From: Collinsella tanakaei
GTDB lineage: Bacteria; Actinomycetota; Coriobacteriia; Coriobacteriales; Coriobacteriaceae
Direction: 5' to 3'
Assembly: GCF_030373545.1 (NCBI RefSeq)
Contig: NZ_JAUDCO010000001.1
Location: 1-64,000 of the forward strand
DNA: 64,000 nucleotides
In this document: one piece after another, positions 1 through 64,000 of the stretch
Layout of the letters: every line of letters starts with the position of its first letter
Numbering within the stretch: the stretch's first letter is position 1
Made by a program: the position numbers and the translations under genes
The notes under the pieces: generated by a model
Database searches by the model: none
What the model was told of the DNA's origin: nothing
The model's input: the letters and a program-made list of their open reading frames with translations, nothing else

Positions 1-20
1 CAACTGGTTACAAACCCCCC

Positions 21-32
21 ACGTCCCCAACC
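21..32. repeat. Family B dispersed repeat, partial copy
   Basis: The sequence ACGTCCCCAACC matches the core of the longer palindromic repeat at 54008-54073. It lies in the region upstream of the first LacI gene, at the window edge. Only this short core is visible, so the call is weak on its own. Confidence 0.35.
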
Positions 33-119
33 AACCCCCGGACCCGCCGCTTAAGGGAGCCATCCGAGCGCATGCGTGCCTTGCGTTACAATCCTCACAG
101 CCTGAAAGGAGGATGGAGC

Positions 120-1103
120 ATGGACATCAACCAGATCGCGCAGATGGCAGGGGTATCGCGGGCGACGGTTTCGCGCTACCTGAACGACGGCTATGTCTCC
201 CAGGAGAAGCGCGCCGCCATCAAGCGTGTGATCGACCGAACCGGCTACGTCCCCTCCCGTCAGGCGAAGACGCTACGCACCGGCAAGACCGACGTCGTGG
301 GCGTCATCATCCCCAAGATCAACTCCGCCTCCATCTCGCGCATGGTCGCCGGCATCTCCTCGGTTCTGAACGATGCCGGCTATCAGATCCTGCTCGCCAA
401 CACCGACAACGATGCCGCACGCGAGGTCGACTTCATGCGGCTGTTCACCGAGCGCCGGCAGGTCGACGGCATCATCCTCATCGCCACCGTCTTCACGGCA
501 GAACATCACGCGGCCATCGAGGACCTGCGCGTCCCCGTCGTCGTGCTCGATCAGAATCTGCCGGGATACTCCTGCGTGCACCAGGACGATTACCGCGCCA
601 TGCGCGATATCGCCGAGCTCGTGCTCAAGCACGCGCAGCATCCCGGATACATCGGCGTGCTCGAAGAGGACGTCTCGGCCGGCGAGATGCGCCATCGCGG
701 CTTTGTGGACGCCTGCGCCCAGCACGGTGTCGACGTGCCCGACGACGCGCAGACCCGCGCCGAGTTCACCGTCGACTCGGGCTACTCGTGCGCCGAGGCC
801 ATCATGCAGGCGCATCCCGAGACCGACGCCCTCGTGTGCGCGACGGACTCCATCGCCTACGGCGCCCTTACCTACCTGCGCGAACATGACATCGATGTGC
901 CGGGCACGGTCCAGGTGAGCGGCGTGGGAGACGGCGAGCTCTCGCAGATCGTGACGCCGCGGCTCACCACAGTGCACCACCACTACAAGACCTCGGGCGT
1001 CGAGGCGGCCCGGATGCTGCTCGGCCTCATGTCCGGCGACGACTCCATCCCCCGCGAGATCAAGATGGGCTACGAGCTCGTCGAGCGCGAATCCACCCGC
1101 TAA
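120..1103 (+). CDS. LacI/GalR-family regulator, probably of the sucrose genes
   Basis: This is a 327-aa transcriptional repressor of the LacI/GalR family. It starts with the helix-turn-helix MDINQIAQMAGVSRATVSRY and the hinge-helix region, followed by a periplasmic-binding-protein-like effector domain (about residues 60-327). The start at 120 is chosen because AAAGGAGG at 105-112 sits 7 nt before it and because the HTH then begins at residue 2, as is usual. An upstream in-frame start at 72 would add 16 residues with no support. The next genes on the same strand are a sucrose-type PTS permease and a GH32 hydrolase, so the effector is probably sucrose-6-phosphate or a related sugar phosphate. 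That link is inference from position. Candidate operators lie at 1274-1304. Confidence 0.9.
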   Translation: MDINQIAQMAGVSRATVSRYLNDGYVSQEKRAAIKRVIDRTGYVPSRQAKTLRTGKTDVVGVIIPKINSASISRMVAGISSVLNDAGYQILLANTDNDAAREVDFMRLFTERRQVDGIILIATVFTAEHHAAIEDLRVPVVVLDQNLPGYSCVHQDDYRAMRDIAELVLKHAQHPGYIGVLEEDVSAGEMRHRGFVDACAQHGVDVPDDAQTRAEFTVDSGYSCAEAIMQAHPETDALVCATDSIAYGALTYLREHDIDVPGTVQVSGVGDGELSQIVTPRLTTVHHHYKTSGVEAARMLLGLMSGDDSIPREIKMGYELVERESTR

Positions 1104-1113
1104 AGGAACAACC

Positions 1114-1173
1114 GACAGGATGGGGCCGGGTTCAAGCTTGTCGCGACAAGTTTGAACCTGGCCCCATCCTGTC
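1114..1173. repeat. Family A palindromic repeat, full-length copy
   Basis: A 60-nt palindrome has two 30-nt arms meeting at TCGCGA (1141-1146). The arms differ only at two positions that would form G-U pairs in RNA. The arm contains the words TTGTCG, TTCAAGCTTG and GGCCCCATCCTGTC, which recur in altered form at 4898, 9766, 11923 and 43644. It sits just after the LacI gene and could act as a transcript end. Confidence 0.85.
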
Positions 1174-1273
1174 GCAAGTTGAACAAATTGCCGTCCACCG
1201 ATTGTTTGATACCGTTCATGACTGGAATCGATTTCACATACTGCTGCCAGCGTTGATTGCTGTATCACTCATA

Positions 1274-1304
1274 TGTGAGAACGATTACACATGAGAACGT
1301 TCCC
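1274..1304. promoter_or_regulatory. Candidate LacI-type operators before the PTS gene
   Basis: Two dyads lie side by side. TGTGAGAACGATTACACA (1274-1291) is centred on a CG step with 6 of 9 symmetric positions. GAGAACGTTCCC (1293-1304) is centred on CG with 5 of 6. Central CG dyads are typical of LacI-family operators. Their position 34-64 bp before the PTS start fits repression by the upstream regulator. This is inference; no binding evidence exists here. Confidence 0.45.
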
Positions 1305-1337
1305 GCTCACGAGCAGCCATCGAAGAAAGGGGTTTCA

Positions 1338-3332
1338 ATGGCACTCGATTACACCCAGGCGGCCCAAGAGATTCTCGACGCCATCGGCGGTGCCGACAAC
1401 GTCGTCTCGGCCGCGCACTGCGCGACGCGCCTGCGCCTCGTGCTCGCCGATGACAGCAAGGTGAACCAGCAGGCCGTCGACAACGCCTCCGGCGCGAAAG
1501 GCAACTTCAAGGCATCCGGCCAGCTGCAGGTCATCTACGGAACCGGCACCGTCAACAAGGTCTACGATGAGTTCATCGCCTTGGGCCACATCAGCGCCGC
1601 CTCCAAGGCCGAGGCCAAGGCCGCCGCTGCCGAGCAGCAGAAGAACCCGTTCCTTCGCGCCATCAAGCTTCTGGGCGATGTCTTCGTCCCCATCATCCCC
1701 GCCATCGTCGCCTCCGGTCTGCTGCTGGGCATCATGAGCGCCCTGTCGTTCATGGACTCCAACGGCTTCATCTCACTTGAGACCGATAACGCCTGGTATC
1801 AGATCTTCAACCTCGTCTCCAACACCGCGTTCACGTTCCTGCAGATCCTTATCGGCTTCTCCGCCGCCAAGGCGTTTGGTGCCAGCCCGTACCTCGGCGC
1901 CGTCATGGGTATGCTGCTCATCAACCCGGGCCTGCAAAACGCCAACACCGTCGCCACAGAAGGCGTGCAGCAGACCTTCACCGTCATCCCCGGGCTGTAT
2001 TCCATCGAGTGGACCGGCTACCAGGGACACGTCATCCCCATCGTCATCGCGGCAGGCATCCTCGCGTTTATCGAGAAGCGCCTGCACCGCGTCGTGCCCG
2101 AGGCCTTCGACCTGTTCGTGACCCCGCTCGTATCCGTCGCCGCCACGGCCTACATCGTGATGCTCGCCGTCGGCCCCATCTTTGTGTGGGCCGAAAACGC
2201 CATCCTCGGCGCCATCCAGCTTCTGCTGACCCTGCCGCTCGGCCTGGGCTCCCTCATCATGGGCGCGCTGTACGCCCCGACCGTCGTCACCGGCATCCAC
2301 CAGATGTACACCACCATCGATCTTGGCCAGATCGCCAGCTACGGCGTCACCTACTGGCTGCCGCTCGCCAGCGCCGCCAACATCGGCCAGGCCGGCGCCG
2401 CGCTCGCCGTCGCCGTCAAGACCCGCGACGTCAAGATCCGCTCGCTGGCGCTGCCCTCCTCCCTCTCCGCGTTCATGGGCATCACCGAGCCGGCCATCTT
2501 CGGCGTCAACCTGCGTTTCTTCAAGCCGTTCGTCGCCGGCTGCATCGGTGGCGGCCTGGGCGCCATGTTCGCCTCCATCGTGGGGCTCGCCGCCGCGGGC
2601 ACGGGCGTCACCGGCATCTTCGGCATCCTGCTGTGCCTGAACCAGCCTGTCCAGTACATCATCATGTTCGCCATCGCAGCTGCCGTGAGCTTCGGGTTGT
2701 CCTTCGTCCTCTACCGCGACGCCGCGGACGTGCAGGCCGAGGCCGAGCAGCCTGAGGCCGCCGTCGCGCAGGCAGCCGTAAGCGCCCCCGCACGCGACGA
2801 GGCCGAAGCCGCCGCGGTCTCGGCAGCCGCCGCAGACGCCGCGCTCGCCGTCGTCACCAGTGAGCCTGCCGCCAAGGCAACACCGGCAACCATCGTCTCC
2901 CCCATCCGCGGCACCGCCATTCCCATGAACCAGGTATCCGACCCGGTCTTTGCCAGCGAGGCCATGGGCGGCGGCATCGCCATCATCCCCGACGAGGGCA
3001 AGCTCTACGCGCCTGCCGGCGGCACCGTCATCGTGCTCGCCGAGACCGGCCACGCCGTGGGCATGAACACCGACGACGGCACCGAGATCCTCATGCACAT
3101 CGGCATCGACACCGTCGGGCTGGAGGGCAAGCCCTTCACCCCGCACGTCAAGGTCGGCGAGCACGTGACCGCAGGTCAGCTGCTCATGGACATCGACCTC
3201 GACTACATCGTCGCCCAGGGATTCGACACCGTCACGCCTGTGATCATCACCAACACCGCCGCCTACGATGCGGTCGAGCCCTGCGCAAGCGGACCGGTCG
3301 CCGTCGGCGATCCTATCGTCCACGTACGCTGA
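1338..3332 (+). CDS. scrA: PTS transporter subunit IIBCA, sucrose/beta-glucoside type
   Basis: This 664-aa membrane protein imports and phosphorylates a sugar using phosphate from HPr. The order is IIB (about residues 1-85, phospho-cysteine in HCATRLR at C28), IIC (about 110-460, ten or so membrane segments), a low-complexity Ala/Glu linker, and IIA (about 510-664, phospho-histidine in LMHIGIDTVG). The single-chain IIBCA layout belongs to the glucose-glucoside superfamily. The GH32 enzyme downstream points to sucrose as substrate. The start at 1338 has AAAGGGG at 1326-1332. A start at 1257 would place extra residues across the candidate operators and is not preferred. Trehalose or beta-glucoside specificity cannot be fully excluded. 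Confidence 0.88.
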   Translation: MALDYTQAAQEILDAIGGADNVVSAAHCATRLRLVLADDSKVNQQAVDNASGAKGNFKASGQLQVIYGTGTVNKVYDEFIALGHISAASKAEAKAAAAEQQKNPFLRAIKLLGDVFVPIIPAIVASGLLLGIMSALSFMDSNGFISLETDNAWYQIFNLVSNTAFTFLQILIGFSAAKAFGASPYLGAVMGMLLINPGLQNANTVATEGVQQTFTVIPGLYSIEWTGYQGHVIPIVIAAGILAFIEKRLHRVVPEAFDLFVTPLVSVAATAYIVMLAVGPIFVWAENAILGAIQLLLTLPLGLGSLIMGALYAPTVVTGIHQMYTTIDLGQIASYGVTYWLPLASAANIGQAGAALAVAVKTRDVKIRSLALPSSLSAFMGITEPAIFGVNLRFFKPFVAGCIGGGLGAMFASIVGLAAAGTGVTGIFGILLCLNQPVQYIIMFAIAAAVSFGLSFVLYRDAADVQAEAEQPEAAVAQAAVSAPARDEAEAAAVSAAAADAALAVVTSEPAAKATPATIVSPIRGTAIPMNQVSDPVFASEAMGGGIAIIPDEGKLYAPAGGTVIVLAETGHAVGMNTDDGTEILMHIGIDTVGLEGKPFTPHVKVGEHVTAGQLLMDIDLDYIVAQGFDTVTPVIITNTAAYDAVEPCASGPVAVGDPIVHVR

Positions 3333-3343
3333 CAACCCTTCTT

Positions 3344-3380
3344 GGCGAGCTGCCCGCGCGATATGCGCCGGCGGCTCGCC
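3344..3380. other. Intercistronic hairpin between PTS and GH32 genes
   Basis: GGCGAGC (3344-3350) pairs perfectly with GCTCGCC (3374-3380), and GCC/GGC pair inside it after one mismatch. No U-tract follows, so it is more likely an mRNA stability or processing hairpin than a terminator. Confidence 0.4.
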
Positions 3381-3482
3381 GACATCTATCCGTATGCGGC
3401 GCCACTGCCGCAAAGACGCCCGCGTGCACGCCGCGCGGCCTGCAAAACGGCACGCTTTGCGCGCCCCGACGAGGAGGTTTCC

Positions 3483-4883
3483 ATGGAGAGCGATCGCATG
3501 AGAATGGGCTTCCACCTCATGCCGCCCACCGGCTGGCTCAACGACCCCAACGGCCTGTGCCAATTTAGGGGCGTCTACCATGTGTTCTACCAGTACAGCC
3601 CCGATTGGCCCAATCCGGACGCCCCTCGCGGATGGGGTCACGCGACGTCTGTCGACCTTGTCCGGTGGACGCATCACGGCATGGTGATACGCCCCGACAC
3701 GGTGGATGAGACGTCCGGCTCGTACTCCGGGTGCGCAGCGGTCGTTCCCGGCGCCGCGGCCGACGGCGGCGACCTGCTGCGCCTGTACTACACCGGCAAC
3801 GTCAAGGAGCCGGGCGACTTCGATTACGTCACCGAAGGCCGGCGCGCCACCCAGATTCTTGTCGAAAGCGATGACGGCCTTGCGCTCGGGCCCAAGCGTC
3901 CCCTGCTGCGCGAGGACGATTACCCCGCCTGCTGCACGCGCCATGTTCGCGACCCGAAAGTCTGGCGCGATCCGGATGGCTCGTGGTGGATGCTCCTCGG
4001 GGCGCGCGACGTCGACGACCATGGCTTTGTGCTCGTGATGCACTCGGACGACGGCATCTCTTGGACGTATGCGGGCGAGGCCCGTGCCGATATGCCCTTC
4101 GGCTTCATGTGGGAGTGCCCCGACCGCATCGTGCTCGACGGCCATGTGTATCTTTCCTGTTGCCCGCAGGGCATGGGCGAGCGCCCGTGGGCGAACGGCG
4201 TTGACGATCAGGCATGCTACTTCGAGCTCGCCGACGGCGTGGACTTGGGACGCGGGACGACGCCCGTGCAAACGGACCGCGCACACCGCTGGGACCTCGG
4301 GTTTGACTTCTACGCTCCGCAGACCTTCGTGGACGACGCTGGCCGCACCTTGTTCATCGGCTGGATGGGCGTTCCCCGCGCCCCCTACACCAGCGCGCCC
4401 GGCAACATGACCTGGTGCCACTGCCTGACGGTTCCCCGCCTGCTCACGCGCTGCCCCGACGGGCGCATCGCGCAGCAGCCTGTGCCCGAGCTGAAGGCGC
4501 TGCGGCAGGGCGCGGTCGAACAAGTGGACGATGGCATGCTGCACCTGCCCGAGCACCGTGGCGATATCGAGATCGACGGCATCGAAGGCCCGTTCTCGAT
4601 CACGCTCGATGACGCCTTCACGCTCAGTTTTGATGGCACGACGCTGTCGGCGCGCTTCGACGATACTCTGGGCGTTGGCGCGGGGCGCACGCAGCGCACC
4701 TGGCCTGTCGACCGCCTCGACAACCTGCGCCTGCTCATCGACAACTCGGCGATCGAGGTGTTCGCCAACGATGGCCGCGCAGCCCTGGCGACCCGCTGGT
4801 TCCCGGTCCGCGACGAACTTACGGTCGCGCTGAGCGGCTCCGCACGCACGGTGCGCGCCTGGCGCATGGGCAGCGGCATGTAA
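3483..4883 (+). CDS. scrB: Sucrose-6-phosphate hydrolase, GH32
   Basis: This 466-aa cytoplasmic enzyme cleaves sucrose-6-phosphate to glucose-6-phosphate and fructose. The GH32 signature WLNDPNG (residues 18-24) carries the nucleophile D21. RDPKVW holds the transition-state aspartate, and WECPDR holds the acid/base glutamate. A C-terminal beta-sandwich follows from about residue 350. The start at 3483 has GAGGAGG at 3471-3477, 5 nt ahead; an earlier in-frame start at 3342 is unlikely because the added 47 residues are Arg/Ala-rich and the SD would lie inside the gene. It follows the PTS gene after 150 bp and should share its expression. Confidence 0.9.
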   Translation: MESDRMRMGFHLMPPTGWLNDPNGLCQFRGVYHVFYQYSPDWPNPDAPRGWGHATSVDLVRWTHHGMVIRPDTVDETSGSYSGCAAVVPGAAADGGDLLRLYYTGNVKEPGDFDYVTEGRRATQILVESDDGLALGPKRPLLREDDYPACCTRHVRDPKVWRDPDGSWWMLLGARDVDDHGFVLVMHSDDGISWTYAGEARADMPFGFMWECPDRIVLDGHVYLSCCPQGMGERPWANGVDDQACYFELADGVDLGRGTTPVQTDRAHRWDLGFDFYAPQTFVDDAGRTLFIGWMGVPRAPYTSAPGNMTWCHCLTVPRLLTRCPDGRIAQQPVPELKALRQGAVEQVDDGMLHLPEHRGDIEIDGIEGPFSITLDDAFTLSFDGTTLSARFDDTLGVGAGRTQRTWPVDRLDNLRLLIDNSAIEVFANDGRAALATRWFPVRDELTVALSGSARTVRAWRMGSGM

Positions 4884-4897
4884 AAATCAATCCCCTG

Positions 4898-4930
4898 CCG
4901 ACAAGTTTGTACCTGGCACCATCTTGTCGG
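4898..4930. repeat. Family A dispersed repeat, hairpin copy
   Basis: CCGACAAG (4898-4905) and CTTGTCGG (4923-4930) form an 8-bp stem around GTACCTGGCACCAT-type sequence. The words match the palindrome at 1114-1173. It lies right behind the GH32 stop codon. Confidence 0.7.
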
Positions 4931-4940
4931 CGCATGATGC

Positions 4941-4968
4941 GGCCCTGCACGCGCGGGCATGCAGGGCC
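4941..4968. terminator. GC-rich hairpin between convergent genes
   Basis: GGCCCTGCA (4941-4949) pairs with TGCAGGGCC (4960-4968) around a 10-nt loop. It lies between the GH32 gene and the convergent DUF308 gene. No clear U-tract follows on either strand. Confidence 0.4.
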
Positions 4969-5033
4969 GGACAGAAAGGGGGGGCTTATGGGGAGGCGGC
5001 TCGCTCGCATGGCAGCAAGCCGCCCGGCGCGCC

Positions 5034-5624
5034 CTAGCGCTCGATGCGCTTCAGCGACAGCGCCTCGATGAGCAGTGTTACGCCCGCGACCACGAGATAC
5101 GCCGCAATCGCGTAGGACAAAAGCAGGCTCGAGAACACCGGCATGAGGATGAACACGATTCCCAAGATGATGTTGATCACGCCCGTCACGGTGCCGACCG
5201 TGGCGTTGGGAATCTGGAAGTATTTCATCTGACGGGCAAACGACAGACGCTCGAAGCCGGTGACGATGAACAGGAACGCGAGCGGATACACGAGCGTGGC
5301 GGCCGTCAGATAGGCGGGCAGCGTGAGCAGCAACACGCCCAGAAGGGCGTTGAGCACGCCGGAAACCGCGAGCGTCGAGTTGCGGAAGAACTCAGGCGTT
5401 CCAAAGTACGACGCGATCTGTCCGACGCCATGGAACAGCAGCGCCACGCCGATCGCGATCTGGATGAATGCATAGAAGCTGAACGGTGCGGCCACGCTGA
5501 GCACGCCGGTGATGATCAGCAGGGCGCCGAGTACGATCATCCACACCTTTGCCTGCTTGATGCGCTCGTTCCAGCGGTCTATGAAGTCGTTTCGGTAATC
5601 GAAGTCAGAGTCGAATATCTGCAT
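5034..5624 (-). CDS. DUF308 (HdeD-family) integral membrane protein
   Basis: This 196-aa protein consists almost entirely of hydrophobic segments, about six, separated by very short loops. This is the pattern of HdeD/DUF308 proteins. HdeD is linked to acid resistance in enterobacteria, but the biochemical role is not established and need not apply here. A short soluble N-terminus precedes the first segment. The start is supported by GAGGTGAG upstream on the minus strand. The gene is convergent with the sucrose operon and stands alone. Confidence 0.75.
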   Translation of the reverse strand: MQIFDSDFDYRNDFIDRWNERIKQAKVWMIVLGALLIITGVLSVAAPFSFYAFIQIAIGVALLFHGVGQIASYFGTPEFFRNSTLAVSGVLNALLGVLLLTLPAYLTAATLVYPLAFLFIVTGFERLSFARQMKYFQIPNATVGTVTGVINIILGIVFILMPVFSSLLLSYAIAAYLVVAGVTLLIEALSLKRIER

Positions 5625-5943
5625 GCCAGCTCACCTCAAGCTGTCGGGCTTTCGCCTCGCATGGCGAAAGGTCTTTGATACTCCCTCTTCTACCCGCCCC
5701 TGCCCCGCTAATCAGCGTGCCGAAAAGTCACGCCGGAACCATATACCCTACATATTTAGTGGGTTTTTAATCGCGCAGGCCGTTCTCGTCAGGGTTGTCC
5801 TCGCGTCGTCACCCGTGAACGCTGGGGGCGCGCCCGACACGCCTCACCCAAACGCCGCCCCGCCCTCGTTTCATAGAAAAGGACCCCGAGGCGAACCCCG
5901 GGGTCCTTGTGCCGAATCTAATCAGCGAGGGCTACCGCAAGCC
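5625..5943. other. Intergenic region, DUF308 to nifJ
   Basis: The 319-bp gap holds the 5' region of the DUF308 gene, an AT-rich patch around 5740-5775 that may contain its promoter, and the nifJ terminator at 5879-5908. No gene was found in it. Confidence 0.6.
5879..5908 (-). terminator. Rho-independent terminator of nifJ
   Basis: AAGGACCCCG (5879-5888) pairs perfectly with CGGGGTCCTT (5899-5908). On the minus strand the stem is followed by TTTTCTAT. It lies 35 bp after the nifJ stop codon. Confidence 0.85.
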
Positions 5944-9480
<3,537 letters not shown>

Positions 9481-9926
9481 ATACCCCTCTCCTCTCAAAT
9501 TGGGTGTACATGTTCCGAGGACCTGTGCCCCCGGGGATTACCGCGCATGGATGCCCACCGGCGATTGGCTGGCATCGATGGATCGTGAAAATCCACATGC
9601 ACGATTATTGTACTCCGAACGGACAGGGCGGCAGGCGAAATCTGCAGCTTAATTTAGCATGATGGATTGGTATGGATACCAGCGACTTCTCTCGGCTTAG
9701 GCATGGGATGGGGCCGCCGTGCAGGCCAAAAAGAACAGCGACGGGACACGCCGCGAACCCAAAAAGCGACAAGAAGGTGCCAGGTACAAACTTGTCGCGA
9801 CAAGATGACGCCGGGTTCAAACTTGTCGCAAAATGCCGGCAACCGCAGGCGCAACCGTCGGTTCAAGGCGGGCGGCACGGAGCCGCACTGCACTACAATG
9901 GGCTGCTCCATATCGAAAGGGCACCC
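9481..9926. other. Intergenic region between divergent nifJ and amylase
   Basis: The gap holds the nifJ 5' region with a -10-like TACAAT on the minus strand at 9607-9612 but no convincing -35, and a family A repeat at 9766-9829. No gene was found. A run of open frame from 9672 into the amylase has no ribosome binding site and crosses the repeat, so it is not taken as coding. Confidence 0.5.
9766..9829. repeat. Family A dispersed repeat, compound copy
   Basis: GCGACAAG, GGTGCCAGGTACAAAC, TTGTCGCGACAAG and a second GGGTTCAAACTTGTCGC follow one another. This looks like two repeat units joined at the palindromic TTGTCGCGACAA core. Confidence 0.75.
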
Positions 9927-11447
9927 ATGAACGGAATGATTCTGCAAGGATTCTCGTGGTACCTGCCGGCGGACGGGTCGCACTGGCGCCGTCTTGCCGA
10001 GCAGGCGCCGACCTTCGCCTACGAGGGGATCACGGCGGTGTGGCTGCCGCCCGCCTACAAGGCCGAGCAGGGCATCAACGACGTGGGCTACGGCGTCTAC
10101 GACCTGTACGACCTCGGCGAGTTCTACCAGAAGGGCACCGTGTGCACCAAGTACGGCACGCGCGCCGAGTATCAGACCGCCATCGACGCCCTCCATGAGA
10201 GCGGCATCCAGGTTCTGGCCGGCATCGTCCTCAACAGCGCCTCGGCGCCGATGATGCCGAGGACGTCCAGGCGCGCGAGGTGCAGGGACTCCAACCGCGA
10301 GGCGGTGTCCGGCGATCTGCAGACCATCTCGGCGTGGACGCGCTTCGCCTTCCCCGGGCGCGCGGGCGCCTATTCGGACTTCACGTGGGACTGGACGTGT
10401 TTTCACGGCGTCGACTGGGATGATCGGGCTAAGCGCAAGGCGATCTTTTTGTTCGACGGCAAGGACTGGGACGACGCCGTCGACCGCAGCGAGAACGCCA
10501 ACTACGACTACCTCATGGGCGCCGACGTCGGCGTGAACGACCCCCGCGTGTACGGCGAGCTCGTGCGCTGGGGCTGCTGGTACGTGGACGCGTGCGGGCT
10601 CGACGGCTTCCGTCTGGATGCGCTCAAACACATCGATCGCGGCTTCTACCTGCGCTGGCTCGCCGACGTGCGCAAGCACGCGGGACGTGAGCTGTTCTGC
10701 GTGGGTGAGTACTGGGGCCGAACGTCCGACGAGCTCGATGGCTACCTGGGCGGCGAGCGGGCCATGTCGCTGTTCGACGTACCGCTTCACTACAACCTCC
10801 AAGCAGCATCGTGCTCGAACGGCAACGTCGACCTGTCCCAGATCTTCGCCGGTACGCTTGTCGAGCGCGATCCCGTACACGCCGTGACCTTTGCCGAGAA
10901 CCACGACACGCAACCCGGCCAGGCGCTGCAGTCGTTCGTGCAGACGTGGTTCAAGCCCGCCGCCTACGCGCTGATCCTGCTGCGCGAGGCAGGCTATCCC
11001 TGCGTCTTCTACGGCGACCTCTACGGCATGCCCAACGATGGCAACATCCCGGCGGTGCGCGAGCTGCCGCTGCTCATGGAGATCCGTCGGCACTTTGCCT
11101 ACGGCGTGCAGCACGACTACCTCGACGCGCCGGACGTGATCGGCTGGACGCGCGAGGGCGACGCCGAGTACAAGGACAGCGGCCTGGCCGTGGTGATCAC
11201 CGACCGCGACGGCGGCGAGAAGCGCATGTTCGTGGGCGCGGGCCACGCCGGCGAGACCTGGAGCTGCGTTGTCGGCGAGCAGGACGACGTCGTGGTGGAC
11301 GGCGATGGCTGGGCCACGTTCCGCACGCTCGGCGGGCGTATCTCGGTCTACCTGCCCGAACGCGCCGCCGATGCGCTCAAGCACGACCGCGAGCTGCACC
11401 GCATCGTCCGCGAGACGGCCGAGGACACCGAGGAGCTGCGCGCGTAA
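9927..11447 (+). CDS. GH13 alpha-amylase, cytoplasmic type, with local compensated frameshift
   Basis: This 506-aa protein resembles intracellular alpha-amylases (GH13, AmyS-like) that cleave alpha-1,4-glucans. No signal peptide is present (MNGMILQGFSWYLP). Three of four GH13 regions look intact: GFRLDALKH with the nucleophile D, GEYW with the acid/base E, and FAENHDTQPGQ with the third D. Region I is damaged. The usual ADVVLNH reads AGIVLNS at residues 98-104, and about 17 codons (10236-10287) are out of frame, then restored by an extra G in the GGG at 10285-10287. In the neighbouring frame the same bases encode LGADDAEDVQAREV, which is what the family has here. The start has GAAAGG at 9915-9920. 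The product may be inactive, or the base calls may be wrong. Confidence 0.85.
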   Translation: MNGMILQGFSWYLPADGSHWRRLAEQAPTFAYEGITAVWLPPAYKAEQGINDVGYGVYDLYDLGEFYQKGTVCTKYGTRAEYQTAIDALHESGIQVLAGIVLNSASAPMMPRTSRRARCRDSNREAVSGDLQTISAWTRFAFPGRAGAYSDFTWDWTCFHGVDWDDRAKRKAIFLFDGKDWDDAVDRSENANYDYLMGADVGVNDPRVYGELVRWGCWYVDACGLDGFRLDALKHIDRGFYLRWLADVRKHAGRELFCVGEYWGRTSDELDGYLGGERAMSLFDVPLHYNLQAASCSNGNVDLSQIFAGTLVERDPVHAVTFAENHDTQPGQALQSFVQTWFKPAAYALILLREAGYPCVFYGDLYGMPNDGNIPAVRELPLLMEIRRHFAYGVQHDYLDAPDVIGWTREGDAEYKDSGLAVVITDRDGGEKRMFVGAGHAGETWSCVVGEQDDVVVDGDGWATFRTLGGRISVYLPERAADALKHDRELHRIVRETAEDTEELRA

Positions 11448-11473
11448 CGGGTCGGCCGGCATGCCCCGCTGAA

Positions 11474-11510
11474 GCAGCAAGGCCCCCGGCATAGCCGGGG
11501 GCCTTGCTGC
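11474..11510 (+). terminator. Terminator hairpin of the amylase gene
   Basis: A perfect 17-bp stem, 11474-11490 with 11494-11510, closes on the 3-nt loop ATA, 27 bp after the stop codon. The tail is TATCC, so the U-tract is weak, but the stem is very strong. Confidence 0.75.
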
Positions 11511-11701
11511 TATCCGACCCGCGGCGCGCCCATCCTGCGCAGGGTCGCCGTTCTGCTTGGGGCGGAGCCGGGGATTGCTCCACGGGCGATCCTGCGGCTT
11601 TCGCCGATGAATACCAATTTGCGGCCTGCGGATGTCTTGGCGTTGCAGGCGATGCCGTCTGTGCCGCCCTGGCGGGTGAGCTAAGGCAGACCCGAGGCGC
11701 G

Positions 11702-11881
11702 TTTCTGCAGATTTTTGCAAGTTATGTACCGCCCCTTTTCCGCCCCGGCGGTTTCGGCACCGCAGACGGGCTGTTCTGCCGACGTTTCCGTAGCTCGGAC
11801 GCGTCGGATCACCTGTCCGTTTGTGCCGTTTCCCCGGGTATCGAAATCAAGCGGTACACAACTTGTAAAAGCCTGCAAAAA
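11702..11881. repeat. Imperfect inverted repeat, ~31-bp arms
   Basis: The arm at 11702-11732 reads ...TTTTTGCAAGTTATGTACCGC. The arm at 11851-11881 begins GCGGTACACAACTTGTAAAA. The reverse complement of one matches the other at most positions. About 118 bp lie between. It could be a small non-autonomous element or an RNA fold. Confidence 0.5.
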
Positions 11882-11922
11882 GCGGCCATCCGCCTGCCGC
11901 CGGGCGTGGCGAACGCAGGCGC

Positions 11923-11949
11923 CAAGATGGTGCCAGGTTCAAACTTGTC
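11923..11949. repeat. Family A dispersed repeat, single unit
   Basis: CAAGATGGTGCCAGG, TTCAAACTTGTC: one arm of the palindrome seen at 1114-1173, without its partner arm. Confidence 0.65.
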
Positions 11950-12305
11950 CATAGAGCCGCAGCTCATAGCTGAACCTTGCTGCAATAAGGCCAGCGGCTG
12001 CCCGCGACGGGGATCCAAGGCGGCGGAGCTTTTTTGGCGGGGCCGCCTACCGCTTAGCGGTGACCGCTCCAAAGGGACTAGGCAACATGGAACATGCGCG
12101 CCTACGAAACCGCCGCCAATTCCATCGTGGAGCGGGATAGGCGACCTGCCACGCACTAGGCCGCAGTGTTTCGACACACAACGGTATACAATGGTTGGAA
12201 TCAGGCCGAACCTGTAAAGGAGCCTCGCGTGGTTTTCCCTGCATTTGAGTGCAGGGAGGGGGGCGGAAAAATCCGCTCTCACCCGAACGACCGATAGCAT
12301 AGCGA

Positions 12306-12330
12306 GACGTAGCATTCCGTCTGCTACGTC
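12306..12330. promoter_or_regulatory. Perfect 9-bp dyad upstream of brxA
   Basis: GACGTAGCA (12306-12314) and TGCTACGTC (12322-12330) surround a 7-nt spacer. It may be an operator or a hairpin that isolates the BREX operon from upstream transcription. No U-tract follows. Confidence 0.35.
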
Positions 12331-12433
12331 ACATCCTCGCGGGCCTCATGCGCCCCTTACATATATCTATACAGTAGCACCCTGTAAGAGCGCTCTACAT
12401 CACGTCGAGCCAGCCGTCAGCCGCAAAATCAAC

Positions 12434-12461
12434 TGGTATATACCAAATTGTTGCTCAACAA
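12434..12461. promoter_or_regulatory. Paired dyads in the AT-rich BREX leader
   Basis: TGGTATATACCA (12434-12445) is a perfect 12-bp palindrome. TTGTTGCTCAACAA (12448-12461) is a second perfect dyad with a 2-bp centre. They lie about 110-135 bp before brxA in the only AT-rich stretch, where the promoter is expected. They could bind a regulator. No BrxR-type (WYL) regulator gene is in the locus. Confidence 0.4.
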
Positions 12462-12526
12462 AATACGATGTTATTGATGTATCAACGGAAGTAATGTATT
12501 CCGCATGCATCCAAGGAGATCGGCCC

Positions 12527-12571
12527 ATGGAGCAGCATAAACGCCGCATCGCGCAGGCAGGTGCACGATGA
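12527..12571 (+). CDS. Possible 14-aa leader peptide overlapping brxA
   Basis: A short open frame MEQHKRRIAQAGAR starts at 12527 with AAGGAG at 12513-12518. Its stop codon overlaps the brxA start as ATGA (12568-12571). brxA has no strong Shine-Dalgarno of its own, so the leader would serve translational coupling. Whether the peptide matters is unknown. It is too short for homology. Confidence 0.4.
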   Translation: MEQHKRRIAQAGAR

Positions 12572-13191
12572 GCGCCCCGAGCGTCTACCGCGGATCCATC
12601 ACGCGCGAACAATGGCTGGTTAACGAGACGCGCACTGTAGCCCGCCTGATCTTGGACGAGGGCCTCGCCGAACAAGCCGGCCTAATCCAAGCGGTCGTTG
12701 CCACCAACCCCTTCCAATATCCAACGGAGCGTGAGATCAAATCGATCACGCGCGCGTGCTACCGGCGGCTTACCGCGCTCTCGGACGACCCCGACCTGCG
12801 CGCCCGTCTCACGGACCTGATCGCTCACGGCACGCCCGATCAACTCATGCAGACGAATCTCTACGCCATGATGCGCGACAACCGCATCGTGTGGGACTTC
12901 ATGGCCTGCGTGGTCGCCCGCAAGTTCACCGCGCTCGACCTCACCCTACGCAAACACGAAATCGTCGACTTTATCGAGGGTCTACGCGCCCAAGACGAAA
13001 AGGCCGCCCGATGGAGCGCGGCGACGGCGAACAAAATCCGCCAGGTGCTCACCGCCTGCCTGGAGCAGTGCGGCATGTACGACCGCAAAACCGAGCAGCT
13101 CGCTCCCCTGCTGCTCGACTTCGACCTCGAACACGATATCCGAGCCAACGGCGACGCGGACATCCTGCCCGCCTTCGGCATAACGGAATAG
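12568..13191 (+). CDS. brxA: BrxA, BREX protein (DUF1819)
   Basis: This 207-aa small helical protein is the first gene of type 1 BREX loci. BrxA adopts a NusB-like fold and binds DNA in studied systems. The conserved N-terminus (YRGSITREQWLVNETRTVA) and the region around MMRDNRIVWDFMACVV fit DUF1819. Length matches the family (about 200 aa). It is followed by brxB after 9 bp. Its start overlaps the stop of a 14-codon leader frame. The gene is GC-rich like the host chromosome. Confidence 0.9.
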   Translation: MSAPSVYRGSITREQWLVNETRTVARLILDEGLAEQAGLIQAVVATNPFQYPTEREIKSITRACYRRLTALSDDPDLRARLTDLIAHGTPDQLMQTNLYAMMRDNRIVWDFMACVVARKFTALDLTLRKHEIVDFIEGLRAQDEKAARWSAATANKIRQVLTACLEQCGMYDRKTEQLAPLLLDFDLEHDIRANGDADILPAFGITE

Positions 13192-13200
13192 GAGGCGCGC

Positions 13201-13803
13201 ATGACCGCTTCGGAATCCCCCACGCTCGCCATGAGCTTCGAGCTCATCCGCTCGCGCCTGTCCGACCCCGAGTTTTTGGAGGGCCGCGGCATCAGCAACG
13301 AGGTGCCATTCTACATCTTTGCCTACGACGCCGCCCAAGAGGACGAGGTCCGCGCACGCACCGACCAGTTGCTCGCCGATGCCGCCGCAGGTCTCATCCC
13401 GGCACACATCGTCCACTTTGACCTGTGGGAGATCTTCCGCGAGATCTGCGCGTACTACGACATCGTGGGCGACCTTGAGCGCCTGGAATCCCAGAAAGGC
13501 TCCGATGCCCTGCTCGCCCATATCCGCGAGATCGCCATGCCCGAGGATTTCGTTACCACCATGGCCGAGCAGTTCGAAGCCGAATTCGGCAAGCCCCAGC
13601 CTGGCCGCGACGTCGTGCTGGTCACCGGCGTGGGCAAGGTCTACCCGTTCGTGCGCGCGCACGACATCTTGGAGAACGCGCAGCCGGTGTTCGACAGCAT
13701 CCCATTCGTGCTGTTCTATCCCGGTCAATACGACCAGCAGACGCTGCGCCTGTTCAACTCCATCGCCGACGGCAACTACTACCGAGCGTTCACGCTGCTC
13801 TAA
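13201..13803 (+). CDS. brxB: BrxB, BREX protein (DUF1788)
   Basis: This 200-aa protein belongs to DUF1788 (BrxB), a BREX core component thought to scaffold BrxC and the PglX/PglZ proteins. Family features are the N-terminal PFYIFAYDAAQE, HFDLWEI, and the C-terminal FVLFYPGQYDQQTLRLFN. GGAGG at 13191-13195 precedes the start. It lies between brxA and brxC in the standard order. Confidence 0.9.
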   Translation: MTASESPTLAMSFELIRSRLSDPEFLEGRGISNEVPFYIFAYDAAQEDEVRARTDQLLADAAAGLIPAHIVHFDLWEIFREICAYYDIVGDLERLESQKGSDALLAHIREIAMPEDFVTTMAEQFEAEFGKPQPGRDVVLVTGVGKVYPFVRAHDILENAQPVFDSIPFVLFYPGQYDQQTLRLFNSIADGNYYRAFTLL

Positions 13804-13834
13804 CGCGACCAGCCTCTGCCCGCACCAAAGCGGA

Positions 13835-13857
13835 TGAAACGAACCCGTCCCCAACCG
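13835..13857. repeat. Family B dispersed repeat inside the BREX operon
   Basis: GAAACGAACCCGTCCCC plus AACC is the reverse complement of a word at 39310-39332. It lies in the 78-bp gap between brxB and brxC. Its presence suggests the repeat family is active or was captured within this host lineage. Confidence 0.55.
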
Positions 13858-13881
13858 ACTGCCCAACGAAAGGAACACGAG

Positions 13882-16800
13882 ATGCAGATCCGCGACATGT
13901 TCGAGCGCGATATCGACCGCGACATCAACGGCGTCATCAAGATCGACCAAGCCGACGAGCAGGTCATCGAGCAGGAGCTCGCGGAATACGTCGTCACGCG
14001 TGAGCTGCGCGGACACTTCTCCACGTTCTTCGACGCCTACGAGCGCGCCATCGACGAGCCGACGGGCAAGATCGGCGTCTGGATCTCGGGTTTCTTCGGA
14101 TCCGGTAAGTCGCACTTCCTCAAGATGCTCTCGTATCTGCTGTCCAATCGCGAGGCGGGCGGCAAGCACGCGCTCGACTACATCGAGCCGCGCTTCGAGG
14201 ATCCCATGATCGCCGCCAAGGCACGCCGCGCCGCGGGCATCCCCACCGAGACCATCCTGTTCAACATCGGCAGCAAGAGCTCGGACCGCAACGACGCCTC
14301 GGCGGTCATCCGCACCTTCTATCGCGTGTTCTACGAAAACCAAGGCTTCTACGGCGCGAGCCCCAAGCTGGCACGCCTCGAGGCGCTCATCGACGCCGAA
14401 GGCCTCACCGACGCCTTCCGTCAGGCGTACGAGCAGGCAAGCGGCCACCCCTGGCTAGAATGGCGCAAGACCTACCAGTCCAAATCCGCCCCGGTCATCG
14501 AGGCCCTCGTGGCATGCGGCTTCCAGACCCGCGAGGAGGCCGAGCGCTGGTACGCCAGCGACGACCTCGACATCTCGGCCGACACCTTTACCGACGAGGT
14601 TCGCGACTATGTGGAGCGCCGCGCCACCGAGTGCGGCGGGCAGTTCCGCCTGCTATTCATGGTGGACGAGGTGAGCCAGTACGTAGGCGAGGACACCGAC
14701 CGCATGAACGACCTGCAGAACATCGTGGAAGGACTCGGCACCAAGTGCGCCGGCCGTGTATGGGTCGTCGTGACCGGCCAGGAGGCGATCGACGAGATCA
14801 CCACCGTCGCGGGCAGCGATTTTTCCAAAATCCAAGGCCGCTTTAACACGCGCCTGTCGCTGTCGAGCTCCGATGCCAACGAGGTCATCAAGCGCCGCGT
14901 GCTGTCCAAGACGCCCGACGCCACCCAGCTGCTCGAGCTGCAGTACGGGCAGGACGAGACCGTGCTGCGAAACCTCTTTACCTTCGGCGACGCCAAGGCC
15001 GACCTCACGGGCTACCGTAACGCAATCGACTTCGCGCAGACCTTCCCGTTTGTGAACTACCAGTTCACGCTGCTGCAAAACGTCATGAACGCCTTACGTA
15101 ACCAGGGCCATTCCGGCAAGCACCTGTCGAGCGGCGAGCGCTCCATGCTCTCAGGCTTCCAGGAGGCGGCGCAAGCCGTCGAAACGCTGGACGAGCATGC
15201 CCTCGTGCCGTTCTGGCGTTTCTACGATGCGACGGAATCGTTCTTGGAGCACTACCACCGCCAGGTCATCAACCGCGCCGCGCGTCAGGCGGAGGCCGGG
15301 CAAAACCTCGAGGACTACGACGTCCACGTGCTCAAGCTGCTGTTCCTCATCCGTTGGGTCGACCGCGACGTTGCCGCGACGATCGACAACATCGTGACCC
15401 TCATGACCGACGATGTGCGCCAGAACCGCCTGGAACTCCGCGAGCAGGTACAGGCTTCGCTCGACCGCCTGCTCAAGGAGAGCTTCATCACGCGCAACGG
15501 CGACCGCTACCAGTTCCTGACCGATGACGAGCAGGAGATCGCCAGCCAGATCGCCCGCACGCATGTGGATAGCGAGACCGTCACCAAGAAGGCGGCGGAC
15601 ATCGTGTTCAAGGATATCTTCGACACGCCCAAGCTCACCGTCGGCGTCAACCAGTTCCCCGTGGAGGAGTACCTGGACCAGATGCTCGTGGGCGCCCCCG
15701 GCGGCTTGACCCTACGCGTTATCGCCGGCATGGACGGTAGCGAACCGCCCACCCACGAGGAGCTTATCTTGCAGTCGAGCCGCAGCGAGGCCATCGTCGT
15801 GCTGTGCCCGGAGGTCGACTACTACAACCAGCTCATGGAGGCCGCGCGCATCGAAAAGTACGTCTCGACCGTAGTGACGGCCAACCTCGAGCCCAACCAG
15901 CGCGACATCGTGCGCAGCAAGCAGCAGGAAAAGACGCGCCTGGAAAAGGAAACGAGCCGCCTCATCGAGGAGGCCGTTCGCCGTGGCGAGCTGTACGTGC
16001 AGGGCAACGCCGTCACGCCGACAAAGACCTCGTCGGCCAAAAAGCGCATCGAGGAGGTGCTGGCGCGCCTGGTGGACACGGTCTACCCCAAGCTCTCGTA
16101 TATCGACCGGAACTACACGGACGACGCGAGCATCAAGCGCATCCTCAACGGCGCCGAACAGGCCCTGCCCGGTCAGCAGCCCAACGCCCGAGCCATCGAG
16201 GAACTCGAGCGCAAGCTCAAGACCGAGGCTGCGCGCCATCGCACCGTGACCATGGGCGACATCCAGCGCCAGTACCAGGCGGCCCCGTACGGCTGGCGCG
16301 AGGCGGACATTGCCGCCGTGGCGGCCGAGCTGCTGGCAAGCCACCGCGCCAAGCTCACGTACGCCGGCAAGACCGTGGACCTGCAGGATTCCAAGTGCGT
16401 GAACTACCTGCGCATGCGCAGCATGATCGACAAGGTGCAGATCGAGATGCGCCGCACCACGAGCGACGCCGAGCGCGCGACCGCCCGCCGCACCATCGAA
16501 GATTTGTGCCGCGTCCACGATCTGCCGGTCGACGAGGAAGGCCTGGCACGACGCATCCGCGAGGAGCTGCAGGAGCGCCGCGACGGCCTGCAGCGCCTGC
16601 TCGACGTGGAATACCGGCGCAACCGCAACTACCCCGGCTACGGCACGGTGGCAGACACGGTCGCGATGCTCGACGAGCTGTTGAAGGTCGATCCCGATCC
16701 TGCGGAGCTGCTCGGCGCCATCGTGCACCGCGAGGACGACCTGCTCGATGCGGCAGAGGATCTGGAGGACATCGACGGCTTCTTCCCCGACCGACAGCGC

Positions 16801-17514
16801 ATCTTTGACAGCGCGACCGAGCTGCTCAAGCAGGTCGGCACCGACCGCGAGGATCTGGAGACGGATGCCGAGGCCGCTGCAGCCCTTACCACCATCGAGG
16901 GCATTCTCGCGGACAAGAACATCTACCGGCGAATCTCCGAGTTGCCGTCCGCGGTCCAGCAGGTCAGGACCGTACGCGACCGCATGCTCAAGGCCAAGCG
17001 TGTCGACCTGCTCGAGCAGATCGACACGACGATCGACGAGCTCGCTGCATACGCGCAGGAGCGCGACGTCAAGCTGTCAGACATCGAGAAGACCCGCCTG
17101 ACCCGTCGCGACGCCGCAAATAACGCCGCGACGCTCACGGAACTCGATGCGCTCAGAACACGCCTGGAAAAGGACCAACGCCGTCTGAGTGACGAGATCG
17201 ACCGCGAATACGACCGTATCAATCGTCCACGGCCTGCGACGACAGGCGTGACGGTGACGACCGAGCACGGCAAGACGCAGACTTCGCGTCCTGACGACGG
17301 GTATCCCGACGACGCAGTCACGCCGCCAACCGAAAATCCGCCCACCAAACAAACTCCGCCTGTCCCCGCACCCAAGATCGCCACCATCGAGCGCACGCGG
17401 ATATTCAAGCCGCGTCGTCTGCGCAGCGAGCAGGAGATCGACGAGTACCTCGAGACCGCACGTAAACAGCTGCTCAACGCCCTTGCGGGCAACGACTCCG
17501 TCAAGCTTAACTAA
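13882..17514 (+). CDS. brxC: BrxC, BREX ATPase (DUF6079-type P-loop protein)
   Basis: This 1210-aa protein is the large ATPase of type 1 BREX (PglY counterpart in type 2). The Walker A motif GFFGSGKS spans residues 70-77. A Walker B-like LLFMVDEVSQ lies near residue 262. The N-terminal ATPase region is followed by long helical segments with probable coiled coil (about 870-1130), then a Pro/Thr-rich stretch near 1140-1165. The start at 13882 has AAAGGA at 13869-13874; an in-frame start at 13834 would translate through the family B repeat and is rejected. Length is normal for the family. Confidence 0.93.
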   Translation: MQIRDMFERDIDRDINGVIKIDQADEQVIEQELAEYVVTRELRGHFSTFFDAYERAIDEPTGKIGVWISGFFGSGKSHFLKMLSYLLSNREAGGKHALDYIEPRFEDPMIAAKARRAAGIPTETILFNIGSKSSDRNDASAVIRTFYRVFYENQGFYGASPKLARLEALIDAEGLTDAFRQAYEQASGHPWLEWRKTYQSKSAPVIEALVACGFQTREEAERWYASDDLDISADTFTDEVRDYVERRATECGGQFRLLFMVDEVSQYVGEDTDRMNDLQNIVEGLGTKCAGRVWVVVTGQEAIDEITTVAGSDFSKIQGRFNTRLSLSSSDANEVIKRRVLSKTPDATQLLELQYGQDETVLRNLFTFGDAKADLTGYRNAIDFAQTFPFVNYQFTLLQNVMNALRNQGHSGKHLSSGERSMLSGFQEAAQAVETLDEHALVPFWRFYDATESFLEHYHRQVINRAARQAEAGQNLEDYDVHVLKLLFLIRWVDRDVAATIDNIVTLMTDDVRQNRLELREQVQASLDRLLKESFITRNGDRYQFLTDDEQEIASQIARTHVDSETVTKKAADIVFKDIFDTPKLTVGVNQFPVEEYLDQMLVGAPGGLTLRVIAGMDGSEPPTHEELILQSSRSEAIVVLCPEVDYYNQLMEAARIEKYVSTVVTANLEPNQRDIVRSKQQEKTRLEKETSRLIEEAVRRGELYVQGNAVTPTKTSSAKKRIEEVLARLVDTVYPKLSYIDRNYTDDASIKRILNGAEQALPGQQPNARAIEELERKLKTEAARHRTVTMGDIQRQYQAAPYGWREADIAAVAAELLASHRAKLTYAGKTVDLQDSKCVNYLRMRSMIDKVQIEMRRTTSDAERATARRTIEDLCRVHDLPVDEEGLARRIREELQERRDGLQRLLDVEYRRNRNYPGYGTVADTVAMLDELLKVDPDPAELLGAIVHREDDLLDAAEDLEDIDGFFPDRQRIFDSATELLKQVGTDREDLETDAEAAAALTTIEGILADKNIYRRISELPSAVQQVRTVRDRMLKAKRVDLLEQIDTTIDELAAYAQERDVKLSDIEKTRLTRRDAANNAATLTELDALRTRLEKDQRRLSDEIDREYDRINRPRPATTGVTVTTEHGKTQTSRPDDGYPDDAVTPPTENPPTKQTPPVPAPKIATIERTRIFKPRRLRSEQEIDEYLETARKQLLNALAGNDSVKLN

Positions 17515-17523
17515 GGAGCGCAG

Positions 17524-20058
17524 ATGGACACCAAGGTTCTTGAGAAGTTCTGCCCATGGGCGCGCGATGAGCTGGTCGACGCTGTCCGCAACCGCTGCAT
17601 CGCCTGCGGTCTGGACGGGGTCGGCCGCGCCAGCGCCCCGCGCGGTTCGCGCATCGTCAACAACGTGGTGCTCACAGACGATGAGCTTACACAACGCGAC
17701 AACCTCATCGCCCTCATCGACGAGCTGGGCTACGAGGCCTTCCTTGAGCGCGAGGCATACACGTGGTTCAATCGCTTTGCCGGCATCAGGTACATGGAGC
17801 TCCACGGCTACCTGCCCAGCCGCGTACGCATGTTCTCGGCAGTCGACGGCTCATTTGACCCTGAGTGCCTGCGCGCCGTAGGTGAGCTCGACCTGCCCGA
17901 ACTCGACCGCGATCGCGCGCTCGACCTTGCCGCCGAGGGCAAAGATGCCGAGCTGTTCCGCATAATCCTTATCGCCCAGTGCAACCAGCTAGCCGATGCT
18001 CTTCCCGCCGTGTTTGACCACGTGGACGATACCGACGCCCTCATGCTGCCGGACGGCCTGCTCATCCCGGGCGAACACAACGTGCTGCACCATTTGGTGG
18101 CCGACATCCCCGAGCGGGCGTGGGACGACGTCGAGGCGCTGGGCTGGATGTACCAATTCTACAACGCCGACCTCAAGGCCGACTTCTTCAAGTCCAAGCG
18201 CAAGGCCGCACCGGAGGACATCGCGCCGGCAACCCAGCTCTTCACGCCCGACTGGATCGTGCGCTACATGGTGGACAATTCGCTCGGTCGCCTGTGGATG
18301 CTGAACTTCCCCGATAGCCGCCTGCGCGAACGGGCCAGCGCCGAGAACCCCGCTGATCGGCTCATGGAGTATTACATCGAACCCGACCAGGAGCACGAGG
18401 ACTTCATTCGCATCTCCGGCCCCGAGGACATCACGTTCTGCGACCCGGCGTGCGGATCGGGTCATATCCTCGTGTACGCGTTCAAGATGCTCATGGCAAT
18501 GTACGAGGAGCGCGGCTACCGCGAGCGCGAGATTCCCGAACTCATCTTGACCAAGAATCTCTCCGGCATGGAGATCGACGAGCGCGCCGCGCAGATCGCC
18601 CAGCTGGCGCTGGCCCTGTGCGCTCGCGAGCACGATCGGCGCTTCTTCGGGCGCGGGATCGTGGCCGACGTGCGCACGCTGTCGAACATCGAGCTCAGCG
18701 CCGACGAGCTGCCCGAGACAAGCGCGCTCGTGAGTCACAAGCATACCGGCCTGCTGGAAAGCCTGACGCACCTGGGCGAGATCGGCAGCCTGCTTGCCAT
18801 CGATGAAGGCGAACTGGGATGTCTGCGAGACGACGCTAAGGTCTGCGCACACGTGGCGACAGAAACCGGCGACGTGCTTCTTGCCAACAACGCAAAAAGG
18901 CTCGCTTGCGCGCAGAGCGTCTGCGAGACACTTTCCCGCCACTTCGACGTAGTCGTCGCCAACCCGCCCTACATGGGCAGCAGCAGCTTCAACCCGTTCA
19001 TGAGCAAGTGGATGAAGAAACGGTACCCCGACAGCTGCAAGGATCTGTGCACGGCGTTTATCGAACGCGGCTATTCACTTGCACACGACAACGGCTACGC
19101 CGCCATGGTCACGATGCAGTCGTGGATGTTCCTCGGCAGCTTCGAGAAGATGCGCAAGCGCATCATCGACGAGAAGACGATCCTCACCATGGCGCACCTG
19201 GGGCCGCGCGCGTTCGACGCCATCGGCGGTGAGGTCGTCTCCGTCACGGCAGACGTCCTCTTCAACGGCAAAACTCCGGTAAAGGGTGCCTATGCGCGAC
19301 TGGTTGACATCAACGGCAGCGAACCCAAGCGCGAGAAGCTCCTCGAAGCCATCCACAACCCCACCTGCGGCTGGTTCTACCGAGCCGACGCCACCACCTT
19401 CCACGACATCCCTGGCTCCCCCATCGCCTATTGGGCGAGCGAAGCTGCGATGCAAGTATTCAAAAGCCTTGAACCTCTCAAAAAAATAGCCCCCACAAGA
19501 AAAGGCATGTTTACCGGAAACAATGATTATTTCCTTAAGCGGTGGTTTGAGATAAGCCATTGCAAAATCGGGACTAGCTTCAAGCCCTATTGCAAGGGCG
19601 GCGCTTTCCGCAGGTGGTACGGGAATCGCGACTATGTTATTCGGTGGCATTCAAATGGCAAAGAAATCCGTGAATCACGGCGAGCGGGCAATGTAAATGT
19701 GGCCGACTACTTTAAGCCATGCATCTTTTGGTCTCTAGTTACTTCCGGCGACATTAGTTTTCGTATTATCGACACCAATGACTTTGTAATGGGAGATGCT
19801 GGTCCTGCTTGCTATCCCAGAGGCGAAGATTCACTCGTTTTATTAGGGCTGCTTAATTCCAGCTCCATACGATCTCTTTCAAAAATGATTAATCCTACAC
19901 TGAACTGGAGCAGTGGAGTTGTTGGATCCTTTCCCGTGCCGCATCTGGGGCACGCCAAGTTTTATAACGAGCTCGTATCCCGATGCATTCAGATTGCTCG
20001 ATCCGACTGGGACTCTCAAGAAACCTCTTGGGACTTCAAGCGCAATCCGCTGGTGTGA
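17524..20058 (+). CDS. pglX: PglX N-terminal part: BREX adenine methyltransferase and target recognition region
   Basis: This 844-aa protein is the catalytic part of the BREX N6-adenine methyltransferase that marks host DNA. SAM motif I is FCDPACGSGH (residues 305-314) and motif IV is NPPY (480-483). The target recognition region follows. The protein ends at SWDFKRNPLV, a point that lies in mid-protein in full-length PglX (about 1200 aa). The missing part is encoded separately at 25532-26506. Base composition becomes clearly AT-richer from about 19440 (residue 640) on, which points to a swapped specificity region. AAGGAG precedes the start. It follows brxC by 9 bp. Confidence 0.92.
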   Translation: MDTKVLEKFCPWARDELVDAVRNRCIACGLDGVGRASAPRGSRIVNNVVLTDDELTQRDNLIALIDELGYEAFLEREAYTWFNRFAGIRYMELHGYLPSRVRMFSAVDGSFDPECLRAVGELDLPELDRDRALDLAAEGKDAELFRIILIAQCNQLADALPAVFDHVDDTDALMLPDGLLIPGEHNVLHHLVADIPERAWDDVEALGWMYQFYNADLKADFFKSKRKAAPEDIAPATQLFTPDWIVRYMVDNSLGRLWMLNFPDSRLRERASAENPADRLMEYYIEPDQEHEDFIRISGPEDITFCDPACGSGHILVYAFKMLMAMYEERGYREREIPELILTKNLSGMEIDERAAQIAQLALALCAREHDRRFFGRGIVADVRTLSNIELSADELPETSALVSHKHTGLLESLTHLGEIGSLLAIDEGELGCLRDDAKVCAHVATETGDVLLANNAKRLACAQSVCETLSRHFDVVVANPPYMGSSSFNPFMSKWMKKRYPDSCKDLCTAFIERGYSLAHDNGYAAMVTMQSWMFLGSFEKMRKRIIDEKTILTMAHLGPRAFDAIGGEVVSVTADVLFNGKTPVKGAYARLVDINGSEPKREKLLEAIHNPTCGWFYRADATTFHDIPGSPIAYWASEAAMQVFKSLEPLKKIAPTRKGMFTGNNDYFLKRWFEISHCKIGTSFKPYCKGGAFRRWYGNRDYVIRWHSNGKEIRESRRAGNVNVADYFKPCIFWSLVTSGDISFRIIDTNDFVMGDAGPACYPRGEDSLVLLGLLNSSSIRSLSKMINPTLNWSSGVVGSFPVPHLGHAKFYNELVSRCIQIARSDWDSQETSWDFKRNPLV

Positions 20059-20063
20059 TTACT

Positions 20064-20627
20064 ATGTCTAATAAATGGTCTTTTAAATGCAGTGTAAAAC
20101 TGTCCGGAGAAACAAATAGTAGCTTGCAAAAGATCGTCCAATTCTACCTCTGGGAAACACCTGTTCCGAACACATCAGAAAAGGGCGTGCCGTTTGCCTT
20201 GATGGGGATTGAAAAATCTAAGTACAAAACGCTTCAGGCTGAAATGCGAAAACATAGCGGGTTTCCCGCGGCCGATGGCCATGACTGGAAAAAGACAACC
20301 ATTAAATCCATTGAAAAAGATTTGAAGAGCCTTGATCGTCTGGATAGATACGATTGTTCATTTGAATTCGCCATTCATACAGTAAAAAACGGGCTGGGCA
20401 AAACAGAAGCTCTTTTTTATTTCATCAGAAACGCCTTTGCTCATGGGGGATTTCGTATCTCAACCTACAAAGGAGAACACTACTTTGTCCTAGAAAACCG
20501 AAAGAATGGCTCAATTAGAGGACGAGCAATTTTAAAAGAATCAACACTGCTCAGCTGGGCAAAATTGATTAACGATCTACGCAGCAAAAAGAAGAAACTC
20601 GTACCATCAAAGAGCGGTAAGCGGTAA
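20064..20627 (+). CDS. HEPN-like protein with R-x4-H motif, cargo inside pglX
   Basis: This 187-aa basic protein belongs to no family I can name. Residues 116-130 (ALFYFIRNAFAHGGF) carry RNAFAH (R122, H127), the R-x4-6-H motif typical of HEPN domains, many of which are RNases in defence or toxin systems. The C-terminus is Lys-rich (LRSKKKKL). It starts 5 bp after the stop of the N-terminal pglX half and has no good Shine-Dalgarno, so it is probably coupled to pglX translation. It is AT-rich compared with brxA-brxC. A terminator follows at 20734. Calling it an RNase is inference from one motif. Confidence 0.7.
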   Translation: MSNKWSFKCSVKLSGETNSSLQKIVQFYLWETPVPNTSEKGVPFALMGIEKSKYKTLQAEMRKHSGFPAADGHDWKKTTIKSIEKDLKSLDRLDRYDCSFEFAIHTVKNGLGKTEALFYFIRNAFAHGGFRISTYKGEHYFVLENRKNGSIRGRAILKESTLLSWAKLINDLRSKKKKLVPSKSGKR

Positions 20628-21049
20628 TTATGATGCCTTATTTTGCCGATGCCATCTTCCATCTCAACCTTGATTGTCACGGTGATTTGATCTGCAAGTT
20701 GAATGAACGGAGAAGCCCGAAAGCAAGTCGCAGAAAAGGCGAGTTGCGCGCTTCGTCGCCTTTTCCACTAGGGGGTTGTAGCGCGTTGCCCCGTACCGGG
20801 GGGATCCCCCAGCCCTTGGAAGCCCGCCCTTACGGTCAGACCATGCCAGCACATCTGCGCGTACGGCATCTCGACCTTACTACCCGTCGGCAGCAAGCCC
20901 GTAAAGTCAGTGTACAAAAAACTGAATTGCACCCTGCAATAGGAGCCATTCTTTTCATCCCCATACGTTTGAGTTCTTATCCCGAACGCGAGCATGAGCA
21001 CCAGAAATGGGCAAGCGATGGATTTATCCAACGTGTCTCTACACTCCGC
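20628..21049. other. Intergenic region with bidirectional terminator
   Basis: The 422-bp gap separates the HEPN-like gene from the convergent DUF3800 gene. Besides the terminator at 20734-20764, it has a GC-rich block near 20765-20900 with open frames on the minus strand (for example 20768-21031, 87 codons) that lack a ribosome binding site and recognisable motifs. I see no supportable gene. It may be a relic of an earlier insertion. Confidence 0.5.
20734..20764. terminator. Bidirectional rho-independent terminator within the BREX locus
   Basis: AAAAGGCGA (20734-20742) pairs perfectly with TCGCCTTTT (20756-20764). The run of T on the plus strand and of A (T on the minus strand) makes it functional in both directions. 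It should end the brxA-to-HEPN transcript and also the leftward DUF3800 transcript. Confidence 0.8.
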
Positions 21050-21724
21050 TTATTCCATCCGGAGTTTGAGAAGTTCTTTGTATGGTCCCTTTTTGAATTT
21101 CTGCCAACCTCCAAAGAACTTTTCGTATGTAGGCGTAAGCCGATGATCACGATACTTTCTTGCAGCGAGCTCGAGAGTGCAAATGTAGTCGGCAACCTGA
21201 GAGAGCCTGTATTCAGAAGCCGTTGCGGATCGGTATACGACTGCACTCTTAAAGAAAACAAGGTCTACCGCTTTATGCAGGGCATCTGTAATGGAGCCCT
21301 GTCCGCCATCGTAATAAATCTTGATTTCGTCAAATGCCTGAAAACTGCTGAGATTGTCAAAGAAGAACTCTACGAACCGTTTTCGCATAGCGCGAGACAT
21401 GTCGTCTTTCGATCCAAACTCTTTCATTCTGAATTCAAACAACTTATAGCGAATAGGCAGATGTCTCACGAATACTCTAAATGCATTCAACAACCTACTT
21501 CGGGTTTCGAGCGCAAGTCCCTCATACTCGCAATGCCCGGTCATGAGGGGCGTTGCATGGAAAGGGATATTCGGCATATCTCGAGCTATCAAACTCTGCT
21601 CATAAAGGCCGATCGATTCTCGGACGCTCGCATCTTGGTTGTGGAATACCAGAGTAAGCAGGTAATAGGGCTCTCGCAAGTCATCGCTGCCGGATTCATC
21701 GACAAAAATACTCAGCTCTGCCAT
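21050..21724 (-). CDS. DUF3800 protein
   Basis: This 224-aa protein belongs to DUF3800, a family with an RNase H-like fold prediction that is common in phage-defence and mobile regions. The N-terminal FVDESG (residues 7-12), a central YYDGG, and the C-terminal QVADYICTLE are the hallmark acidic motifs. The start at 21724 is set by TTGGAG upstream and the hallmark beginning right after it. It is the only minus-strand gene in the BREX locus. It has its own promoter (21801-21830) and a leader hairpin (21733-21774). Nuclease activity is plausible, not shown. Confidence 0.8.
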   Translation of the reverse strand: MAELSIFVDESGSDDLREPYYLLTLVFHNQDASVRESIGLYEQSLIARDMPNIPFHATPLMTGHCEYEGLALETRSRLLNAFRVFVRHLPIRYKLFEFRMKEFGSKDDMSRAMRKRFVEFFFDNLSSFQAFDEIKIYYDGGQGSITDALHKAVDLVFFKSAVVYRSATASEYRLSQVADYICTLELAARKYRDHRLTPTYEKFFGGWQKFKKGPYKELLKLRME

Positions 21725-21732
21725 ATAAACCA

Positions 21733-21774
21733 CTCCAAGAAAAAAGCCGGGGAAAACGTCCCCGGCACTTGGAG
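21733..21774 (-). promoter_or_regulatory. Terminator-shaped leader hairpin that can hide the DUF3800 ribosome binding site
   Basis: In the minus-strand transcript the order is CUCCAAG (21774-21768), GCCGGGG (21766-21760), loop, CCCCGGC (21752-21746), U6, then CUUGGAG (21739-21733), which contains the Shine-Dalgarno of DUF3800. The GC stem plus U6 looks like an intrinsic terminator. CUCCAAG is the exact complement of the Shine-Dalgarno segment. Transcription or translation of DUF3800 should thus be off unless the fold is disturbed. Confidence 0.65.
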
Positions 21775-21800
21775 GCCTCTCCGAAAAGAGAACCATCTAC

Positions 21801-21830
21801 TTTATACCACACGCCGGTTCGGCAATTCAA
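21801..21830 (-). promoter_or_regulatory. Promoter for DUF3800
   Basis: On the minus strand TTGAAT (21830-21825) and TATAAA (21806-21801) are separated by 18 bp. The predicted transcript begins near 21795 and carries a ~70-nt leader with the hairpin at 21733-21774. The promoter faces away from, and lies next to, the LexA-like boxes. Confidence 0.65.
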
Positions 21831-21840
21831 TCATACCAAA

Positions 21841-21887
21841 ATACGAACACATGTTCTCCATGATAGATACGAACATATGTTCTCCAT
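21841..21887. promoter_or_regulatory. Two LexA/SOS-box-like palindromes
   Basis: CGAACACATGTTCT (21844-21857) and CGAACATATGTTCT (21870-21883) each match 13 of 14 positions of the Gram-positive LexA consensus CGAACRNRYGTTYC. They lie within 21-bp direct repeats that differ at one base and start 26 bp apart. They end 22 bp before the start of the 1205-aa gene. The longer repeat leaves open that a dedicated repressor, not LexA, is the binder. Confidence 0.7.
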
Positions 21888-21905
21888 ACAGAAAGGCGGC
21901 ATAGA

Positions 21906-24900
21906 ATGGCAAGCTCGTACTCGAACATCGAAGCGCAGGAGATCATCGCGTCTGCGAACGCGGCCGCAGTCGCTATCGGCGGGATCATTCGCGAGCGCCT
22001 GGAGTATGAACTGGAGATAGCAGATCTCTATAAAAAGCTGCTCGACCAGGGCGGCAATGAGCTTCCCAGGTGCATTTCGCTCGTACGCACGGGTCCGGGC
22101 AAGTACCGCACGCCCGCGGCGGGGAAGAAGGGCGGCACCGCTTCGAACCTCTACCTCGCGGCGACATCCGGTACGGATGCGGTGATCGAGACGCGCTCCG
22201 GAACATATAATGTCCAGGAATGCTATAAGCGGGTGCGCGCAGCGGCCGGGATCGACGAGTTTGACGACGCCTTCGAAGACCTCATCTTTGCGGGGTACAA
22301 GCGTTGGCTTCACGAAGAGATTCTCGACAAGCCCCTATCCGAGTGGAAGGCCTTGAAAGCCACCATTGAGCGCGACGCAAAGGCAGCCGAGCCCGCGCTG
22401 CAGGGCGGGCTGTCGCGCCTCTTTATGAACGCCCAGGCCAAGCAGGAGGCATTCGACGCCCTTGACGAGCTGAAGAGCATCAACGTGGCGGGCATCGTCT
22501 TCGATTTGGAGTTCTGGCATGAGAAATCAACGCAGACGTACTTCATCAAAGAGGACGTTCTCTATAGTTTCCGGCACAGCGAAACCACGCGGAACGACGT
22601 CCTGCGCTGCTTGCATGCGCAGCTCGGGGATTTCGAGCTTAACGGCGGCATTCGCAGGCCGTTCTACTCGGATGCGGTGCAGCAGGTGCTGGACGAGCTC
22701 GAAGGCATCTCCGGCGTGCGGCGCGGCGTCTCTGCAGCCCAGCAGGCTGTGGCGGACTCCATTCCCGCAGCGATAGAGGAGTTGAAGGAGAGCGACGTTC
22801 TCGCGAAGCTCGCGCAGCACCCCATCGAGGAGCTGGCGGAGGCAAAGACGGGTGCGCAGATTAAGAAGCTGCGGGACGCGGGTGTCCACACGCTTGCAGA
22901 TCTGTATGAGCGTCTCAACGCGCCGGAACGCGGTGAGCTGCCCGGCGTGGGTGCGAAGACCCGCAGCGCCATCGAGAAGTATTTGGATCCGATCGTCGCT
23001 GAAGCGCGCAGCTGCTGGAGCCTGCACCTTTCCGCTCGCGAGCAGGGCGAGGCCGCCACGAGGCTCGTCCGCACCGTGGGGGCGCATATCGAGCTGGGCA
23101 AGCTTCTCGATAAGGCTCAGGAGGCGCTGGCGGGGCAAGACGCGTTGTCTGCACAGCAGACGGACGACCTGCTGTTCGCGACCGATGATATCGACTGGCT
23201 GCTTACCGACGACGATCACGTGCAAGCGGCCTCCGGCGCCATGGACGCCGCGCGCGCATACCTCGACACCAAGGACGGCGCGTGGCTGCTTTCGCTGTCG
23301 CGCGGCTCCAAAATCAAGAAGCTCGAAGACGAGCTGGTTTCCTCGAGCAAGGCCTGGAAAGATTTCGAGAAGAGGCCAGACGCGTTCTATGAGGTTATCG
23401 AGCAACTTGCTCCCGAGGCTCTGGTGCAGCCGGAGCAAGAGCCGGCGAGCGTGGGGGCGGGGCAGCCGGAAGCTGCTCCGGCGGTAGAGGCGGAGCGTGC
23501 AAAATCCAAGCGTAATACCGCAGAATCCGTCGACACCCGTGAGCCCCATGAAGCTCCCCGTCCGGTTGCGCAGCAGAAGGCCGGCGCAGACCTTCTCGAG
23601 CAGACGAGGACGTTCTACCAGAAGTTCGAAGGCCTCACCATGATGTTTCCGCCCGCGGAGGACGCCCCGGCCTTCAACGCGAAATCGAAGTACTCCGTTC
23701 GCGCGGACGCACCGCGCGCCCAGGGCAGCACCTTCTCCCTCGCCATTCCCGACGGTTGGGTAAGCGAGAAAGATACCAGCGGCCGCGCATTCGTCCTGGT
23801 GCCGGAGGAGCATGCTGGCGAGGGGGTGGATTCGAACATCGCGATCCTGTACGGCGATGCGCCGGTTCCCGACGATTACGCCTCTAATATGCAGAAAATC
23901 GGCGTGGATCCAGCCCTATGGTCGCTCAATTATGAAGCGCGAAGCTGCCGTTCCGACTTTACTCTTGAGATGCACGAGGTCCAGGCCCGAAATTGTCGTT
24001 GTGCCGTTGTGCAGGTTCCAACAGCCGATGAGGAGTGCTCTGAGTTCTACATCTACCCCTACTCGCTCATCGGGCAGGATTACGCCCGCGTCACGTTCTA
24101 TGACCCGGGAGACGTTACGTACGAGCAGGCTCGAACCTTTGTTGACAATTTGGCGCGTACGGTAGAGGCTAGCGGATCCACGGTGCCAACCTGTCTCGAT
24201 CAGCTGGAGGAGAGATTCCTTGCCCGCTCGAATGACTTTTCATTTTCGTATCGTGAAGTCTTCATGACCGTAATGGATCAACTAGCTTACTTAAGGAATT
24301 CGGTATTGGGCGCCGGAGCGCGTTTCTGCGAGGCTCTCAATCCCGCGGCGGGAAGTCGGGCGCGGAACATCTCTGGAATAATCGCTCTGTCGCAGTTTTT
24401 TGACGCCTGCGTTCCCATCGCCGTTCGCTTCGTCGATGTTATAGAAGAATGGGCGCGCGTTGACCGTTCGAAAGAGATTTTCAACCGATTTACCTGCAAA
24501 AGCATGCTGGAAGAAATCGGCGACAAGTTTATTATCTCCAGCGATATGTTCTACGACTCCGCCCTCTCCGCCGAAGAGCTCGAAAAGCTGTGCGTTCCCT
24601 CACCGAGGCAGCGAGGACTACTTGAGAGGATTTCGCATGCCCTTGTTTTGCTTGGCTTCGACGAATACGGCACAGAAAAGAAAAACGAAACAGTGATTGA
24701 AGTTGATGCAAGCGGAATCATTCGGGACGCTATCAACCACTTCGCGAGCCAGAGTGATTCAGAGCTTCAAAGTCACGTTGTGACCGAGGACGGCGACCAA
24801 GCAGAGGGGCTCGAAGGAAGGCTCGAGCCTGCTGAACAACAGTCTTCAATGAGCGCGCGCGCTCGAAAGATTCTTGCGGGTCAAATCGCCCCCGATCAGT

Positions 24901-25523
24901 ACGATTCGCCCACGGTAATATGTAACCTTTTGGCTCAAAGAACGTTCTTCTTCGATTCGGAAGACATTGCGTGGGACGGCAGGCACCATACGATTACCAA
25001 CGTCAACGTTAACGCTTCCCAAGCTGAAAACCTCAGCGACGATGCACTCAACACCTTGATGAACGAAACGGCCAATACCTTCGGGGTTGTGCTAACAGAA
25101 ATCGAGAAGGACGAATTGCTGTTTGTTCCACGCAGTAGAATTGCGAGCGGAATCGAGCAGGCGCTTCCCGAAGGCGACCTTACCGGCATCACACTCTGCT
25201 ACCTCATCGGATGTCTTGGCGCATTCTCTTGGAGGGGCACAGAAAACTGCTATCAGGTTTATTTCGACCCACGACTTGAGAAAGGTATACCGCAGTTCTT
25301 CAGCCTCGTGGCACGACTGATCTGGGATATTCGTGACCAATTTCTCATGTCAGAAGATTCGTTCGACATCATGTTCTTCAGGACGCGCAATTTTGATGCG
25401 GACGCCTTCTTGGGTGATGTTGATGAGCCCGTAATCGGCGTCCAAGACTGCCCGAACTTGCTCAATGTACGCGAACAGCCGAGCGTTGATCTTTCAGATC
25501 AAAGCGCAAAAACAAACTGCTAG
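21906..25523 (+). CDS. Unknown 1205-aa protein with helix-hairpin-helix, behind SOS-like boxes
   Basis: I do not recognise the family. A helix-hairpin-helix-like segment spans about residues 322-361 (LRDAGVHTLADL and LPGVGAKTRSAIEKYL), a non-specific DNA-binding motif seen in repair proteins. A Glu/Ala/Pro-rich linker lies near 505-560. A beta-rich segment starts near 608 (STFSLAIPDGW). The C-terminal third has no motif I can name, and no Walker, nuclease or membrane signature was seen. The first ~760 codons are GC-rich like the host; the remainder is AT-richer, so the gene may be a mosaic. AGAAAGG at 21890-21896 precedes the start. Its stop codon overlaps the Shine-Dalgarno of the C-terminal pglX half. 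Confidence 0.75.
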   Translation: MASSYSNIEAQEIIASANAAAVAIGGIIRERLEYELEIADLYKKLLDQGGNELPRCISLVRTGPGKYRTPAAGKKGGTASNLYLAATSGTDAVIETRSGTYNVQECYKRVRAAAGIDEFDDAFEDLIFAGYKRWLHEEILDKPLSEWKALKATIERDAKAAEPALQGGLSRLFMNAQAKQEAFDALDELKSINVAGIVFDLEFWHEKSTQTYFIKEDVLYSFRHSETTRNDVLRCLHAQLGDFELNGGIRRPFYSDAVQQVLDELEGISGVRRGVSAAQQAVADSIPAAIEELKESDVLAKLAQHPIEELAEAKTGAQIKKLRDAGVHTLADLYERLNAPERGELPGVGAKTRSAIEKYLDPIVAEARSCWSLHLSAREQGEAATRLVRTVGAHIELGKLLDKAQEALAGQDALSAQQTDDLLFATDDIDWLLTDDDHVQAASGAMDAARAYLDTKDGAWLLSLSRGSKIKKLEDELVSSSKAWKDFEKRPDAFYEVIEQLAPEALVQPEQEPASVGAGQPEAAPAVEAERAKSKRNTAESVDTREPHEAPRPVAQQKAGADLLEQTRTFYQKFEGLTMMFPPAEDAPAFNAKSKYSVRADAPRAQGSTFSLAIPDGWVSEKDTSGRAFVLVPEEHAGEGVDSNIAILYGDAPVPDDYASNMQKIGVDPALWSLNYEARSCRSDFTLEMHEVQARNCRCAVVQVPTADEECSEFYIYPYSLIGQDYARVTFYDPGDVTYEQARTFVDNLARTVEASGSTVPTCLDQLEERFLARSNDFSFSYREVFMTVMDQLAYLRNSVLGAGARFCEALNPAAGSRARNISGIIALSQFFDACVPIAVRFVDVIEEWARVDRSKEIFNRFTCKSMLEEIGDKFIISSDMFYDSALSAEELEKLCVPSPRQRGLLERISHALVLLGFDEYGTEKKNETVIEVDASGIIRDAINHFASQSDSELQSHVVTEDGDQAEGLEGRLEPAEQQSSMSARARKILAGQIAPDQYDSPTVICNLLAQRTFFFDSEDIAWDGRHHTITNVNVNASQAENLSDDALNTLMNETANTFGVVLTEIEKDELLFVPRSRIASGIEQALPEGDLTGITLCYLIGCLGAFSWRGTENCYQVYFDPRLEKGIPQFFSLVARLIWDIRDQFLMSEDSFDIMFFRTRNFDADAFLGDVDEPVIGVQDCPNLLNVREQPSVDLSDQSAKTNC

Positions 25524-25531
25524 GAGAACCC

Positions 25532-26506
25532 ATGGCAACCCTCATCCGTGACAAGTACGAGGCGCACAAGGCCGAGGTCAATGCGCGCTTCGACCAGCTT
25601 AAAGCCAACGAAGAAGAGCTCAATCGCATCTTTGCGGAGATCTACAACATGGTGGGCGAGGTACCCATCGAGGTCGAGGACAAGTACGTCTCGGTCGCGC
25701 GGATCTTCGACACGGCCGACGAGATCCCCGAGAGCTTCAAAGGCAACAACTACGTCCGCACCATGCGCGACGAGATCGTCTCGCTCATCTCCTATGCCGT
25801 GGGCTGCATGTTCGGCCGCTACTCACTCGATGTGGACGGCCTAGTGCTCGCCAACCAGGGCGACACCGTGAACGAATACCTCGCCAAAATGCCCGACCCC
25901 GCGCACGTGAGCTTCATGCCCGTGGCAGACAACGTCCTGCCCATCACGGACGACACCTACTTCGAAAACGACATCTGCACGCTCTTCGAGCGCTTCCTCG
26001 TGGCGGCCTACGGTGCGGAGACGCTCGAGGAGAACCTGCGCTTCGTAGCCGATGCCCTCTCCCCCGCCGCCAAGGGCACCCCGCGCGAGACCGTGCGCGC
26101 GTACTTCCAGAAGGAGTTCTTCGCCGACCACTGCAAGACGTACAAAAAGCGCCCCATCTACTGGCTGCTGGACGCCGGCAAGAAGGGCAGCTTCCGCGCC
26201 CTCATCTACATGCACCGCCACCAACCCGACCTCATGGCGCGCATCCGCACGGACTACGTGCTGCCGCTGCAGCAGCGCTACGCGAGCATGCTCGACAACA
26301 TCCAAAACGAGCTGGAAACCGTCGAGGGACGCCGCCGCGCCGCCCTCGTCAAGGAGCAGAAGCGCGTCACCGACCAGGCCGCCGAGCTCACGAAGTTCGA
26401 GGAGAAGATCCATCGCCTCGCCGACCAGATGATCGCCATCGACCTCGACGACGGCGTGAAGGTCAACTACCCGAAATTCGGCGACGTGCTCGCGAAAATC
26501 AAGTAA
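25532..26506 (+). CDS. pglX: PglX C-terminal part, separated from the N-terminal part
   Basis: This 324-aa frame corresponds to the C-terminal end of type 1 PglX: FDQLKANEEELNRIF, SYAVGCMFGRYSLD, HCKTYKKRPIYWLLDAGK and IDLDDGVKVNYPKF are family hallmarks. In other BREX loci this segment is continuous with the methyltransferase. Here it has its own start with AGGAG at 25522-25526 overlapping the stop of the 1205-aa gene. The break falls between the SWDFKRNPLV end of the N-half and the helical C-domain, with nothing obviously lost. The two parts may assemble as a split enzyme, or the break may inactivate it. Confidence 0.92.
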   Translation: MATLIRDKYEAHKAEVNARFDQLKANEEELNRIFAEIYNMVGEVPIEVEDKYVSVARIFDTADEIPESFKGNNYVRTMRDEIVSLISYAVGCMFGRYSLDVDGLVLANQGDTVNEYLAKMPDPAHVSFMPVADNVLPITDDTYFENDICTLFERFLVAAYGAETLEENLRFVADALSPAAKGTPRETVRAYFQKEFFADHCKTYKKRPIYWLLDAGKKGSFRALIYMHRHQPDLMARIRTDYVLPLQQRYASMLDNIQNELETVEGRRRAALVKEQKRVTDQAAELTKFEEKIHRLADQMIAIDLDDGVKVNYPKFGDVLAKIK

Positions 26507-26516
26507 GGGGAACGAC

Positions 26517-29500
26517 ATGACACCCGACGATCAGATTCGCAGCAACCTTTTCCATTTCATCTCTTCACGAATCGACGAGATCTCTCGGCAGCACGAAGAG
26601 TCCCCGACGCTGCTACTTCTTAAGGGCTTCACGTCTTTCCAAATCAGCGCGGCACTTAAGGCGAACCATATTTCCCCGAGCGTTTCATCGCTGCTGAATG
26701 GGCAGGACGAGCTCGACGTTTCACGCATCGAGGAAAACAGAAAGGATCTTATCGTCTCCCTCTTGACTCTTGACCAACCATTAATCCTTCTATATGAGCA
26801 GGTCATTCCTATTCGCGCCTCATTGGGAGACGTGTTCTCTGGTGATATCGTCATCATTAAGAACAACCTATTTCCTGATGGTTCTCCGATCCCAAGCGCC
26901 GTCTCTCAACAAGAACTCTCGCATCTTGCAGAAGCAATAGAAGATTCTAAAACCGACGATGATTGCGTCCTCGGCAAGTTCTATGCAAGCGCAACTCCCT
27001 GCAAAGACAGCTGGCTCGTTACGCCGATTGAGCTCGATCGGTCAGCCATCCAATATGTCGAGAAACCCTTATTCCCGTCATCCGCCTTCGAGCCTTCGCG
27101 CACCCACCCATCATACGAGCAGATAAAAGCTGACAGTAACGACCTCATCGGTCTCTGCCTCGAACTCTCCTGCGGGGTTATTCCAAATGCATCAATTGTA
27201 GTTTCCGGAGGTACTGAACTGGCAACGGCAACCGCTTCTGTTCTGAAGTGCATTGCTAGCATTGCTTTCCATGTAAAAGCCTCCATTGAATTCATCAGCG
27301 AAACTGATATCCAACCGACGGGCGACGGCGAACGCCTGCTTTCCCTGCTCAGAAAATACTGGGGAGCCGACGCGCGATACCGAAAGCTGCAAATGTATGA
27401 AAATCCGGACATTGATAATAAGATGCGCGAATTCTCTCAGGGTGAAATCTCAGACTTCGCCGTGGAGCAAGCAGAGCGAGCGCTTAAAGGCTCTAATGAT
27501 TATCGAGACATGTTCATCACAGCACCTACCGGTGCAGGCAAATCCCTGCTCTTCCAACTGCCCGCGCTATATCTCGCAGAAGCTCACCATGCCATCACCC
27601 TGGTAATCGAGCCGCTTAAAGCCCTTATGCGCGACCAGGTGAAATCATTGCGATCTCGTGGGGTAACCAACGTGGTTGCCATCAATTCTGACCTCACTTA
27701 CGGCGAGCGCCAGTCTACCTACGAGAGAATCCGCAATGGGTCCGCCTCGATTGTCTATCTATCTCCCGAGCTGCTCCTCGGCTCTTCGCTCGACGACATC
27801 CTTGGTGGCAGACGCTTGGCGCTCGTGGTTATAGATGAGGTCCATACTGTCACCTCGTGGGGAAAGGACTTCCGACCTGATTACTGGTATTTGGGTTCCT
27901 ACCTCGCCAAAATAAGAAAACAAGGTATGAATTTTCCCATCTTCTGCATGACGGCAACAGCAGTCTATGGCGGCAAGGACGATATGGTTCTTCAAACCGT
28001 CCGGGATCTCGAACTTATCTCGCCGTATATCCTGCTCGGAAATCCTCGACGCGACGATATCTCGTTCGATATACGACGCGTCCTCAAGAGCAGATACGTC
28101 GGCCGCATCGATGAAGTTAAAACCGAGCTTGCCGTTGAGGCGACAAGACGGTTTGTAGAGCAAGACTCTCACTCGATTATCTATTGTCCATACAGATCGC
28201 ATGTTGAAGCAGTTACTGAAGCAGCTACAGCAATCTTTCCAGGAAGTAGCAAGGTTCTCGGATTCCATGGTGGAATGGATAAAGAGTACAAAAAGATGGT
28301 CGAGACTGCATTCAAGCAACGCAACTGCTTGGTTCTTGTCAGCACCAAAGCTTTTGGCATGGGCGTAGACGTCGACGACATTACCGATGTTTACCACTAT
28401 GCACCGACAGGAAATCTCTGCGATTACGTCCAGGAAATCGGTCGCGGCGCCCGAAAAACTTCTCTTAAGGCCACTGCGTCTATCGACTTCTTCCATTCCG
28501 ATTCATCCTACGCCAATCAGCTCTACCATCTTTCTCGATTCTACGACTGGCAGCTTCGCGACATCATGGAGAAGCTATACGAGGTCTACTCGAGCAAACC
28601 TCGAGACAAACGCTCTCAAAATCTTCTAGTGTCGCCTAACTCGTTCTCATATCTTTTCCCCGATGAAAAGGATGATACGGCGAGGGTAAATCGAACAAAG
28701 TCAGCCCTCATGATGATTTCAAAAGACCTGGAAGAGCGTTACGGATTCCCCGTACTCATCGTACGACCCAAGCCAACGTTCACAAAATGCTTCATCTGCA
28801 TTGAGCGAGACATAGAGCATACCTTCCTCTCTAGATACGGTCTATATGTCCGTCGGATAAGCGAGGGAAAGAAACGTATCGAAAACCATCCAGGACAACA
28901 GAGCGTACACATTGCCGATGCTGGAGCTATTTTCGAACTCGAAGCCGCAAAGATGTGGGAGGAGCAATTCCCCCAATATACGTTTGCAGATTTCAAACGA
29001 CGCCTATTCACGGGCGAACTACTAGACTTTGTCGGAGAGGGTTCAATCTCATCTCGCGTAAAGCTCGAAATCACGTATAAAGAAAGCGAAGAGCGAACAG
29101 AAGCGTTCTTCTCGACCTATGCGCACGCACTCGATTCAACGTTCAAGAAGCTTGCACGTGAGGGTTTCTTCGATACCAAACAGTTCAAATCGATCTTTGA
29201 ACAAGAACTCGGGACGAACGCTCCGGCCCTTCCTCATGCTGAGCTTCTCTTAAGGCTCTTTATTCATCCAACAGACCACACGTTCAATGGCAAAAGCCGT
29301 TCTTCCATGAAAGTCGTTTGCAAGCGTTCCTCTGGCAAGCAGACCGGTATGATTCAAACGACAACGTATAAGCTGAAATACGGCGACGTCTTGAATCTCG
29401 AAGCTGATTTGATGAAGCGATTCTCGGCAGTTAGACCAAATTCAAATAAAGCATTCTCTCGTTATATCAATGCGCGAAGCGCAGGAAGGATTTATGAAAC

Positions 29501-30215
29501 CGCCGAACTTCTCGAAGTGCTAGACCTTGCGAACTATGAGGCGCACGGCGGTGACGAACCGGAAATCTTCATTCGTCTTAACGATCCCAAAAAGCTCCAT
29601 GCGCTTGCTTCCGATGATAGGTTTAAAAATCGCGTGCTACGCGAGATGACCGAACGCCACAGGTATGCCTCAGAAGTCATAACCAGATTCTTCAATAAGG
29701 AAATGACCGATGCCGCTCGTTGGGATCTCATAGAGGAATACTTTCTTGGCAACGATGAAAAAGTCGCCGAGACCCTTGGAATTGAAACTAAAAACACTGA
29801 GCCGGTAGAGACGAAAGTGAAGTACCGTGGATCTACCGAACTTTTCCTTGGCTCCACTATGGCCATCGTTGACCGAGGAACTCAGCATGAAGGACAGTTC
29901 TTCCGTCTCTGGAAAGAGCTTATGGCATCACATGCTTCAAACGTGGAATCTCAAGCGCTTAAGCAGCTGAAAGATGCAATGCGCGGCAGCGCTTATGAGC
30001 ACCCACTACTCGGAGCGAAACTCGCTCTCCAGGGTGACAGCGACCTTATCTCCCCGCTCCTCACCTGGGAGCATGCTCATGTCGCGCTCTTCGATATCGC
30101 CGGGTCGGACGATTGTGATAGGGCGGCCAAATCCGATTGGAAATGCTATCTGCTCGGCAATATGGACGTAGACCAATTGGTCGCCAACGTGCACGTCAGC
30201 TCCCTTGAACACTGA
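26517..30215 (+). CDS. RecQ-like SF2 helicase inserted in BREX, with long N- and C-terminal extensions
   Basis: This 1232-aa protein has a RecQ-type helicase core: Walker A APTGAGKS (residues 336-343), DEVH box (440-443), a RecQ-like TVTSWGKDFRPDY just after it, motif III FCMTATA, and motif VI region YVQEIGRGARK. About 315 residues precede the core and about 570 follow it; neither shows a domain I can name. No zinc-binding RecQ cysteines or HRDC were recognised. Type 1 BREX normally has no helicase. AAGGGG precedes the start, 10 bp after the C-terminal pglX half. The gene is AT-richer than pglZ and brxL, which suggests separate acquisition. Confidence 0.85.
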   Translation: MTPDDQIRSNLFHFISSRIDEISRQHEESPTLLLLKGFTSFQISAALKANHISPSVSSLLNGQDELDVSRIEENRKDLIVSLLTLDQPLILLYEQVIPIRASLGDVFSGDIVIIKNNLFPDGSPIPSAVSQQELSHLAEAIEDSKTDDDCVLGKFYASATPCKDSWLVTPIELDRSAIQYVEKPLFPSSAFEPSRTHPSYEQIKADSNDLIGLCLELSCGVIPNASIVVSGGTELATATASVLKCIASIAFHVKASIEFISETDIQPTGDGERLLSLLRKYWGADARYRKLQMYENPDIDNKMREFSQGEISDFAVEQAERALKGSNDYRDMFITAPTGAGKSLLFQLPALYLAEAHHAITLVIEPLKALMRDQVKSLRSRGVTNVVAINSDLTYGERQSTYERIRNGSASIVYLSPELLLGSSLDDILGGRRLALVVIDEVHTVTSWGKDFRPDYWYLGSYLAKIRKQGMNFPIFCMTATAVYGGKDDMVLQTVRDLELISPYILLGNPRRDDISFDIRRVLKSRYVGRIDEVKTELAVEATRRFVEQDSHSIIYCPYRSHVEAVTEAATAIFPGSSKVLGFHGGMDKEYKKMVETAFKQRNCLVLVSTKAFGMGVDVDDITDVYHYAPTGNLCDYVQEIGRGARKTSLKATASIDFFHSDSSYANQLYHLSRFYDWQLRDIMEKLYEVYSSKPRDKRSQNLLVSPNSFSYLFPDEKDDTARVNRTKSALMMISKDLEERYGFPVLIVRPKPTFTKCFICIERDIEHTFLSRYGLYVRRISEGKKRIENHPGQQSVHIADAGAIFELEAAKMWEEQFPQYTFADFKRRLFTGELLDFVGEGSISSRVKLEITYKESEERTEAFFSTYAHALDSTFKKLAREGFFDTKQFKSIFEQELGTNAPALPHAELLLRLFIHPTDHTFNGKSRSSMKVVCKRSSGKQTGMIQTTTYKLKYGDVLNLEADLMKRFSAVRPNSNKAFSRYINARSAGRIYETAELLEVLDLANYEAHGGDEPEIFIRLNDPKKLHALASDDRFKNRVLREMTERHRYASEVITRFFNKEMTDAARWDLIEEYFLGNDEKVAETLGIETKNTEPVETKVKYRGSTELFLGSTMAIVDRGTQHEGQFFRLWKELMASHASNVESQALKQLKDAMRGSAYEHPLLGAKLALQGDSDLISPLLTWEHAHVALFDIAGSDDCDRAAKSDWKCYLLGNMDVDQLVANVHVSSLEH

Positions 30216-30265
30216 CGCCGATCTCCCTACCTGACTATACCGATTCCACCTTGAGGAGCAACAAC

Positions 30266-32896
30266 GTGAGAACCACCGATATCCAATCCGAGCTGCAGCG
30301 GCTCTTTGGCGCGGGCGACCCCGCCCAGGGCGGCACCATCGTGGTCTGGCACGACCCCGATGGGGAATTTGCCGAGACGGTCGATGCACTTGAGCTGCCC
30401 GGCGTCGAGGTCGTGCACGAGGAGCACAACAGGCTCTTTGCACTCAAGCGCCTGCTGAACGACAACCTATCCGGCAGGCGCATCCTGCTCTATCGCCAGC
30501 GCAGCCGCCGTTTGGATGGCGACTGGCTGGCCGATATCGAGGCGCGTGCGGCGTCGTTTGCCGCCGATTACGCATCGATCCAGCTGCGTGAGCTGGGGGC
30601 GGCGGACACGGCAGATATGCGCGAGGCGCTTCGCGCCCACAAGGCGTTTTTCGCCAAGAAGACCAACATCAAAAAGATCGCGCGTCTTGCAGAGAGCTAC
30701 GAAGCACCCGCCCACCTTGAGGTTGCCGTCATGGCCGCGGCCCTGGGTGCCGAGGAGGCAACCGCCCAAGCGGTGTTGCGCGCCTACCTGATCGCAGCCG
30801 CGGCCGAAGGTGGTGCAGAAGCACTCGACATGCTCGCCGCAGTCGGTGCCGCCGAGTCGTTCAAAGCGGCGACGACAGCGTGGACGGGCTTTACCGGCGA
30901 CGTGACCGACACCATAGCACTCGCCCAGCACGTACTGGTGAGCGCTCTTGCCATGCAGGCGCCCATCGATGCGCTCGGGCCCCTTGAGCGCTGCTGCTCC
31001 GCAGAGCATGCGTCGTTTAGCCATGCGCTCGTACACGAGTGGGCACGCGGCGAGCAGCGCGGCGACCTGCTCGCGCTGTGCGGCGTCGTCGAGGACAGCC
31101 TGGGGGTGGAGCGTATCCTCACGGACGTCGAGCCCTCCGTGCTTACCCAAGCCGACATCTTCCCCTGCATCGACGCCATCATCCTTCGTCGCCTCTTTGC
31201 CACGCTGACCGCCGGCGCGGATGGTGTCGACGAGGTTCTGGCGCTCGCCGCAGCACGCCACAGCTCAACGTGGTACGCGAACCTCTCGTTTTTCTACGAG
31301 GGTGTAACGGCCGCCGCCAACATGCGGCGCTTTTTCCGCGATCACGAAGGCGACCCCGCAGACGGCAATCCCACGCAGGTGTGGCGCGATTACACGCGCG
31401 CATGGTACTGCATGGATCGCTGGTACCGCGATCTGCACGGCGCCCTCGCGCGGGCGATCACTCGCGGTGAATACGAGTTGGACGAGGACTTCCGCGACTG
31501 CTGCGCCGCGATGGAGGACTTCTACAAGAACTGGTATCTACGAAGGCTCGCGCGCCGTTGGACCCATGCCTGCGCCGACGACTTCGCGCGTCTGGGATAC
31601 GCCAACGGCATCCCACGCCAAGTCGACTTTGGCATGGCGGAGGTCGAACCCATGATGCGCGCCAACAAGCGCGCCTGGGTCATCGTATCGGATGCCTTGC
31701 GCTACGAGGTCGCGACCGAGCTTGCCGAGCGTCTGGAGCGCGAGACGCGCGGCGTGTGCGAACTCGACGCTGCGCAGGCGTCCTTCCCCAGCATCACCAA
31801 GTGCGGCATGACGGCGCTGCTGCCGGCAAGTTCCTTTGCCATGGGCGAAGGACATGCGAACGGCAGGCCGACGCTCGCGGTATACGCCGACGGCACCGAA
31901 GCGGTCACGTGCGCCGCTCGGCAGGAGGCCATCCGCAAGCACTACCCTGATGGCGTGGCCATCCGGTACGACGACTTCATCAACAACATGGATCGCGCCC
32001 AGCGGTTGGCGCGCATCGGCGATGCGCAGGTCGTCTACGTCTACCACGACACGATCGACGCCTACGGTGATAAGCGGGCAACCGAGCGCAAGGTGTTCAC
32101 CGGATGCCGCGAGGCGATCGAGGAGCTCGTCGCCTGCGTTCAAACCATCGTGCGCGACTTCAAGGCGGCGCGTATCGTCATCACCGCCGACCACGGCTTT
32201 CTGTACACCGCCGAGGCACTCGCCGAATCCGAGCACGCCACCGTGTTGGACGTGCGCGGTACCGTGGTGGAGGCGGGCCGTCGCTACGTGATCGCACGCG
32301 GCGGCGCGACGTCCGACCCGCTCGTGAACATCGCGCTGCCGACACCGAATACGCCGACTGCCGACAGCGGTACGGTCGCCCTCACCGGCTTCGCACCGCG
32401 CGAATGCGTGCGCATCCGCATGTCCGGCGGTGGCGAGAACTACGTACATGGCGGCATCTCGCTACAAGAACTCTGCGTACCGGTGCTGCGCTTTACCAAC
32501 AAACGCGCCGGCACGCGTGGCTACGTGGAGAGCACGCCGGTGGGCATCTCGCTCGTCTCGCAGCTGGATGTGATCTCCAACACCCTGTTCAACCTGGAGT
32601 TTTTGCAGGACGAGCCCGCCAGCGGCAAGATGCTGCCCGCCACCTACGAGATCTTCGTGGGCGATACCGCACGCATGCCCGTATCGGACACCGCGCGCAT
32701 CGTCGCCGACCGCACCGATTCGGATGCCACGGCCCGCGTGTTCCGGGTGTCCATGAGCCTGAAACCCGGCGTTCAGACCTCCGAACACGAGCTGTACCAC
32801 CTGTTCGCGCGCAACGCCGATACCGGTGAGGTCCGCTCCCTGCGTGATCTGCGCATCCGCGTCTCCTTTGCCCCTTCGATCGACTTTGGATGGTAA
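30266..32896 (+). CDS. pglZ: PglZ, BREX alkaline-phosphatase-superfamily protein
   Basis: This 876-aa protein is the PglZ core component of BREX. The PglZ domain has VIVSDALRYEVATEL (D476) and ITADHGFLYT (D642, H643), the metal-binding motifs of the alkaline-phosphatase fold. PglZ partners with PglX and is needed for defence. The start is set at GTG 30266 with GAGGAG at 30253-30258; a TTG at 30251 would swallow the Shine-Dalgarno. The stop overlaps the brxL start. Composition returns to host-like high GC here. Confidence 0.92.
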   Translation: MRTTDIQSELQRLFGAGDPAQGGTIVVWHDPDGEFAETVDALELPGVEVVHEEHNRLFALKRLLNDNLSGRRILLYRQRSRRLDGDWLADIEARAASFAADYASIQLRELGAADTADMREALRAHKAFFAKKTNIKKIARLAESYEAPAHLEVAVMAAALGAEEATAQAVLRAYLIAAAAEGGAEALDMLAAVGAAESFKAATTAWTGFTGDVTDTIALAQHVLVSALAMQAPIDALGPLERCCSAEHASFSHALVHEWARGEQRGDLLALCGVVEDSLGVERILTDVEPSVLTQADIFPCIDAIILRRLFATLTAGADGVDEVLALAAARHSSTWYANLSFFYEGVTAAANMRRFFRDHEGDPADGNPTQVWRDYTRAWYCMDRWYRDLHGALARAITRGEYELDEDFRDCCAAMEDFYKNWYLRRLARRWTHACADDFARLGYANGIPRQVDFGMAEVEPMMRANKRAWVIVSDALRYEVATELAERLERETRGVCELDAAQASFPSITKCGMTALLPASSFAMGEGHANGRPTLAVYADGTEAVTCAARQEAIRKHYPDGVAIRYDDFINNMDRAQRLARIGDAQVVYVYHDTIDAYGDKRATERKVFTGCREAIEELVACVQTIVRDFKAARIVITADHGFLYTAEALAESEHATVLDVRGTVVEAGRRYVIARGGATSDPLVNIALPTPNTPTADSGTVALTGFAPRECVRIRMSGGGENYVHGGISLQELCVPVLRFTNKRAGTRGYVESTPVGISLVSQLDVISNTLFNLEFLQDEPASGKMLPATYEIFVGDTARMPVSDTARIVADRTDSDATARVFRVSMSLKPGVQTSEHELYHLFARNADTGEVRSLRDLRIRVSFAPSIDFGW

Positions 32897-35115
32897 CCAT
32901 GATCAATGAAGACACCGCCGGCGCGCCTGTTGCCGCAACGCCTGATTCCAGCCCCACCGCCCCCATGGGGCAGGCGGCCCCGCCCTATGTGAAAGACGAC
33001 CTCGACCGCAAGATCATCGCCAACTTCCCCGGCAAGATCGTGCGCAAGGACCTTACCGCCCTCATGAAGCGCGGCGCGGGCATCCCGACCTTCGTCCTTG
33101 AATACCTGCTCGGCATGTACTGCGCCACCGATGACCCCGACGCCCTGGAGGCCGGCCTCGACCGCATCCGCAAGATCCTGGCCGACAACTACGTGCGCAC
33201 CGAGGACAGCGAGGTCATCAAGTCGCGCATCCGCGAGCTCGGCCAGTACACCATCATCGACAAGGTGAGCGCCTACCTGGACGAGCGGCGCGACATCTAC
33301 GTCGCCAACCTCTCCAACCTGGCCATCGAGCCGTTCGTGATGCCCGACGAATACGTGCGGCAGTACACCAAGATGCTCACGGGCGGCATCTGGTGCATCG
33401 CGCGCATCCAGCACCTGCGCCCCGAGGACATCGCCGAGGACCCGCTGTCCGACGTGTTCGGCGACGACCCGGCGGCCACCATCAAGCCCAAGCCCCAGAA
33501 GAACGGCAAGGGGCCGGAGAACTCGCCGTTCCACATCGCGAGCCTGACACCCATCCAGATGCCCAACCTCGACATCGACGAGCTGGTCTCCCATCGTTCG
33601 AGCTTTACGACCGACGAATGGATCGCCCTCATCCTGCGCTCGGCCGGCTACGAACCTGAGGCGCTCACCCCGCGCGAGCGCCTGCATTTCCTCACGCGCA
33701 TGGTGCCGCTCGTGGAGCTCAACTACAACCTGTGCGAGCTGGGGCCACGCGGCACGGGCAAGTCGCATATCTACACCGAGGTCTCACCATACTCCTACCT
33801 CGTATCAGGCGGACAGATCACCACGGCCATGCTGTTTGCCAACAACACCGCGCGCACCGGCGGCATCGGCCTGGTGGGCCACTGGGACTGCATCGCCTTC
33901 GACGAGGTCGCGGGCATGCACTACAAGGATATGAACGCCATCCAGATCATGAAGGGCTACATGGCCAACGGCACGTTCGGACGCGGGCGCGAGCAGTTCA
34001 ACGCCGAGGCGTCCATGGTGTTCGAGGGCAACATCAACGACTCGGTGGCCAACGTCCTCAAGACCACGCACCTGTTCGAGCCGTTCCCGCCGGAGTTCAA
34101 CAACGACAGCGCCTTCTTTGACCGCATCCACTGCTACCTGCCCGGCTGGGAGGTTCCCAAGATGCGCTCGGAATTGCTCACAGGCCGCTACAGCCTAATC
34201 ACCGACTGCCTGTCGGAGTTCTGCCACGAGATGCGCCGGCGCGACTTCACGCACTACATCGACCAGTACTTCCGTCTCAACGGCGAATGCAACCGCCGCG
34301 ACGAGATCGGCATCCGCAAGACGTTCTCCGGCCTGGCCAAGCTCGTCTTCCCCGACGGGCAGATGGACAAGGAGGACGTGCGTATGCTGCTCGAGTATGC
34401 CATCGAGGGGCGTCGACGCGTCAAGGAGCAGCTCAAGATCATGGCGGGCATCGAGTTCATCGACGTCGCCTTGGGGTACGTGGACGCCGAGAACCCTGCC
34501 GAGACCACGACTGTCACTGTGCCCGAGCAGGCAGACGACACGCTCATCCCCGACGCGCCGCTGCCGCCGGGCCACGTCTTTGCCATCGGCACGTCGTTTA
34601 GCGACGAAACCGCCGTGTACAAGCTCGAGAACAAGGCGATCGCGGGCGAGATGAAGTTCCGCACCGAGGGCATCGGCTACAACAAACCGGTGAACGACTC
34701 GCTGGACGCGGCGTTCCAGCAATTCAAGCAAAACGCCGCCAAACTCGCCACCGGCATGCGTATCAATACCAAAGACTACCTGCTGTACTACAACGACATC
34801 CAGGGTAAGGGCCTCTCGGCCGAGCTCTCGCTCGCAGAGTTCGTGGGACTGTGCTCCGCCGCGGCAAACCGCCCCGTCATGACGGGTCTTGCCATCCCGG
34901 GCATCCTGCGCATCTCAGGCACGCTCGAAGCGGTCGCCAACCTAGAGGACGTCATGCGCGTGGCCAAGAACGCGGGGGCGCATCGCATCCTGCTGCCCAT
35001 GAGCTCTATTTCCGATCTGCAGAACATCGCGCCGGAGCTCATCGGATCGGTGAGCGCCGAGTTCTACGAGACCGGCAACGCCGTCGCCGCCGCCCGCAAA
35101 GCGCTGGGGCTGTAA
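32890..35115 (+). CDS. brxL: BrxL, Lon-like AAA+ protein of BREX
   Basis: This 741-aa protein closes the type 1 BREX set. It has Walker A GPRGTGKS (residues 285-292), Walker B-like CIAFDEVAG, and a C-terminal Lon-protease-like domain (about 550-741). BrxL forms DNA-binding AAA+ rings in studied systems. The start at 32890 overlaps the pglZ stop; an ATG at 32899 is an alternative that would shorten it by 3 residues. A GC-rich hairpin follows at 35126-35162. Confidence 0.93.
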   Translation: MVTMINEDTAGAPVAATPDSSPTAPMGQAAPPYVKDDLDRKIIANFPGKIVRKDLTALMKRGAGIPTFVLEYLLGMYCATDDPDALEAGLDRIRKILADNYVRTEDSEVIKSRIRELGQYTIIDKVSAYLDERRDIYVANLSNLAIEPFVMPDEYVRQYTKMLTGGIWCIARIQHLRPEDIAEDPLSDVFGDDPAATIKPKPQKNGKGPENSPFHIASLTPIQMPNLDIDELVSHRSSFTTDEWIALILRSAGYEPEALTPRERLHFLTRMVPLVELNYNLCELGPRGTGKSHIYTEVSPYSYLVSGGQITTAMLFANNTARTGGIGLVGHWDCIAFDEVAGMHYKDMNAIQIMKGYMANGTFGRGREQFNAEASMVFEGNINDSVANVLKTTHLFEPFPPEFNNDSAFFDRIHCYLPGWEVPKMRSELLTGRYSLITDCLSEFCHEMRRRDFTHYIDQYFRLNGECNRRDEIGIRKTFSGLAKLVFPDGQMDKEDVRMLLEYAIEGRRRVKEQLKIMAGIEFIDVALGYVDAENPAETTTVTVPEQADDTLIPDAPLPPGHVFAIGTSFSDETAVYKLENKAIAGEMKFRTEGIGYNKPVNDSLDAAFQQFKQNAAKLATGMRINTKDYLLYYNDIQGKGLSAELSLAEFVGLCSAAANRPVMTGLAIPGILRISGTLEAVANLEDVMRVAKNAGAHRILLPMSSISDLQNIAPELIGSVSAEFYETGNAVAAARKALGL

Positions 35116-35125
35116 GGGCGCGCTC

Positions 35126-35162
35126 GGGCCGGACGGCGCCGCAGCACGGTTCCGCCCGGCCC
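35126..35162. terminator. GC-rich hairpin after brxL
   Basis: GGGCCGG (35126-35132) pairs with CCGGCCC (35156-35162), with CGG/CCG continuing inside. There is no U-tract. It lies 10 bp after the last BREX gene. Confidence 0.4.
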
Positions 35163-35189
35163 CATCCGCCCGCTTCGATGGGAGGTTTT

Positions 35190-35372
35190 ATGGCTACGAT
35201 CGACGTCGACAAGTTGCGCGACTACCTGATCGACCGCACCGGCACCGCGGCGTTCGGCGGATTTCCCGCCGCGCTGCTCGACACCATGGATATCGAGGAC
35301 ATGGATGGCCTCGAACTGTGCCGCAAAGCCGAGGATATGGGCATCGATCTGCGCGATTTCGAAGTTCGGTGA
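35190..35372 (+). CDS. Small conserved-looking protein, 60 aa
   Basis: This 60-aa acidic protein (MATIDVDKLRDYLIDRTG...) has no motif I can name. GGGAGG at 35180-35185 is a good ribosome binding site, and the codon use is host-like. It sits between brxL and the convergent FHA gene and probably belongs to the host chromosome, not to BREX. Confidence 0.6.
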   Translation: MATIDVDKLRDYLIDRTGTAAFGGFPAALLDTMDIEDMDGLELCRKAEDMGIDLRDFEVR

Positions 35373-35382
35373 CACGCCGCGG

Positions 35383-35420
35383 CCGTCGGGCGCAGGTCCG
35401 GTCCGCCCCGTCCCCGACGG
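35383..35420. terminator. Hairpin between convergent genes
   Basis: CCGTCGGG (35383-35390) pairs with CCCGACGG (35413-35420). It lies between the small plus-strand gene and the minus-strand FHA gene. No U-tract is visible. Confidence 0.35.
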
Positions 35421-35442
35421 TCCGAGGCGATACCCTTGGCGC

Positions 35443-36402
35443 CTATCGGCCTGCCACGCCCCCAAGGACCACGAACGCAGTCGACGCCCCCAGCCGCAGC
35501 TCGTCGCCCGCATGAAGCTCCACGTCCTCATCGAAAGCGAGCTCCACGCAGGCCCCGTCGGAGGCGCGCAAAAGCTCGGTGCCGTTCGTCGAGCCGAGGT
35601 CGCGCACCGTCCAGCCGGCATCCTCGCCGCCCCATCGGACGAGCACATGCTCCGCTGACACATCGGGCTCGACATCGGTGATGTCGTTTTCACCACACGC
35701 CAGCGCACCGATGCGCACGCCCTCAGAATCCGCCGCAATCCAATGCGGCACCCCGACAAGATAGCCGTCTTCGATTCGCATCAGGCCGATCGGGCGCGGC
35801 TCGCAAGCGACACCCGATGCCACCGTCGCCTCCGGAGCAAACGAGCTCGACTCCGGCGTTCCCGCCCGCCCGCCAAAGGAGCGCTCGACGTACTCGATGG
35901 TGTAGCGAACGGCATACGGCACGTTCGCCGAGCAACCGACCGCAACGAACAGCACCATCAGCGCCTCGGCACGCTCGCCGGTCGTGTAGCCCGAGCCCAG
36001 CTGAAAGCGGGTCAGCGCGTTGCGGTACAGAGCCACATCCTGATGACACAGCGAGAGCGCACGGTCCATGGCCTCGCCCGCCTCACCGCAGATCAGATCG
36101 ATAACCTTCTCGTACGTCATCGTGAAGCCGACACGCGAACGCAGACGGCTGAGCACACGTTGGGCGGCAAGACCATGATCTTTGAAATAGCGAGGCTGCA
36201 GCGACCCGATCGGGGCGCGGACCACGAAGTGCGACAACCACGTGCGATCCGAAGCGCGATTGACCGGGCTGCGGCCGTCGGCCAACGGGCGCTCCGACAA
36301 GATGAGCGAGGCCAGCTCCTTGTGGCTGATGCCTCCCTGGCGCTTGAACACATCGAACAGCACGCCGCAAGGCGTCTGATCAGCTGCAATCGTCAACGGC
36401 AT
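35443..36402 (-). CDS. FHA-domain protein
   Basis: This 319-aa protein ends in an FHA phosphothreonine-binding domain (about residues 225-319; DVSAEHVLVRW and DLGSTNGTEL are the core). The N-terminal ~215 residues are unrecognised. GGGAGGA precedes the start at 36402. It is the last gene of a three-gene minus-strand operon and overlaps the kinase gene by 23 bp. It is likely a reader or substrate of that kinase. Confidence 0.8.
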   Translation of the reverse strand: MPLTIAADQTPCGVLFDVFKRQGGISHKELASLILSERPLADGRSPVNRASDRTWLSHFVVRAPIGSLQPRYFKDHGLAAQRVLSRLRSRVGFTMTYEKVIDLICGEAGEAMDRALSLCHQDVALYRNALTRFQLGSGYTTGERAEALMVLFVAVGCSANVPYAVRYTIEYVERSFGGRAGTPESSSFAPEATVASGVACEPRPIGLMRIEDGYLVGVPHWIAADSEGVRIGALACGENDITDVEPDVSAEHVLVRWGGEDAGWTVRDLGSTNGTELLRASDGACVELAFDEDVELHAGDELRLGASTAFVVLGGVAGR

Positions 36403-38227
36403 GAAGTTCCTCCCTCTGCGTATCGTCATCCGATTCGGGCAAAGCCACTCCAGCTCCCCACGCGAGCGCCGACCGCGCCTGCTCGCAGAGCGCAGGCGGC
36501 TTCCGCCTCGACTCGGCGACCAGCGCGGGCAGCACCGTCATGGCGTAGTCCAGCACCAGCGGGCACCACCCTGCCGCCGCTGCCGCAAACAGGGGCGCGA
36601 GGAGCAACGCCTGCTGTCGCGCGGGACCCACCGTCGTGCACAGGGCTGCAACGGCGATGATGGCCGCCGCCGCAACAAGACCGGCCGATCCGCGCACGAA
36701 CCCCTGACGCGTTCCCCGCAGCCTGCCGCACGACACCACGCCGGCAAGCCAGGGCAACGCGAGCACAAGCGCAAGCAGCGGCGCGGCAAGGCGTCCTTCC
36801 CAGCCGATCGGGCCGCATAACAGCGACGTCCGCGCACCGCCCAGCACGATCGCCGTAGTGAATACGACGACCGCCAGCACACCGAGCGCAAAGGCTTTGC
36901 CCACCGTGTACACGATGCGATGGACGGTATACGGCGAGACAGACGACAGCCAGGACCGATGATCGGTGCAGGGAATCAACGACTCACCGTGGATTGCGCG
37001 GTCGACGTTTCGCGTGTAGTTTTCGCAAAAGGCGCCGATGCCGTCGCGAACCGCCTCGACACTCGGACGCGCGCCCTGGTCGCTTTCCAGACAGGAGAGC
37101 ACGATATCGACAAGCTGGCCGTCCACGAGCTCCAACGCGCGCTGCAGCTCGATTGAATTCGGCTCAAGCCCCAACTCGCGCGCAGCCTGACCGGCGGTGA
37201 TGGCCACGCTCGGCTCGTCAATCAAAACGGAGGCGATATCCGCGCCATGGCCATGCGCGGTGTTCGGATGACGGGGCGCCGTATCCATCTTGATCCGATA
37301 CGGGGAGCGGACCTCACCGCTGTGCTCCGACAGATCGTAAGGCAAGCCGCCGTCGATAAGCTCGTACAGCACGCTCGCCGCGCTGTACACGTCGATCGCC
37401 GACGACGAACGCAGGCGCCGAACGTCAGGGAGGTCATCGGAAAGCATCTCGGGCGACGCGTAGTCCTGCGTCGCGTGGCGAAAAAACGCATGCGCAGCCG
37501 TGAACGAGCGGCCTTGGTCGGAGTCGGCAACCGACGACGAGCCGAAATCGATGAGGCACAGGTCGAATGCGCCCTCTTCGACCTGCGCGGCAAGCGACAG
37601 ATGGGAGGTGCGCACCATGATGTTGGCCGGCGAGATGTCTCGGTGAACAAAGCCATTGCCCACGAGCGACAGACGCGTCAGCACGTCGAACAGATCGCGC
37701 CCGATACGCGCCGCCGTCAGCGGAGCAAGTCTTCCCGCGTCGTCCACCGCCAGCATGCGTCGGGCCTGCGCGAGCGTGACGCCTTCGATCCACTCCATGA
37801 CGATAGCGGGAGTGCCGTCCACGAACCCGTACCCGTAAAGCCGCGGAAATCCCTTGAAGTTCGAGAAGACCCGATGCGTCTCGTACTCCTCGCGAAAGGC
37901 CGCTCGCGCCCTCTCGACGCGCTTCGCATAGTCCTCATCGCGCTCGCACACAAACCGCTCCGGCTCGGTCACGAGCTTGAGCGCATATGTCTCGCCGAAC
38001 GCATTCGCCACGCGCACGACCGTACCGAGCCCTCCGCGCCTTGCCGTGGAATCATCGGCAAACAGCGCAAGGAAGCGGCGGCGATAGGCATCGCGCTGCT
38101 CGGCAGTCATGGTGTAGGGCTCCTCGAACGATCCGATACGGACCATGCGCATGCCGTCGACCGGAAACGATTCGTGCGCCGGTGCGGCTGTCTGGACATC
38201 CGCGCGCGCAAGCTTCTTGGTACTCAC
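36380..38227 (-). CDS. Ser/Thr protein kinase with C-terminal membrane region
   Basis: This 615-aa membrane-anchored kinase has a diverged glycine loop (RGGLGTVVRV), the catalytic lysine in YALKLV, catalytic loop FVHRDISPANIM, LIDFGSS in place of DFG, and YASPEM. Four or so membrane segments follow (about residues 425-560). The start is GTG at 38227, overlapping the stop of the upstream membrane protein gene as GTGA, with no separate Shine-Dalgarno; translational coupling is likely. The large insert between kinase subdomains and IDFG suggest a lineage-specific kinase. Confidence 0.8.
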   Translation of the reverse strand: MSTKKLARADVQTAAPAHESFPVDGMRMVRIGSFEEPYTMTAEQRDAYRRRFLALFADDSTARRGGLGTVVRVANAFGETYALKLVTEPERFVCERDEDYAKRVERARAAFREEYETHRVFSNFKGFPRLYGYGFVDGTPAIVMEWIEGVTLAQARRMLAVDDAGRLAPLTAARIGRDLFDVLTRLSLVGNGFVHRDISPANIMVRTSHLSLAAQVEEGAFDLCLIDFGSSSVADSDQGRSFTAAHAFFRHATQDYASPEMLSDDLPDVRRLRSSSAIDVYSAASVLYELIDGGLPYDLSEHSGEVRSPYRIKMDTAPRHPNTAHGHGADIASVLIDEPSVAITAGQAARELGLEPNSIELQRALELVDGQLVDIVLSCLESDQGARPSVEAVRDGIGAFCENYTRNVDRAIHGESLIPCTDHRSWLSSVSPYTVHRIVYTVGKAFALGVLAVVVFTTAIVLGGARTSLLCGPIGWEGRLAAPLLALVLALPWLAGVVSCGRLRGTRQGFVRGSAGLVAAAAIIAVAALCTTVGPARQQALLLAPLFAAAAAGWCPLVLDYAMTVLPALVAESRRKPPALCEQARSALAWGAGVALPESDDDTQREELHAVDDCS

Positions 38228-39216
38228 AGCTCGAACCCGTTCGCAATCTGTTGGAATTCGGCAAGATACTTGTTCACGCCGTTGCTCTCATCGGCATAGA
38301 TCGCCGACATGAATTCGTCCACATGCGCAGCGGGATCCTCGAAAGCCACGTTCAGGGCCCACGCATTGCGTATCGTTCCCACATAGCCGCACAGACACCG
38401 GAACATGCCCGTCAAGCTGCCCTGCTCATCGCGATACTGCGTGTGCTCCGGAATCTCGCTGAGCGGACGATCCCTGACTTCAAGATACTCGTTGAACAGG
38501 CGGACTTCGAGAGCTTCGCACTGCTTTTGGTGGGCGATGCGAACATCGAGCGAGGCGTTCGTGCAATCGGTGTTGAACGCATCGACGCAGGCGTTCACCT
38601 CGGCAAGATACCCCTCGATCAGCTGCGCCTTGCCGACTAAAAACTCATAGAAGGCCTGCTCTTTGACGGGGTCGGGCTCGGGATTGGGAGCGGGCTCATC
38701 CGATTGGCCCTCGTCGTCAACATCATCGGAGCCACCTTGCTGGTCGCCGCTTCCCGCACCCGGGTCCTGCTGGGACCCCTGTTCATCATCGGGCTGCTCC
38801 GAATCCGCCTGTCCCGATCCGGGCTTTTCGCTCGTGGCAGTCTGGGCGATGCCCAGCAGCGACATGCCGTTGAGCGAAATCGACGGCCGACGCGACGTCT
38901 CCGAGCCCGATGCCTCGGCATCGGATTCGACGACCGCATCGTCCGTTCCCTTTCCGTCGGATTGCCCCCCAGACCCAGCATCCTCCCAGCCCGTCGTCGT
39001 CCCATCGCCGCCCGCGATGGCCTCGAGCATCGAAAAGAGCAGGCTATCGGATATGCCATGCTGGTTTGCCGCCACCAAGGAGGGGATGACCATGGTGTAG
39101 ACCGCTGCACCGAACACGACAAGCGTAAACGAAAAAGCGACCAGCCCCATGAGGGCGGATGGCAACGCACCGCGTTTGAACCGACGGCGCACGATATTTG
39201 GTCTCTTTTTCGGCAT
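38224..39216 (-). CDS. Membrane-anchored protein with acidic low-complexity linker
   Basis: This 330-aa protein has an N-terminal basic stretch (MPKKRPNIVRRRFKRG), one membrane segment (about residues 20-45), an extracytoplasmic Gly/Ser/Asp/Pro-rich linker (about 70-185), and a C-terminal helical domain. No family was recognised. It is first in the operon with the kinase and FHA genes and could be a sensor or ligand-binding partner. The start at 39216 is chosen because the basic-hydrophobic anchor begins there; the ribosome binding site is weak. Confidence 0.65.
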   Translation of the reverse strand: MPKKRPNIVRRRFKRGALPSALMGLVAFSFTLVVFGAAVYTMVIPSLVAANQHGISDSLLFSMLEAIAGGDGTTTGWEDAGSGGQSDGKGTDDAVVESDAEASGSETSRRPSISLNGMSLLGIAQTATSEKPGSGQADSEQPDDEQGSQQDPGAGSGDQQGGSDDVDDEGQSDEPAPNPEPDPVKEQAFYEFLVGKAQLIEGYLAEVNACVDAFNTDCTNASLDVRIAHQKQCEALEVRLFNEYLEVRDRPLSEIPEHTQYRDEQGSLTGMFRCLCGYVGTIRNAWALNVAFEDPAAHVDEFMSAIYADESNGVNKYLAEFQQIANGFEL

Positions 39217-39309
39217 AGCGCTATCAATCTCATCGTCCCGACACCGACAAGATTGTAGCCCATCGTCAACGGCCGGCACCCAACGGTGCGCAGCGCGAGG
39301 GGAATCATC

Positions 39310-39332
39310 GGGGACGGGTTCGTTTCAACCCA
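39310..39332. repeat. Family B dispersed repeat, single unit
   Basis: GGGGACGGGTTCGTTTC followed by AACCCA: one arm of the palindrome at 54008-54073 with minor changes. It lies between recR and the membrane-protein gene. Confidence 0.65.
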
Positions 39333-39371
39333 TCGGCTGGCGCGCGAAGCGCGGACGGTCGCCCGCTGTCC

Positions 39372-39968
39372 CTACAGCGCGCGGCGGGCCTCGATGGCGC
39401 GGCCGAGGGTCAGCTCGTCGGCGTATTCCAGGTCGCCGCCCACCGGCAGGCCGCTCGCCAGGCGGCTCACGGTCACGCCGAGCGGCTTGATGGTCCGCGC
39501 CAGGTAGCTCGCCGTCGTCTCGCCCTCGATGTTGGGGTTCGTGGCGATGATGACCTCCTGGATATCCTCGGCACCCAGACGCGCCAGCAGCTCGCGCACG
39601 TGGAGCTGCTCCGGACCGATCTTGTCGATCGGGCTGATCACGCCGCCGAGCACATGGTAGAGACCGCGATAGCTGCCCGTGCGCTCGATCGCCGACACAT
39701 CGCGCGGCTCAGAGACCACGCAGATGCGCGTATGGTCGCGCGAGCCGTCTTGGCAGATGGCGCACTCGTCCTCGGTCGCATAGTTGAAGCACCGGCTGCA
39801 AAAATGCACCTGGTCCTTGACCGCCACGATGGCGTCGGCCAGACGGTGCGCCTCCTCGGCATCGGATTCAAGCAGGTAGTACGCTATGCGCTGAGCCGAC
39901 TTGGGCCCGATGCTCGGCAGCCGCCCCAACTCGTCCAGAAGAATCTGCAAACTGCGATCCGCGCTCAT
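39372..39968 (-). CDS. recR: Recombination mediator RecR
   Basis: This 198-aa protein loads RecA at gaps with RecF/RecO. It has an N-terminal helix-hairpin-helix ([16 protein letters not shown]), a C4 zinc finger (CSRC...CAIC), and a Toprim domain ([10 protein letters not shown] onward). AGGTGG precedes the start at 39968. It follows dnaX and ybaB in the order common to many bacteria. Length is normal. Confidence 0.96.
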
Positions 39969-40076
39969 GTTCCACCTGTCATCCGCCGCCGTCCAACCGA
40001 CGGCCACCGCGTATCCAACCAAAAACGGGCGACCGGCATGCGCCAGCCGCCCGCAGCGTCCTTATCGGCGAGGCGC

Positions 40077-40397
40077 CTAGAACGGCATGCCGGGGATGTT
40101 CAGCCCGCCGGTGATGGCGCCCATCTGCTTGTTGGCAAGCTCGGTCACCTGGCGAATGCCCTCGTTGACGGCGGCCACGATCATATCCTGGAGCATCTCG
40201 ACGTCCTCGGGATCGACCGCATCGGGATCGATGGTGATGGACTCGAGCTGCATGCCGCCGTTGACCTTCACCTTGACCATACCGCCGCCGGCGCTGGCCT
40301 CGACCGAGGTCTGGGCGAGGTTCTCCTGGGCGACCGCCAGCTGCTCCTGCATCTTGCGGGCCTGCTTCATCATCTGCTGCATATTCATGCCGGCCAT
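40077..40397 (-). CDS. YbaB/EbfC nucleoid-associated protein
   Basis: This 106-aa protein (MAGMNMQQMMKQARKMQEQL, ending in GLNIPGMPF) is a small DNA-binding protein of the YbaB/EbfC family. The Met-rich N-terminal helix and VNGGMQLESITIDP are typical. AAAGGAG precedes the start. It lies between dnaX and recR. Confidence 0.94.
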   Translation of the reverse strand: MAGMNMQQMMKQARKMQEQLAVAQENLAQTSVEASAGGGMVKVKVNGGMQLESITIDPDAVDPEDVEMLQDMIVAAVNEGIRQVTELANKQMGAITGGLNIPGMPF

Positions 40398-40740
40398 GGG
40401 CCTCTCCTTTACGTAGCTGCGCCACACCGGTGACGCGGGGCGTCCATTTTCCACACGGCATCGTACCATGACAGACATCGCCGGCACGCATCGCGCATCG
40501 TGCTCCCACGGAAAAGCCAGCGGGCACGGCGGGGATCCGGACGAGAGCGGACGCCGTACCCATGAGGCATACGAAGGCTGAATGTAAATATGGGGGCCAG
40601 CGGCAACTGGCTCCCGAAAACCTTAGCGTCGCCCGCACGGCACCGCGGGCTTTGCCGTCGACTCGAAAAGCCTCAGCGCGGCCGCCTTCAAGTCATCGGC
40701 AAAAGCTCAAGACATGAGCTGCGGGCGCCCGCTGGGCCGT
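40398..40740. other. Intergenic region between dnaX and ybaB
   Basis: The 343-bp gap holds two hairpins: 40592-40615, and GCCCGC/GCGGGC at 40631-40650. I looked for an SRP RNA, which is often found near dnaX, and for a tRNA and found neither. The ybaB promoter should be here, but no clear -35/-10 pair was seen. Confidence 0.5.
40592..40615 (-). terminator. Possible terminator of dnaX
   Basis: GGGGGCCAG (40592-40600) pairs with CTGGCTCCC (40607-40615), one G-U pair, loop of 6. On the minus strand it is followed by an AT-rich ATATTTACATT rather than a pure U-tract. Confidence 0.4.
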
Positions 40741-43344
40741 CTACGCATCTTTGAAGACGACGTTGCCGAAGATGCTGTTGAGCATCGCCTTGGCCTCTTC
40801 CTCGTTATGCGGAACCTGCGCCTCGTCGGCCGCGGGCGTCGGCGCCCCCACCCAAGGAGCGGTGCCGGCGGGAGTCGCCGCGGCGGGCTTCTGCGCGGTC
40901 GCCGGAGATGGGGCGGGCGCTGACGGATGCGGAGCCGCAGGAGCGGTCGTCGGCGCGGACGCCTGAACAGGCTCGGTCGCTTTAGGCGTGGATGCAGGCG
41001 CGGGTGCAGGCGCCGCAGGCGACACGCCTTGGGGGATGTCAAGCGGAGGCAGGTCCTCCCCCGTCAGGTCGGCGATCGTCGTGTCGTCGTAGGGAACCTG
41101 CTCGTCCTCCCACGCGCGGCGGTCGGCGTCGACGTCGGGCTCGGGCACGATCGTCGGGCTGCTCACCTGGTCGACCTGAGGGGCAGGTGCGGCCTCGGAA
41201 GCGGGTGCCTCCGGGACGGAAGCCGGCTCGGCAGGAGCTGCCGCGGCCACCGGCTCAGCGGGTGCGGGGGCTGCAGGCTCCTGCTGCGGCGACGGTGCGG
41301 GGGCCGCAGGCGCCTCCTGCGCCGGCGCGGACACCGGAGCCGGAGCCGCCGTCGGCGCGGGCGCAGGCGCGGCGCCGTCCATGACGTAATCGACCGTACG
41401 CGAACCGAACACTGCGCAGACGATCGGCATGATCAGCTCGTGCGAATCGGGACGGCCGAGCATCTTGATGGCGAAATTCGACCCCTTGGGGAAGCAAACC
41501 GTAAGGCGCATGCCGTCGTCGGACTGGGCGCGCGAGGCCTGCAGCAGGGCGCCGCGCGAGGCCTGGGCGGCCGTGACCCGCTTGATGACCTCGGACCACT
41601 TGCGCTGCAGCTCGCCCGCATCGGAAACGGCGGGCGTCGCCGGCGCGGCGGCCGCGGCGACCTCGACGGCGCTGGGCGCATCGCGGCGGACGGGCGCCGG
41701 CGCGGGGACCTCAGGCGACGGGGCAGCCGTCGGCTGCGAGGTGGACACAGGGGGTTTCTCAGCCGCGGCCCGCTTCGCCAGCGACGCGGGCGCAGCAGGA
41801 CGGCGGTCGGCGACCGGCGTCTCCACGGGAGCCGCCGCAGGGGCGGGAGCCGCATCGCGAGGGGCCGCCGCATCAGCAGGCGCTGCATCGGCAGACGCCG
41901 CAGCAGGAGCAGCCGAAGCCACCTTGTTCTCGCTCTTGGCAGCCGTCGCCGCGGGCACGGGCACCGCGCCGGCGGGCGGCACCGCGCGCGCGTCCGCGCA
42001 CTCGGAAGCCGGCACGTTCCACGGCAGATCGTCATCATGGGCAGCGGCGGAAACCGTCGCGGGCGCAGGGGTAGCGGGAGCCTTCGGCGCTGGGCGCGAC
42101 GCACCGGACGAGGACGTCGTACCCGTCAACGCAGCCACACCTGCCGCCCCGAGCGGCGCGCTCGGAATGCCCGAGGCGATCTGGGCCTCCAGACGGTCCA
42201 GGCGTTCGGCGAGCGCCTCGAGCGTCAGGTCGGACTCCGGCCGCGCCAGGCGCGTGCAAGCGATTTCGAGCACAAGACGTGGGTCGGAGGCCCCGCGCAT
42301 CTCGATGACCGCATCGTCGAGCACGGTGAGCACGCGCGCCAGGCGCTCGGGCCCCTCGAAGGCGGACGCCTCGTCGACGAGTGCCGCCACCTCGTCGGGC
42401 GTGCCGTCGACCAGATCGGGGTTGCCGCCGGCAACGCGCGCCGTATAGACATCGCGCACGTGCGCCACCAGGTCGCGCGTGAGCTCGAGCAGGTCGTTGC
42501 CCTCGTCCACCTGCTCGCGAATGGCGGTGAACAGCGCCACGACGTCGCGTGCGGCGATGGCGCGCGCGAACTGCTCGAGCACCGTGCTCGAGACCTCGCC
42601 CAGAAGCGCCCGGGCGTCGTCCACACGGATCGCACCGTCGCCGAACACCGAGAGCTGCTCGAGGGTCGACAGCGCGTCGCGCATGCCGCCGCGGGCATGG
42701 CGCGCCACGATCTCGAGCGCCTCGTCGTCGGCGTCGAAATGCTCCTGTTCGCAGATATAGCGCAGGCGGCCCACGATGTCATCGTTGGAGATGCGGTGGA
42801 AGTCGAAGCGCTGGCAGCGCGACAGGATGGTCTCGAGAATCTTCTGCGGGTCGGTGGTGCACAGGATGAAGACCACGTGGCTCGGCGGCTCCTCGAGCGT
42901 CTTGAGCAGTGCGTTGAACGCCGCCGCCGTGAGCATGTGAACCTCGTCGATGATGTAGACCTTGTAGGCGCCGCGCACCGGGGCGAAGCTCACCGAGCTG
43001 ATGATCTCCTCGCGCACGTTGTCCACGCCCGTGCGCGACGCGGCGTCGAGTTCGTAGACGTCCGGATGCGTGCCCTCGGCGATGGCCTCGCACTCGGCGC
43101 AAGTGCCATCGGGCATGCAGCCCGAGGCGCCCTGGGCGCGGGCGGCATCGGCGTGCTCGCACAGCAGGGCCTTGGCAAGAATGCGCGCCATGGTGGTCTT
43201 GCCCGTGCCGCGCGGACCGCAGAACAGGTACGCGTGCGACAGGCGGCCTTCCGCGACCGCATGCTCGAGCGTCGAAACGATATGCTGCTGGCCGACCACG
43301 CTGTCAAACGTCAGCGGACGGTACTTTCTGTACAAAGACTCCAT
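40741..43344 (-). CDS. dnaX: DNA polymerase III subunits gamma/tau
   Basis: This 867-aa protein is the clamp-loader ATPase. It has Walker A GPRGTGKT (residues 43-50), a zinc module (CEHA, C-MPDGTCAEC), Walker B IIDEVHML, and sensor 1 LCTTDPQKI. From about residue 395 a very long Ala/Pro-rich region, broken by a short conserved domain near 575-640 (RKWSEVIKRVTAAQAS), extends to a conserved tail LNSIFGNVVFKDA. GAGGAGAG precedes the start. No slippery A-rich frameshift site was seen. Confidence 0.95.
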   Translation of the reverse strand: MESLYRKYRPLTFDSVVGQQHIVSTLEHAVAEGRLSHAYLFCGPRGTGKTTMARILAKALLCEHADAARAQGASGCMPDGTCAECEAIAEGTHPDVYELDAASRTGVDNVREEIISSVSFAPVRGAYKVYIIDEVHMLTAAAFNALLKTLEEPPSHVVFILCTTDPQKILETILSRCQRFDFHRISNDDIVGRLRYICEQEHFDADDEALEIVARHARGGMRDALSTLEQLSVFGDGAIRVDDARALLGEVSSTVLEQFARAIAARDVVALFTAIREQVDEGNDLLELTRDLVAHVRDVYTARVAGGNPDLVDGTPDEVAALVDEASAFEGPERLARVLTVLDDAVIEMRGASDPRLVLEIACTRLARPESDLTLEALAERLDRLEAQIASGIPSAPLGAAGVAALTGTTSSSGASRPAPKAPATPAPATVSAAAHDDDLPWNVPASECADARAVPPAGAVPVPAATAAKSENKVASAAPAAASADAAPADAAAPRDAAPAPAAAPVETPVADRRPAAPASLAKRAAAEKPPVSTSQPTAAPSPEVPAPAPVRRDAPSAVEVAAAAAPATPAVSDAGELQRKWSEVIKRVTAAQASRGALLQASRAQSDDGMRLTVCFPKGSNFAIKMLGRPDSHELIMPIVCAVFGSRTVDYVMDGAAPAPAPTAAPAPVSAPAQEAPAAPAPSPQQEPAAPAPAEPVAAAAPAEPASVPEAPASEAAPAPQVDQVSSPTIVPEPDVDADRRAWEDEQVPYDDTTIADLTGEDLPPLDIPQGVSPAAPAPAPASTPKATEPVQASAPTTAPAAPHPSAPAPSPATAQKPAAATPAGTAPWVGAPTPAADEAQVPHNEEEAKAMLNSIFGNVVFKDA

Positions 43345-43414
43345 GGGGCAACTCTCCTCGCGGCGTTTTGAATGAGCCTATGATACCCGCTGGCGGCGAC
43401 CAAGGCGGCTGCGG

Positions 43415-43609
43415 CTACAGCCCGTGGTCTGCAAGTCGACGGTCGATGTCCTTGAGCGTGATGCGCGCGGCGAACAGCTGGCGATAGGTTGCGGTCTTCA
43501 CCTTGTTTTGAACCTTAAGCTCGTCCATGCGCGCCGTGATGTCGGCGAGCTCGTCACGCGTGTCGCGGGCGAACGCCTCGTAGGCGGCCAAACGCTCCTG
43601 ATCGGTCAT
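43415..43609 (-). CDS. Small charged helical protein, 64 aa
   Basis: The 64-aa product (MTDQERLAAYEAFARDTRDE...) is highly charged and likely helical or coiled coil. Function unknown. GGAAGGTGG is a good ribosome binding site. It lies just upstream of dnaX on the same strand and may be cotranscribed with it. Confidence 0.65.
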   Translation of the reverse strand: MTDQERLAAYEAFARDTRDELADITARMDELKVQNKVKTATYRQLFAARITLKDIDRRLADHGL

Positions 43610-43643
43610 ACGACCACCTTCCCCGGTAACAACAAGATCGGAC

Positions 43644-43717
43644 CGACGAGTTTAAACCCGGCATCATCTTGTCGCCATCTTGTCGCGACAAGATTGAACC
43701 TGGCACCATCTTGTCAC
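43644..43717. repeat. Family A dispersed repeat, compound copy
   Basis: Two related units lie in tandem around the palindromic TTGTCGCGACAA (43680-43691): one arm reads GTTTAAACCCGGCATCATC and the other GATTGAACCTGGCACCATC, each ending in TTGTC. It lies between divergent genes. Confidence 0.75.
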
Positions 43718-43810
43718 GTCTGACGAGTCCGGCAAAGGGCATGACGCGGGGCGCCGTGCTAAAATGCGTGCAGGCATTCATGAAACACAGCTCAAACGTA
43801 CAGGATATCC

Positions 43811-45676
43811 ATGCCGCTTTTTCCGTCACAGATGCGCACGCGGGTCATAGGGCCCACCGACCGCACGCCCGGAGCCGGGCGCGCGGCGGATACGGGTGCC
43901 ACCGCCGCCGCGCTGCTCAAGCGGTATCGCCCGCTGGAGACCAACACGAGCGGCGCTTTCGGCGTGGTCGAGATCTGCCTGGACGCCCGGCTTCAGCGAC
44001 GCGTCGCCATCAAACGCATCCCGCTCGTCTCGCCCGACGCGGACGGCGTCATGCCCGTCGACACCACGGCCGCGGCGCTCGCGGAGGCGCGCACGGCGAG
44101 CATGCTCGCGCACCCCAACATCGTGTCCGTCATCGACTTCACCTACGACGCCTCCTACGCCTACCTGGTCATGGAATATGTCGACGGCATGAACCTCGCG
44201 GAGTTCCTCGCGGGCGTCGAGGGGCATTCGCTCACGTTTGACGAGGCGGCGACCATCGCTGACGCGCTCGTACAGGCCCTTGCCTTCGCCCACGAGAACG
44301 GTGTGCTGCACTTGGACATCAAGCCGGCCAACGTGCTCATCGATCGCAACGGCCACGTCAAACTCGCCGACTTCGGCATGGCGACGCTCACGAGCGCCGC
44401 GGGCTTCGGCGGGGCGCGCGGCGGAACCATCGGCTACATGCCTCCCGAGCAGCTGCGCGGCGATCTGGTCGACGAGCGCACCGACGTCTTCGCCCTCGCC
44501 AGCGTCATGTACGAGGCCCTCTGCGGCGCTGCCCCCTTCCGCGCCGGCACCCCGGCGGACTCCGAGGCCCGCATCGAGCAGGGTGTCCTCTACCCGAGCG
44601 ACCTGCTCCCCAGCATCCCCGCGCAAACCGAAAGCGCGCTGCTCGCCGCCCTCGCCGCGGACCCCGACGCGCGCACCGGCAGCGTCATAGAGTTCGGCGA
44701 GCGCTTCTGCGCGCAGCTGGGCAACCCCCGCGAGGGGCGCCGCAGCCTCGCGCGCATCATCGCGCGGCTCACCTCCGACGAGCGCGACGATGTCGAGGAG
44801 GAGCCCTCGCGCGCCGCCCGCACCTGGGAGCTCGATCCGGCCGAAGGATATCTGGGAAGCCGCTTCGAGCGGTCGCGCCGCACGCTCGCCTCGGGTGTTG
44901 CCGCGGCATCGGTCGCCGCATGCTGCTGGATGCTGCTCGGCGCGACGGGCCTCGTCGAGGCACCGGCGCGCATCGCGGCATCGGTCGCCATCGGCGGCGC
45001 CGCGCTCGCGGCCCCACAGCTGGGAAGCGCCCTGGTGTTCACAGGTTTCTTGGTGACGATTCTGGGATCGACCGCGCTCATTCCCGTCCTGCCCGTCGCC
45101 ATGCTGTCGTGCGCTATCGGCTGCGCCTGGTGGCTCGTTTGGGGACGCGCCGACGCGAACGCCTCTGCCTGCCTTACGCTCGCTTGCGCGCTGTCCGCCG
45201 CGACGGGCGACGCCGCGCTCGCCGCCCCCGCGGCCGCCGCGCTCGCCGCCTGCACCGCCACGAGGACGGGCGCCGCCACGTCGGTGGGCGTCGGCGTGCT
45301 GCTCGGACGCCTCGTGCGCGCAGCGGTCGCCGCATCCGGCGCCCTGCCCCTCGATGCGACCCTCGCTACCCTTGCTGACCTGCCGTTTTGGGTCGCCCTT
45401 CTGGGCTGGTCGCTCGTCGCGGCGGGCATGTGCGCCCTCATGGAACTCGGATGGGAGCGCTACCTCGACGCCAAGGGGAACGGCCTGTATGTCGTCGCCG
45501 CCCTGGCGCCCATACCGGCATCGCTCGCCCTGCCGTGTCTTGCTCACCCTATGGAAATTACCGCTCTGCCCCCGCAGCTCATTGCTACCGCGGCGGGCAT
45601 GGGCATAGCTTCCTCTATAATTGTCAGCATCTATGTGTATCTGTTCGGTTATCGCAAAAGTTCGACCGGAGTGTGA
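43811..45676 (+). CDS. Membrane Ser/Thr protein kinase, HLD-type catalytic loop
   Basis: This 621-aa kinase has TSGAFGVVEI (glycine loop), VAIKRI (catalytic lysine), HLDIKPANVLI (H167, L168, D169), ADFGMA, and GYMPPEQL. The usual HRD arginine is leucine, so it is a non-RD kinase. About eight membrane segments fill the C-terminal ~260 residues in place of an extracellular sensor. Only AGGA at 43802-43805 precedes the start. It heads the operon with two FHA proteins, a PP2C phosphatase, a SEDS-PBP fusion and a PASTA kinase. Confidence 0.85.
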   Translation: MPLFPSQMRTRVIGPTDRTPGAGRAADTGATAAALLKRYRPLETNTSGAFGVVEICLDARLQRRVAIKRIPLVSPDADGVMPVDTTAAALAEARTASMLAHPNIVSVIDFTYDASYAYLVMEYVDGMNLAEFLAGVEGHSLTFDEAATIADALVQALAFAHENGVLHLDIKPANVLIDRNGHVKLADFGMATLTSAAGFGGARGGTIGYMPPEQLRGDLVDERTDVFALASVMYEALCGAAPFRAGTPADSEARIEQGVLYPSDLLPSIPAQTESALLAALAADPDARTGSVIEFGERFCAQLGNPREGRRSLARIIARLTSDERDDVEEEPSRAARTWELDPAEGYLGSRFERSRRTLASGVAAASVAACCWMLLGATGLVEAPARIAASVAIGGAALAAPQLGSALVFTGFLVTILGSTALIPVLPVAMLSCAIGCAWWLVWGRADANASACLTLACALSAATGDAALAAPAAAALAACTATRTGAATSVGVGVLLGRLVRAAVAASGALPLDATLATLADLPFWVALLGWSLVAAGMCALMELGWERYLDAKGNGLYVVAALAPIPASLALPCLAHPMEITALPPQLIATAAGMGIASSIIVSIYVYLFGYRKSSTGV

Positions 45677-45682
45677 TCGTTC

Positions 45683-46612
45683 GTGAACTTCCTGAGCACC
45701 TTTGAGGACCACGTGGCGGGTATCTTCGGCGCCGCGCGCGCCCCGTTCTCGTTTAAGAAGCTCGCCAAGCAGGCTGCGCGCGAGATGGAGGACCAAACGC
45801 TTGTCGTCGACGGCGTCAACACCGCGCCCGCCCTGTACACCATCCTCATCGCCAACGACGACGACCCGCTCATGGCGCCGTACTATCCGCAGCTCACGCG
45901 TGAGGTGAGCGAGTTCGTCAAGGCAAGCGCCGAGAAGAAGGGCTACGTCTTCGTGGGCGAGCCGCTCGTCCGCTTCATGATCGATCCGTCGCTGAAGGGC
46001 GGCAAGTTCTCCGTCTTCGCCGAGAACGTCGACGCGCCCACCCTCGGCCGCCTGTTCGAAGAGGAGCGCGCCTACCAGAAGGGCCTCTCGGGCCAGATGA
46101 ACGTCGTCGGGCCTCGTCCCGGCTCGGCTTCGCGCCAGCGCGCCGGCGCGCCGGCGCCGCTTGCGACCTCGCGCGCGGCGGGCGTCCCGGACATCGCGGC
46201 GGCAGCGGACCCCTTCGCGGCAGCCGCAAACCCCGTCGCCGTCCCCAAGACGGTGTCGCGCGCGGCCATGACCGCCATGGGTGCCGGCGCGGCTGCGGCA
46301 GCCGCCCCGCGCGCGTCCCAGCCCGCCGCTCCCCTCGCCCAGCTGCTCGACGTCGTTACCGGCGAGCTGCTCGACATCACCAAGCCGCGCTGCGTCGTGG
46401 GACGCGAGCGCGCCGCCGCCGACCTGGTCCTGCGCGATCCCAACGTCTCGCGTCGTCACGCCGAGTTCACCTACACGGGCTCGGACTGGTCTATCGAGGA
46501 CCTCAACTCCACCAACGGAACGCTCGTCAACAACCGCCGCATCACGCGCTGCCCGCTGCGCGACGGCGACCTGCTGACGTTCGGGCTCTCCACATTCGAG
46601 TTCAGGGGCTGA
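45683..46612 (+). CDS. FhaA-like protein (DUF3662 plus FHA)
   Basis: This 309-aa cytoplasmic protein has an N-terminal DUF3662 domain (about residues 1-125), an Ala/Pro-rich linker, and a C-terminal FHA domain (about 225-309; VVGRERAAADLVL, VSRRHAEF, NSTNGTLVN). In actinobacteria FhaA binds phosphorylated wall-synthesis proteins such as the MurJ partner, and the gene sits in the same operon type. The start is GTG 45683 with GGAG 12 nt before. Confidence 0.88.
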   Translation: MNFLSTFEDHVAGIFGAARAPFSFKKLAKQAAREMEDQTLVVDGVNTAPALYTILIANDDDPLMAPYYPQLTREVSEFVKASAEKKGYVFVGEPLVRFMIDPSLKGGKFSVFAENVDAPTLGRLFEEERAYQKGLSGQMNVVGPRPGSASRQRAGAPAPLATSRAAGVPDIAAAADPFAAAANPVAVPKTVSRAAMTAMGAGAAAAAAPRASQPAAPLAQLLDVVTGELLDITKPRCVVGRERAAADLVLRDPNVSRRHAEFTYTGSDWSIEDLNSTNGTLVNNRRITRCPLRDGDLLTFGLSTFEFRG

Positions 46613-46619
46613 TCCGCAC

Positions 46620-47033
46620 ATGATTGACCTCATCCTGTTCGCAGGCCGCATCGTTCTCGTCGTCCTGCTCTACATCTTCCTGTTCGCCGTCATGAAGACC
46701 GGCGTGGGCCTTGTCCGCGGCCAGCGTCGCGACTCGGCCATCTGGACCATCGACGTCGACAAGGGCCCGCGTGGCATCCGCGGCATCCACGTGGACATGC
46801 TCGGCCCGGTCATCGTCGGCCGCTCACCGAGCTCCGACATCTGCATCAACGAGCCGTTCGTCTCCGCCTCCCACGCGCGCTTCTCGCTTCAGGGGCCCGC
46901 GCTCGTGATCGAGGACCTCAACTCGCTCAACGGCACGCTCGTCAACGGGCGGCCCCTGGCCGAGCCCGCCACGCTGCGCGAAGGCGACGAGGTGCAGATC
47001 GGTGACGTCGTCATGAAAGTGAATCGCCGATGA
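46620..47033 (+). CDS. FhaB-like membrane-anchored FHA protein
   Basis: This 137-aa protein has one N-terminal membrane segment (about residues 3-25) and an FHA domain (about 55-135; VGRSPSSDICIN, VSASHARF, NSLNGTLVNGRP). FhaB/FipA-type proteins link kinases to the division and wall machinery in actinobacteria. It starts 7 bp after the previous stop and overlaps the PP2C gene by 4 bp. Confidence 0.88.
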   Translation: MIDLILFAGRIVLVVLLYIFLFAVMKTGVGLVRGQRRDSAIWTIDVDKGPRGIRGIHVDMLGPVIVGRSPSSDICINEPFVSASHARFSLQGPALVIEDLNSLNGTLVNGRPLAEPATLREGDEVQIGDVVMKVNRR

Positions 47034-48928
47034 CCGAGGAGAAGCACACCTTCTCATACTCGCCCGAGACCGACGAGGCCTCGGGCGCTTCGTCGATTTC
47101 GGAGCTCACGCCGCAGCCCGTCATGGACGTCGCCCTCGACGATGTCCCCGCGACGGCCGCTCCGGCGCACTTCGCCGAGCCCGCGCATGCTGCCGTCTCC
47201 GACAGGCCGGGAGCAACCGAGGACGCCTTCGAGCTCGATGACGGCGACCTCGGCGCGCCGCAGCGATTCGGCGGCTCGCAGGACTTCGCCGCGCCGGCAG
47301 ACCCCGCCGCGGACCCCCTGTTCGCCGACCTGACCGCGCACGACGCCGAGACGGCCTCTCCCGAGGCGGTCGCGGCCGAGGCGGACGCGCTCCCCGTCGA
47401 CTCCGGCACTGCGATCGCCGACGTCGACGCCGCTTCCAGCGAGCAGGATACGGGCCCCCTGCCCAATCCCGACGATCTGCCCGACGATCTGCCCGACGAT
47501 CTGCCCGACGATCTGCCCGACGATCTGCCCGACGATCAGGCGACCGGCCCGCTGCCCGCACCGGCCGAGCTCGAGGCCGCACAAGCCGCCCAGGCCACGC
47601 GGACCGCATCCCCCGGCGACACCGCCGAGATCGATGTCGACCATATCGAGGCCAAGCTTAAGGACCCCGGGACCACGCAGAGCTTCGCGCCGATCACCGA
47701 CGACCGCATCGCCACGGACTCCACCTACGACGCGGGAACCACCACGTCGCTCATGTGGGGCGCCCGCTCCGACGTGGGCTGCGTGCGCCCGCACAACGAG
47801 GACTCCTACCTGGTGGCCTCGCCGCTGTTCGCCGTCTGCGACGGCATGGGCGGCCACGCTGCCGGCGAGGTGGCGAGCTCCATCGCCGTCGAGACCATCG
47901 CCAAGGCCGCTCCCTCCACGGCTGACGCCGCCGGGCTCGCAGCCGCCGTCGAGGCCGCCAACGCCGCCATCATCGAGGCCGCTGCCTCCGGCATCGGCCG
48001 TCCCGGCATGGGTTGCACCGCCACCGTGGCCTACATCCAGGACAACACCGTCGCCATCGCGCACGTGGGCGATTCCCGCGCCTACCTGCTGCACGATGGC
48101 GTCCTCACGCGCGTCACCCACGACCACTCCTATGTCGAGGAGCTCGTGGACGCCGGCGAGATCACCGCCGACGAGGCGCGCATCCATCCCAACCGCTCCG
48201 TCATCACGCGCGCGCTGGGCTCGGACCCCGCGATGTACGCCGACCATTTCCAGCTCAACATCGACGAGGGCGACCGCCTCATCCTGTGTTCCGACGGCCT
48301 GTCCTCCATGATTCCCGACAGCGAGATCGAGCGGATCGCCGTCCAGTCGTCCACCGCGCAGATGTGCACGGACAACCTGGTCGACGCCGCGCTCGCCGCC
48401 GGCGGCGCGGACAACGTGTCCGTCGTCGTCGTGGATCTGGTCGTCGACGGCCGCGTCCAGCAGGTCGTGCGCACGCACCGGCGCAACCTCGCGATCGCGC
48501 TGGCCGCTATCGTCGTGGCGCTCGTGCTCGCCGTCGCCTTCGTCGCCTTCACCATCGGCAACTCCATCTACCTGGGCGTGCACGGCGATACCGTCGCCGT
48601 GTATCGCGGCATCCCCGCACGCGTGCTGGGCATCGACCTCAACACGCTCGTGGAAGAGTCCTCCATCAAGCTCTCCGACCTGCCGGAGGACACCCGCAAC
48701 CGCCTTGCCGAGGGCATTTCCCAGTCGAGCCTCGACGAGGCCTGGGACACCCTGTCCGACTACCGCAAGCAGATCAACGACGCGCGGGAAGCGCAGCGCG
48801 CGAACGCCGAGGCGATTCGCGAGAGCGCCACCGCGCAGGCAGAAACCCAGGGTGAAAAGGCCGGTGACAACGCCGACGCTGAACCCGCCGAGACCCCGCA
48901 ACCCCAGACCCAAGAAGGAGGCGCATGA
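47030..48928 (+). CDS. PP2C-type Ser/Thr phosphatase with acidic N-terminal extension
   Basis: This 632-aa membrane-bound phosphatase reverses kinase signalling (PstP role). The PP2C domain spans about residues 238-475 with [42 protein letters not shown] and [12 protein letters not shown]. One membrane segment follows at about 486-508, then an extracellular tail rich in Gln/Glu/Ala. Unlike typical PstP, about 235 acidic, disordered residues precede the catalytic domain; they include a PDDL tandem repeat (residues 148-170). The start overlaps the FHA gene. Confidence 0.92.
47471..47539 (+). repeat. 12-bp in-frame tandem repeat in the PP2C gene
   Basis: GACGATCTGCCC is repeated five times exactly from 47471 to 47530, followed by a partial unit GACGATCAG. 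Each unit encodes DDLP. Slippage would change linker length without shifting the frame. Confidence 0.95.
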
Positions 48929-51816
48929 TGGGCAGTCGCCGCAACACCGAGCTCTTCTTGCTCGTCGCCGCCGCGTTCCCGGTGGTCCTGCTCTATGCGA
49001 TGTATGTCGTCAACACCGGTGCCGAGCTGAGCTTCACCACGCTCGCGGTGCCGCTGGGCCTGTTCGCCGCCTTCACGGCAGCGCACATCGCCACGCGCAT
49101 CTTCGCCCCGGGCGCCGACCCCGCCATTCTGCCCGTCGTGTTTTTGCTTTCGGGCATAGGCATCACCTTCGTCACCCGCTTGGCGCCGAGCCTTGCCATC
49201 AACCAGCTCATGATCCTGTTCGCCTCGATCGTGCTCATGGCCGTGACGCTCGCGCTCGTGAAGAACCTTGACATGGTCAGGCGCTATAAGTACACCTTCG
49301 GCATCATCGGCATCGTGCTGCTCATCCTGCCGATGTTCATCGGCACCGAGGTCTACGGCTCCAAGCTGTGGATCGAGATCCCCGGCGTCGGCAGCTTCCA
49401 GCCCGGCGAGTTCGCCAAGGTCTTCCTCGTGCTGTTCCTGGCAGGCTACCTGTCCGAGAACCGCGAGCTGCTCTCCATCTCCAACCACAGCATCCTTGGC
49501 CTGAAGATCCCACGCCTGCGCCTGCTCATGCCCCTGTTCGTGGTCTGGGGCATCTGCATGGCCATCGTCGCCTTCGAGACCGACCTGGGCAGCGCGCTTC
49601 TGTTCTACACCGTCTTCCTCATGATGCTCTACGTGGCCACGGGCCGCGTCTCCTACGTCATCATCGGCATGGTCCTGCTGCTTTTGGGCGGCTTTGCGAT
49701 GTACCAGATCATGGGCCACGTGCAGGTGCGCTTCAACACCTGGCTCGACCCGTTCGCCGACCCGCAGGGCGGCGGCTACCAGCTCGTGCAGTCGCTGTTC
49801 TCGCTCGCCGACGGCGGCCTGGTCGGCGTGGGCATCGGCCGCGGCATGGCCACCATGATCCCGGTCGTCGAGTCCGACTTCATCTTCTCGGCCATCGGCG
49901 AGGAGCTCGGCCTGCTCGGCGGCGCGGCCGTCCTGCTCGGCTTCATGCTGTTCGCCGTGCGTGGCCTCACCGTCGCCGCGCGCGCCAAGTCCGATCTGGC
50001 GGCCTTCGTGGCCAGCGGCCTCACCGCCTCCATCTCGTTCCAGGCGTTCCTCATCGTCGGCGGCGTCACGCGCCTCATCCCGCTGACCGGCGTGACCCTG
50101 CCCTTCATGAGCCAGGGCGGCTCGTCGCTGCTCGCGAGCTTCATCATCGTGGCGCTGCTCATGCGCGCCGGCGACGAGGCCACCGGACGTGCCGTCGAGC
50201 TCGCCGGCACGGGAACCAACCTGCCGGTGCTCGACGAGAACGCCGGCGCCACCGGACGCAGCAAGGCCGGCACGCGCATCTTCGGCGCCTCGGCCGCCGA
50301 CACCGTGGGCAGCCATGCCCGCCCCGGCTCGCGCGTCCGCCGTCGCCTGCTCGACACGCCCGAATCCGGCGTGCTGGGCCGCGTCGCGCTGGCCAAGCGC
50401 CTCACCCGCGAGGTCGTGCTGTTCACCGGCCTGTTCGCCATCCTGATCGGCAACATCACCTACATCCAGGTCATCAAGGCCAAGGATTACCAGGAGATGC
50501 CCAACAACAACCACACCATCGCCAAGGCCGCCTACATCCAGCGCGGCTCGATCATCACCTCCGACGGCGTGACCCTCGCCGAGTCGCTGCAGCAGGAGGA
50601 CGGCACCTACGCGCGCTCCTACCCCAACGGCAACCTGGCGGCGCACACCGTGGGCTACTTCTCGTCGCAGTACGGCGCCACGGGCGTCGAGGCGTCGCAA
50701 AACGAGACACTCACCGGCTCGCAGGACTACTCGAGCTGGCAGAACGCCATCAACTCGCTCGCGGGCATGACGCAGCCCGGCAACTCGGTGCAGCTCACCA
50801 TCAACTCGCGCATCCAGGCCGCGGCCGAGCAGGTGCTCGACGGGCGCAAGGGCGCCATCGTGGTGCTCGACCCCCGCACGGGCGCGGTGCTCGCCAAGGC
50901 GAGCGCGCCCACCTACGACAACGCCGACGTGGGCTCGCTCATGGGTGCCGACGATGACGAGGATGCCCCGCTGCTCGACCGCGCCACGCAGGTGCTCTAC
51001 ACGCCCGGCTCGACCTTCAAGACCATCACCCTCGCCGCGGCGCTCGATGCGGGCATCGCCGATCTCGACGACTACTACGAGTCGCCCTCGTCCATGGAGA
51101 TCGGCAACGCCGACGTCGTCAACATCAACGAGACCGACTTCGGCACGATCAGCCTCGAGATGGCGTTCGCCTACTCGTCCAACGTCGTCTTCGGCCAGCT
51201 CGCCAACGAGATCGGCGCCGAGCGCCTCGTGCAGTACGCGCGCGCCTTCGGCTACGGCCAGTCGCTCGGCCAGGACTTCTCCACGGCCGAGTCCGTCATG
51301 GCCGACCCCGCCCAGATGACCGAGTGGGAGCTCGCATGGGCGGGCGCCGGCCAGCCGGTCGGCCAGGGACACACCGCGGGTCCGCAGACCACCGTCATGC
51401 AGAACGCGGTCATGGTCGCCGCGATCGCCAACAACGGCCTGGCCATGCAGCCCTACGTCGTCTCGCAGATCCTCTCCCCCACCGGCACGGTGGTCAGCAC
51501 CACGCAGGCCCGTTCGCTCGGCCAGGCCGTGAGCGCCGCCACCGCCGACAAGGTCAAGGAATCCATGCTCGCGGTCGTCGAAGAGGGCAGCGGCTCGTAC
51601 GCCTCGGTGTACGGCGTGCAGGTGGCCGGCAAGACCGGCTCCGCAGAGGTGTCCGACTCGCAGACCAACACCGCGTTCGTCGGCTTCGCGCCCTATGACA
51701 CCCCGACCGTGGCCATCTCGGTCATGATCGAGGACTGGGACGGCGAAGAGTCCACCTCGGCGGCAGCGGCCGCAGGCGAGGTCCTCGCCGTCGCGCTTGC
51801 CGCGCAGGGAGCGTGA
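48928..51816 (+). CDS. SEDS glycosyltransferase fused to class B penicillin-binding protein (FtsW/RodA-PbpA)
   Basis: This 962-aa protein joins the two halves of a peptidoglycan synthase. Residues 1 to about 410 are a SEDS (FtsW/RodA/SpoVE) polytopic polymerase; [15 protein letters not shown] and [12 protein letters not shown] are hallmarks. After a linker, another membrane anchor (about 480-505) leads to a transpeptidase with SxxK motif STFK (695-698 in this numbering), SxN motif YSSN, and KTG motif AGKTGSAE. In most actinobacteria these are adjacent separate genes. AAGGAGG (48915-48921) has better spacing to ATG 48928 than to ATG 48925, which overlaps the PP2C stop and would add one residue. 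Confidence 0.93.
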
Positions 51817-51956
51817 TGGGCATGGCGGCGATGCGCCCCCTCGCCCCTCCGGATGGCAACCAGACGGCAAGCGCTCCTGACGGGCGCCACACCGACGGCC
51901 TGCCCGGACGGCACGAAGATGTTTACAGCGTACGTATGATGCGTGAGGAGATATAA
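51816..51956 (+). CDS. Possible 46-aa coupled open frame between SEDS-PBP and pknB
   Basis: An ATG overlaps the SEDS-PBP stop (TGATG at 51814-51818). The frame stays open for 46 codons and ends 3 nt before pknB, with the pknB Shine-Dalgarno GAGGAG (51945-51950) inside its last codons. The product has no recognisable feature. It may only serve to carry ribosomes to pknB. Confidence 0.3.
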   Translation: MGMAAMRPLAPPDGNQTASAPDGRHTDGLPGRHEDVYSVRMMREEI

Positions 51957-51959
51957 GAG

Positions 51960-53960
51960 ATGGCTGAGCAACAACAACTGCTGGGAGGACGATACCTCCT
52001 CAAGGACAAGGTCGGTGCCGGCGGCATGGCGTCCGTCTACCGCGCGATCGACCAGGTGCTCGACCGCACCGTGGCGATCAAGATCATGCTGCCCCAGTAC
52101 GCGGGCGACCCGACCTTCGCCGCGCGCTTCAAGCAGGAAGCCCAGGCCGCAGCTGGCCTCCAGAGCCCCTACATCGTCGGCGTGTACGACTGGGGCAAGG
52201 ATGGCGACACCTATTACATCGTCATGGAGTACCTGCGCGGCACCGACCTCAAGAGCGGCATCCGCAGCCACGGCGCCCTCGACCCCAAGAAGGTCGCCCA
52301 GATCGGCTCGCAGATCTGCGGCGCGCTGTCCGTCGCGCACAAGCACGAGATCGTCCACCGCGACATCAAGCCGCAAAACATCATGGTGCAGCCCGACGGC
52401 AACATCAAGGTGATGGACTTCGGTATCGCGCGCGCCAAGAACAGCCAGCTCACACAGGACAACAACGTGCTGGGCACGGCCCACTACGTAAGCCCGGAGC
52501 AGACGCGCGGCCAGGAGCTCGGCCCCACCTCCGATATCTACTCGCTCGGCGTGGTCATGTACGAGTGCGCGACCGGCCAGGTTCCCTTCGACGGCGAGGA
52601 CGCCATCTCCGTCGCCCTGAAGCAGGTCAACGAGCTGCCGGTACCTCCCTCGCAGATCAACCCCAACGTCGACGGCGACCTCGAGCGCATCATCCTCAAG
52701 TGCATGGAGAAGGACCCGGCCAACCGCTTCCAGACCGCCGAAGAGCTGCGCCGCGTGCTCAGCAGCTACCTCGCCGGCCGCACGGTCGACGTCCCCGAGC
52801 CCACGCGCGTCATCGCCACGTCGGGCGCGACCGCGACGCGGGCGATGAGCGACCAGACGCAAGCCATGGCGCGCCCCGTGGGCGGCGCCGCGGCGGTCAA
52901 CACCACCGCGCGCACGGCGGTCGGCCAGATCGACTCGAGCGCGTACGAGAACAAGCGCGACGGCATGAGCAAGGGTAAGATCGCCGGCATCGCCGTCGCG
53001 GTCATCGCCGTGGTCGCCATCGCCATCTTCGCCGTGTCCGGCCTGCTTGCGCCCGCCAAGATGGTCAAGGTCCCCAACGTCGTGGGCCTTGACCAGCAGA
53101 CGGCTGTCGACGCGATCCGCCAAGCGGGCTTCGAGCCCGGCGAGATCACGCCCGGCTACAGCCACGAGTACCCCGAGGGCCAGGTCATGGAGCAGCACCC
53201 GACCCAAAACGACGACGGCACCGCCACCGCTGCCGAGGGCAGCGAGATCGACATCGTCGTGTCGCAGGGCGAGGAGCCCGCCGAGACCACCGAGGTCCCC
53301 GATCTGTCCGAGGCCACGAGCCGCGATGAGGCCGAGCGCCTGATTCGCGCCGCGGGCCTTGAGCCCGACGCCACCGAGAAGTCCGACGAGGCCGAGGCCG
53401 GCACCATTCTTGATCAGAACCCCAAGGCCGGCGAGGAGGTCGAGGTCGGCAGCAAGGTGAGCTTCACCGTCTCGACCGGCCCCAACACCACCAGCGTGCC
53501 CGACCTGACCGGCTGCAGCGAAAGCGAGGCGCGCGACGCGCTCGACAGCGCCGATTTCGGCATGAGCGTCACGCGCGAGTACAGCGATACCGTCCAGGAG
53601 GGCTACGTCATCAGCTGGAACCCGAGCGGCAAGCAGGAGCCCGGCACGACCATCACCGTCGTCATCTCCCGGGGTCCCGACATGACCACGCAGGAGACCC
53701 CCGTTCCGGATCTGACCGGCATGAGCAAGGCCGCGGCAGAAGACGCCCTCGAGAGCGCCGGCTTCGTGGCGGACGTCAGCTACGCCGACGGCCAGAGCGC
53801 AGGCGTCGACCCCGACCACGTGATCAGCTGGGATCCGAGCGGATCTGCGGCCCCGGGCACGACGATCCACATCGTCGTGGCGTGGGATGTCGCCGATAGC
53901 GGCGAGTCGACCGATACCGGCGAGACGACCGAGAGCACCGGCGCACGCCACATCGGATAA
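51960..53960 (+). CDS. pknB: PASTA-domain Ser/Thr protein kinase
   Basis: This 666-aa sensor kinase regulates wall growth. The cytoplasmic kinase domain (about residues 10-275) has GAGGMASVY, catalytic K41, HRDIKPQN with D135, and DFGIA. A juxtamembrane segment leads to one membrane helix (about 340-362). Four extracellular PASTA domains follow, starting KVPNVVGL, EVPDLSEA, SVPDLTGC and PVPDLTGM, which bind muropeptides in homologues. GAGGAG (51945-51950) precedes the start. A terminator follows at 53973. Confidence 0.96.
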   Translation: MAEQQQLLGGRYLLKDKVGAGGMASVYRAIDQVLDRTVAIKIMLPQYAGDPTFAARFKQEAQAAAGLQSPYIVGVYDWGKDGDTYYIVMEYLRGTDLKSGIRSHGALDPKKVAQIGSQICGALSVAHKHEIVHRDIKPQNIMVQPDGNIKVMDFGIARAKNSQLTQDNNVLGTAHYVSPEQTRGQELGPTSDIYSLGVVMYECATGQVPFDGEDAISVALKQVNELPVPPSQINPNVDGDLERIILKCMEKDPANRFQTAEELRRVLSSYLAGRTVDVPEPTRVIATSGATATRAMSDQTQAMARPVGGAAAVNTTARTAVGQIDSSAYENKRDGMSKGKIAGIAVAVIAVVAIAIFAVSGLLAPAKMVKVPNVVGLDQQTAVDAIRQAGFEPGEITPGYSHEYPEGQVMEQHPTQNDDGTATAAEGSEIDIVVSQGEEPAETTEVPDLSEATSRDEAERLIRAAGLEPDATEKSDEAEAGTILDQNPKAGEEVEVGSKVSFTVSTGPNTTSVPDLTGCSESEARDALDSADFGMSVTREYSDTVQEGYVISWNPSGKQEPGTTITVVISRGPDMTTQETPVPDLTGMSKAAAEDALESAGFVADVSYADGQSAGVDPDHVISWDPSGSAAPGTTIHIVVAWDVADSGESTDTGETTESTGARHIG

Positions 53961-53972
53961 CCGACACGCGAA

Positions 53973-53997
53973 GGGGCCCGCTTCATACGCGGGCCCC
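53973..53997 (+). terminator. Terminator after pknB
   Basis: GGGGCCCGC (53973-53981) pairs perfectly with GCGGGCCCC (53989-53997) around a 7-nt loop. The tail TATTGG is a poor U-tract. It lies 12 bp after the pknB stop. Confidence 0.7.
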
Positions 53998-54007
53998 TAT
54001 TGGTAAA

Positions 54008-54073
54008 TGGGTTGAAAGGAACACGTCCCCAACCATCCCATGGGTTGATTGGGGACGTGTTCCTTTCAACCCA
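54008..54073. repeat. Family B palindromic repeat, full-length copy
   Basis: Two perfect 25-nt arms, 54008-54032 and 54049-54073, contain TGGGTTGAAAGGAACACG and TCCCCAA. The 16-nt middle contains CCATGG. It lies between the convergent pknB and murB genes. Partial copies occur at 21, 13835 and 39310. Confidence 0.9.
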
Positions 54074-54103
54074 TGTACGATGCCGCGATGCGCGCACAGC
54101 TCG

Positions 54104-55063
54104 TTAGAACTCGCCGATCCGCTTGACCTCCGGCTCGAGCTCGACGCCAAACTGAGCGCGAACCTCGTCGCGCACATGCTCGATGAGCGCGTTCACATCG
54201 GCCGCGGTCGCGCCGCCGGTGTTGACCACGAACCCGCAGTGCTTCTCGGACACCTGAGCGGCGCCTACACTCGCCCCGCGCAGGCCGGCATCCATGATGA
54301 GCTTGCCGGCGAAGTACCCCTCGGGACGCTTGAACGTAGATCCCGCGCTCGCCATGTCGAGCGGCTGCTTCTCCTCGCGACGGCGCTGGTAGTCATCCAT
54401 CTCGACGCGAATCATGCGGCCGTTTCCCGGCGCGAGCGCAAACGTGGCCTCGAGCACGATAAGGCCCTCGTCGTGAATACGGCTCTTGCGGTACCCCATG
54501 GCAAGCTCGGACACCGCAAAGGTGCGGACCGACCCGCGGGCGCGCGTGCCATCGGACAGCACGGGGCCCGGAACGTAGGCGCGCACCGACTCCAGCACGT
54601 CGGCCGTGCAGGCGTCGTAGGCGCCCGCGTTCATATGGCAGGCCCCGCCCACGGTGGCGGGGATGCCCCACAGCGGCTCGAGGCCGGAAAGCTCCGCATC
54701 GGCGGCGGCAAGCGCCACGTCGTGCAGCAGCGCGCCGGCGGCCGCACGGATGCGCGTGCCATCGACCGCGATGTCGGCGAACCTGTCGCGCAGCAGCACG
54801 ACGACGCCGCGGATGCCGCGGTCGCCCACGAGCAGATCGGACCCGTTGCCCACCACCATCACCGGAGCGCCGGCGATCGCGCAGACGTCGAGCGCACGCA
54901 CGACGGCATCGGCGTCCGTGGGCGTCACCACGACGTCGGCGGGCCCGCCGATCTGAAAGGTGGTGTGCTGGCTCATGGGTTCGAACAGCTGCAGGTTGTC
55001 GTCTCCGACCGCTGCGCCCAGCGCACAGAGCACCTCGTCGGATATGCGGTCGTATTCGTGCAT
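54104..55063 (-). CDS. murB: UDP-N-acetylenolpyruvoylglucosamine reductase
   Basis: This 319-aa flavoenzyme reduces UDP-GlcNAc-enolpyruvate to UDP-MurNAc. The FAD-binding part has TTFQIGGPAD and VVGNGSDLLV. WGIPATVGGACHMNAGAY and SAGSTFKRPEGYFAGKLI carry the substrate and catalytic residues. It is the type I form. The start is placed at ATG 55063; a GTG at 55090 would add nine residues but has no ribosome binding site. Confidence 0.95.
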   Translation of the reverse strand: MHEYDRISDEVLCALGAAVGDDNLQLFEPMSQHTTFQIGGPADVVVTPTDADAVVRALDVCAIAGAPVMVVGNGSDLLVGDRGIRGVVVLLRDRFADIAVDGTRIRAAAGALLHDVALAAADAELSGLEPLWGIPATVGGACHMNAGAYDACTADVLESVRAYVPGPVLSDGTRARGSVRTFAVSELAMGYRKSRIHDEGLIVLEATFALAPGNGRMIRVEMDDYQRRREEKQPLDMASAGSTFKRPEGYFAGKLIMDAGLRGASVGAAQVSEKHCGFVVNTGGATAADVNALIEHVRDEVRAQFGVELEPEVKRIGEF

Positions 55064-55238
55064 GAGCAGCACCGCCCTCTCGTATCGCACTTCGTTCGCC
55101 TATGAACTATACCCCATTCCCCGCAGGCCTTCGAAACCCTTCACGCGCTTATGAAGTTCGATTGCATCGCCCGCAACTGAGGTATCCTATATTGAGCATA
55201 GTTGACCGACATATACACGCAGCACAACAGGAGCCCAT

Positions 55239-56468
55239 ATGTCTCAACATCTTTCAAACACCCCATCGGGGGCACTCGACGTACAGCGAAATGGCGCCGC
55301 CCTGTCGCGGCGTGCAGCCATCAAGGCCGCCTTCGCCGCCGCAGGCGCTGCGGTGCTGTTCGGCCTGCCGCGTCAGGCGCGCGCTGCCACGGCGACCAAG
55401 GAGACCACCGAGGCCCTCGAGAAAGCTCAGGCGCAGCTCGATGAGGCCCAGGCGCAGCTCGATTCCATCTCCGCTCAGTTTGAGGACCTCTCCCAACAGC
55501 TCGACGACACGCTCGGCCAGATCGAGGTCGTCCAGGAGCAGATCGACGAAACGCAGGCGCAGATCGACGAGCAGCAGCTTGAGCTCGAGAAAAAGCAGGA
55601 GATTCTCGCCGACCGCGTGTCGACAAGCTACAAGGAGGGCGGCAACAGCGCGATCTCGCTGCTCCTCTCCTCGACGTCGTTTGACGAGCTCATCTCCAAC
55701 GTCTACTACATCGACAAGGTCAACGCCAACGACCAGCAGACCATCGAGGACATCCACCGCATCCAAGACGAGCTCGCCCAGCACAAAGCCGATCTAGAGC
55801 AGCAGCAGGCCGACCTCGAGGAGCTCAAAGAGCAGCAGGTCCAGCAGCTCGACGCCATGAAGGCCAAGAAGGACGAGGTCCAGACCCTGCTCGACGGCCT
55901 GAGCGACGACGTCAAGGACCTCATGGCCAAGCGCGACGCCGAGATCCTCGAGGCCGCGCGCCAAGAGGAACTCGCGCGCCAGGCGGCCGAGGAGGCGGCG
56001 CGCCAGGAGGCCGCCAACTCCAGCAGCGGCGGTGGCGGTGGCGGCACCACCTCCATCCCCGGCAGCGGCCAGGCGTCCGCAGGCGCTGGCGCCCAGCAGC
56101 GCATCGTCGACTCCGCCTACAGCACCCCCTCGCCGGGCGCGGGCCTGTGCGCCTGGTGGGTCGCCGACGTGTTCATCAACGCGGGCTTCGGCACCGTGCC
56201 GGGCAACGCCGACGACATGTACGCGGCGTACTGCACGAGCTCTAACAAGGCCAACCTCAAGGTGGGCATGATCATCGCCGTGCCGTCGCACCCGCACACC
56301 TCGGCGGGCGCCATCTACGGCCACGTGGGCATCTACGTGGGCAACAACACGGTGCGCGACAACATCGGCTACATCCGCGACATCAACGTCGACTCCTGGA
56401 TCGCCTACTACGGCCTCACCACGACTCCGCGCTGGGGCTGGGCGCTCGGCATCAACCTCGAGGGCTAA
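55239..56468 (+). CDS. Tat-exported coiled-coil CHAP-like peptidoglycan hydrolase
   Basis: This 409-aa secreted protein resembles PcsB/CwlO-type wall hydrolases. It has an N-terminal signal with twin arginine (LSRRAAIKAAFAAAG, cleavage near ARA-AT at residue ~50), a long coiled coil (about residues 55-260), a Ser/Gly linker, and a C-terminal cysteine peptidase-like domain (about 285-409) with GLCAWWV (probable nucleophile Cys) and YGHVGIYV (catalytic His). CHAP fits better than NlpC/P60 because Cys is followed by WV. ACAGGAG precedes the start. FtsX/FtsE partners are not in view. Confidence 0.85.
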   Translation: MSQHLSNTPSGALDVQRNGAALSRRAAIKAAFAAAGAAVLFGLPRQARAATATKETTEALEKAQAQLDEAQAQLDSISAQFEDLSQQLDDTLGQIEVVQEQIDETQAQIDEQQLELEKKQEILADRVSTSYKEGGNSAISLLLSSTSFDELISNVYYIDKVNANDQQTIEDIHRIQDELAQHKADLEQQQADLEELKEQQVQQLDAMKAKKDEVQTLLDGLSDDVKDLMAKRDAEILEAARQEELARQAAEEAARQEAANSSSGGGGGGTTSIPGSGQASAGAGAQQRIVDSAYSTPSPGAGLCAWWVADVFINAGFGTVPGNADDMYAAYCTSSNKANLKVGMIIAVPSHPHTSAGAIYGHVGIYVGNNTVRDNIGYIRDINVDSWIAYYGLTTTPRWGWALGINLEG

Positions 56469-56501
56469 CAGCGGCTCGACAACATAGCGGCCAGACGACC
56501 G

Positions 56502-56531
56502 GACCCGCCCGCGCCTGTGCGCAGGCGGGTC
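56502..56531 (+). terminator. Terminator after the wall hydrolase
   Basis: GACCCGCC (56502-56509) pairs with GGCGGGTC (56524-56531), with GCGC/GCGC inside after one mismatch. TTTCGTG follows. Confidence 0.7.
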
Positions 56532-56567
56532 TTTCGTGCAGAAGCGACACCTATGGCTTCACATGAA

Positions 56568-56601
56568 AAGCGCCCCCGTGCGAGCGAGCACAAGGGCGCT
56601 T
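56568..56601 (-). terminator. Terminator of the APC-ebg operon
   Basis: AAGCGCCC (56568-56575) pairs with GGGCGCTT (56594-56601), with GTGC/GCAC inside. On the minus strand TTTTC follows. It lies 29 bp after the permease stop. Confidence 0.75.
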
Positions 56602-56629
56602 GGAAGGAGAGGGCGGTATCGGACCGCGA

Positions 56630-58192
<1,563 letters not shown>

Positions 58193-58648
58193 TTATTTGT
58201 TGGGGAAGCTGTAGCCCTCGATGGTGACGCGCACCATGACGGCGGCGACATCGGGGTCGGGCAGGACGCGGAAAGCTTCCTGCTCATCCACCACGAGGAT
58301 GCCGCCCGCCGGCACGACGACCGGCTCGACATCGGCAGCCTCGAAGCGCTCACGGTCGTCCAGGTCGCTGTAGGCGCGGGTGAGCGCCAGGTCGGCCTTG
58401 GACGCCACCGCGACGTGCGCCTCGCCGTCGATGGGGGCGACCACGCTCAGATAGCGACGGGTTCCCACCATATCGGGCGTAGACAGCGCGGGCGTGCGAT
58501 CCCACCAGTAGGTGAGCGAGTCGCCGATGGAATACGCGACGTCCTGCAGCAGCGTCGGCGCGATGTCGAGCGCCTGGCCCACGCGCATCCACTTCTTAAC
58601 CGAACTCAGCTCCGCGTCAAACTGCGCGCGGCTCTCATATACATGCAT
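58193..58648 (-). CDS. ebgC: EbgC/YhcH/YjgK/YiaL-family protein
   Basis: This 151-aa cupin-like protein (MHVYESRAQFDAEL...) belongs to the YhcH/YjgK/YiaL family. In E. coli EbgC is the beta subunit needed for full activity of the EbgA beta-galactosidase. Its place 2 bp after ebgA fits that pairing. AAGGAGG lies inside the end of ebgA, so translation is coupled. Confidence 0.88.
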   Translation of the reverse strand: MHVYESRAQFDAELSSVKKWMRVGQALDIAPTLLQDVAYSIGDSLTYWWDRTPALSTPDMVGTRRYLSVVAPIDGEAHVAVASKADLALTRAYSDLDDRERFEAADVEPVVVPAGGILVVDEQEAFRVLPDPDVAAVMVRVTIEGYSFPNK

Positions 58649-58650
58649 GC

Positions 58651-63296
<4,646 letters not shown>

Positions 63297-63501
63297 GGCG
63301 CCCCGACAAGAGGGGCCTCCCAGCAGGAAGGTGCCCTTTGTCAGGCAAACCGCACAATTCCCGTGCCGCGCGCTGTGCATATGTGCTCGTCCTTTGGTAT
63401 ATCCTGCACGAAGCGTGCCAAAAGGAGCATCCGCACCCTAAGCTATACTGAAGCCCGTATCCGCGCGGCGCGCCCGCGTTCGCGCGTCGAAAGGAGATGC
63501 C
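63297..63501. other. LacI to galE gap
   Basis: The 205-bp gap holds a GCCCC/GGGGC hairpin directly after the LacI gene (63302-63316), a small GCACG/CGTGC hairpin (63406-63418), and a -10-like TATACT (63444-63449) without a convincing -35, which may serve galE. Confidence 0.45.
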
Positions 63502-64000
63502 ATGTCTGCCAAGCTCAATCCTGCTGACACCTGCGTGCTGGTAACCGGCGGCGCCGGCTTTATCGGCTCCCACACCGTCGTCGAGCTGCTCGAGCGTGAC
63601 TACCAGGTCGTGATCGTGGACGACCTGTCCAACTCCAGCCCCGTCGCCATCGACCGCATCAAGCAGATCGTGGGCGACGACGCCGCAAAGAACCTCACCT
63701 TCTACGAGGCCGACGTGCTCGACCGCGAGGCCCTGAACCGCATCTTCGACACGCATCGCATCGACCGCGTCATCCACTTCGCCGGCTACAAGGCCGTCGG
63801 CGAGTCGGTCCACAAGCCGCTCGAGTACTACCACAACAACATCGGCAACACGCTCGCCCTGTGCGACGTCATGCGCGCGCACGGCTGCAAGTCCATCATC
63901 TTCTCCAGCTCCTCCACGGTCTACGGCGATCCGGACAACCCGCCCGTGACCGAGGCCGACCCCAAGAAGCCGGCCACCAACCCCTATGGCTGGACCAAGT
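63502..64000 (+). CDS. galE: UDP-glucose 4-epimerase, cut by the window end
   Basis: The first 166 codons of an NAD-dependent epimerase of the SDR family are visible. It interconverts UDP-glucose and UDP-galactose (Leloir pathway), so it suits the galactosidase next door. The Rossmann motif TGGAGFIG is at residues 15-22. SSSSTVYG (135-142) and YGWTK (162-166) supply the Ser, Tyr and Lys of the catalytic site. AAAGGAG at 63490-63496 precedes the start. The 3' part lies beyond the window. Confidence 0.95.
   Translation, partial: MSAKLNPADTCVLVTGGAGFIGSHTVVELLERDYQVVIVDDLSNSSPVAIDRIKQIVGDDAAKNLTFYEADVLDREALNRIFDTHRIDRVIHFAGYKAVGESVHKPLEYYHNNIGNTLALCDVMRAHGCKSIIFSSSSTVYGDPDNPPVTEADPKKPATNPYGWTK

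Follow-up and report, generated by a model that had tools for sequence, protein, structure and literature searches.

The site-specific N6-adenine methyltransferase PglX of type 1 BREX phage-defence systems, also called BrxX, is represented in NCBIfam (NF033452, BREX_1_MTaseX, 1210 positions) as a single polypeptide of about 1200 residues, with E. coli (9EWZ) and Salmonella (8C45) enzymes as structural examples. The borders given for E. coli BrxX in PMC11842806 place its DNA-recognition domain (TRD) at residues 651-837 and its C-terminal domain (CTD) at 838-1205. In Lactobacillus rhamnosus GG, the relevant section of PMC7513527 describes a full-length 1198-aa PglX accompanied by a partial 743-aa PglX and a site-specific integrase. 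A precedent for natural two-polypeptide DNA methyltransferases is provided by the C5 enzymes M.AquI and M.EcoHK31I, as summarised in PMC3404938, and HEPN and other nucleases have been linked to core BREX genes as auxiliary effectors in the main text of PMC12839542. Our literature searches, whose scope left out the founding BREX paper and supplementary files, found no description of a two-gene PglX.

The locus considered here lies in a 64,000-nucleotide stretch of DNA from the gut bacterium Collinsella tanakaei (the window), where profile searches find brxA, brxB, brxC, pglX, pglZ and brxL in the order of a type 1 BREX system over 12568-35115. Its PglX resembles the described type 1 enzymes in domains, profile models and operon neighbours, but two genes encode it, separated by 5.5 kb that hold other genes; moreover, the TRD and the intervening cargo vary separately among relatives, and the C half comes first in six genomes. 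The two-polypeptide C5 enzymes differ from it in being cytosine-5 methyltransferases and in where they are divided: in M.AquI the cut falls inside the variable region and in M.EcoHK31I motif IX is set apart, whereas PglX is cut behind the TRD, and a cargo slot has no part in the account of them in PMC3404938. The features of the locus are as follows.

brxA, 12568..13191, plus strand: PADLOC BrxA, E 2.9e-37
brxB, 13201..13803, plus strand: PADLOC BrxB, E 4.5e-51
brxC, 13834..17514, plus strand: PADLOC BrxC, E 0
pglX N half, 17524..20058, plus strand: 844 aa, with N-terminal domain, methyltransferase, TRD and conserved C-terminal tail; NF033452 model 1-899, E. coli BrxX 1-870
Exchange slot 1, 19321..19983, plus strand: the TRD, about codons 600-820, delimited by a drop in identity and in GC
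Conserved tail of the N half (ending DWDSQETSWDFKRNPLV and stop), 19984..20058, plus strand: separates the two slots
Exchange slot 2, 20059..25531, no strand: inter-half cargo, 5473 bp, contents varying among genomes
HEPN-like cargo gene, 20064..20627, plus strand: 187 aa; Pfam PF18736, E 9.5e-4, below cut-off
DUF3800 protein gene, 21050..21724, minus strand: 224 aa; Pfam PF12686, E 9.3e-7, above cut-off; start assigned by homology
DUF3800 leader, 21745..21812, minus strand: TATAAA element, hairpin, then GC-rich hairpin with a T run
LexA/SOS-type box CGAACACATGTTCT, 21844..21857, plus strand: GAAC-N4-GTTC core ending 49 bp 5' of the next start codon
LexA/SOS-type box CGAACATATGTTCT, 21870..21883, plus strand: core ending 23 bp 5' of the next start codon
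p1205 gene, 21906..25523, plus strand: large cargo protein, 1205 aa, between the LexA boxes and the C half
pglX C half, 25532..26506, plus strand: 324 aa, spacer helices and C-terminal domain; NF033452 model 906-1209
RecQ-like helicase gene, 26517..30215, plus strand: GC 0.50, between C half and pglZ; NCBIfam TIGR01389, E 8e-58, below cut-off
pglZ type A, 30251..32896, plus strand (start as called by the ORF tool): TIGR02687, E 2e-143
brxL, 32890..35115, plus strand: TIGR02653, E 1.7e-243

Two genes colinear with one enzyme

An earlier note on this DNA had described a pglX split in two around some 5.5 kb of cargo, with a separate Shine-Dalgarno sequence for the C half, and this description holds: frames of 844 and 324 aa are open, the stretch between them measures 5473 bp, and the Shine-Dalgarno-like sequence is CTAGGAGAACCCATG. 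The two halves are colinear with NF033452, and likewise with PADLOC PDLC02521 (1174 positions), where the N half covers positions 1-869 and the C half 877-1170, leaving 6-7 positions between the halves in either model. On its own, the C half scores 355.5 against the NF033452 cut-off of 500. The N half carries the methyltransferase motifs DPACGSG and ANPPYMG (read by eye) and matches Pfam Eco57I (E 6.7e-23), and TRD, spacer helices and C-terminal domain are present across the two halves together, as judged by NF033452 and by comparison of the C-half model with BrxX. Alignment to full-length type 1 PglX, which the note had proposed as a check for missing core residues, finds only linker positions absent at the junction. 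The fused homolog L057 reads ETSWDFSTHPLTQPGEPLIKNQF at this point, where split homologs have ETSWDFKRHPLV and a stop, then MATLIADKY; thus only linker has been lost. The note's placement of the cut at a domain boundary stands in part: the cut is near the border, but it lies about 33 residues past the TRD/CTD border published in PMC11842806, because the N half aligns to E. coli BrxX through residue 870. In whole-genome searches of the host, each half was matched by its own gene and nowhere else.

Folded alone by AF2, the C half gives a confident model with pLDDT 84.7 and pTM 0.84, and a comparison with the PDB returns six matches with E <= 0.001, all of them BrxX/PglX structures (TM 0.81-0.86; 0.85 for BrxX 9ewz). 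Relaxed selection on this half, which the note had named, jointly with a lack of methylation, as speaking against a working enzyme, is contradicted by strong purifying selection, with dN/dS of 0.03-0.15 (0.028-0.147 in 15/15 close pairs).

Recurrence of the cut among relatives

The same split recurs in related genomes, as the working-enzyme reading of the earlier note had called for: among 43 callable BREX-1 loci in a Coriobacteriia sample 34 are split and 9 fused, and three further loci outside that sample share the cut. Chance is excluded because the cut recurs at homologous positions. Across the 26 loci counted with N half, cargo and C half in that order (type A), the N half stops at a homologous residue in 24, the exceptions being L066, which stops four residues later, and L047, which runs on; the C half starts at a homologous codon in all 26 (24 ATG, 2 GTG). 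Six genomes have the order brxC-pglXC-pglXN instead (type B), so that read-through cannot restore the normal chain there and the C half must work as a separate polypeptide. The halves also travel together: an N-half match at E 1e-40 or better is present in 33/34 split genomes of the class sample, the 34th (G298) having a partial N half cut by the contig end, and G247, the one genome that matches the N half but not the C half, ends at a contig edge inside the gene.

These comparisons suggest that PglX is probably a functional enzyme of two polypeptides here, and that its fission created the cargo slot. Since relatives keep the cut while exchanging the genes in the gap, the split has the look of a functional arrangement and not of damage, and the sequence tests (linker-only loss, recurrence, strong selection on the C half) side with the note's suggestion that the split enzyme may work and is no wreck. 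Subunit 1, the N half, would comprise the methyltransferase, an exchangeable TRD and a conserved 24-residue tail, and subunit 2, the C half, the spacer helices and a constant C-terminal domain. We infer that the halves associate non-covalently at the site of a loop in the fused enzyme, with the tail as the likely docking piece, and would methylate DNA as a pair. Following fission, the space between the halves would become a slot for cargo with a presumed role in defence, and homologous recombination in conserved arms, which run from brxC to N codon ~480-640, along the N-half tail and through the C half, could replace TRD and cargo with the constant parts untouched.

The fused L056 nests among split enzymes in the tree, and the split is therefore not fixed in this lineage. 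Placing the split forms in one clade is rejected (AU p 5.5e-9; 28 split and 7 fused rows). Since the tree requires at least four changes between split and fused forms, no unique fission event is claimed here; fission once, early on, and re-fusion several times would also be consistent with it. Certain split loci appear damaged: an in-frame TAG interrupts L070 32 residues short of where its aligned C half ends, and the N half of L067 is divided into two pieces. G005 carries an additional C-half fragment elsewhere in the genome. The nine fused class loci (9/43), the deviating stops of L066 and L047, the damage in L070 and L067 and the G005 fragment were all counted against the two-subunit reading, as was a result for a Salmonella C-terminal domain cut before the TRD, which could not be expressed alone according to the section of PMC11341690 concerned.

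Two candidates from the survey were set aside as split loci, L077 being a fragment that reads through the junction and L086 beginning at a contig edge. An Actinomycetota sample gave 13/396 matches, the shortest frame outside the class being 614 aa. A sample of the phylum that holds Selenomonadaceae gave 44/398, with some short weak matches, such as a 288-aa frame in G1043, in genomes other than the six from which loci were inspected. L141 and L142, split by frame length, break at other places and were counted as broken. A plasmid collection yielded 269 records matching the C domain, of which one reaches 60-80% identity (C. aerofaciens); most of the 40 matches listed carry the annotation pglX. 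In C. aerofaciens NZ_OY725717.1 the homolog of the C half bears the label "hypothetical protein".

Exchange slots and their cargo

Close relatives diverge at two places in the locus. In 11/12 close pairs codons 600-844 of the N half are 34-51% identical, as against 65-97% for codons 1-560, and the GC content of the TRD slot is 0.50 versus 0.63 for codons 1-560. Homology is lost at N codons 481-639 in 9/11 close pairs (it reaches the N stop in two) and returns in 8/11 at points from 26 bp upstream to 9 bp downstream of the C-half start. Over 23 loci the final 24 residues of the N half show a mean pairwise identity of 60%, and this tail forms an island of homology in 5/11 blastn pairs, 54-67 bp long in four. 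L051/L053 and L052/L055 have the TRD in common and different cargo; L051/L055 have cargo in common and different TRDs. Such pairs reveal, at the level of sequence, TRD and inter-half cargo as what appear to be two slots swapped independently among close relatives.

Cargo differs by genome and includes HEPN-like, SIR2, DUF3800, helicase and other genes. The "insertion" pictured in the earlier note thus gives way to a conserved fission whose gap genes differ among genomes, and not one recent insertion. The HEPN-like gene in the window starts with an ATG 5 bp behind the N-half stop and has an R-x4-H motif, RNAFAH (by eye); its relatives occupy 13/26 slots. HEPN and other effectors inside BREX loci are also the subject of PMC12839542, but a slot between BrxX halves is absent from its account, as are the words "split" and "fission" from its main text. 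The DUF3800 gene is divergent to the downstream unit, and Rfam searches found no match for its leader in the window (one unrelated sub-threshold match lay elsewhere) or in 9 further loci. Large genes related to p1205 are present in 6/26 slots including the window's, and L063 has a 209-aa relative; p1205 itself has no family match above cut-off in Pfam, PADLOC or NCBIfam, and its predicted model (mean pLDDT 36) is useless.

LexA boxes and alternative readings

The LexA boxes of the window precede a unit of p1205, pglXC, recQ, pglZ and brxL. They are tandem CGAACNNNNGTTCT boxes whose ends lie 49 and 23 bp upstream of the start codon that follows, and the same spacing is found directly before pglXC in L003, L006, L046 and L047. 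Exact GAAC-N4-GTTC cores occur in 8/12 slots with DUF3800 and 1/14 without, where base shuffles expect 0.02-0.10 per slot. The pattern occurs at eight places in the host genome, six of them outside the window, one preceding lexA (by family match); the other genes preceded by it there we take to be recA, UmuC-like, ruvC, DUF1016-like and dipeptidase-like. Among 26 places examined in four relatives it lies by lexA in three genomes, recA in three, ruvC in two and umuC in one. The unit is headed by boxes of the host type, the same pattern as before lexA and recA, as expected of a LexA/SOS regulon member.

For box-bearing loci, one possible addition to the two-subunit reading, which we put forward tentatively, is that the unit of C half, PglZ and BrxL is under LexA, with BREX off or low until SOS, induced by phage or DNA damage, supplies the missing half; the boxes could thereby make concrete, in a subset of loci, the on/off switch that the earlier note had envisaged. 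Deletion of brxX or brxZ in E. coli abolishes methylation and defence, in the results given in PMC6326788, which was counted in favour of such a gate. Against it, two box matches in a 64-kb window also arise in 11/100 shuffles, the genome-wide count is below that of the reversed control (10 versus 33 hits), and 18/26 loci lack an exact box upstream of the C half or of the unit containing it. Furthermore, the box region also serves the divergent DUF3800 gene, a scan of 20058-21905 found no plus-strand terminator-like site able to block read-through from brxC-pglXN, and late switch-on would leave an unmethylated chromosome exposed. Promoter and terminator scans gave 3 sigma-70-like sites versus 6.5 in shuffles and 12 terminator-like sites versus 14.1. 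A fuller and slightly more speculative scenario has a LexA-held PglX C subunit with PglZ and BrxL, such that BREX would be assembled only when SOS reports phage attack or damage, and the gap would be an evolved slot in which back-up effectors (HEPN, SIR2, DUF3800 with leader RNA) are swapped separately from the DNA-recognition domain.

It is unlikely that the split exists mainly for TRD shuffling, with a recombinase swapping alternative TRD cassettes onto a constant C half. The type B loci L147 and L146 do have inverted partial N copies behind brxC-pglXC-pglXN, L147 carries a tyrosine-recombinase-like gene (motifs read by eye), and a second, partial N match is present in 4/6 type B genomes (G218, G232, G347, G350), a likeness to the L. 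rhamnosus GG type, in which pglX is likewise the variable part of BREX. However, none of the type A genomes in the class sample has a second N match, and at most 6/34 split genomes would be accounted for. The window's genome is unlike L. rhamnosus GG, as PMC7513527 presents it, in lacking second or partial copies with a recombinase nearby: the sole C-domain match is the C half's own gene and there is no other N-half match.

Rather improbable, too, is an N half that is a complete MmeI-like methyltransferase, with the C half as a separable accessory for BREX docking or DNA binding, so that losing it would hit defence and not methylation. The cut is near the border of the PglX part shared with MmeI, but both halves occur together in split genomes, the conserved tail is retained beyond the TRD, and, according to the section of PMC11842806 concerned, CTD residues of BrxX contact DNA and a CTD mutant alters defence. 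That the N half matches the MmeI-shared part of PglX, and might act without the C domain, was counted against the two-subunit reading. Finally, a wreck, in which inserted cargo interrupted pglX and left a decaying C half, might be read from the cargo between the halves and the broken frames of L070 and L067 but is very improbable beside the cut common to 24/26 type A loci, the C-half dN/dS of 0.03-0.15, its own ribosome-binding site and the permuted order in six genomes.

On the two-subunit reading, the central enzyme of BREX may consist of two proteins, and the second of these is not recognised as PglX in the one annotated record examined, that of C. aerofaciens. Part of the PglX C-terminal domain is called a region of unknown function in the text of PMC11341690 that deals with it, and the natural cut is a ready tool for probing the role of this domain in BREX. 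The locus also offers a site of gene exchange with visible boundaries inside an operon, and a concrete test case for SOS control of modification-based defence.

A methyltransferase gene in two pieces

The window holds a complete type 1 BREX core gene set (brxA, brxB, brxC, pglX, pglZ and brxL, 12568-35115), within which pglX consists of two frames that match complementary parts of the NCBIfam PglX model (1210 positions):

17524-20058, pglX N half, 844 aa, model positions 1-899
25532-26506, pglX C half, 324 aa, model positions 906-1209

The claim of the earlier note that pglX is in two pieces is thus confirmed, and no other match to either half was found in the window's genome. In alignment with E. 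coli BrxX, the N half extends to residue 870 and C-half residues 20-324 correspond to BrxX 891-1195. Comparison with fused homologs places the cut between ETSWDFxxHPL and a helix starting RFxQLKANEEELNRIF, with the loss of linker residues only. Modelled alone, the C half gave a pLDDT of 84.7 and a pTM of 0.84, and all six PDB matches of the model with E <= 0.001 were to BrxX or PglX (TM 0.81-0.86). One annotated C. aerofaciens record (NZ_OY725717.1) identifies the N half as PglX but lists the C half as a hypothetical protein.

Recurrence, precision and history of the split

A public-genome search with the C half returned nine loci, in seven of which (L002-L008) it is a gene of its own that follows other genes; in L007 the N half lies outside the retrieved stretch. 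C-half matches were present in 20 of 65 genomes in the family sample and 46 of 396 in the class sample, and the latter 46 were classified by reading their loci.

Table. Class-sample genomes with a C-half match
Type A (N half, cargo, C half): 25
Type B (C half ahead of N half): 6 (G218, G232, G298, G320, G347, G350)
Halves on separate contigs: 3 (G038, G235, G352)
Fused pglX: 9
Broken: 1 (G299)
Not classifiable: 2 (G047, G381)

The gene is therefore split in 34 of the 43 callable class-sample genomes. The two halves occur together: an N-half match at E 1e-40 or better is found in 33 of these 34, the last (G298) having a partial N half cut by the contig end, and the sole genome with an N-half match and no C-half match (G247) has a contig edge within the gene. 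Matches also occur in 44 of 398 genomes from the phylum of a Selenomonadaceae MAG, and two of the six genomes retrieved from those 44 contain true type A splits with the identical cut (L139, L140). An Actinomycetota sample gave matches in 13 of 396 genomes, the shortest frame outside the class being 614 aa. Two gut scaffolds filed as Bacteriophage sp. also matched: the human-gut scaffold L176 (MT835838.1), which may be bacterial DNA, has pglX split in type A order, three ORFs separating the halves and pglZ following, and in L177 the gene is fused. Judged from this distribution, the split is no accident of the window's genome.

Adding L047 (genome G042, family sample only) to the 25 class-sample type A loci gave 26 for analysis. 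The N half ends at the identical residue in 24 of them (L066 stops four residues further on, and the L047 frame continues past it), and the C half starts at the homologous codon in all 26 (24 ATG, 2 GTG). The C half is under strong selection, with dN/dS between 0.028 and 0.147 in 15 of 15 close pairs, and the type B order, brxC-pglXC-pglXN, is the strongest sign that this half is a free-standing subunit. The earlier suggestion of a working split enzyme is well supported by evolution. Irregular loci do occur: G005 has an extra C fragment, the N half of L067 is broken into two pieces, and the C half of L070 / L146 has an in-frame TAG 32 residues ahead of the aligned end, possibly reflecting inactivation, error or recoding.

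The type B loci L147 (G347) and L146 (G232) include inverted partial N copies carrying the TRD (the N-half part at about codons 600-820), and L147 also has a tyrosine-recombinase-like gene. Such loci could possibly be a specificity shufflon sharing one constant C half. The N half of L147, a MAG locus read on the reverse strand, continues about 220 residues past the usual stop, and this extended form is the same gene as L009 12406-15606.

A tree of 35 loci, built from the C domain together with N codons 1-560, rejects the split forms as one clade (AU p 5.5e-9) and requires the gene to have switched between split and fused at least four times. In this tree L139 and L140 fall with fused relatives, and the fused L056 nests among split Coriobacteriia. 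Either the same loop would have been cut repeatedly, or an old split would have been re-fused several times. No two-gene PglX was found in the literature searched, which is an absence within that set, not proof of novelty. The same literature describes phase-variable PglX with partial copies, fused BrxX structures and auxiliary effectors in BREX loci; split, fission, SOS, LexA and DUF3800 were not found in the main text of a 2026 BREX survey (PMC12839542).

Cargo and a candidate SOS switch

Among the 26 type A slots, 13 contain a HEPN-like family, with a listed start no more than 25 bp from the N-half stop in 12 of the 13, and 12 contain a DUF3800 gene on the opposite strand. Large proteins of about 900-1205 aa occupy six, with a 209-aa relative in L063, and the distance from the end of their genes to the C half is 9-105 bp in five cases and 545 bp in L049. 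For the common family, the HEPN assignment is weak, based on sub-threshold Pfam matches and a visually identified R-x4-H motif. A Pfam scan of 20 of 26 hand-picked cargo ORFs gave matches above the curated cut-off for six, below it only for four, and none at E 0.01 for ten.

Table. Cargo ORFs with Pfam matches above cut-off
SIR2_2: L004, L059
Snf2-type helicase: L004
RiboL-PSP-HEPN: L053
HTH: L005
DUF2357: L068

A PADLOC run on 10 cargo proteins flagged an AAA defence candidate in L068, along with SIR2-type matches, all weak, in L002, L004 and L059. We infer that the cargo plays a defence role. In L068 (3985-9070, minus strand), an AAA-type protein (sub-threshold Pfam) adjoins the DUF2357 protein in one slot, and the two genes may form a McrBC-type pair. 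The last 200 or so residues of p1205, the window's 1205-aa cargo protein, have counterparts in L049, L063, L007, L068 and L147, in proteins that are shorter or different, which suggests a shared module. A low-GC RecQ-like helicase gene lies between the C half and pglZ (26517-30215), which hints at a possible second cargo site downstream of the C half.

The DUF3800 gene of the window has a structured leader:

21745-21812, minus strand, two-hairpin leader ahead of DUF3800, with a terminator-like second hairpin

The same leader is seen in L003, L006, L045-L047, L059-L061, L065, L066 and L076, the terminator-like hairpin mostly adjoining the DUF3800 start codon and lying farther off in L065 and L066. 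For four of 13 predicted pairs, at least one sequence has both partners changed with pairing preserved, and Rfam gave no match in the window or in nine loci with the leader. The layout resembles that of an attenuator, or of a type III toxin-antitoxin system.

Between DUF3800 and the downstream unit (p1205-pglXC-recQ-pglZ-brxL) are two boxes with the core GAAC-N4-GTTC, CGAACACATGTTCT and CGAACATATGTTCT, 49 and 23 bp before the next start codon. The pattern occurs at eight places in the genome; one of the six outside the window precedes lexA (family match), and the other five precede recA, UmuC-like polymerase, ruvC, DUF1016-like and dipeptidase-like genes, recognised by sequence. Among 26 places with DNA in four relatives, whose neighbouring genes were identified by motifs we supplied, a box stands by lexA in three genomes, recA in three, ruvC in two and umuC in one. 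We take the pattern as the putative LexA box of this group. Boxes lie directly before pglXC at identical distances in L003, L006, L046 and L047, whereas a large cargo gene separates the boxes from pglXC in the window, and exact cores are present in 8 of 12 DUF3800 slots versus 1 of 14 others.

A candidate SOS switch, in which these boxes would gate the downstream unit, is now a specific and testable reading. According to PMC6326788, both BrxX and PglZ are required for methylation and defence in E. coli, so that withholding the unit would shut off the whole system. However, at least two box matches per 64 kb are also reached in 11 of 100 shuffles, the genome-wide count is below the reversed control (10 versus 33 hits), and such boxes are absent from 18 of 26 loci. 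Moreover, the boxes also precede the divergent DUF3800 gene, a terminator scan of the interval from the N half to the boxes gave no plus-strand site to block upstream genes, and cells would need a way to avoid self-attack upon switching on.

The TRD and the gap as exchange slots

Homology boundaries were mapped by BLASTN in 11 close pairs. Homology running from brxC into the methyltransferase domain ends at N codons 481-639 in nine pairs and reaches the N stop codon in two, a short island covers the last N-half codons in five (four of 54-67 bp and one, weaker, of 190 bp), and in eight homology returns near the C-half start, from 26 bp upstream to 9 bp downstream of it. Homology restarts 167 bp ahead of the C half in L046/L047, and cargo is wholly or partly shared in L051/L055 and L059/L060. 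Protein identity over codons 600-844 is 34-51% in 11 of 12 close pairs, versus 65-97% over codons 1-560, the exception being L051/L053 (90% and 95%). The last 24 N-half residues are conserved (60% mean identity, 23 loci) and could be where the C half docks.

GC content is 0.63 in N codons 1-560, 0.50 in the TRD and 0.62 in the C half; the HEPN-like and DUF3800 genes have 0.41 and 0.46, unlike the first 500 codons of p1205 (0.62). With that exception, base composition agrees with imported slot contents. The TRD is shared with different cargo in L051/L053 and L052/L055, and cargo is shared without the TRD in L051/L055, so TRD and cargo vary separately. On these comparisons, the gap between the pglX halves behaves like a slot.

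Follow-up and report, generated by a model that had tools for sequence, protein, structure and literature searches.

The window, a stretch of 64,000 nucleotides from Collinsella tanakaei, contains a type I-like set of BREX genes encoding BrxA, BrxB, BrxC, PglX, PglZ, and BrxL. PglX is encoded on the plus strand in two parts, which are separated by 5.5 kb of cargo. The N-terminal part (17524–20058) matches positions 1–869 of the 1174-position PADLOC PglX profile, and the C-terminal part (25532–26506) matches positions 877–1170. A split pglX is usual in the BREX loci of the family, and the gene is fused in two relatives. The cargo includes a gene on the minus strand for a DUF3800 protein of 224 amino acids (21050–21724, with the ATG at 21724–21722). 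A small protein with a sub-threshold HEPN match (pEK499_p136) is encoded at 20061–20627, between the N-terminal part of pglX and the DUF3800 gene.

The leader of the DUF3800 gene, read on the minus strand, starts with the promoter TTGAAT-18 bp-TATAAA (21801–21830), the two boxes of which are located at 21830–21825 and 21806–21801, as an earlier sequence-only reading of this DNA had stated. Downstream of the promoter lies a small RNA (21739–21796) that matches positions 1–58 of our RNA model R1 with a score of 39.3 bits and an E value of 2.7e-8. Hairpin P1 of the RNA (21774–21795) is defined by covariation in the family and by the fold of the window copy. It is connected by the linker CUCCAAG (21768–21774), which is nearly invariant across the family in the form UCCAAG, to the terminator hairpin P2 (21746–21766), with the sequence GCCGGGGA-CGUUU-UCCCCGGC. 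P2 is the strongest minus-strand site in the terminator scan, and is followed by a U6 tract (21740–21745) and by the segment CUUGGAG (21733–21739), which contains the Shine-Dalgarno sequence GGAG. The sequence-only reading had described a 7-bp GC stem and U6 at this position; the G+C-rich hairpin and the U6 tract are present, and the stem consists of 8 bp with the loop CGUUU. P1, where covariation within the element is strongest, was absent from that description.

The minimum free energy structure of the isolated leader, calculated using RNAfold, has an energy of −32.8 kcal/mol and includes both the terminator stem and a 7-bp stem formed by CUUGGAG and CUCCAAG. The exact complementarity of these two segments had been pointed out before; it is present in the window leader and is exceptional for one sequence. 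With a z-score of −2.1, the leader is only modestly better folded than its own shuffles, and it is the comparison with relatives that places the promoter and hairpin far above the level expected by chance. An in-frame ATG at 21796 opens a reading frame that continues through the hairpin; most relatives do not have this ATG, and a leader open reading frame was rejected.

The promoter and leader recur upstream of homologues of the DUF3800 gene with protein identities of about 41–58%, whereas the flanking sequences do not. The order of the elements is the −10 box TATAAA, P1, linker UCCAAG, 8-bp P2, U tract, Shine-Dalgarno sequence, and start codon, the last of which is mostly positioned 18–40 nucleotides downstream of P2. 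The RNA unit is about 58–62 nucleotides long. A TATAA-like −10 box at a nearly fixed distance from the RNA is present in 71 of 80 distinct leaders, compared with three of 104 control stretches. The alignment of all the leaders by MAFFT shifted the 5′ arm and lost P1, and equal-length seeds with a covariance model were used instead. In the resulting alignment of 95 distinct copies, which is fitted to the covariance model, 14 of the 17 base pairs exhibit compensatory changes, 95.8% of the cells are paired, and the number of compensatory cells is 218, compared with 72 in shuffles. A MAFFT alignment of 14 sequences with equal P1 length, which was not fitted to any model, contains compensatory changes in 10 of the 17 pairs, and its covariation score is 0.382, compared with 0.161 after shuffling.

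Compensatory changes are found across the family at each of the nine model pairs of P1, the letters of which vary in step. The 8-bp stem of P2 is kept in nearly all homologues, with 99.3% of the cells paired and compensatory changes in five pairs. The comparison of homologous leaders that the sequence-only reading had proposed as a check turned out in favor of the hairpin, which is conserved in both close and distant homologues. In pairs of loci whose proteins are on average 48% identical, the identity of the RNA core is 89%, compared with 25% for the upstream flank and 33% for the Shine-Dalgarno region. The similarities of RNA and protein correlate overall with a Mantel r of 0.34, which decreases to about 0 for distant pairs; among pairs with protein identity below 60%, there is no correlation (r 0.07). 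Fine co-evolution of the RNA with the protein was therefore dropped as support. The comparison of sequences shows a conserved RNA together with its fold, promoter, terminator, and partner gene.

The RNA model matches 162 of the 395 genomes of the order Coriobacteriales (E value of at most 0.01), and the DUF3800 protein matches 149 of the 395. In a sample of 296 genomes from across the phylum, ten genomes have an RNA match; all ten are from the order, and the RNA is absent from the sampled genomes outside it. It also occurs in one metagenome-assembled genome labelled Actinomycetaceae (L016). Among the matches listed, 91 of 150 RNAs are located at most 200 nucleotides upstream of a listed DUF3800 gene. 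A set of 44 other RNA copies was followed up. In 13 of them, the DUF3800 gene downstream is truncated, interrupted, or internally deleted, and 25 that have enough surrounding sequence are followed by no recognisable DUF3800; the remaining copies run off the end of a contig. No other common partner protein was seen for these 25 orphan RNAs. The copies were found by the model, so intact ones are favored; within this limit, RNA copies with an intact fold persist at sites that have a broken gene or have lost it. Searches for viral and phage copies gave no useful match.

The genome of the window contains RNA matches only at 21739–21796 and 20794–20842. The second match, also overlooked in the sequence-only reading, is a module on the minus strand that consists of P1, the linker, and P2 without a U tract (32.0 bits, E value of 4e-6; genome-wide E value of 1.1e-5). 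It is positioned about 200 nucleotides downstream of the DUF3800 gene, and neither a DUF3800 remnant nor a clear promoter was found around it. In L112 and L124, two modules are located upstream of one gene, and the first of them is without a U tract. The copies lacking the U tract in the window, L112, and L124 indicate that the module is more than a terminator. The leaders of L112 (4673–4899) and L124 (4676–4900) are longer, and their two modules flank a similar stretch of about 120 nucleotides.

When close copies of the gene are located in different surroundings, their homology often starts about 105–116 nucleotides before the start codon, which corresponds to the promoter of the RNA, and the shared stretch reaches the stop codon or beyond. 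In L054 and L055, DUF3800 genes about 97% like an RNA-bearing one have a leader that is replaced upstream of a point shortly before the start codon. An insertion with the end AATGTCATTAACTTAAGCGG appears to lie within hairpin P2 of the RNA in L105 (5000–5200) and L093.

Even with lax thresholds, no Rfam family matches the RNA of the window or those coriobacterial relatives that were tested, and no Rfam riboswitch or leader was identified. The DUF3800 RNA motifs of Rfam, DUF3800-I to XI, differ from the window RNA in sequence and linker. Motif DUF3800-XI (RF02975) matches upstream of the gene in two clostridial relatives, L024 and L037, at a somewhat greater distance in the latter. Its layout of a hairpin, a linker, and a G+C-rich terminator hairpin resembles that of the window RNA, and both are short structured RNAs beside DUF3800. 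The window RNA shares with the DUF3800-associated RNAs the combination of covarying structure and position next to DUF3800 genes. Because DUF3800-XI fits the clostridial relatives and no Rfam family fits the coriobacterial ones, we file the RNA as a DUF3800 RNA; among the known "DUF3800 RNAs", it seems to form an additional class, located in gut Coriobacteriia and missing from Rfam. The DUF3800 RNA motifs are credited to Weinberg et al. 2017 in PMC10910872.

The protein of the window belongs to Pfam family PF12686 (E value of 6.6e-7, 30.6 bits compared with a gathering score of 21). Its AlphaFold2 model has a mean pLDDT of 92. The top solved structures identified by Foldseek include RNase HII, RNase H2, RuvC, and RNase HI, with E values of 1.3e-3 and weaker, none of them below 1e-3. 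The best viral Foldseek match is another DUF3800, and no solved relative was found by sequence. Residues D9, E10, G12, H28, H56, D139, Q142, Q176, D179, and C182 are invariant in 24 aligned homologues. The predicted fold of the protein is that of RNase H, in agreement with the fold reported for DUF3800 (PMC10910872, PMC12669027). The predicted fold and the invariant acidic residues make the effector-like role put forward in the sequence-only reading plausible for a nuclease. Some Cas12a2 and VI-F CRISPR loci encode DUF3800 proteins, for which a role in interference or in crRNA biogenesis or degradation has been proposed (PMC10910872, PMC12669027). The window protein shares the domain and the proposed fold with them, whereas neither a CRISPR array nor a Cas effector was noticed in the window BREX locus. 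No function of DUF3800 has been tested experimentally in the literature searched. The family is nuclease-like; its members have been found next to CRISPR effectors, and unexplained RNAs adjacent to them have been on record since 2017.

Many gut bacteria carry the RNA in front of this nuclease-like gene. It occurs as a stand-alone unit, in copies without a U tract, in doubled copies, and in copies without a gene, which argues for a non-coding RNA partner rather than a cis-acting switch. The hairpin is accordingly read here as part of an RNA product. The leader RNA is probably a partner, perhaps an antidote, of DUF3800 rather than an on/off switch of one gene. On balance, we favor the interpretation that the leader is a discrete non-coding RNA with its own promoter, and a specific ligand that most likely keeps the partner DUF3800 nuclease inactive. 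The best explanation of the module would be an RNA-protein pair resembling type III toxin-antitoxin systems, with the gene expressed by read-through of the terminator.

We infer that transcription would start at the promoter of the RNA, and that most transcripts would end at P2 and yield the RNA. A minority would read through P2 and give rise to the DUF3800 protein. The RNA would then bind the protein as a specific ligand and most likely hold the nuclease inactive. A shift in the ratio of RNA to protein, for example when a phage shuts down host transcription, could free the nuclease, by analogy with type III toxin-antitoxin systems and AbiF/RCd22. Inhibition is proposed because the layout of the locus equals that of type III systems (PMC5086642) and of AbiF/RCd22 (PMC12373285). 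In the type III systems ToxIN, CptIN, and TenpIN, a promoter and RNA are followed by a Rho-independent terminator and then by the protein gene (PMC5086642); a Rho-independent terminator separates the RNA and gene in the window as well. However, the type III RNAs are tandem repeats and their proteins are endoribonucleases with the ToxN/AbiQ fold, whereas the window has one upstream module, two being found only in L112 and L124, and a protein with a predicted RNase H fold. In AbiF/RCd22 of Clostridioides difficile, a non-coding RNA with a Rho-independent terminator is likewise located directly upstream of the gene for a toxic protein. This RNA restricts read-through; it also binds the protein and neutralises it, both in cis and in trans (PMC12373285). 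The AbiF/RCd22 RNA contains two motifs and is paired with an Abi_2/AbiD/F protein that is related to the ancestors of Cas13 (PMC12373285), which differs from the one upstream module and RNase H-fold DUF3800 of the window. The single upstream module of the window, without a tandem array, counts against an RNA antidote. So do the several genomes that have RNA copies and no DUF3800 match, since an antitoxin is not needed where there is no toxin. The orphan RNAs may be young relics, and the retention of the RNA after gene loss could reflect chance deletions downstream. A compact module of a 58-nucleotide RNA and a nuclease that is this common is directly testable.

The main rival to the antidote is a cofactor role, in which the RNA activates or guides the DUF3800 nuclease in a ribonucleoprotein effector and the terminator sets an excess of RNA. 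The conserved acidic residues in the predicted RNase H fold are consistent with such an effector, as is the presence of DUF3800 in Cas12a2 and VI-F loci with proposed interference and crRNA roles. Against this role, the RNA lacks a variable stretch resembling a guide: the linker, which is unpaired, hardly varies, and differences in sequence are confined to the covarying stems and loops. The RNA kept beside broken genes is also harder to account for, and we regard a cofactor role as rather unlikely.

The sequence-only reading had proposed that the leader would keep the gene silent by early termination or by sequestration of the ribosome binding site. As an attenuator, the terminator, helped here by the Shine-Dalgarno pairing, would silence the gene until an antitermination signal arrives. 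The terminator is indeed located between the promoter and gene, both are conserved, and expression by read-through is likely; a gene-specific attenuator is not supported. The minimum free energy structure of the window leader contains the Shine-Dalgarno pairing, but the pairing is not conserved. When 76 distinct leaders were compared, their longest Watson-Crick pairing with the Shine-Dalgarno region had a mean of 3.72 bp, compared with 3.67 bp with shuffled downstream sequence, and a 7-bp pairing is found in only two of the 76. Judged from these leaders, the anti-Shine-Dalgarno pairing is nearly private to the window locus and not a feature of the family, and CUUGGAG pairs with what is the conserved linker of the RNA. 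Sequestration of the ribosome binding site was rejected on this comparison. Furthermore, an alternative antiterminator that is conserved was not seen, the conservation of the RNA core relative to the protein exceeds the needs of a terminator, and the element also occurs without a U tract and without the gene. Attenuation is thus improbable as the function of the element. It is more improbable still that the hairpins are the ends of a mobile element moved by DUF3800, similar to REP/RAYT or IS605 elements, with the deleted copies as non-autonomous derivatives. Such an element would explain why copies flank the gene in the window, L117, L129, and L086, why internal deletions retain both gene ends, and why copies occur in differing surroundings; the RNase H fold is also common to transposases. 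Nevertheless, the right boundaries of similarity differ (the stop codon, +148, and +332), that of one group is an ordinary terminator, and no inverted ends or target duplication were noticed. The second copies usually have their own promoters or decayed genes, and the covariation of the stems is that of paired RNA, with a conserved promoter in front of them.

The module recurs within BREX anti-phage loci beside LexA boxes. The RNA-DUF3800 unit is located between the halves of pglX in the window, L018, L117, L086, L017, L112, and L124. A DUF3800 gene occupies this position in L235, and an orphan RNA in G168. Two LexA-type boxes of the window, CGAACACATGTTCT (21844–21857) and CGAACATATGTTCT (21870–21883), are 26 bp apart, and pairs with this spacing adjoin the unit in the window, L018, L086, and L117. 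The boxes were assigned from their sequence and from those at SOS genes of the same genome, where the LexA operator motif GAACN4GTTC is present upstream of lexA, ruvC, and a Y-family polymerase gene. The box pair at 21844–21883 lies between the RNA-DUF3800 unit and divergent plus-strand genes encoding a 1205-amino-acid protein, the C-terminal part of PglX, a helicase, PglZ, and BrxL. This arrangement suggests that part of the BREX locus is under SOS control. We tentatively consider it possible that the module is a new kind of RNA antitoxin system, composed of a single-unit RNA and an RNase H-fold nuclease, and an accessory of SOS-controlled BREX loci with split pglX. If so, DNA damage or phage attack would tune both the RNA-DUF3800 module and BREX.

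The 1205-amino-acid protein (21906–25523), which adjoins the LexA boxes, has no Pfam or PADLOC match, and a relative of it is present in fragments in the BREX locus of G168 (L231). Further defence-like genes may be under LexA, since elsewhere in the genome of the window the palindrome GAACATATGTTC is found near genes for Schlafen AlbA_2, DUF1016, and Fic domain proteins (L006, L007, and L008).
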